Below, piece after piece: positions 1 to 25,181 of a stretch of 25,181 nucleotides of DNA. Origin of the DNA: a virus. The DNA is taken from positions 1 to 25,181 of the IMG/VR virus record IMGVR_UViG_3300005511_000077; one strand, given 5' to 3'. The translations under genes were made by a program, and so were the position numbers. The notes under the pieces are model-generated. The model did not search any database. It was not told the DNA's origin and was given only the letters and a program-made list of their open reading frames with translations. Position 1 is the stretch's first letter; every line of letters begins with the position of its first letter.

Positions 1-63
1 AGTTGGTAGAGCAGCGGACTCTTAATCCGTAGGTCGAGTGTTCGAGTCACTCAGGGCCCACCA
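1..63 (+). tRNA. tRNA-Lys (anticodon CTT), 5' end outside window
   Basis: This is the 3' part of a tRNA gene that starts inside the D-loop. The D-loop/arm (AGTTGGTAGAGC), an anticodon arm with stem GCGGA/TCCGT and loop CTCTTAA, a T-arm with TTCGAGT loop between GAGTG and CACTC, and a discriminator A plus encoded CCA (60-63) are all visible. Loop positions 34-36 read CTT, so it decodes the lysine codon AAG. The acceptor's 5' strand lies outside the window, so the cloverleaf cannot be closed here. tRNA 3' ends are classic integration sites for tyrosine-recombinase phages. With phage genes starting just downstream, this is a likely attB/attL, but that is inferred. Confidence 0.93.
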
Positions 64-87
64 CCAACACCCGCAGAAATGCTGAAC

Positions 88-119
88 CGCCCGCTATCTA
101 AAAGGTAGCGGGCGTTTTT
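88..119 (+). terminator. Rho-independent terminator of the tRNA transcript
   Basis: The stem CGCCCGCTATC (88-98) pairs with GGTAGCGGGCG (104-114) around a five-base loop TAAAA, with one G-T wobble. TTTTT follows at 115-119. This is a textbook intrinsic terminator 25 bases after the tRNA CCA end. It isolates tRNA transcription from the phage accessory genes. Confidence 0.93.
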
Positions 120-144
120 CATTTCGGTACTCAATGTGACCGCT

Positions 145-162
145 TATGCGACGCGTCGCATA
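145..162. repeat. Perfect 18-bp palindrome TATGCGACG/CGTCGCATA
   Basis: The two 9-base halves are exact reverse complements with no spacer. The palindrome sits between the tRNA terminator and the first phage gene (218), inside the probable host/prophage junction. It could be a repressor operator or a recombinase/excisionase site. It is not a terminator because no T-run follows. Confidence 0.85.
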
Positions 163-217
163 TCCAGTGTTCCCGCACCACCCTTAGACGAGCTTCACGC
201 TTCACGAGAAATCGACC

Positions 218-532
218 ATGAAAGTCTCAGACCTCGCCGGCTCGCAGCTCGATTTCTGGGTCGCCAAGGCCGAGGGTGTCGAGGCCACCGTCGACACCCA
301 GTTGAAGTTCATGCCGTCCACGAACTGGGCTCAGGGCGGCCCCATCATCGACCGCGAGGGCATCCAGGTCGCGCCGATGCCGGCCAAGGGCGGCACCTGG
401 TGCGCAGTGTCCACTGGCCGCCTGCCGAACCGTGCCAGCAACTCCAACGGAGCATGGATGGAGGGGCCGACGCCGCTCATCGCCGCCATGCGGGCCTACG
501 TGCGCGCGCGGTTCGGGCCAGAGGTCGAATAA
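218..532 (+). CDS. NinX-like phage protein (DUF2591 family)
   Basis: The 104-residue product begins MKVSDLAGSQLDFWVAKAEG and contains the block TNWAQGGPIIDREGI. It ends with TPLIAAMRAYVRARFGPEVE. That order (a short 'V.dL.G..LD.WVA.AEG' start, the WAQGGPII centre and an 'LIAAMRA.V...fG' end) is the pattern of DUF2591/NinX proteins. These small proteins are nearly confined to lambdoid and related phages and have no established biochemical activity. The start at 218 is preceded by ACGAGA about nine bases upstream. A longer overlapping reading frame (136-609) has an Arg-rich, shadow-like composition and was not chosen. This is the first phage gene after the tRNA. Confidence 0.82.
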   Translation: MKVSDLAGSQLDFWVAKAEGVEATVDTQLKFMPSTNWAQGGPIIDREGIQVAPMPAKGGTWCAVSTGRLPNRASNSNGAWMEGPTPLIAAMRAYVRARFGPEVE

Positions 533-605
533 CGGGGCCCGGCCCAGGTAGGCGAGCCTCAGAGCGGCAGTTACATTGCTCTCTTTGGTTTCACTGGAGA
601 GATCA

Positions 606-926
606 ATGAGCCTTACGCTGCCCACCCATTCGCCAGGCCCGTGGATTTCATGCGACCTAGGAGACTACGGCGACTACGGCGGAAACTGTCGCGTCATTCT
701 TGGCGATGACAGGCGCGTGGCTGTCGTACTCGGCACACAGGAAGAGGACGCGGCAAATGCGGCATTGATCGCTGCGGCTCCGGATCTGCTCGCCGCAGCG
801 CGATCCTCACTCCAACAAATTGAAGCAAAACTAGGCTCTGATCACCCAGCGTGCTCCGCACTGCGCGTTGCAATCGAAACAGCCCTCACGATTCAAGCGC
901 CTGACGAAGATGGCGATGCGAGCTGA
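606..926 (+). CDS. Small phage protein with 'NAALIAAAPDLLAA' motif
   Basis: The product has 106 residues. The ATG at 606 is chosen over an in-frame ATG at 576 because GGAGA (596-600) lies five bases before it. The central stretch EEDAANAALIAAAPDLLAAA is a motif common in short phage accessory proteins of unknown function, where a predicted helix follows a small beta-rich N-terminus. No catalytic motif is visible. The stop codon directly abuts the stop of the convergent SRAP gene (TGA|TCA at 924-929), and no terminator lies between them. Confidence 0.72.
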   Translation: MSLTLPTHSPGPWISCDLGDYGDYGGNCRVILGDDRRVAVVLGTQEEDAANAALIAAAPDLLAAARSSLQQIEAKLGSDHPACSALRVAIETALTIQAPDEDGDAS

Positions 927-1667
927 TCAGGTTTCATCAGCCACTTCAGCTTCACCTTCGTCCACCTCTTGCGCCGGGCCTGCGTCGATCACGTCCATGG
1001 CGGGCAGCGTCAGCATGTCGCGCGCCTCTTCCACGGTGCAGGTCAGCCAGCGGTCGAAGTCGTGCTCCTCGAGCGGCACCACTGAGCGCTTGTCGAAGAT
1101 CTCCAGCCCCGTCGCCCGGTCGATCTCGATCTTGTGCATGCGTGACATCAGCGGGTGCAGGTTCGCGTTGATGGTCAGCATGGTGTAGCTGTCCCAGACC
1201 TCGCCGGTCTTGATGTCCGTCCAGGTGTCCCACAAGCCCGCGATGCCCCAGGGCCTGCCGTCCGCGCGCTTGAAGCGCCACCACTGGTTCTTCCCAGACT
1301 CCCAGTTCGGTTCGTCGAAGCTGCTGGCCGGGATGATGCAGCGCTGGCTCTTCTTCCAGGCGTTGCTGTAGGTCGGCGACTTTTCCATCCGGTCGGTGCG
1401 CGAGTTGACGGTGCTCAGGCGCTTGCCCTTCACCTCACCCTTGCGCGGCTTCGTCTGCGGGATGTTCGAGGTCGACCAGGGCGGAATCATCCCCCACTGC
1501 CCCACCACCAGCTCGCGCTCGTACTCGGTGAAGTCTCGCGCGCGGCGCATGAAGGGCCCCTTGCGCAGGGGATTCAGGCTCCGGAGCCACTTCTCCGCAG
1601 TACGGGCGCCGATGTACCAGGCCGCCTCGATCTCGCGGGCTTCGGGAGAGATGTAACGGGTGCACAT
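927..1667 (-). CDS. SRAP-family abasic-site DNA-protein crosslink protein (YedK/HMCES-like)
   Basis: The 246-residue product starts Met-Cys-Thr-Arg-Tyr. In the SRAP family, Cys2 becomes the N-terminus after Met removal and forms a thiazolidine crosslink with abasic sites in single-stranded DNA, shielding them from error-prone processing. The family landmarks are present: Cys2, the asparagine of VNSRTD (about residue 88), the glutamate of SSFDEPNW (about 119), and a histidine in the MSRMHK block (about 178). WGMIPPW and GIAGLWDTW are also typical. The C-terminus carries an acidic tail of about 20 residues (GPAQEVDEGEAEVADET) beyond the domain. The gene is divergent from the operon at 1757, with a LexA box 55 bases upstream of its start, so SOS control is likely. 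A prophage repair or lysogen-protection role is inferred. Confidence 0.93.
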   Translation of the reverse strand: MCTRYISPEAREIEAAWYIGARTAEKWLRSLNPLRKGPFMRRARDFTEYERELVVGQWGMIPPWSTSNIPQTKPRKGEVKGKRLSTVNSRTDRMEKSPTYSNAWKKSQRCIIPASSFDEPNWESGKNQWWRFKRADGRPWGIAGLWDTWTDIKTGEVWDSYTMLTINANLHPLMSRMHKIEIDRATGLEIFDKRSVVPLEEHDFDRWLTCTVEEARDMLTLPAMDVIDAGPAQEVDEGEAEVADET

Positions 1668-1696
1668 GGTGTCCAGATTCTGCGCTCAAGAACCTG

Positions 1697-1725
1697 TTGA
1701 CGGCCAGATACCCGAGGCAGATACT
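1697..1725 (+). promoter_or_regulatory. Candidate sigma-70 promoter for the SOS-box operon
   Basis: TTGACG at 1697-1702 is a five-of-six match to the -35 box. It is followed after 17 bases by GATACT (1720-1725), a four-of-six match to the -10 box. The predicted start, near 1732, falls inside the LexA box. An SD (CGGAG, 1746-1750) and ATG (1757) follow. A repressor bound at 1722-1741 would block this promoter. The assignment rests on pattern only. Confidence 0.6.
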
Positions 1726-1741
1726 GTATTTTCATACAGTT
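1722..1741. promoter_or_regulatory. LexA (SOS) box
   Basis: TACTGTATTTTCATACAGTT matches the proteobacterial consensus CTG-N10-CAG (CTG 1724-1726, CAG 1737-1739), with near-complete outer symmetry and an AT-rich spacer. It lies between the divergent SRAP gene and the 1757 operon. It overlaps the predicted -10 of the + strand operon and lies about 55 bases upstream of the SRAP start, so it can control both directions. Confidence 0.9.
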
Positions 1742-1756
1742 ATTTCGGAGCCCATC

Positions 1757-2224
1757 ATGGAATCCTCACTCGCCTCGACTCACCTCCCCGTCGCCAAACT
1801 TGCCCCAGAAATCTCCCTTGTTCCACCTACCCTCAAGCGATCCGGGAGGAAGGAGTGGATCGCCCGCTACATCGAGGAATCGCATGCCATCACGCACGGC
1901 GAAATCGACATAGAAATCACGTCGATAGAGGGCGACGCACTTCAGCGCGTGGTCGGTCATCGGCTGCCCGAAGAGGTGGCCCGCCAGCACTACAGCGCCT
2001 GCATCGGCGATGACACCGAATTCATCCGCGCGGAGGAGAAGTTCCAGGCGCTCGCCGCCAGGGTCGGGCTCACGAAAGACAACCAGCGGCTGTCGAAGGA
2101 GATGCTGGACTTTGCCTACGGCGTGGCCACGCTCTGCGCTTGTGCTGCGGATCGCTTCCGTGATCCCCGTGAAGGCAGCGCCGGCGATCACATCCGTGGG
2201 CTGTACGGCCCGGTTCCGTTTTGA
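1757..2224 (+). CDS. Hypothetical protein, first gene of putative SOS-controlled operon
   Basis: The product has 155 residues. I chose the ATG at 1757 because CGGAG (1746-1750) is well spaced and the upstream in-frame start (1697) would lie inside the promoter. There is no signal peptide or membrane segment. The N-terminal half is mixed alpha/beta (WIARYIEESHAITHGEID, then DIEITSIEGDALQRVV). The C-terminal half (about residues 94-150) is helical and ends in the motif SAGDHIRGLYG. This half aligns with almost all of the 78-residue protein encoded at 2530. Function is unknown. Its position directly downstream of a LexA box suggests induction by DNA damage (inference). Confidence 0.78.
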   Translation: MESSLASTHLPVAKLAPEISLVPPTLKRSGRKEWIARYIEESHAITHGEIDIEITSIEGDALQRVVGHRLPEEVARQHYSACIGDDTEFIRAEEKFQALAARVGLTKDNQRLSKEMLDFAYGVATLCACAADRFRDPREGSAGDHIRGLYGPVPF

Positions 2225-2239
2225 GCGCGGCTGGTCGCC

Positions 2240-2533
2240 ATGAAAGACGTCGAGTACTTCTACTTCATGCTGCCGCCAAGCATCTGGAAGAAGAAGCCCC
2301 ACAGGTCATCGTTCAAGATGGACGCTGAGCACGCCGCCAAGGCCTACCCTGGCGCAACTCCAATTCTCGACACGCGCGAGATTCGAACGCTTCCAGATAC
2401 TGAAGAAGAGATCCGTGCCGCGATGTTGGTAACCCAACCCGGGTACAGCGGCTTCGACAGCACAGAAGAGGCCATCGGCCGACGCATTCAGGCCGGCAAC
2501 AAGCGGACGAAGGAACAGGGCAAGCTGCCATGA
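2240..2533 (+). CDS. Hypothetical protein, second gene of the SOS-box operon
   Basis: The 97-residue soluble product has a basic patch (IWKKKPHRSSFK) and a conserved-looking segment GATPILDTREIRTLPDTEEE. Its C-terminus is basic (NKRTKEQGKLP). It starts 15 bases after the previous stop, and its TGA overlaps the next start (ATGA at 2530-2533), so the genes are probably translationally coupled. I recognise no family or catalytic motif. Confidence 0.65.
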   Translation: MKDVEYFYFMLPPSIWKKKPHRSSFKMDAEHAAKAYPGATPILDTREIRTLPDTEEEIRAAMLVTQPGYSGFDSTEEAIGRRIQAGNKRTKEQGKLP

Positions 2534-2766
2534 GCATTCGGGACGAGTTCGAGCAGATGGCTCGAAGCGTCGGCGAACTCGAAGCAGCCGAACCCATCCG
2601 AGAATCACTGGTCGAGTTTGCCGAACTCGTCACCGCGCGATGCGCTCGGATCGGAGACCAGTACGGCGACTGGGATCGGAACGCAGGAGATCACATCCGC
2701 GCCGAGCTGTACGACCTCCCTGGCCTCCTACCGACGACGCGACAATCAGACCATGAGCCAAACTGA
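2530..2766 (+). CDS. Hypothetical protein, partial paralogue of the 1757 product
   Basis: The 78-residue helical protein overlaps the upstream gene by ATGA. It aligns along residues 5-61 with residues 94-150 of the 155-residue protein two genes upstream. Shared positions include the EF...A..VG start, an FA..V pair, Cys-Ala, and the invariant AGDHIR. It therefore looks like a single-domain copy produced by duplication. Function is unknown. Confidence 0.68.
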   Translation: MSIRDEFEQMARSVGELEAAEPIRESLVEFAELVTARCARIGDQYGDWDRNAGDHIRAELYDLPGLLPTTRQSDHEPN

Positions 2767-2980
2767 CATCTTCCCCACCGAATCGACCACTCTCTACACG
2801 CCAGCCTGGTACAGCAGCACGGCCCGAGAAGAACGCCCTCTTCCGCTGGCGCCGGGCGACTACAAGGTCACGCCCGGGTACGGCGCCGAGCGCTGGACGG
2901 TCACGTCGCTGAAGGATGGCAGCCTGGTGTACAACGGCATCGGACCGGTAGAGATTCGACGGGCTGCGGGCCTCGATTGA
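2753..2980 (+). CDS. Small hypothetical protein, fourth gene of the SOS-box operon
   Basis: The 75-residue product starts MSQTDIFPTESTTLY. The longer frame from 2618 is a shadow of the preceding gene. The ATG at 2753 overlaps the preceding gene by 14 bases. The protein is rich in aromatic and beta-forming residues (YKVTPGYGAERWTVTSLKDG, then LVYNGIGPVEI), suggesting a small all-beta fold such as an SH3-like barrel. No family is recognised. It ends two bases before the convergent gene at 2983. Confidence 0.62.
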   Translation: MSQTDIFPTESTTLYTPAWYSSTAREERPLPLAPGDYKVTPGYGAERWTVTSLKDGSLVYNGIGPVEIRRAAGLD

Positions 2981-2982
2981 TC

Positions 2983-3246
2983 TCACGCCTCTTCAGCTGC
3001 CGACCGACTCTCGTTGCCGCGAAGACCCTCTCGCTGCTCGATCCAGTCCACGCACTTTTTCTTCAGCATCTCATCTCCCACTTGCCGAGAGAGACAGGGA
3101 CTGGCCAGCACCAGCTTACATTGGTGCCTTCCCTGAAAGCTGATGTCGGCTGCACCGGAGTAGCCCCCCTCCGGCGCAGCCGTGTGAGAAATTGAGAAAG
3201 CCCAGTCACCGGTCTTCCCTGCTGGAACGTAGGCCGCACGGTCCAT
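2983..3246 (-). CDS. Small hypothetical protein, minus strand
   Basis: The product has 87 residues starting MDRAAYVPAGKTGDWAFSIS. The ATG at 3246 is chosen because CGGAG (3253-3257 on the minus strand) lies six bases upstream; an in-frame TTG two codons earlier is less likely. Two cysteines (CKLV and SPCLSR) and a charged C-terminal helix (KKKCVDWIEQREG) are visible. It is convergent with the + operon ending at 2980 and divergent from the gene at 3347. No family is recognised. The clean SD and protein-like composition support it as real. Confidence 0.58.
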   Translation of the reverse strand: MDRAAYVPAGKTGDWAFSISHTAAPEGGYSGAADISFQGRHQCKLVLASPCLSRQVGDEMLKKKCVDWIEQREGLRGNESRSAAEEA

Positions 3247-3346
3247 GCGCAACTCCGAGCCCTTGCACGCGCGACACCCCTATTGATGATTGGCACGCGC
3301 AGCGGCGGCACTACCTTACGCGCGTCTCTGAGGGAAGTTGTGAAAA

Positions 3347-3667
3347 ATGACGGCTCTGGGGTCTTTTGACAACCGCCAAAGGCTTGACACGAAAACCAAT
3401 GACTACCTTAAAACGATGGCCACCCTCTACCTGCAGATGACCGACAAGCTGATTGCCCACTGGAAGGGCAACGGCAACGCCTACCCGAAAAAGTTCGTTC
3501 TGTCGCCGGCCCTGCGCGACGAGTACGTGCGCTGCCTGAACCTCATGACCATCCCGGGCGACCGCGACATGAGCGCCACCAAGCACATGGGCGTGCCCAT
3601 CGAGATCGACGAGGCATCGCCAGGCGTGATGGTGGCAGCCGACGGCGCCGAGGTGGCGCTGCAATGA
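3347..3667 (+). CDS. Hypothetical phage protein
   Basis: The product has up to 106 residues. The C-terminal 75 residues, from MTDKLIAHWKGNG through KKFVLSPALRDEYVRCLN to HMGVPIEIDEASPGVMV, are protein-like and resemble small phage proteins of unknown function. The start is uncertain. GAGGGA lies about 11 bases before the ATG at 3347, while an in-frame ATG at 3416 would give 83 residues and skip a less convincing N-terminus. It is coupled to the nuclease gene by an ATGA overlap at 3664-3667, so the two are probably co-expressed. Confidence 0.66.
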   Translation: MTALGSFDNRQRLDTKTNDYLKTMATLYLQMTDKLIAHWKGNGNAYPKKFVLSPALRDEYVRCLNLMTIPGDRDMSATKHMGVPIEIDEASPGVMVAADGAEVALQ

Positions 3668-4200
3668 GGGGCGCCCGCGCACTGCTGCTCGGCGCCCTGC
3701 TCGCCCTTCCCCTGATCGCTGCGGCCGACGTCCGCACCTGCCTCGTGGTCGGCGTCAGCGATGGGGACACCCTCACCGCGCGCTGCGGCACCGCCGGCGC
3801 CTACGAGCAGGTCAAGGTGCGCTTCAACGGCATCGACGCCCCCGAGAAAAAGCAGCCCTTTGGCCAGCGCGCGAAGGAGGCGATGTCGGATCTTGTCTAC
3901 ATGAAGGAGGTCGACCTCGACTGCCGCAAGACCGACCGCTACGGCCGCAGCGTCTGCCGCGTCCGCGTCGCACCGAGCTCAGCACCCAGCGGCCCAAAGA
4001 CCTTGGATGCCGGCCTGGCCATGATCACCATCGGCATGGCCTGGTGGTATCGGGACTACGCGCGTGAGCAGACCGCAGAGGAGCGTGGGCAGTACGAGTT
4101 CGCCGAGAAGGAGGCGGCAGCGAAGGGCGCCGGCCTCTGGGGCGACAAGCGTGCGATGGCGCCATGGGAATGGCGCAAAGAGAAGCGTGCACAGCCCTGA
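3664..4200 (+). CDS. Exported thermonuclease-like protein (SNase domain)
   Basis: The 178-residue product has an N-terminal signal peptide (basic MRGAR, hydrophobic ALLLGALLALPLIA, cleavage near AAADV). A staphylococcal-nuclease-type OB-fold domain follows. The signature VSDGDTLTARC (31-41) is followed by VKVRFNGIDAPEKKQPFG (50-67), with the predicted catalytic Arg53 and Glu61, then DRYGRSVCRV with Arg95. This matches the Arg/Glu/Arg triad of the family, which needs Ca2+ and hydrolyses DNA and RNA. Length is normal. Export suggests periplasmic or extracellular degradation of nucleic acid. It overlaps the upstream gene by ATGA and is followed 12 bases later by a small membrane-protein gene. 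Confidence 0.9.
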   Translation: MRGARALLLGALLALPLIAAADVRTCLVVGVSDGDTLTARCGTAGAYEQVKVRFNGIDAPEKKQPFGQRAKEAMSDLVYMKEVDLDCRKTDRYGRSVCRVRVAPSSAPSGPKTLDAGLAMITIGMAWWYRDYAREQTAEERGQYEFAEKEAAAKGAGLWGDKRAMAPWEWRKEKRAQP

Positions 4201-4212
4201 TACATTCCGCCC

Positions 4213-4356
4213 ATGACCTTTACCACCTACCAGATCGGCAAGCTCGTCGTCTTCGGCTTGGCCGCGCTGGTATGGGGCATCTACTGCGGGCTCACTGGTC
4301 GCGATTTGAGAGGGCGACCGGTGCGCCGCGACCAATCGCAAGACGGGCAGCAGTGA
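4213..4356 (+). CDS. 47-residue single-helix membrane protein
   Basis: The short frame encodes MTFTTYQIGKL, a hydrophobic stretch of about 18 residues (VVFGLAALVWGIYCGL) and a basic tail (GRDLRGRPVRRDQSQDGQQ). This gives one transmembrane helix with a positively charged, probably cytoplasmic C-terminus. It starts 12 bases after the thermonuclease stop, and its 3' end overlaps the 3' end of the convergent virion gene by 65 bases. No convincing SD is seen (CATTCCGCCC precedes). Function is unknown; a small phage inner-membrane protein is all that can be said. Confidence 0.55.
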   Translation: MTFTTYQIGKLVVFGLAALVWGIYCGLTGRDLRGRPVRRDQSQDGQQ

Positions 4357-5965
4357 CGCCGAGCGCGGGCTGAGTCGAAGCTGCTGGAGCCGCAGCAAGC
4401 GCGCGCTGAATCGGACCCGACAATGCTGCAGCACGTGCGAGCGGTCGAGCACCGAGCCCGATCAACGAGAGTGGGCTGCCGCCCGTTGCTGCCCCGAGGC
4501 CACCAGCCAGCGCCCAATCGAGCGGCGACGACTGCGGCCTGCTGCCCACCTTCTCCGTGACCTGTGCGGCCGTCGGAAATGCCGTGGCGAACTCCCCAGC
4601 CTGCCGAAGTTCATTGGCCAGCGGCTTCCCGCGCTTGAGCTGCGCGGCAAGATCCTTCGCAGACACACTCCCTGTGGTCGGATTCAATGCGCGCTCGACG
4701 CTGTACGTGCGCGCGATCAACTGGCGGGCATTTCGGAAGTCATCGAGCATGGCCAGCGGGAACCCGTTCGTCGCGAGATGCTGCTCGATCACGTTCTCGA
4801 GTGCACCGGCGCCGTCCTTGTACGCCTTGCCCATGTCCTTCTCGCCGCGTCGATACGCTGCGTCTGCCATGCCGCGCAACTCGCGGATCTTGTCGATCGC
4901 GCTGCGCGCATCGAATGCACCGGATCGCAGGGAGTCGATCTCGGCGATCACCGGATTCGGCGCCGCATCCGGGAAGCCGGCAGCCGCGCGCCGGTATGGC
5001 GCCGTGATCCGATCGAGTGCGCGTTCGTACGCCGCCGTCGGGGTAATCGTGCCCGTGCTACCGACAGCCTCATAGGCGGCGCCGGCGCGCTGCCGGATGC
5101 TCTGCAGCAGCTCGGGAGTCAACTGCTCGGAGTCGGCGACGCCAAGGGCACGCTTCGCGAGCGAGGTCGTGACCTCCTGATTGCGCGCGCTGGCGTTCTG
5201 CGCTGTGCTGATCTTGCCGGCGAGGCCTTCGATGATGCGATTGCCAAGCGTCGGAGACACCTGGGTCGGCGGGATGACATATCCGACGTCCTGCGCGGCC
5301 TGTGCGGCTTGGCGCACACCGAGCGGCACCTCGGGCCCGCGCAGCGTGCTGCCGATAGCTTGGCCAGCAACGCCGAGGCCGCGCACCACGCCCGGCAGCG
5401 CAGCGCCGAGCACAGCACCGGTGCCGGCCTGTTCTGGATCTGCGAGCCCTGCCGTCAGACCTCCTGAGATCGCGCCACCTGCCGAGCGCACACCGAGGCC
5501 GGCCCCTTGCGCGCTGAGACCTCCCGACGCGATCGCTTCGCCCAGCGGCACCAGAACGCTCGGAGCGACGCCACCAGCGGCACCCACTGCGCGGACGCCG
5601 GCACCTACGGCCCCGCCGACCGGCAGCGTCGCCAGGACCTGGCCGCCGACACGGCCGACGTCCGCTGCGGTGCTGCTGCCGAACTCCTGCTTGAACTGGT
5701 CGGTGCCGACCTTGTTCATCGCGGCGACGCGCTCACCTTCCTTGGTACCGGCGACCTTGTCGAAACCGCTGGCCAGCAGCTGTGCACCGGTGTCGATGAC
5801 GTCCTTGGCGCCGCGGCCGAGACCGGCCACGAAGCCCGCCACGGGATTCACCGCTGGGGCCGCGGGGGTCGCAGCATCAAGCTGCCCGGTGAAGGGCTGC
5901 AGCGCGGGTGCTGCAGGTGCCGGCGCCGGATCGAGCTGGCCAGTGAATGGTTGAAGTTGTGCCAC
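4292..5965 (-). CDS. Probable internal virion/ejection protein
   Basis: The 557-residue protein starts at a GTG with a strong GGAGG eight bases upstream. The N-terminus carries two exact copies of LQPFTGQLD (residues 4-12 and 22-30) separated by a Pro/Ala linker. A Gly/Ala-rich, weakly hydrophobic region follows (about 100-205, with GGAVGAGVRAVGAAGG-like runs), then a mainly helical segment (about 250-440) and another Gly/Ala-rich end. Large, Ala/Gly-rich proteins with membrane-compatible stretches at the end of a podovirus late operon are typically ejected with DNA into the host envelope. That role is inferred from composition and position. It is the last gene of the late operon, four bases after the 901-residue gene. 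Confidence 0.7.
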   Translation of the reverse strand: MAQLQPFTGQLDPAPAPAAPALQPFTGQLDAATPAAPAVNPVAGFVAGLGRGAKDVIDTGAQLLASGFDKVAGTKEGERVAAMNKVGTDQFKQEFGSSTAADVGRVGGQVLATLPVGGAVGAGVRAVGAAGGVAPSVLVPLGEAIASGGLSAQGAGLGVRSAGGAISGGLTAGLADPEQAGTGAVLGAALPGVVRGLGVAGQAIGSTLRGPEVPLGVRQAAQAAQDVGYVIPPTQVSPTLGNRIIEGLAGKISTAQNASARNQEVTTSLAKRALGVADSEQLTPELLQSIRQRAGAAYEAVGSTGTITPTAAYERALDRITAPYRRAAAGFPDAAPNPVIAEIDSLRSGAFDARSAIDKIRELRGMADAAYRRGEKDMGKAYKDGAGALENVIEQHLATNGFPLAMLDDFRNARQLIARTYSVERALNPTTGSVSAKDLAAQLKRGKPLANELRQAGEFATAFPTAAQVTEKVGSRPQSSPLDWALAGGLGAATGGSPLSLIGLGARPLARAAALSGPIQRALAAAPAASTQPALGVTAARLAIGRGAPVALSNRDQ

Positions 5966-5969
5966 GGGG

Positions 5970-8675
5970 TCAACCTCCGATGAAGCGCTGGCCCTGCGCG
6001 TCTTCGTAAACCGGCCGGCCGCCGGACGTGCCGACCTGGCGCGTCATGCCAGGCGGCAGGCTGCCAGGGCCCGGGGCTGCGGCAGGTGCGCTGACCTGAG
6101 CGAGACGGCGCTCCGACTCCGGCACCTCGGCCAAGATGCCGCGGGTGGCGAGCTCGCGATTGCGCCGCTTCTGTTCGATGACCTGTGCGCTGTCGCCGGG
6201 TTGCGGGAAGTACTGCTGGCGCGCGTTCGCAAATTCCGAATCGGCGATCGCGGCACCAGACTCACGCCGCAGCGCCGCGTTGATGAAGTCGCGCTGCGCC
6301 TGCTCGACCTGCTGTTGCGCTGGACTCTGCGTCCAGTTCGCGGCCGCCCCCATTCCAACCGCATCTGCAGCGCGCTTGATGAGCCCGGGCTGATTGACGC
6401 CCGAGGCGGCCATGCGGTTCAGGATGTCTTCGGAGGCCAGCATACGGCTGCCGAACTGCAGCGCCTTCGCCTGGGTGTCGTTGAGCGTGTTCTTGCCCTT
6501 CGGGGTGTTCGGGTCCTGCGGACCGCCGGGTATCGGCTCAAGGCCGGTCCCGTCCGCCTTGACGCGGTAGCCCGTGGGCACGCCGGTATTGCCTGCACGG
6601 ATTGCCTCGATGCCGAGACGTGCACGGTCGATGGCGTTGGATTCCGCCTGTTGTGCGACCTGAGCCTTGGTGCGAGCCTCGGTCGCGCGCTCCTGGATTA
6701 GCGAGCGCTGCGTCTCAGCTGCATCCTTCGCTGCCTGCGCAGCAGCGGCTACGCGCTGCTGAATCGGTGTCTGAGCGCCCTCGACCTGTTGCGCGAAGAC
6801 CTGCGCTCCATTGCGGCCTGGAGGAGCGCCACGCGCCAGAGTCGTGCGCAGTGCAGCTCCATCGAACATTGCCTGGGCGGCGGCTGGACCCGGGTTCTCG
6901 ATGATTGCAAGGCCGCCTTGCGGAACTGCAGCGTTCGATGCCTGCAGACGCGCCAGCCGCGCGTTGGTATCTTCCAGGCCGCCGAGTGCACCCGGGCCAG
7001 CTCCAGGCGCCGAACCAATGTTCGTTCCCGAGAAGTTGTTGCCGTCGCGGGTCACACCCAGCGGCAAGTTCGAAGCCGGTGCTGCCACGCCGGGCGGCAC
7101 TGCGCCGAGGCCCGTCATGGCGTCGACAAGCGGTTCGCCCACAGGCGGCGCAGCGGGAGCCGCCGGCGCCGCGCCGCCCTGAAATTCGAGACTGCGTGGG
7201 TCGGTCAGGTTGTTCATGCGCTGCGGCGCTACTGGGGGCGGCGCAACAGCGGCGGCGGCCGGCACGAAGGTCGAAGGTCCCGTAGCCTGCACACCGCGCT
7301 GTAGCGCCGCGTCGTTCGCGTTGGTGCTGCGCGAGCTGCTTGGACGCGGGTAGATGCCGAAGACCGCGCCACCGCTTTCCGTCGGGGCCAGAGGCGCGGC
7401 GGCAACCGCTGGCGCTTCAGCCGCGAATCGCTCAGCAGGAGAACGAGGATCGGAGCCGGTCATCGAGCGGCCGGCGGCGATGGCGCGATCTGCGCCGAAG
7501 TACCCGAGACCACCTCCCACGATGCCGCCAACCACGGCGCCGGGCGGCCCGAGTACGGAGCCTGCAGCTGCGCCCATTCCGGCACCAGCACCTGCTGCAC
7601 TCAGCCGGCCGACTCCTTGCGCAGCCTGGGCGGCGACATCGAGCCCCGTGGCGTTGGGATTCGTCGCAACGTCATAGACCTGCTTTCCTTCCAGACCTAC
7701 ACCGAGTGCGGCACCAGCGCCGCCGAGCGCTCGCGCCACCGGAATGCGAGCACCAGCAGCCTCGGCGGCCGGCAGAGCTGCAGGTGCTGCCGCAGCCGGA
7801 ACTCGCGTCGGCTGGACCACGTCGACCGGCCCCATGTTGATGGTCGGCCTGCGCCCAATGATCTCGCTGCCTGGCCCAGGTGGCGTGGTCGTCGTCACCG
7901 CCGTATTCGGAGTGGTCGCCGGCAGAGCGCTGGATGGTTGCGGCGCAGGCAGCGCCGGAGTGCGCGCAGCAGCTTGTGCACGGCGACGAAGTTCTTCTTC
8001 CGTCACCAATCCGCCGTCAGCAAAGGCAGGATGGCCGGCGCGCGTCGGCGGTGCCCCGCTGGGCCGATGGGTCGCAGCGATCATCGCCTGCACTTTGCGA
8101 GCTCCAAGCGCATGCACAGTGTCAGCTGGCAGCACGGCCTCACCATTCGACAGCATCGCCGGGACCGAATCGCTAGTCCCTGTACCTGGACCATGCACCA
8201 GACCTCCATGTGCGAACCCAACAGGTCCGGCAGCGAAGAACTGCTGCTGTGGCGCCCCAGCAAACGGCGGCGGGGCTGACGCCGCAGCGAGGGCTTGCCC
8301 TGCGACTGGCGCCGGGAGCACTGGCTTCGGAAAAATGGGCGTCATCGCTGCAGGTGCACCGAGCGGCGGTTGCGACGGAACCGGTGGCGGCGGCCTGTAG
8401 CTGTCGATGGAGCTGACCGTACCTCCTGCCGCCTGTCCGTTGATAGCAACATTCCCGCTCACATTGCCACCCGAGTAGCTGTTGCCTACTCGGCTCACGA
8501 CTCCAAGCTGCGGCGTCGAAGGAGCTGCTACCGAGGCGGGCCGATACGCACCGAGACCTGCCGCAGGCTGGGCGGCAGGTGCAGCGATCTGCGTCACACC
8601 AGGCGACTGGGCGGCAGCAGCGGCGTCTCCGAAGCTATTCGAGCGCGGGCGCTGAGGGTCGAGGAGAGTAGCCAT
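5970..8675 (-). CDS. Large virion structural/internal protein
   Basis: The product has 901 residues; the ATG at 8675 (MATLLDPQRPRSNSF) has AAAGG just upstream and is preferred to a start nine codons earlier. The region at about 162-192 reads GPGTGTSDSVPAMLSNGEAV, a motif known from tape-measure and other phage virion proteins. A glycine-rich hydrophobic segment spans about 316-392. An Ala/Gln/Glu-rich coiled-coil-like part spans about 640-690. Near 791-841 lies the block FINAALRRESGAAIADSEF and YFPQPGDS, which recurs in phage structural proteins. Two related motifs (LGV..R.GN.YSG.N near 57-71, and LGV.RDGNNFSGTN near 539-552) suggest an internal duplication. Its likely role is an ejected or tail-interior protein (inferred). 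A copy of the regulatory motif lies 50 bases upstream. Confidence 0.78.
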   Translation of the reverse strand: MATLLDPQRPRSNSFGDAAAAAQSPGVTQIAAPAAQPAAGLGAYRPASVAAPSTPQLGVVSRVGNSYSGGNVSGNVAINGQAAGGTVSSIDSYRPPPPVPSQPPLGAPAAMTPIFPKPVLPAPVAGQALAAASAPPPFAGAPQQQFFAAGPVGFAHGGLVHGPGTGTSDSVPAMLSNGEAVLPADTVHALGARKVQAMIAATHRPSGAPPTRAGHPAFADGGLVTEEELRRRAQAAARTPALPAPQPSSALPATTPNTAVTTTTPPGPGSEIIGRRPTINMGPVDVVQPTRVPAAAAPAALPAAEAAGARIPVARALGGAGAALGVGLEGKQVYDVATNPNATGLDVAAQAAQGVGRLSAAGAGAGMGAAAGSVLGPPGAVVGGIVGGGLGYFGADRAIAAGRSMTGSDPRSPAERFAAEAPAVAAAPLAPTESGGAVFGIYPRPSSSRSTNANDAALQRGVQATGPSTFVPAAAAVAPPPVAPQRMNNLTDPRSLEFQGGAAPAAPAAPPVGEPLVDAMTGLGAVPPGVAAPASNLPLGVTRDGNNFSGTNIGSAPGAGPGALGGLEDTNARLARLQASNAAVPQGGLAIIENPGPAAAQAMFDGAALRTTLARGAPPGRNGAQVFAQQVEGAQTPIQQRVAAAAQAAKDAAETQRSLIQERATEARTKAQVAQQAESNAIDRARLGIEAIRAGNTGVPTGYRVKADGTGLEPIPGGPQDPNTPKGKNTLNDTQAKALQFGSRMLASEDILNRMAASGVNQPGLIKRAADAVGMGAAANWTQSPAQQQVEQAQRDFINAALRRESGAAIADSEFANARQQYFPQPGDSAQVIEQKRRNRELATRGILAEVPESERRLAQVSAPAAAPGPGSLPPGMTRQVGTSGGRPVYEDAQGQRFIGG

Positions 8676-8725
8676 GGGGACCTTTCTGATGATCCCCGGC
8701 ATTCTTCGCGCGCGCGGCGTGTGGT

Positions 8726-8744
8726 GCGAACCCTACTGGGTGGC
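8726..8744 (-). promoter_or_regulatory. Late-region motif, copy A
   Basis: On the minus strand it reads GCCACCCAGTAGGGTTCGC, one mismatch from the consensus of the three copies. It lies 50 bases before the ATG at 8675 and overlaps the TAG stop of the upstream gene. A weak hairpin (GGGGA 8676-8680 with TCCCC 8693-8697) in the following leader would place the SD in its loop. A phage promoter or regulator-binding site is inferred. Confidence 0.55.
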
Positions 8745-9074
8745 GCGCGGCATCACGCTGATGTCGAGATACGGGCCGTCGGCGCCCTTGTTCGTCAGGT
8801 GGATCGACCAGGACAGTCGCCCGTGTGGCTTCTTCGTGATGTGGCTGTCGGTTAGCAGGTGATCGAACTCGTGATGCACGTAGACGCCCTGCACCGCCGT
8901 CTTCATCTCATCGACCATAGGCCCCGGCTCGCCGGCCTCGGCAGTCCACGGCACTGCGATGAGATCGAAATCCCGAGCCATGCTGCCGTGCACGGCCAGC
9001 GCGTAGCCGTGCTTGCGGGCGATGACGACGAGTGCCGGGTAGAGCACCGCGTACATGGGCGGCGGCGCGGTCAT
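8733..9074 (-). CDS. Nucleotidyltransferase-like phage protein
   Basis: The 113-residue product starts at the ATG at 9074, which overlaps the Rz stop codon (ATGA); an upstream GTG at 9098 is less likely. The segment YALAVHGSMARDFDLIAVPW (about 24-43) has the Gly-Ser followed by Asp-x-Asp arrangement of the nucleotidyltransferase fold, with a much shorter GS-to-DxD spacing than classical members. The C-terminal KPHGRLSWSIHL and YLDISVMPR also fit a small protein that I recall in this lysis-adjacent position in related phages. Whether it transfers nucleotides is unproven. The last codons and the stop lie within regulatory motif copy A. Confidence 0.72.
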   Translation of the reverse strand: MTAPPPMYAVLYPALVVIARKHGYALAVHGSMARDFDLIAVPWTAEAGEPGPMVDEMKTAVQGVYVHHEFDHLLTDSHITKKPHGRLSWSIHLTNKGADGPYLDISVMPRATQ

Positions 9075-9589
9075 TGCTGCAGGAGCGTCGAACGGCACGA
9101 CGCATAGGCTGCGCTCATGGTCTCGATCTCGGTCAGGGCGTCTGCAAGGCGTCGAGCAACAACTTCCGGAAGTACCCCACTGGCCGCGCCGGCGTCTTCT
9201 GCACCAACTCCGGAGGCGGCGGCGGCACCACCTGGGGCGCTTCCACCACTGCGCCCGGCATCGCGGGTGCAGTCGCGCACCCTGACAACCACAGGAGCGC
9301 TGCGCTGGCGCTGATCGTCATCAGAGATCTGGGTGACAGCTTTCTCATCGGTCTTCTCCTGCGCCTTGGCGCGTTTGTCGAGTTCGGCCTGCTTGGCGTC
9401 GCGTTCCTTGGTCCGCTGCTCGAGCAGCCTCTGGGCCGCGGTGTTCGTGGCCACCACGGCTGCGTTCTGGACCTGCAGCGCCAGGCCCGTGGTCTTGGCC
9501 AAGGCGCGGTAGTGCCACGTCGCGAGGCCCAGCACCACCAGCAGTACAGCGAGCACGTAGATGACTGGCGTCTTGAGGTCGGGCACCAT
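9071..9589 (-). CDS. Rz-like i-spanin
   Basis: The 172-residue product has an N-terminal transmembrane anchor (TPVIYVLAVLLVVLGLATW, residues about 7-25). A charged, Ala/Gln/Lys/Glu-rich predicted coiled coil follows (about 45-95, including RTKERDAKQAELDKRAKAQE), then a Gly/Ala-rich C-terminal part. This is the i-spanin architecture: anchored in the inner membrane, it spans the periplasm to meet the lipoprotein partner and fuse the membranes at the last step of lysis. The ATG at 9589 overlaps the endolysin stop (TGATG), with GAGGTG upstream; a GTG one codon earlier is possible. The Rz1 gene is nested in another frame. Confidence 0.88.
   Translation of the reverse strand: MVPDLKTPVIYVLAVLLVVLGLATWHYRALAKTTGLALQVQNAAVVATNTAAQRLLEQRTKERDAKQAELDKRAKAQEKTDEKAVTQISDDDQRQRSAPVVVRVRDCTRDAGRSGGSAPGGAAAASGVGAEDAGAASGVLPEVVARRLADALTEIETMSAAYASCRSTLLQQ
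9133..9348 (-). CDS. Rz1-like o-spanin lipoprotein, embedded in Rz
   Basis: The 71-residue product lies wholly inside the Rz gene in a different frame. It has a basic N-terminus, a hydrophobic segment and a lipobox LSGC with the acceptor cysteine at residue 24. The mature part is short and proline-rich (EAPQVVPPPPPELVQ). A strong SD (AGGAG, seven bases before the ATG on the minus strand) supports independent translation. Outer-membrane lipoproteins of this kind bind the i-spanin tip. The embedded arrangement is the known lambda-type layout. Confidence 0.92.
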   Translation of the reverse strand: MRKLSPRSLMTISASAALLWLSGCATAPAMPGAVVEAPQVVPPPPPELVQKTPARPVGYFRKLLLDALQTP

Positions 9590-10149
9590 CACAGCACCTC
9601 AGCACAGGTCTGCGCCTCGTCGGCGCGCCGGTTGGCGAGGCCGTGCACGAAGGTGCATTGCCGCTGGCCGGCCACCGTCTTGCAGGTGTACGACCACACC
9701 AGCGTGCCGTCGTCGCCGCGCGCGATGCGCTGGCAGCCCAGGGCCCACTGCCCGCGATTCCATGCCGCCATTGCACCGCTGCCGCATGTCGCCGATGGGC
9801 CGAGATTCCAGGCGTGCGATGTCGCCATGTCGAACACCATCTGCGATGGCGGCCGCTTGAAGCACGTTGCCAGTCGCTGCTGCACCGCGACGACGGCAGA
9901 GCGCTCCTCGGCTTCGCACTTCTCATCGGTCCAGCGCTCGCCCACGACGATCGGCGTCTTGGTGACGTGGGGCGTGAGGCCGTTGCAGACCGTGGGAAGG
10001 CCGCCGGCCAGCCGGTCCGCGTAGACCACCAGCACGCGGGCCTTGCCGCTCTCCCACTTCTGGAGGAATCCCATTAGGAACGGGCTGCCGGCCACCAGCG
10101 TCGCGCCAGCGACGACGATGGTGCTGATGACTTTGGTCTTGGCGCTCAT
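9589..10149 (-). CDS. SAR endolysin, GH24 (lysozyme/muramidase) family
   Basis: The product has 186 residues; the start MSAKTKVIS at 10149 overlaps the upstream stop (ATGA). A longer reading frame upstream is a shadow of the holin gene. The N-terminal KVISTIVVAGATLVAGSPFL segment is Ala/Gly-rich and weakly hydrophobic, as in signal-anchor-release endolysins exported by Sec. The catalytic region KWESGKARVLVVYADRLAGG then LPTVCNG gives Glu33, Asp45 and Thr52 as the GH24 E/D/T triad. The E-D and D-T spacings (11 and 6 residues between) are longer than the usual 8 and 5. Several cysteines could form regulatory disulfides. It cleaves peptidoglycan after holin or pinholin triggering. Confidence 0.86.
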   Translation of the reverse strand: MSAKTKVISTIVVAGATLVAGSPFLMGFLQKWESGKARVLVVYADRLAGGLPTVCNGLTPHVTKTPIVVGERWTDEKCEAEERSAVVAVQQRLATCFKRPPSQMVFDMATSHAWNLGPSATCGSGAMAAWNRGQWALGCQRIARGDDGTLVWSYTCKTVAGQRQCTFVHGLANRRADEAQTCAEVL

Positions 10150-10463
10150 TTCGGGGTCGCTCCGGTGCGCCACGCGGTGTATGCCGCCGCGATGGCGACG
10201 CCAAGGCCCACGATGGCGGCCAGCGGCTTCGCCAGCTTGCCCAAGGCCTCGAGCACCTTGAAGGCGCCCTTGCCGTTCGCGAACCACTCGATCAGCTCGC
10301 CCACACTGGACTCGACGCGCTGGGTGGACTCGGTGTTCGCCTTGAGATTCGCCTCGATGCGGCTCATGCGGGCGTCGCCTTCATCGAGCCGCGCGTGGAT
10401 GGCCACGATCTCGGGGTGTGGCTGGTCAGCTGGCGCGCCGTCCGTTGTGTTGGAGTCGGTCAT
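10146..10463 (-). CDS. Holin-like membrane protein
   Basis: The 105-residue product has a polar, charged N-terminal half with coiled-coil character (about 20-65, IHARLDEGDARMSRIEANLK). One C-terminal transmembrane helix follows (LAKPLAAIVGLGVAIAAAYTAW, about 77-98) with a basic end (RTGATPK). It overlaps both the adaptor gene and the endolysin gene by ATGA. Its position directly before a SAR endolysin makes a holin or pinholin the best assignment. The topology is unlike the two- or three-helix classical holins, so the function is inferred mainly from context. Confidence 0.68.
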   Translation of the reverse strand: MTDSNTTDGAPADQPHPEIVAIHARLDEGDARMSRIEANLKANTESTQRVESSVGELIEWFANGKGAFKVLEALGKLAKPLAAIVGLGVAIAAAYTAWRTGATPK

Positions 10464-10798
10464 CGTTCGACGATCCTCAAGAAAATGGACCGGTCATCGA
10501 TCCGTGGCGGGGTGTTGTTGGTGGTGATGCGGCAGGTCACGCGCAGCTTGTTCGGGCCCGTCGCCAGCTTCGTGCCGCCGGAGAGCCAGACGGTGGCCGT
10601 GGTGCCGTCGAAGGCCTGGTCCACGATGGTCAGCGAGGGGTCAACAACGAACTCCGCGCTCGCGATCTGGTCGTCACCGTTCAGGGCAAGCCAAGCGCTC
10701 CAGTCGAAGGGGTAGTCGAGCACCGCATCGGGGTCTTTCTCGATCACGGAATCACCGTTCCGATCGATCTCGTAGGTGGTGGGCTTGGGCGTGGCCAT
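10460..10798 (-). CDS. Fibre-tail adaptor-like protein
   Basis: The 112-residue all-beta protein contains DPDAVLDYPFDWSAWL near residues 22-37, an 'I..AEFVVDPSLTI' strand region and the end CRITTNNTPPRIDDRSIFLR. This order is typical of the phage fibre-tail adaptor family, Ig-like proteins that connect tail fibres to the tail. It lies directly downstream of the LamG fibre gene (nine bases) and overlaps the holin gene by ATGA. That places it at the fibre/lysis boundary. Confidence 0.74.
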   Translation of the reverse strand: MATPKPTTYEIDRNGDSVIEKDPDAVLDYPFDWSAWLALNGDDQIASAEFVVDPSLTIVDQAFDGTTATVWLSGGTKLATGPNKLRVTCRITTNNTPPRIDDRSIFLRIVER

Positions 10799-10807
10799 GC
10801 TGGTCTT

Positions 10808-12250
10808 TCAGTCGGTGAAGGCGATGCGGCGGTCCTCGCCAACGACAGCCACGGCACGGCCTTCCGGTACTGCTGCGAAGGCTCGGTCCTCGGGGACGAT
10901 GCCGAGTACACGGCGCTCGGCGCGCACATCGATCGTGCGCTCGTTGCGCTCAAAGATGTACTCGTGCCGTAGGCGGGCTGTCTGCGAGACTGCTGCGAGG
11001 ACCTGGGCTGCGACGAAGGCGCGCACCGTGTCGGTCACGATGCCGGTGGCGGTCTGGGAAACCCCCTGCAGCAACTGCGTTGCAGCGAATGCATCTCTCG
11101 CCTGAGCCACTGCACTCTGAGAAACGCCTCCCAAAGCTTGAGAAGCAGAGGCTTTGATGCCCGCATGGGCGACACTCAGTTGAGTGACGCCTGCGAGCGT
11201 ATTTGCTGCACTTGTTTTGGCCGTGACCGTGGCGCCCGCAGCCTGAGAAACGCTCGCAAGAGTCTGAACTGCAGAAGCGGTTCGATCTGCGCCACCAGTG
11301 GTCCCGGTAGCGGACTGGGCGACGCTGAAGAGAGTTTGAGCCGCAGAGGCGCTGCCAGCTATGGAAGCACTCGCAGCCTGTCCAACAACGGCCAAGGTCT
11401 GGGCAGCAGCAGCAGACACTTTCACAGCGGCAGTTGTTGAAGAGGTCACTCCATCCAAAGTCTGGTCCGCAGCGAAGGACCGATCAGCGCCAGTCGAGAC
11501 TGTTCCAGTCGCGATCTGCGAAACCCCGTCAAGCACCTGCTGGAGCACGACAGGCGTATCGTCAAACGGGGCAGTTGGCGGTGTGAAGTTCGTGACGTAT
11601 CGAGCGACGCCCTTGGTGATCCTCACCTCGTCAATGTTCCCGTTCCAGTCATACGTGGGATTGCGGGTATTGACCTGGGCTCCGATTGAGAATCGGAGGA
11701 GAGAGATTGTGTAGTCGCGGGTATCGGTTACGCTGGCTTTAAGCACGCCATTGACATAGATCGCCAGCGCAGTAAGGACGCGGCAAACCGCGACATGCAC
11801 CCAATCTCCGGTGTTGATGGGAGCGCCACTCGCTCCTAGAACCAAAACGCCGCTGCCGCCGTCGGTGGACCACCATTGCGGATTGCCGGAGCTGTCCATA
11901 TACAGCTCCCAGCAATTGATCTGGGAGGTCTGGTAGTAGTCGAACAGCACCCGGTCGGTGACAAGCGGCGACACCTTCACCCATGCTTCTACGGTGAAAT
12001 CGCCGGTGCCAAACTGGAAGTCCGTGAGATTGCTCGTTGTCGAGATGTAGTCGCCAACCCCATCACACAGCATTGAGGCGCTGCCGAATTTCGGAGAGCC
12101 CGAGCTGAGCTTCGCGTCTCCGTTGACGGTGTAAGTCTTCCCCTTCTGATCCGTGAACGTTGTCGATCCGTCTGCACCGTCGAAGTGCAGATGCGTGACG
12201 ACGCTGCCATACGCTGCGTCGCTGTTGCTCGGGATGTTGCGATCGGCCAC
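10808..12250 (-). CDS. LamG-domain tail fibre/adhesin with nine tandem repeats
   Basis: The 480-residue product starts at a GTG with GAGG five bases upstream. Residues 13-230 form a LamG/concanavalin-like domain (FDGADGSTTFTDQKGKTYTV, FTVEAWVK, WVHVAV, IYVNG, GNIDEVRITKGVARY). Residues about 234-427 are nine degenerate copies of an 'AxQxLxxVxQxA' unit with 21-residue spacing and a few three- or four-residue insertions. Residues 430-475 are five short repeats of about ten residues built on a V-P-E-D-R theme (for example RAERRVLGIV, PEDRAFAAV). The likely role is host-surface (glycan) binding at the tail. The C-terminal repeats probably attach to the virion via the adaptor encoded next. Confidence 0.82.
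   Translation of the reverse strand: MADRNIPSNSDAAYGSVVTHLHFDGADGSTTFTDQKGKTYTVNGDAKLSSGSPKFGSASMLCDGVGDYISTTSNLTDFQFGTGDFTVEAWVKVSPLVTDRVLFDYYQTSQINCWELYMDSSGNPQWWSTDGGSGVLVLGASGAPINTGDWVHVAVCRVLTALAIYVNGVLKASVTDTRDYTISLLRFSIGAQVNTRNPTYDWNGNIDEVRITKGVARYVTNFTPPTAPFDDTPVVLQQVLDGVSQIATGTVSTGADRSFAADQTLDGVTSSTTAAVKVSAAAAQTLAVVGQAASASIAGSASAAQTLFSVAQSATGTTGGADRTASAVQTLASVSQAAGATVTAKTSAANTLAGVTQLSVAHAGIKASASQALGGVSQSAVAQARDAFAATQLLQGVSQTATGIVTDTVRAFVAAQVLAAVSQTARLRHEYIFERNERTIDVRAERRVLGIVPEDRAFAAVPEGRAVAVVGEDRRIAFTD
10970..11545 (-). repeat. Nine coding tandem repeats, mostly 63-bp period
   Basis: The anchor leucine of each unit falls at residues 240, 265, 286, 307, 331, 352, 373, 394 and 418 of the LamG fibre, giving spacings of 25, 21, 21, 24, 21, 21, 21 and 24. 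Six of the units carry alanine-leucine-valine-glutamine cores such as QTLASVSQAA. The period of 21 equals three heptads, which would suit a trimeric stalk. Confidence 0.85.
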
Positions 12251-12262
12251 GGTTCCTCAGGC

Positions 12263-12667
12263 TCAGGGGTTGCCTTCGGTGATCGTCCAGCCAGTGATCT
12301 GCACGGACTGGCCCGACGCGATGCTGGTGTTGTCCACCGTCATGTCGCCGCCGCCACCGGTTGCGGTCACGCTGCCCTGCATGTGGCACGTGGTGCCGGC
12401 GCTGTCCTTGATGCGGTAGTGGCCTGCGGTGCCGGTGCCCGAGGCGGTGGCGCTCAACGGCACACCGCTGAAGGTGAGAACGCCGCTGGCCTGCGTCGAC
12501 CAGTCCGACGCCAAGGTGAACTCGGCAAGCAGCGTGCCGCTGTCGACCGCTGCGCAGTTAGCCGGCTGCGCGCCGGTGCGGATCTGCACCTTCGGGGTGG
12601 TGCCGATGGTGGTTTCGATCTGTGCGCTGCGCGCGTTGCGCAGCGTCGTGCCCATCTGGATGGTCAT
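12263..12667 (-). CDS. Phage structural protein, beta-rich
   Basis: The product has 134 residues; the ATG at 12667 (MTIQMGTTLRNARSAQIETT) is chosen because AAGGAG lies seven bases upstream. The sequence is Thr/Gly/Ser-rich and beta-forming (GVLTFSGVPLSATASGTGTA, HYRIKDSAGTTCHMQGSV), like small phage tail/fibre accessory proteins. It is the first gene after regulatory motif B and is followed 12 bases later by the LamG fibre gene. The precise role is unknown. Confidence 0.72.
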   Translation of the reverse strand: MTIQMGTTLRNARSAQIETTIGTTPKVQIRTGAQPANCAAVDSGTLLAEFTLASDWSTQASGVLTFSGVPLSATASGTGTAGHYRIKDSAGTTCHMQGSVTATGGGGDMTVDNTSIASGQSVQITGWTITEGNP

Positions 12668-12714
12668 GGGAAGCTCCTTGAATGCCGACATGGTGTCGGC
12701 CGAAGAGGCCCCGC

Positions 12715-12734
12715 GCGAACCTTACTGGGGTGCC
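12715..12734 (-). promoter_or_regulatory. Late-region motif, copy B
   Basis: On the minus strand it reads GGCACCCCAGTAAGGTTCGC. It lies 47 bases before the ATG at 12667. A seven-base-pair hairpin (GCCGACA 12684-12690 with TGTCGGC 12694-12700) lies between motif and SD. It sits where the late operon is interrupted by the + strand gene at 12793, so a promoter here would restart transcription of the fibre and lysis genes. Confidence 0.6.
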
Positions 12735-12792
12735 AGCTAGACTTCTCGTTCAGCCGAGAGGCGCTTCCTCAACACTCTTCGAAAGACCCGAG

Positions 12793-13143
12793 ATGTCCGT
12801 GCTACAGCCCATGCAAGAATTCACTTTCCACTTCGCAGATGGCCGCGTGGCATTTGCCCACCTCTATCAACATCCGGACTTGAGTTGGTTTGCATCCCAG
12901 ACGGAGCTACTTGCCGGCGACAGCGTCAGCGCAGGGCAGTTCTATGCGTCAGTTCCTTGCCCTCGCGGGGCCACGGCGGAACAAGCGTTCGAAATGCTCG
13001 TCCAGCGCGCTGTTGGCGGATCAACGGTGGCCGGAACCACCCTGACCGCAATCGACAACCCGAACAACGATGAATTCGTGAAGATCGCTGCGCAACGCCA
13101 GCTCGCCCCAGGAGTTGAGATCCGGCGAAACGGGCAGGCCTGA
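12793..13143 (+). CDS. Hypothetical moron protein inserted in the late region
   Basis: The product has 116 residues; the ATG at 12793 (MSVLQPMQEFTFHFADGRVA) is preferred because the longer N-terminal extension from 12682 has shadow-like composition. It is the only + strand gene between 4357 and the right edge. It is convergent with the 344-residue gene and divergent from the 134-residue gene. Codon use looks less GC-biased than its neighbours. It is soluble and acidic-leaning, with no signal or transmembrane segment. I recognise no family. Orientation and composition fit a moron, possibly expressed in the lysogen; its promoter is not obvious. Confidence 0.6.
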   Translation: MSVLQPMQEFTFHFADGRVAFAHLYQHPDLSWFASQTELLAGDSVSAGQFYASVPCPRGATAEQAFEMLVQRAVGGSTVAGTTLTAIDNPNNDEFVKIAAQRQLAPGVEIRRNGQA

Positions 13144-13183
13144 GTGGTCGCCAAGACTCGCCTCGCCCTCGAATCCCGCTGAA

Positions 13184-14218
13184 CTACAGCGAAGTCGAAT
13201 CGCTGCCGCTGATGCTGGCGCCGGCGTTGATGCCGTTCAGCGAGGCTGCGGCGACCTGGGTGGTCGAGGTCAGGGCTGCGATGGCGGCCTGCACCCGGTC
13301 GCTCAGCGTCTGGTTCTTCGAACGCAGGTTCGCTTCGTTGCCGGACTGCTTGATCTGCGCGTCGGCGATCGCCAGGCGCACGCGCGGCTCCAGCGCAGCG
13401 CTCTCGGCTTGGTAGAGGGCCACCAGGTTGCGCGCCAGATCGCTGCGCACGCTCACCATCGCGGTGGCGAGGCCTGCGGCGACCTGATCGCCCTGCAGAA
13501 GCGTCCGGATGTACTCGCCGGCGCTGGCCACTGCCTTCATCCACATGTCCAGCGCTTGGCCGACCGCGAACCGAGCGTTCTCCAGCTCGGCGCGGAAGGC
13601 CTCGATGCTGATGTCGCGGCTCTGCTCGGCCAGCTTGTTGCGCATGTCCTGGCGGATGAGCTGCACCTGGTGCACGAGCGCGCCCGGCGGCAGCGGGAAG
13701 CCCCGGTTGGCGAAGGCCTGCATGGCATCGTTCTCGGCGCGCATCGCCTCGGTGTTGAGCCGGGCACGGCCGCGCTCGTAGATCTGCGCCTCCACCGCCG
13801 CATTCACGCCGGTGCCGCCGGTGGTCAGCGCGCGGTTGATCCATGCGATGGCGTTGTCGAAGTACGAGCGGTCCGGGAAGTAGGTCTGCAGGTAGTCGAC
13901 GTAGCCCATCGTGATCTCGTCGTGGATCTCGGCGCGGGCGTCGTCGAAGATCGCTTTCGCGTCGGCCGGGTTGTTGTCCGGCAGCACGGGCTTGATCGGC
14001 ATCACGTAGCTGGTGTCGAGGTCGACCAGCGGCACCTGAGGCGCCGGGTCGGTGATCTCAATGGCGCCATCAGCGCGCGCCGACGCGGCATTGAGCAGCA
14101 GCACGGCGTTGCGCCACTTGCCGTTCATGACCTGCGAGACGATGACCGGCGCACCGGCACCTCCGGTGCTGGGATCTGGCACGGAAACGAGGTCGCCAGG
14201 GTTGATAGGAGTCGTCAT
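13184..14218 (-). CDS. Helical phage virion protein
   Basis: The 344-residue product has a short beta-like N-terminus (about 1-75). A long, mostly alpha-helical region (about 85-310) follows, with amphipathic stretches such as GYVDYLQTYFPDRSYFDNAI and RQDMRNKLAEQSRDISIEAF. The tail is Ser/Thr/Gly-rich (STTQVAAASLNGINAG). It overlaps the 606-residue gene by ATGA. The helical, Gln/Ala-rich composition would suit an internal or tail-interior protein. I recognise no named family. Confidence 0.72.
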   Translation of the reverse strand: MTTPINPGDLVSVPDPSTGGAGAPVIVSQVMNGKWRNAVLLLNAASARADGAIEITDPAPQVPLVDLDTSYVMPIKPVLPDNNPADAKAIFDDARAEIHDEITMGYVDYLQTYFPDRSYFDNAIAWINRALTTGGTGVNAAVEAQIYERGRARLNTEAMRAENDAMQAFANRGFPLPPGALVHQVQLIRQDMRNKLAEQSRDISIEAFRAELENARFAVGQALDMWMKAVASAGEYIRTLLQGDQVAAGLATAMVSVRSDLARNLVALYQAESAALEPRVRLAIADAQIKQSGNEANLRSKNQTLSDRVQAAIAALTSTTQVAAASLNGINAGASISGSDSTSL

Positions 14219-16035
14219 GCTCTGGTCTTTCTGGAGAGGTCGGCGACGATGAACTCGAGGCTGTCGATCTCGAAGTCGGCACCGTCCTGGTTGTAGAAAA
14301 CGGGGATCAGGTAGTTAGTCTTCAGGCCTTTCCCGAGCTTGAAGCGGTGCTGTTGCAGCTCTTCCGAGTAGCCCTGCGCCTGGTACTCGAACGAGCCGGC
14401 CGGGCCGGAGACCTTGAGCACCAGCGGGGACTCCGACGCGGCGCCGATGAAAACCTCAGCCACCGTCTTCTGCTGTGAGTTGCCGAAATCCAGCTTCCCG
14501 GGGCAGATCGCGGCCTGAATCGGAGCACCGGCATCGCTGTCGCCTTCCAGCAGGAACAGGCCGCCCAGCTTGGCGCCGTAGTAGCGGTCGCCGATGCGCG
14601 CGAAGCTGTTGAAGCCGTAGTTGGCGTAGCTGGTGCTGCCGTAGCCGGCCATGTTGACGGCGTGCACCTCCAGGTCGGAGCCGGGCGTGGTCAGCGGCAC
14701 GTCGAAGGTGAAGCCGTCGCGGATGTCCACGATCTCGACACCGCCGGCGATGCTCATCGGGATGTCGAACCCGAAGGCGTCGCGGATGTCGGCGACGTCG
14801 ATGCTGGTGCCCGTCATCGGCACATCGAACCCGAAGATGTCGCGGGCGTCGGCCTGGTCTATCGCGGTCGCCAGCATCGGCACGTCGAACACGATGCCGT
14901 CGAGCAGGTAGCGCATGGTCGCCGACTCGACGCCGAGCGTGCCCACCGCGGCCGGCGCGATGCCAAGGATCTGGCCGCCGTCATGGTCGGACAGGAAGCC
15001 GCTCGGCGCCGGCGCAGCGGCCGTGCTGGTGAAGACCTGCCCCGAGAGCATGTTCATGGCGCCCGCGGCGGCGGCCATGGTGCCGATGATCTTGTTGTTG
15101 GAGTCGATCACCGGCGTGCCGCCGTACATCGCGCCTTCCAGCGGCGGCATCTCGCCAGCGATCTGCGCGGTGTCGGCGTCGGCCAGGAAGCCAGTCAGCG
15201 CCGGCATGTTGGCGCGGATGCCGTTGCCCACGCCCAGGAAGCCCACGGCGGCCGGCATCTCGGTCACGAACTGGGCCGTAGTGCTGGTCTCGCTGAGCAG
15301 GCCCTGCGCGCCCGGCATGGTTCCGACGATGCCGCCCGAGCTGTAGACCGCGATGGAGGGCTCGTCGATGCTGTCGCCGGAGCTGAAGAGCGCCGCCGCC
15401 ATGAAGAGGTCGGCGCCCGGCGGCACGGCCGAGGCCTCAGACGCGAAGGGCGTGCCGTTCTTGCGGTACGTGGCCAGGCCGCCGGCGGCGACATCCATCT
15501 GGAACTCGTCGCTGGAAAGGTACGAGGTCAGGAAGGTGCCCGTGAGCGACTTCACCGAGCCGGTGTTGAAAAGCAGGCCGTGCAGGATGTGCCCGTAGCT
15601 GGCCGGCGGCGCGCTGGCCTCGCGGGTGACGCCGACCACCGCGCCCATGACGGCCTGCGGCACCTTGTAGGTGATGCGGGCCCCGCCGTGCGCCGCCTCG
15701 ATGGAATGCGCGAAGGAGGTCCAGCCCTGCGGCGGCACGTCGACGGCGAAGGCCGGCGAGCCAATCACCTCGGCCGTGGCCGGATGGAAGACCTCCACGG
15801 TGTAGGTGTACGGGGTCAGCGGCGACAGGTTCACCGGGTAGTTCGGATCCCAGACCGTGCTGGTGCGGCCCGTCACCGGGTCGGTCGTCGTGACCCAGGC
15901 GCCCTTCGAGGTATTCGGCGGCCCCACGCGCACGGCGGTGCGGGACTCGGTGCTCCAGTAGGCCGGGCGCGCCGGCTGGTACGGCACCTCGGGCACCGTG
16001 TAGCTGTAGCCGTTTCGGATCAGTTGGTTCGTCAT
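14215..16035 (-). CDS. Tail/fibre protein with two tandem-repeat blocks
   Basis: The 606-residue product has an N-terminal beta-rich domain (about 1-230, with YTYTVEVFHPATAEVIGSP). Residues about 236-372 contain 'MPAxxGFL' units at 240, 260, 277, 296, 320, 342 and 360. Residues about 380-450 contain four 'FDVP' units (383, 403, 423, 444) with a D(V)ADIRDAFG connector. The C-terminal domain (455-606) is beta-rich (GSFEYQAQGYSEELQQHRFK). Repeats of about 20 residues suggest stacked beta-solenoid coils. It belongs to the tail block between the 511- and 344-residue genes; the exact family is not recognised. Confidence 0.76.
   Translation of the reverse strand: MTNQLIRNGYSYTVPEVPYQPARPAYWSTESRTAVRVGPPNTSKGAWVTTTDPVTGRTSTVWDPNYPVNLSPLTPYTYTVEVFHPATAEVIGSPAFAVDVPPQGWTSFAHSIEAAHGGARITYKVPQAVMGAVVGVTREASAPPASYGHILHGLLFNTGSVKSLTGTFLTSYLSSDEFQMDVAAGGLATYRKNGTPFASEASAVPPGADLFMAAALFSSGDSIDEPSIAVYSSGGIVGTMPGAQGLLSETSTTAQFVTEMPAAVGFLGVGNGIRANMPALTGFLADADTAQIAGEMPPLEGAMYGGTPVIDSNNKIIGTMAAAAGAMNMLSGQVFTSTAAAPAPSGFLSDHDGGQILGIAPAAVGTLGVESATMRYLLDGIVFDVPMLATAIDQADARDIFGFDVPMTGTSIDVADIRDAFGFDIPMSIAGGVEIVDIRDGFTFDVPLTTPGSDLEVHAVNMAGYGSTSYANYGFNSFARIGDRYYGAKLGGLFLLEGDSDAGAPIQAAICPGKLDFGNSQQKTVAEVFIGAASESPLVLKVSGPAGSFEYQAQGYSEELQQHRFKLGKGLKTNYLIPVFYNQDGADFEIDSLEFIVADLSRKTRA
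14686..15330 (-). repeat. Coding repeats of about 60 bp (MPA-GFL and FDVP units)
   Basis: The repeats span residues 236-450 of the 606-residue tail protein: seven degenerate MPAxxGFL-type units, then four FDVP-type units spaced 20, 20 and 21 residues apart. They are also visible in DNA as recurring GGCACGTCGAA-like and GTCGCGG.TGTC segments at 14698-14890. Confidence 0.8.
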
Positions 16036-16045
16036 GGGCGAGGCC

Positions 16046-17581
16046 TCAAATCGGTGGGGCGATGCGGCTGTCCGATGCCCAGGGCGTGCCCGGTGTCGCG
16101 CCCGCGGGCTGGCCGTTGCGGCGCAGGAAGGTCAGCGCGGCGAAGTCCTCGAGCTGGAACTTGCCGACATCGCTCACGGGCGCCGCGGCGCGGTCGGTGA
16201 GCACCGCCCTCTTCTGCCACGTCGCGCCGCGGTCGCGCGACTCGAAGAGCGAGTGGGCACCGTCGTACATCGGCGCGACGATGATCCCGGGCGCGATGGC
16301 GGACACGATACCGGTGCGGTAGTTCGGCTGCGGCGCCGGCGGCATGGTGGCGATCGAGACGCCATCGGGCGTGAACAGCAGCACCGGCGGCTCGTTCTGG
16401 ATGTTGGTGTAGACCGTGGCCAGCGGCCGGGTAACGACGACGGCGCCGCCCTCGACACCAACGCAGCCGCCGCTCCAGAACGCCAGGGCGGCATTCACCT
16501 CACCGTCGAACAGCGTCATGGTGCCCAGCAGCGTGCGGGCGTTGGCGTCGATGATGCCGAGCTTGACCTTGGCCTTCAGCACGAAGTCGGCGCCCGGGTT
16601 CGGCGCGTAGGGCACCACCACGTAGGCCAGCGCGCGCGAGGCGTTCAGCGGCGCCGCGTAGAAGCCGCAGGCGTTGACCGCGGTGTTGAACATCGTGGCA
16701 TACGACGGCACCGGCAGCGTCTGGATGGTGTCGAAGAACTCCCGGAACAGCTCGGTGCTGCTGGCCTCGGCCCAGGTCGCGCCGGCGTCATCGGTGAACT
16801 GGAAGACTAGGCCCGGGCACGCCGCGGCATCGACGCTGGAGCCGCTGTAGTGCGGCCGGAGGTAGGCGCCCATGAACACGTGCCGACCGGGGGCGATGCG
16901 CGCCGGCGCTGCGTAGGTCGCCAGCTGGTTCGGCATGTAGAGGGTGTCGCCGAGCACGCGCGTGGTCCCGTCGTCGCGCAGGAAGGCGTGGTAGTGCTGG
17001 CCGCTGGGGTCCAGGCTCTGGTAGACGTAGGCGGACTGAAATTTCCGCGCCCCGGGCGGCCCGTAGACCTCTCCGGGCACGAACGTGAACTGGGTGCCGT
17101 ACTCGAAGGGCGCGAAGGCCGTGAAGTCGTAGAACGCCACGAAGCGGCGGCCATCGCGGGTGCGGTAGGTCTGCAGCTTGTAGGCGTTGCAGGGCTTGCC
17201 GTCGAAGTCGGTCGCCGTGCCCAGCAGCGTCGACGTGGTGTCCAGGCCCAGCCCGCGGCCGTAGTAGCGGATGCGATCGACGCCCAGCAGACCGTCGTCG
17301 GCGATGAAGGTGCCGCGGTCCGTGAAGCGCCCGCGCGCGGTGGCGGAGCCCACCACCCGCTTCTCGCCGTCGATCATGCCGATGCTGTAGAAGCCGTCCT
17401 CGAGCGTGCCCTCGCGCGTGACTTCCAGGAAGTCGCCGCGCTTGTGGGCGACGACCTGGCCGCCGGTCTCGGGATCAAAGCGGCGCTTCTTCAGGTAGGG
17501 CACCGTCGACGAGGTGTCGAGGAAGGTGGCGTCCTTCCCGCCCTGACCGCTGAAGCCGTCGCGGTACTTGACGGGCTTCAT
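16046..17581 (-). CDS. Phage tail-associated structural protein
   Basis: The 511-residue product is beta-rich and Gly/Tyr-rich throughout (FLDTSSTVPYLKKRRFDPET, GRRFVAFYDFTAFAPFEYGT, HYHAFLRDDGTTRVLGD). A C-terminal portion (SLFESRDRGATWQKRAVLTD) resembles a sialidase/BNR-type 'S.D.G.TW' beta-propeller blade, and FQFTDDAGATWAEAS near the middle gives another. A beta-propeller-like or receptor-binding tail protein is therefore plausible. It overlaps the upstream LamG-like gene by ATGA and is followed ten bases after its stop by the 606-residue gene. Catalytic residues cannot be assigned. Confidence 0.72.
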   Translation of the reverse strand: MKPVKYRDGFSGQGGKDATFLDTSSTVPYLKKRRFDPETGGQVVAHKRGDFLEVTREGTLEDGFYSIGMIDGEKRVVGSATARGRFTDRGTFIADDGLLGVDRIRYYGRGLGLDTTSTLLGTATDFDGKPCNAYKLQTYRTRDGRRFVAFYDFTAFAPFEYGTQFTFVPGEVYGPPGARKFQSAYVYQSLDPSGQHYHAFLRDDGTTRVLGDTLYMPNQLATYAAPARIAPGRHVFMGAYLRPHYSGSSVDAAACPGLVFQFTDDAGATWAEASSTELFREFFDTIQTLPVPSYATMFNTAVNACGFYAAPLNASRALAYVVVPYAPNPGADFVLKAKVKLGIIDANARTLLGTMTLFDGEVNAALAFWSGGCVGVEGGAVVVTRPLATVYTNIQNEPPVLLFTPDGVSIATMPPAPQPNYRTGIVSAIAPGIIVAPMYDGAHSLFESRDRGATWQKRAVLTDRAAAPVSDVGKFQLEDFAALTFLRRNGQPAGATPGTPWASDSRIAPPI

Positions 17582-18243
17582 GCGACCTCGCGGGTGTTGA
17601 CGAAGTTGGTCCAGAAATCAGGGGTTGCCGGCGGCGGGCCTGCGGTGTCGATGCGCATGTGCAGCACGGCACCGCCGTCGATCCCGGTGTTGGAGCGCTG
17701 GATGTCGATACTCGGGATCAGCTTGGCGACGGTCGGCGCCTGCGGGATGGTGCCGCGCAGCACGCCAGCGGTCCAGACCTCGACCTCGCCAGCGACCTGG
17801 TCGACGCGCATCTCGAAGGCGCAGACCGTGCCGACACCGCCGGGCTGCGTCCAGTCCACGGTCTGGATGCTGCCGCTGATGCTGCACAGGAACTGCACGA
17901 AGTACTGCGAGCCGGAGCCTGGCGTCAGCGTAAGGCCGATGTAGTCGCCCGACGACCCGCTGCTGGACGTGAAGACCTTCAGCCGCAGGAAGTTCTGCGA
18001 CGAGAACGCCGAGGCCGTGTTCTTGATCGAGCCGCTGAATGTGAAATCGTCCGTGGACAGGATGTCCGTGAGCAGGTGGATGCCCTCGTCGGCTGCGTTG
18101 GCCGACACCACGCAGGCGCCACCACCATCGAGCTCGCACTCTCCGGCCGGCGAAAGGCTCGCTCCCCAGGCGCCGCCGGTCGTGACGCGGCCCGCGATGG
18201 AGCCCGCCGCACCAACGAAGTCATCCTCGAAGAGCAGAGCCAT
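17578..18243 (-). CDS. LamG/jelly-roll-like phage protein
   Basis: The 221-residue product begins LFEDDFVGAAGSIAGR, the 'DdF.g..gt.l.gr' opening of concanavalin-like phage proteins. Beta-strand segments follow (FTFSGSIKNT, FLRLKVFTSS, CAFEMRVDQVAGEVEVW, LIPSIDIQR). This fold usually binds carbohydrate or acts as a trimeric tail adhesin. It is the second LamG-like protein of the window and is coupled to the next gene by ATGA. Confidence 0.74.
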   Translation of the reverse strand: MALLFEDDFVGAAGSIAGRVTTGGAWGASLSPAGECELDGGGACVVSANAADEGIHLLTDILSTDDFTFSGSIKNTASAFSSQNFLRLKVFTSSSGSSGDYIGLTLTPGSGSQYFVQFLCSISGSIQTVDWTQPGGVGTVCAFEMRVDQVAGEVEVWTAGVLRGTIPQAPTVAKLIPSIDIQRSNTGIDGGAVLHMRIDTAGPPPATPDFWTNFVNTREVA

Positions 18244-18247
18244 GGCT

Positions 18248-18682
18248 TCAGCCGCTCGGCAGCGCCGTCGTGTAGAAGTCCACCGCCTGCGGCGCGCCGC
18301 TCACCAGCGCCACGCTGGTCAGGACGCCATCGGTGCCGCCGGTGCCCAGAGTGCCCTGGATTCGGACCTGACTGGTCGACAGCGTGCCGTCATCGGCCGA
18401 GAGCACGTGGCGGAAGAACGTGGCGGTGCCGGTCGCGGCGTTGGTGCCGCTCCAGGTCTCGCCGGGCGCCTTGGCCAGCACGCCGCCCGCGGCCGTGGTG
18501 TCGTAGTTGATGCCGGCGCCACCGTTCTTGATGGTCACCAGCAGCGTGTTGCCGGAAAGCGCGGCGTCGGCCGTGGCCGGCACCGGGCCCGAGTAGATGC
18601 GGATCTCGCCGCCGGCCATCGCTGCCTTGAGCGAGCCGGAGTCGAGCATGTAGTTGCGCAGGCCAGTGGAGAGTTTGAGCAC
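18248..18682 (-). CDS. Small phage structural protein
   Basis: The 144-residue product starts at a GTG with AAGGA seven or so bases upstream. It opens with LKLSTGLRNYMLDSGSLKAA, then GGEIRIYSGPVPATADAALSG. This opening recurs in small tail-region proteins of GC-rich phages. The rest is Gly/Thr/Ala-rich beta sequence. The role is unknown, probably a tail component given its place between two tail genes. Confidence 0.76.
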   Translation of the reverse strand: MLKLSTGLRNYMLDSGSLKAAMAGGEIRIYSGPVPATADAALSGNTLLVTIKNGGAGINYDTTAAGGVLAKAPGETWSGTNAATGTATFFRHVLSADDGTLSTSQVRIQGTLGTGGTDGVLTSVALVSGAPQAVDFYTTALPSG

Positions 18683-18693
18683 GGCGGTTCCTT

Positions 18694-19194
18694 TCAGGGG
18701 GTGGGGGTTGCGGTCGGGCCCGCGAAGATCTGCAGCTTCGAGCCATTGGCCTGCACCTTGGGCGATGCGAAGCGCACCACGCTGAGCAGCACGCCCGCGG
18801 TGCTGCCCTTGGCCGAGGCCGACACCATGAAGGCGCCCATCACCGTCTTGTCGGCGGTGAAGACGAATTCCGACAAGCTGGCCGCGTTGCTGACCGAGCC
18901 GCCGGATACGGCGCCCTCGTCAAATTCCTTGCGGGAGCCGGTGTAGGCCGTGCACTCGGTGGCGAGGCCGGCGATGGTCGCCGCGGTCTCGCCGCCGTCG
19001 GGCGTGTAGTCGCCCTCGTAGAGGCCGATGTACCAGGTCGGCACCTGGGTCACACTCTTGAAGGCCAGGCCCAGCAGGAAGTTGAGCCCTTCCATGGGGA
19101 CGCGGTTCAGGCGCGGCGGATCTTCAGCGAGCAGCCGGCCATCCGGGCTCCACGACAGCGCGCGGTAGAGCACGCCAGCTTTCTGGTGGTTCAT
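18694..19194 (-). CDS. Phage tail-region protein
   Basis: The product has 166 residues. Residues 30-160 contain NFLLGLAFKSVTQVPTWYIG, LATECTAYTGSRKEFDEGAV and FVFTADKTVMGAFMVSASAK, a pattern shared by small tail-region proteins of podovirus-like prophages. No enzymatic motif is visible. It starts within the stop of the nozzle-like gene (ATGA) and ends 11 bases before the 144-residue gene. Confidence 0.72.
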   Translation of the reverse strand: MNHQKAGVLYRALSWSPDGRLLAEDPPRLNRVPMEGLNFLLGLAFKSVTQVPTWYIGLYEGDYTPDGGETAATIAGLATECTAYTGSRKEFDEGAVSGGSVSNAASLSEFVFTADKTVMGAFMVSASAKGSTAGVLLSVVRFASPKVQANGSKLQIFAGPTATPTP

Positions 19195-20432
19195 AGGTCG
19201 GTTTCCTTGACGATGGTTTCGACTGCGAAAGACCCCTGCGCCGCGCCGATGGGCCGGGCCGGCTCCTGGCGGGCGCAGAGGATGTGGTGGGCGCCGTCCT
19301 GCTCGCGGAACAGCGTGGCGCCGGCGCGCGCGGGCCCGAACTTCAGGGCGTTCTCCTGCACATTGGTGGCCGAGCCATCGGGTGTGCCGATCACGAGGCC
19401 GCGCGGCGACAGCCAGAACGCCTGCTGCGTGCCCTGCCCGTCCGGCGTCGGCACCTCGCCGCCGGAGCCCTGCAGGCCGCCATAGGGCAGCACCACGACG
19501 GGCGCGGTGTCGAGCAGCCCACCGGCGAGCCAGTAGGTGCGGTCGGCACAGACGAAGACGCCGGTTTCGCAGGGCTGCACCACGGTGATCGGCGCCGGGA
19601 ACGGAATAAACCCCTTCGAGGGGGAAAACTGGCCGTAGTAGTACGGCTCGGAGATCAGCAGCGCGGTGCCGGCGGCCACCAGCAGCGAGCCCTTGTAGTG
19701 CCGCACGATCGAGCCCGGCGGCATGTCGGCCAGCAGCAGCGAGCGCAGCTCGGGCCCGGTGTTGGTCAGCGCCACGATGTCGCCACCGTCCGTGGCCGTG
19801 GCGTTGAAGACCTCGCCGTTGGGCCCGGTCATGTAGACCACGGTGTCGGCACCGAGGCCGGTGATGCGGATGCCGCTGTTCGCCGGCAGTGTCAGCGCCA
19901 CGGGCGGCGTCGAGCCGGACTCGCCCAGCGGGCCCGACTCGGTGAAGGCGACCTGATAGCGCCCGGCCGGCAGCGCGCCGGCGATGGCGGACACCGTGGG
20001 CACGACGACAGGCCGCGGCGTGGCCAGGAGCAGTGCGGTGGTGCCGCGCAGCCGCCCGATGCGCTGGCCGTTCGACCAGACCACGTCGCCGTCGGGCATG
20101 CGCTGGTAGCTGATGGGCGCCATCTCGGGCAAGCCGGACAGCACGCTGGTGGGCGTCAGGCCGGATGGCGTGGGCGCCAGATGCAGCAGGTCATTGCCGA
20201 TCGCGCAGTAGCCCTCGGTGTCATCGCCCCATACCGAGTGCGCGGAGGCGCCGGAGAGCGCGAGCGTGGTGCCGCGGCGGCGCTGCAGGTATCCGCGCCC
20301 GTTGAGGTCGATGTTCTCCCCAGCCGACAGGAACGTCGCCTTCGAGCGATCCGGCAGCGTGCGCCCGAGCTGCGTTGGCGGCAGCCGATTGTTCACGCCG
20401 GGGGCCAAGGAGCCGAGATTGATGGAGCGCAT
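19191..20432 (-). CDS. Tail nozzle/tubular-B-like protein
   Basis: The product has 413 residues from the ATG at 20432 (MRSINLGSLAPGVNNRLPPT). A GTG at 20459 would add nine residues but falls almost against the regulatory motif. The opening 'PGVNNRLPPTQL ... GENIDLNGRGYLQRRRGTTL' is typical of beta-propeller-like tail (nozzle) proteins that list 'PG..NR' and 'N.DL...G.l.RR.G'. The body is beta-rich with repeating blades (RYQVAFTESGPLGESGS, VFVCADRTYWLAGG, QQAFWLSPRGLVIGT). It is probably the distal short-tail protein that closes the DNA channel. Its relation to T7 gp12 is an inference from this pattern. Confidence 0.72.
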   Translation of the reverse strand: MRSINLGSLAPGVNNRLPPTQLGRTLPDRSKATFLSAGENIDLNGRGYLQRRRGTTLALSGASAHSVWGDDTEGYCAIGNDLLHLAPTPSGLTPTSVLSGLPEMAPISYQRMPDGDVVWSNGQRIGRLRGTTALLLATPRPVVVPTVSAIAGALPAGRYQVAFTESGPLGESGSTPPVALTLPANSGIRITGLGADTVVYMTGPNGEVFNATATDGGDIVALTNTGPELRSLLLADMPPGSIVRHYKGSLLVAAGTALLISEPYYYGQFSPSKGFIPFPAPITVVQPCETGVFVCADRTYWLAGGLLDTAPVVVLPYGGLQGSGGEVPTPDGQGTQQAFWLSPRGLVIGTPDGSATNVQENALKFGPARAGATLFREQDGAHHILCARQEPARPIGAAQGSFAVETIVKETDL

Positions 20433-20434
20433 GG

Positions 20435-20450
20435 CCGGGAGTGTTCCCGG
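20435..20450 (-). other. Hairpin immediately before the nozzle gene start
   Basis: CCGGGA (20435-20440) and TCCCGG (20445-20450) form a perfect six-base stem with a four-base loop, ending two bases from the ATG. There is no T-run, so it is not a terminator. It may control access to the start codon or mark an mRNA 5' end downstream of motif C. Confidence 0.6.
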
Positions 20451-20464
20451 CGCTCCCACATGCG

Positions 20465-20483
20465 TCGAACCTTAGTGGGTGGT
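20465..20483 (-). promoter_or_regulatory. Late-region motif, copy C
   Basis: On the minus strand it reads ACCACCCACTAAGGTTCGA, three mismatches from the three-copy consensus, with the core CACCCA.TAAGGTTCG kept apart from one base. It lies 32 bases before the ATG at 20432, in the gap between the connector and nozzle genes, and is followed by the hairpin at 20435-20450. Confidence 0.55.
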
Positions 20484-20509
20484 CCATCGCGCCCCGCGCA
20501 GGCGTGGGC

Positions 20510-21211
20510 TCACCACCAGGCGAAGTTGTGATGCGGTCGATCCGCGCGCTCGTCCCTGCGCAGATCAGCGTCTGGGCGAAGTCCGAAGTACTGCTCGAAC
20601 GCAGCGAGCGCCGTGACTGCCTTCTGGGGGTTGTAGACCTCGCTGTCGGGCTTGCTGTAGGCGCGATGAAGCACCCAGTGCACGAGGAACCGGTGGTGCA
20701 CGGCAGCGATCTCCGGCGTCGTGCTCTCGGGATCGCTGTCGGCCGTGATGGGTATCAGCGGGGTGCGGAACCCTTCCAGCTGGAGCGTGTAGGCCCGATC
20801 GACGATACCGGGCAGCACGATGCGGGTGGGGTCCTGGATGAAGAATCCCGGCTGCCTGCGCTGATCTCGCCACCGCGGGCACCGCTGGTCCAGCGCATCC
20901 CTCGCCGTGATGTAGAGGTCCTCGATGAACTCGCCGGTCGAGGCATCCAGCAGGCGTGCCTTCGTCACTTCGAACATGCGGGGATCGAGCGGGTAGGAGC
21001 TGACGCCCTCCAGCACGTTGATCCTCACGATCGCCACGGTGTAGTCGTCGAAGAGGAGGCGCTTGCGGACGGCCGCCTCCTCTTCGGCCTCGCCGAACCA
21101 GCGCGCCAGATCCTCGTCGGCCCACAGCAGATCGCCATGCGACCCGTTGCGGTCGTTCGGCTGATCGTCGGCATCGACGCGGAACGAACAGATGAGGTCG
21201 TCGAGCGTCAT
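20510..21211 (-). CDS. DUF6682-like phage connector/adaptor protein
   Basis: The 233-residue product opens MTLDDLICSFRVDADDQPND and has 'LARWFGEAEEEAAVRKRLL' near 35-53. A 'SYPLDPRMFEVTKARLL' strand region and a C-terminal 'VHWVLHRAYSKPDSEVYNPQ' helix follow. This layout matches DUF6682 proteins, which lie between head and tail genes of podovirus-like phages and probably act as connector/adaptor. The assignment is from recalled pattern. Confidence 0.68.
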   Translation of the reverse strand: MTLDDLICSFRVDADDQPNDRNGSHGDLLWADEDLARWFGEAEEEAAVRKRLLFDDYTVAIVRINVLEGVSSYPLDPRMFEVTKARLLDASTGEFIEDLYITARDALDQRCPRWRDQRRQPGFFIQDPTRIVLPGIVDRAYTLQLEGFRTPLIPITADSDPESTTPEIAAVHHRFLVHWVLHRAYSKPDSEVYNPQKAVTALAAFEQYFGLRPDADLRRDERADRPHHNFAWW

Positions 21212-21213
21212 GG

Positions 21214-21600
21214 TCAGGCCTGGCCGATCGCCTCTTCGTGCAGGCGCTGCTTGAGCGCGTAGCCCATCAGCGGCCAGATCTTCTGCACCGCGTTCTCGCG
21301 CGCAATCTTGCGGCCGATTTCCGCGTCGAAGTTCTCCGGGCTGGCGCAGGCAGACTCACCGGTGACGGTGAAGCCGTTGCGCAGCACCAGCACGCAGAAG
21401 GTCAGCAGGCCCAGCGTGGCCGGCGGCGTGGAGTCCCCGACTACCACCAGTCCGGTGCGCAAGCTGGCCTCGCCCGCAACGCCCTCGGCGGCCGTGAAGT
21501 AGTGCTCGCTGGCGATGTTCGCGGCGATGTCGGCCGGCGTGATGCGCGGTGCGGTCTTTCCCTTGGCCAAGATCAATGCCTCGGTAGTTTGGTCGCTCAT
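21214..21600 (-). CDS. Gp49-like phage protein
   Basis: The 128-residue product contains PRITPADIAANIASEHYFTA near residues 18-37 and LTFCVLVLRNGFTVTGESAC near 66-85. SPENFDAEIGRKIARENA then leads to a 'IWPLMGYALKQRL' end. This string is the signature of the Phage_gp49/66-type family, found in head-tail regions of many tailed phages and of unknown function. It lies two bases before the connector gene. Confidence 0.8.
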   Translation of the reverse strand: MSDQTTEALILAKGKTAPRITPADIAANIASEHYFTAAEGVAGEASLRTGLVVVGDSTPPATLGLLTFCVLVLRNGFTVTGESACASPENFDAEIGRKIARENAVQKIWPLMGYALKQRLHEEAIGQA

Positions 21601-21625
21601 GAGATGGTCCTTGAAGTTGAGGGAA

Positions 21626-22399
21626 TCAGCCGGCGCCGAAGCGATCGACCAGCAGGGTGAGGTGCGCGCGGGTGTCGGTCAGCGACATGCGCCCGTCGAC
21701 CTTGACGCGGTAGCGCGTCATCGCCAGCTCCTTGAGCGCCGCCTTGTCCATGTTCTGGATCTGGTCGCGCAGATCTTGCGTCTGCTCGTCAGGCGTCTCG
21801 CCGGGCTTGGCCGGCTGGACGATCGCCTCCAGAGCTGCAGGCGATTCGAGCTGGGCCTCTTCGAACATGTCGCGGTGCTTAAGCAGCTGGCGGCTCAGCG
21901 CGGCCGTCACCGCCTTCACCTGGCCCTGTGCCCACACGCCGGAGCCGTACAGCGTCTCGTGGTGGGTGTCGCGGCGGCCGATGTACTTCACGCCCACGGC
22001 CGCGACCGTCAGGCCCGGCGGAAGCGGCTGATTCGCCGGAGGCGTTGGGGCTGCAGGAAGGGCTGCCAGTGCGTGCACGACGCCGCGGAACAGGTAGTCC
22101 TTGGCGCGCTGCTCGGGCGGCAGTTCCTCGTAGGGCCGCATGCAGGGATGCTCCTTCTTCTCCGGGTCCTTGACGTCACCGTAGACCCAGCCGTCGGCGA
22201 GCTTCTGCTCGTACCAGCTGAGGTGGCTCTCTTCAGGCGTTGCCTCGGGCTTGGCCAGGTGCATATCGACGCCAGCCAGCGCGCTCGCCCGCTGCCATTC
22301 CGGCGCGTCGGCCCAGGCCGGCTGGCTGGTGTCGCCCAGCGAAGCGCAGTAGGCGCGGTTCACCTCGTGAGCCACCTGCGCGATCTGTTCTCGGTTCAT
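21626..22399 (-). CDS. RyR-domain phage protein
   Basis: The 257-residue product has, at about 5-108, IAQVAHEVNRAYCASLGD, WADAPEWQRASALAGVDMHL and SHLSWYEQKLADGWVYGDVK, followed by DPEKKEHPCMRPYEELPPEQ. This is the RyR (ryanodine-receptor repeat) domain as found in bacterial and phage proteins; its ligand there is unestablished. The C-terminal half (about 150-257) is helical (AALSRQLLKHRDMFEEAQLE). It is the first gene after the post-capsid terminator and lies between head and connector genes. Confidence 0.85.
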   Translation of the reverse strand: MNREQIAQVAHEVNRAYCASLGDTSQPAWADAPEWQRASALAGVDMHLAKPEATPEESHLSWYEQKLADGWVYGDVKDPEKKEHPCMRPYEELPPEQRAKDYLFRGVVHALAALPAAPTPPANQPLPPGLTVAAVGVKYIGRRDTHHETLYGSGVWAQGQVKAVTAALSRQLLKHRDMFEEAQLESPAALEAIVQPAKPGETPDEQTQDLRDQIQNMDKAALKELAMTRYRVKVDGRMSLTDTRAHLTLLVDRFGAG

Positions 22400-22420
22400 C
22401 GGATTTCTCTCCTGTAGATG

Positions 22421-22448
22421 AAAAAAGGGGCGGACCGGAGCCCGCCCC
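22421..22448 (-). terminator. Rho-independent terminator after the head genes (minus strand)
   Basis: On the minus strand GGGGCGG (22448-22442) pairs with CCGCCCC (22433-22427) around an eight-base loop, followed by TTTTTT (22426-22421). It lies between the 157-residue head protein and the RyR-domain gene, where some read-through would give head proteins in excess over tail proteins. Confidence 0.92.
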
Positions 22449-22472
22449 GAACGGGGGTCAAGGAGGAGTCGG

Positions 22473-22946
22473 TTACAGCGGGCCGCGGTCTTCGCCGTCG
22501 ATGTAGAAGTCGGCGCGGCCGACCGAAGCGTGCGCCGCGACCTGGTTGGTCCAGATCAGATAGGCATCCTTCGGCAGCGTGACCGGCTTGTTCGCCAGCG
22601 TCATGCGCGTGCGGCCGGTGGCTGCAGCGTTGAGGTCGGCGAAGAAGTAGTCGGCGTCCTGCGGCACCGTGGCGTCGTCGACGCCGTCCACGTACTCGAA
22701 GCCGAGGTCACCGGTGATGGTGGCCGTGAAGGCATCCGAGATGATGGCCAGCGCGTCGTCCAGGCGGAAGCCCTGCGGCAGCAGCCCGAGACGAACCTTG
22801 TCGGTGGCGCCGATCGCGGCGGTGCTGTCGCTGTTGACGAGGGCGCCGGCGGCGTTCGTCTCCAGCACGAAGTGATGCGAGGTCTTGTTGCCGTACGGCG
22901 TGCCGCCGAACTGCTGCGACGAGAACTTGCGGGTGATGGTTGCCAT
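22473..22946 (-). CDS. Small head protein next to the capsid gene
   Basis: The 157-residue product starts MATITRKFSSQQFGGTPYGN with AGGAG five to six bases upstream. It is beta-rich (KVRLGLLPQGFRLDDALAII, TITGDLGFEYVDG, YLIWTNQVAAHASVGRADFY). It lies 64 bases after the capsid stop and before the terminator, and is probably co-transcribed with the capsid at high level. A decoration or head-stabilising role is inferred from position and size; the sequence shows no named domain. Confidence 0.75.
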   Translation of the reverse strand: MATITRKFSSQQFGGTPYGNKTSHHFVLETNAAGALVNSDSTAAIGATDKVRLGLLPQGFRLDDALAIISDAFTATITGDLGFEYVDGVDDATVPQDADYFFADLNAAATGRTRMTLANKPVTLPKDAYLIWTNQVAAHASVGRADFYIDGEDRGPL

Positions 22947-23010
22947 GATGAGGCTCCTGATTCAGTTGATGGAGAGCGTCAGGAGGGCCAGCCTGGGCCG
23001 GCCCTGCCGA

Positions 23011-24291
23011 TCACTGGCCGGCGATGGCGACCGCGGTGTCGATCGCGATCACGCCGTTGTCCGTCGGCTGGAAGCCGTCGCCGTAGTTCACGTCGAATCG
23101 GACCTTGCTCTTGCCGCCCACGGAGCCGATGAGCACTTCCAGCTTGTCGCCGTGGTCGAGTTCCTTCTCGCTCCAGAAGAACGGGTTGCCGGAGCGGCTG
23201 TTCTTGCCCCAGGCCTCGGCCAGCGCCTGGCCGCCGAGCAGGATGGCGCGGTCCACCGCGAAGTTGGTCCCGAAGCTCGCCGGCACCACGTCGGTCGCCG
23301 TTTCGGCCTCGTCGGTGAGGCTGGCGCACCAGCGCAGCACGTTGCCGGCGTAGAAGCGGATCGGCTTCGGCATCTTGACGAGCAAGATGTTGTTCCAGAG
23401 GCCGGCATCGCCGGTGAAGAGCGGGTTGCCCTTCGCCTGCTGTGCGCGCGCCATCGCAGATGCCTGCAGGACGCGGAAATTGCCCGACTTCACGAACGAC
23501 GTGTACTGCTCGGCGGAAACCAGCAGCACGCGCAGCGGCGCATCGTCGGCCATGGCATCGCCCTCGAACTTCACGGGCGGCGGCGGCAGCGGGATCGAAG
23601 CGATCACCGTCGCAATCGAGTCGACGACGTCCATGTTCATGACGTCGGTCGTGGCGATCGCGATCTCGCCGGCGGATGCCGAGACGCGCTCGATGCCGGT
23701 ACCGGTCGAGAGGTAGTGCCGGTTGCGGGTCGGGGCCTTCACCGGGTTCACCATGATCTCGGCGTAGTCGGCGTCGGTCTCCAGCGGCACCGCCCACTCG
23801 ATGTTGTTGTGGAAGCCGCGCGCGCCGGCCATGTGTACCAGCGTGCGCTGATCTTCCAGGCGCAGCATGTAGCCCTGGCCAGCGGCGCGGGCGAGCTGGC
23901 GCAGCTGATGGGGCGTGCGCTGCTGCGTCATCGTGTCGCCGGCCGAGATCGGCTTGCGGGACTGGTTGATGCGCAGCTTGTCCTGTTGGAGGTCGAGGCG
24001 TTCGCCGCGCCCTTCGGCCATGCGGCCACCCATGATCGGCTTGCCGCCGATCGGGTTGACCAGGTCGAAGGTCACTTCGTCGCCGGCAACCTTCGTCAGG
24101 TCCATGCATCGCACGATGGGCATGTCCGTGCTGGACTGCACGCGCAGCTTGCTCTCGGCGTCAGCCTGGGTGGGCATCTGGCCGGTGAGGCGGTTCAGGT
24201 TGGTGAGACGCTGCATCGTGGCAGCGAATAGGCCAACCGACTGCGCCTTGAGCGCAAGTGGCGAGCCGTAGGGGATGTTGGTCGTAGACAT
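23011..24291 (-). CDS. Major capsid protein (DUF4043/N4-type capsid family)
   Basis: The 426-residue product contains MDLTKVAGDEVTFDLVNPIG near residues 63-82, then KPIMGGRMAEGRGERLDLQQ, LRINQSRKPISAGDTMTQQR and a helix 'PHQLRQLARAAGQGYMLRLE'. This order is characteristic of the DUF4043 phage capsid family, HK97-fold proteins related to N4 gp56. It follows the scaffold gene by 26 bases, with CGGAG ahead of the ATG. The product would build the icosahedral head. Length is normal. Confidence 0.85.
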   Translation of the reverse strand: MSTTNIPYGSPLALKAQSVGLFAATMQRLTNLNRLTGQMPTQADAESKLRVQSSTDMPIVRCMDLTKVAGDEVTFDLVNPIGGKPIMGGRMAEGRGERLDLQQDKLRINQSRKPISAGDTMTQQRTPHQLRQLARAAGQGYMLRLEDQRTLVHMAGARGFHNNIEWAVPLETDADYAEIMVNPVKAPTRNRHYLSTGTGIERVSASAGEIAIATTDVMNMDVVDSIATVIASIPLPPPPVKFEGDAMADDAPLRVLLVSAEQYTSFVKSGNFRVLQASAMARAQQAKGNPLFTGDAGLWNNILLVKMPKPIRFYAGNVLRWCASLTDEAETATDVVPASFGTNFAVDRAILLGGQALAEAWGKNSRSGNPFFWSEKELDHGDKLEVLIGSVGGKSKVRFDVNYGDGFQPTDNGVIAIDTAVAIAGQ

Positions 24292-24317
24292 TCAAGACTC
24301 CGAAATGGCGGGATGGG

Positions 24318-25181
24318 TCACACCAGCTTTCGCATCAGGGCTTCGATCTGCGCGGGCGTCTTGCCCTCGAACTTCGCCATGAGGTCAAGCGGGCTCATCT
24401 CGGCCATCGCTGCGGCTTCGTCGTGGTGGGCTTGCGAGCCGGCCGGAACATCCGACAGGCTGGCAGGCGTCTTCGGCTTCACTGCGGCGACGACCTCTTC
24501 GGCCTTCTTCTGCGGGTCCACTGCCGGTGCCGCCGCAGGAGCTGCGACGGGTGCGGGTGCGGGGGCAGGCGCCGGCGCGGGCGCTGTGGCGGCTCGAGCG
24601 GCCTTGTAGGTGTCCAGCATCTCGACCACCTGCGACGCGGTCCCCTTCTCCAGCACGGTCTGGTACGTCTGGCGCACCAGCGACGGCTGCGCGTTGAGCC
24701 ATTGCTGGTACTCCGCGCTGTCGACGATGGAATCCGTGTCGGGGTGCTTCGTGTAGATGGTCCGGAAGTGCGCTTCGGCAGCCGTTTCGGCGGCTTGCCG
24801 CTTGACCGGCTCCAGCTCGGCCGTGACTTCGGACTTGAGCTTGCCCATCGCTTCCGCGACGAGCGCGTTCACGCCCTTTGCCACTGCCTCGTCGGAGTAG
24901 TCGCCGAACAGGCCATTCGACGGAGCCGGGGCTGACGCAGGCTGTGCCGCCGGTGCAGAGGCCGGAGCCGGTGCACCCGAGGCGAGCTTTGCGCGCAGTT
25001 CCTCGATCTCCGCTTTGGCCAGACGCGCTTCCTCCCGCGCATCCACCAGCTTCTGGTAGGGGATGGTGTGCTTTCCATCCTTGGCTAGGATCACCGAGTC
25101 GGCGCCCTCGGCAGCCGGAGCTGCTGCGGGTGCCGGTGCCGGTGCCGGTGCCGGCGTCGGTGCTGGTGCTGGTGCTGCTGC
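24318..25181 (-). CDS. Capsid scaffolding protein, 5' end beyond right edge
   Basis: The open frame continues through the right edge with no in-frame stop, so the N-terminus is missing. A GTG at 25094 is in frame but unlikely to be the true start. The visible part begins with an (Ala-Pro)n linker, then VILAKDGKHTIPYQKLVDAR, a typical phage scaffold opening, and a coiled coil (ARLAKAEIEELRAKLASG). A central helical domain follows, then a second Ala-Pro linker and the C-terminal helix SPLDLMAKFEGKTPAQIEAL. It directs capsid assembly and leaves the head. It lies just upstream of the capsid gene in transcription order, as expected. Confidence 0.85.
   Translation of the reverse strand, partial: AAAPAPAPTPAPAPAPAPAAAPAAEGADSVILAKDGKHTIPYQKLVDAREEARLAKAEIEELRAKLASGAPAPASAPAAQPASAPAPSNGLFGDYSDEAVAKGVNALVAEAMGKLKSEVTAELEPVKRQAAETAAEAHFRTIYTKHPDTDSIVDSAEYQQWLNAQPSLVRQTYQTVLEKGTASQVVEMLDTYKAARAATAPAPAPAPAPAPVAAPAAAPAVDPQKKAEEVVAAVKPKTPASLSDVPAGSQAHHDEAAAMAEMSPLDLMAKFEGKTPAQIEALMRKLV

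Follow-up and report, generated by a model that had tools for sequence, protein, structure and literature searches.

A putative two-part late promoter element and its candidate activator, phrog_8117, in F116-like temperate phages

In P2 and P4, several late promoters are turned on by a small phage zinc-finger activator, Ogr or delta, and the Ogr sites form a spaced dyad near -55. At the middle promoters of T4 (MotA/AsiA), a phage box centred near -30 replaces the -35 element beside a sigma-70 -10. In Mu, one activator (C) serves a number of separate late promoters whose -10 and -35 elements both deviate from the consensus, its site lying just upstream of or overlapping the -35 (PMC4461284). 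The late promoters of phiEco32 and 7-11 are reported to be phage-specific and read by the host core polymerase with a phage sigma factor (PMC8948821).

The stretch of DNA analysed here, called the window, is a virus record of 25,181 bases and a fragment of a 64 kb temperate phage of Variovorax; a near-identical contig of 64,007 bases (G001) was fetched, together with Variovorax relatives, via the Hc3-like protein. A preliminary description of the window had noted three copies of a GC-rich motif before late genes and proposed either promoters for a single-subunit phage RNA polymerase or binding sites for a late activator or antiterminator. From sequence comparison and structure prediction, we consider the motifs to be the activator boxes of late promoters, which would be served by the host sigma-70 RNA polymerase together with a phage activator, phrog_8117 (probability about 0.83).

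A box and a -10-like hexamer

All three copies (A, B and C) lie where they had been reported, on the minus strand, and differ from CACCCAGTAAGGTTCG at one, two and one positions, respectively. With up to three mismatches, CACCCAGTAAGGTTCG has four matches in the window compared with 0.15 expected in shuffles; the fourth, at 1299-1314 on the plus strand, was rejected as chance-like and lies inside a gene. The copies had been placed in gaps between genes, with copy A also covering a stop codon; B and C do lie in gaps, and copy A extends ~10 nt into the end of the gene upstream of it. The repeated motif is real, and it is one half of a two-part element (Table 1). Duplication of a whole upstream segment was discarded as the source of the repeats, the flanks being unlike outside the two blocks.

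Table 1. Predicted promoter parts and associated features in the window.
Feature	Position	Strand	Remarks
Activator box, late promoter copy A	8727..8742	-	CACCCAGTAGGGTTCG; predicted
Copy A -10 hexamer AAGAAT	8701..8706 (8706-8701)	-	20 nt after box
Large virion/tape-measure-like gene	5970..8675	-	ATG 8675, SD GAAAGG
Activator box, late promoter copy B	12716..12731	-	ACCCCAGTAAGGTTCG; predicted
Copy B -10 hexamer CACCAT	12690..12695 (12695-12690)	-	20 nt after box
Virion protein gene (phrog_3758), heads tail-fibre/lysis operon	12263..12667	-	ATG 12667, SD AAGGAG
Opposite-strand cassette gene, directly upstream of promoter B	12811..13143	+	
Activator box, 16 bp, late promoter copy C	20466..20481	-	CACCCACTAAGGTTCG; about -48 to -33; predicted
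Copy C -10 hexamer AACACT	20440..20445 (20445-20440)	-	20 nt after box
Inverted repeat around copy C -10	20435..20450	-	CCGGGAACACTCCCGG
Head-closure Hc3-like gene (phrog_8040)	19191..20432	-	ATG 20432, 7 nt past -10; probably leaderless

The box is a 16-mer with the consensus CCCC-N3-TARGGTTCG, which takes the form CCCCCASTARGGTTCG in Variovorax, and exactly 20 nt past it follows a -10-like hexamer, nAnnnT or [AC]AN[AC]AT. When 33 copies, taken from six phages and an additional Variovorax prophage, are aligned without spacing adjustment, only two blocks prove conserved, at positions 0-15 and 36-41, and little else; A-11 and T-7 are each present in 31 of the 33. Among 58 non-redundant copies, with spacings of 19-21 allowed, the A is found in 57 and the T in 56, figures that are slightly helped by the choice of spacing, unlike those from the 33-copy alignment. 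A few copies have a spacing of 19 or 21, and some boxes have diverged. The motif had been described as lacking a -10 box, which is wrong, as each of the three window copies has the hexamer at a distance of exactly 20 nt from the 16-mer.

When a sigma-70 -10 melts, sigma flips out two of its bases, A-11 and T-7; the A and T of the hexamer match them, and the host sigma-70 RNA polymerase should therefore recognise this -10. The first base of the hexamer is T in only 7/58 copies, which makes it weak as a sigma-70 -10, and a scan of positions 8000-25181 for sigma-70 consensus promoters returned none. What is found, a -10 at a fixed distance from a box and no -35 consensus, is the arrangement of an activator-dependent sigma-70 late promoter. 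The 16-mer, at about -48 to -33, would be the site for an activator that replaces the -35, and we infer that the late promoters are probably read by the host RNA polymerase.

Two alternatives invoke a different polymerase or sigma factor. With a phage single-subunit RNA polymerase of the T7/T3 type, the motif alone would be the promoter and transcription would start at its 3' end. The motif is phage-specific, repeated and directional, in the arrangement pointed out by the preliminary description, and its core is loosely like T3-type promoters. However, this reading does not predict an nAnnnT block at fixed spacing, nor an ATG that follows the block by 7-8 nt, and two blocks 20 nt apart are present in place of the one contiguous block to +1 of T7-type promoters. 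Moreover, no PF00940 polymerase gene was found in seven related contigs (three >60 kb) or in AP1, F116, 8P, Y7 and Y11, in a search that gave 1e-109 for the T7 positive control and may have missed a very divergent N4-type enzyme. We regard this reading as extremely improbable and do not retain it.

Alternatively, box and hexamer could be read by a phage sigma factor, or through an appropriation of sigma like that by T4 MotA/AsiA. The same architecture would result, with a box in place of the -35 and a first hexamer base that is not T, and a sigma-remodelling wHTH protein is hard to distinguish from an activator by sequence. Against this, sigma-70 region 2 was detected in none of eight box-bearing genomes while 10/14 control genomes were positive, and matches to sigma region 4, several of them at the terminase small subunit gene, all fell below the family cut-off. 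A sigma-based switch is thus unlikely.

Distribution along the phage and among relatives

A search of the full phage for the core, as the preliminary description had suggested, recovers six copies of CCCASTARGGTTCG with at most one mismatch in G001, all on the late strand: the three of the window and three past its right edge, which precede a small ORF, the terminase small subunit gene and a scaffold-like gene. So placed, the set heads essentially every late operon. The strand is the same throughout, with 81/81 sites of the scanned set and 58/58 non-redundant copies on the late strand and none on the other; several copies on this strand, each heading a late operon, is the pattern of late promoters. 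Coding sequence takes up 92-98% of the late regions, but 24 of 30 box cores fall completely within gaps; the non-gap cores mostly overlap just the final codons of the preceding gene, and one is inside an ORF that has probably been called from too far upstream. In four Variovorax genomes (5-8.5 Mb), exact matches to the box are confined to the prophage, and one-mismatch matches elsewhere are about as frequent as those of a reversed-pattern control.

Late regions also contain opposite-strand cassettes, and 9 of 11 sit immediately upstream of a box, at a distance of 34-210 nt. A next late promoter that restarts transcription behind the insertion would be how such cassettes can sit in late operons.

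The element is found not only in other Variovorax phages but also in Acidovorax phage AP1 (a more distant relative of the window phage), Pseudomonas phages F116 and 8P, Shewanella phage Y11 and Pseudoalteromonas phage Y7. The box of copy C is kept at the same gene in L004, L011, G007 and AP1. In F116, the classic Pseudomonas transducing phage, the element precedes terS, scaffold, a later structural gene and the holin; in 8P, Y11 and the AT-richer Y7 it stands at the genes corresponding to those of F116, mostly with the same spacing. The core in these three phages reads CCCCTGTARGG or CCACTGTAAGG.

The strongest test comes from 72 scaffold-gene loci that were chosen via an unrelated hairpin sequence, regardless of promoter. 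A box of more than 10 bits lies within 240 nt upstream in 44/72 loci compared with 0/72 for reversed or complementary controls; some of the phages later scored had also served to train the weight matrix, but G104, G144, L063-L090 and all 72 of these loci had not. The hexamer follows 19-21 nt after the box in all 44 box-positive loci, and in several of the remaining loci GACACT stands exactly 20 nt after a box that has diverged. The initial suggestion of a phage-specific late promoter element is strongly supported. These phages share a two-part element of fixed spacing, on one strand and in gaps, that is deeply conserved, specific to phages and accompanied by phrog_8117.

Start codons, inverted repeats and nearby elements

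In 20/58 copies an ATG lies 7-8 nt past the hexamer, where transcription should begin, and the resulting mRNAs should therefore be leaderless. No SD precedes these ATGs, and a -10 about 7 nt before the start codon without an SD is the signature of leaderless genes. Such copies stand mostly at terS, the Hc3-like gene and a virion protein; in the remaining copies, window copies A and B among them, a short SD-containing leader precedes the start codon. We infer that transcription would start behind the hexamers, with leaderless mRNAs from the immediate-ATG copies.

Several gene starts are revised on these grounds. The upstream GTG at 20459 precedes the -10 of copy C, and the start of the Hc3-like gene is therefore moved to the ATG at 20432; likewise, the ORF-finder starts at 8702 and 12691 overlap the -10 and are moved to 8675 and 12667. 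The terS gene of F116 (L057 4777-4852) has a probable start 25 codons upstream of the annotated one and in frame, an ATG 8 nt after the -10. The late region of the window encodes two paralogous phrog_3758 virion proteins, at 12263-12667 and 18248-18682.

It had been proposed that each leader contains a small hairpin, in the order motif, hairpin and then SD. All three inverted repeats exist, but they are not generally part of the leader. Those of B (12684-12700) and C (20435-20450) flank the -10 upstream of the predicted transcript start and so would be absent from the transcript, and the repeat of A (8676-8697) contains the predicted start. Repeats of at least 4 pairs occur in 10/21 copies with an immediate ATG versus 1/37 others, and in the immediate-ATG class they are more frequent than in permutations (p ~0.01, with relatedness ignored). 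The proposed order is not general either, as the repeat is found almost only where an ATG follows at once without an SD; a hairpin as a general promoter part was accordingly dropped, being confined to the leaderless class. The arm sequences of the repeats around the -10 differ between copies.

Inverted repeats before several start codons would also suit an RNA element in the late transcript, acting in antitermination, in processing or as a translational hairpin, and the late genes could be read through from upstream. However, the conserved blocks are those of sequence and not of structure, no hairpin is general (1/37 leadered copies), the hexamer has the A and T placed as in a -10, and Rfam matched only a tRNA at the edge of the window; an RNA element is very unlikely.

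A separate hairpin, GCCAC-GGCGA[TG]AT-GTGGC, lies directly before the SD of the scaffold-like gene (L063 17529-17546, just past the right edge of the window) and is shared by F116, 8P and many IMG/VR contigs. At least 120 stretches of viral contigs, with 78 distinct contexts, contain the exact 18-mer, and nearly all those checked precede a scaffold-like ORF of ~350 aa; Y7 and Y11 have CCC-[AT]CCGATAT-GGG at the scaffold leader. This hairpin has no match in Rfam and looks like an undescribed translational operator. The left end of the window (1-60) is a truncated tRNA, probably the prophage attachment site.

The candidate activator and its relation to described systems

Outside the virion and packaging genes, the six box-bearing phages first compared have one gene in common: an early gene of ~170 residues shortly before the late genes, which matches phrog_8117 (function listed as unknown) and in F116 is gp37, immediately before terS. 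It is present in 10/10 box-bearing phages versus 0/8 controls that share only the capsid lineage, and 13 activator-bearing phages have 53 sites compared with 2 stray sites in 8 capsid-related controls. Viral loci fetched via two single phrog_8117 proteins carry a box downstream on the same strand in 28/28 cases. Thirty contigs of the hairpin set were searched for phrog_8117: it is present in all 20 chosen as long (42-67 kb), and those scored carry the box, sometimes diverged; it is found in 0/4 long box-less contigs (31-63 kb), and the six further contigs that lack it are shorter fragments of little weight. G176 has a weak phrog_8117 match and no box.

The subtype of the box follows the clade of the activator, for example, the recognition helix LTTVDDRIK goes with CCC[CT]G[TG]CTAGGG, and CCCCTGTAGGG accompanies most VDDRL proteins; both the co-occurrence and the matching subtypes could stem in part from shared descent in one phage group. 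An AlphaFold model of the phrog_8117 protein (pLDDT 80, pTM 0.42) has a winged helix(-turn-helix) that leads into a small sheet and then a long helix, and the PDB entries most like it are DtxR/IdeR DNA-binding domains (E 6e-3 over ~60 residues). The binding site of a late activator, the second option of the preliminary description, is the best fit; the phrog_8117 protein, which co-occurs with the box and has a predicted winged helix, is the candidate to bind it. A small early gene on the reverse strand of G001 (G001_36, 20194-20610), also present in G007, lacks the winged helix and shares with phrog_8117 just the middle domain; its product is possibly a partner or an antagonist of the candidate activator.

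The tie between box and phrog_8117 is one of co-occurrence, and the box might instead be the site of a host regulator. This is highly improbable, as exact matches in the four host genomes lie only in the prophage and the presence of the box follows phrog_8117 across hosts of several genera.

With phrog_8117 as activator, its product would be made early after induction, from the last early gene, and would bind the 16-bp box. The host sigma-70 RNA polymerase would read the nAnnnT -10 without a -35, needing the phage protein on the box, and four to seven promoters on the late strand would be switched on, each heading one operon (terminase; scaffold/capsid; head closure and tail; tail fibre/lysis; ejection proteins). 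Many of these promoters would start transcription on the A of the ATG and yield a leaderless mRNA; at others the mRNA would have a 5' leader with an SD. Such a scheme would equip a large group of phages, F116 included, with a concrete switch for late transcription that comprises both the cis element and a candidate trans factor. It gives phrog_8117 a testable function, predicts leaderless late mRNAs in proteobacterial phages and corrects gene starts.

The papers on phiC725A (F116-like), JC1 and AP1 were found to contain no description of these promoters. Among the systems introduced above, the late promoters of Mu with their transactivator C are alike in that one phage activator, here a candidate, serves several late promoters; the box is different, and here many start codons lie at the predicted transcript start. 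A Mor/C homologue (PF08765) was searched for and found in 0/8 box-bearing genomes, and the system is therefore not a member of the Mu Mor/C family. In P2 and P4, too, several late promoters answer to a small phage activator, but in place of the dyad of Ogr sites the phages described here have one 16-bp box, at -48 to -33, and their candidate activator is a predicted winged-helix protein. The box in place of a -35 is shared with T4 MotA/AsiA, but its centre is at about -40 and the genes are late, not middle. Phage-specific late promoters read by the host core polymerase would be a trait in common with phiEco32 and 7-11, but no sigma region 2 gene was found here (eight genomes). T7 and T3 late promoters are likewise phage-specific and repeated, whereas the element here is two-part and sigma-70-like, and no single-subunit polymerase gene was found. 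Dispersed late promoters driven by an activator are a known kind of system; as far as the papers examined show, neither the box nor the candidate activator family nor the fusion of start codons to promoters has been described. It appears rather likely, somewhat beyond an even chance, that phrog_8117 is the founder of a new family of phage late activators, unrelated in sequence to Mu C, which with the host RNA polymerase would fire a dispersed regulon across F116-like phages of beta- and gammaproteobacteria, part of it (terS, head closure, virion protein) via leaderless mRNAs, with start codons fused to the promoters.
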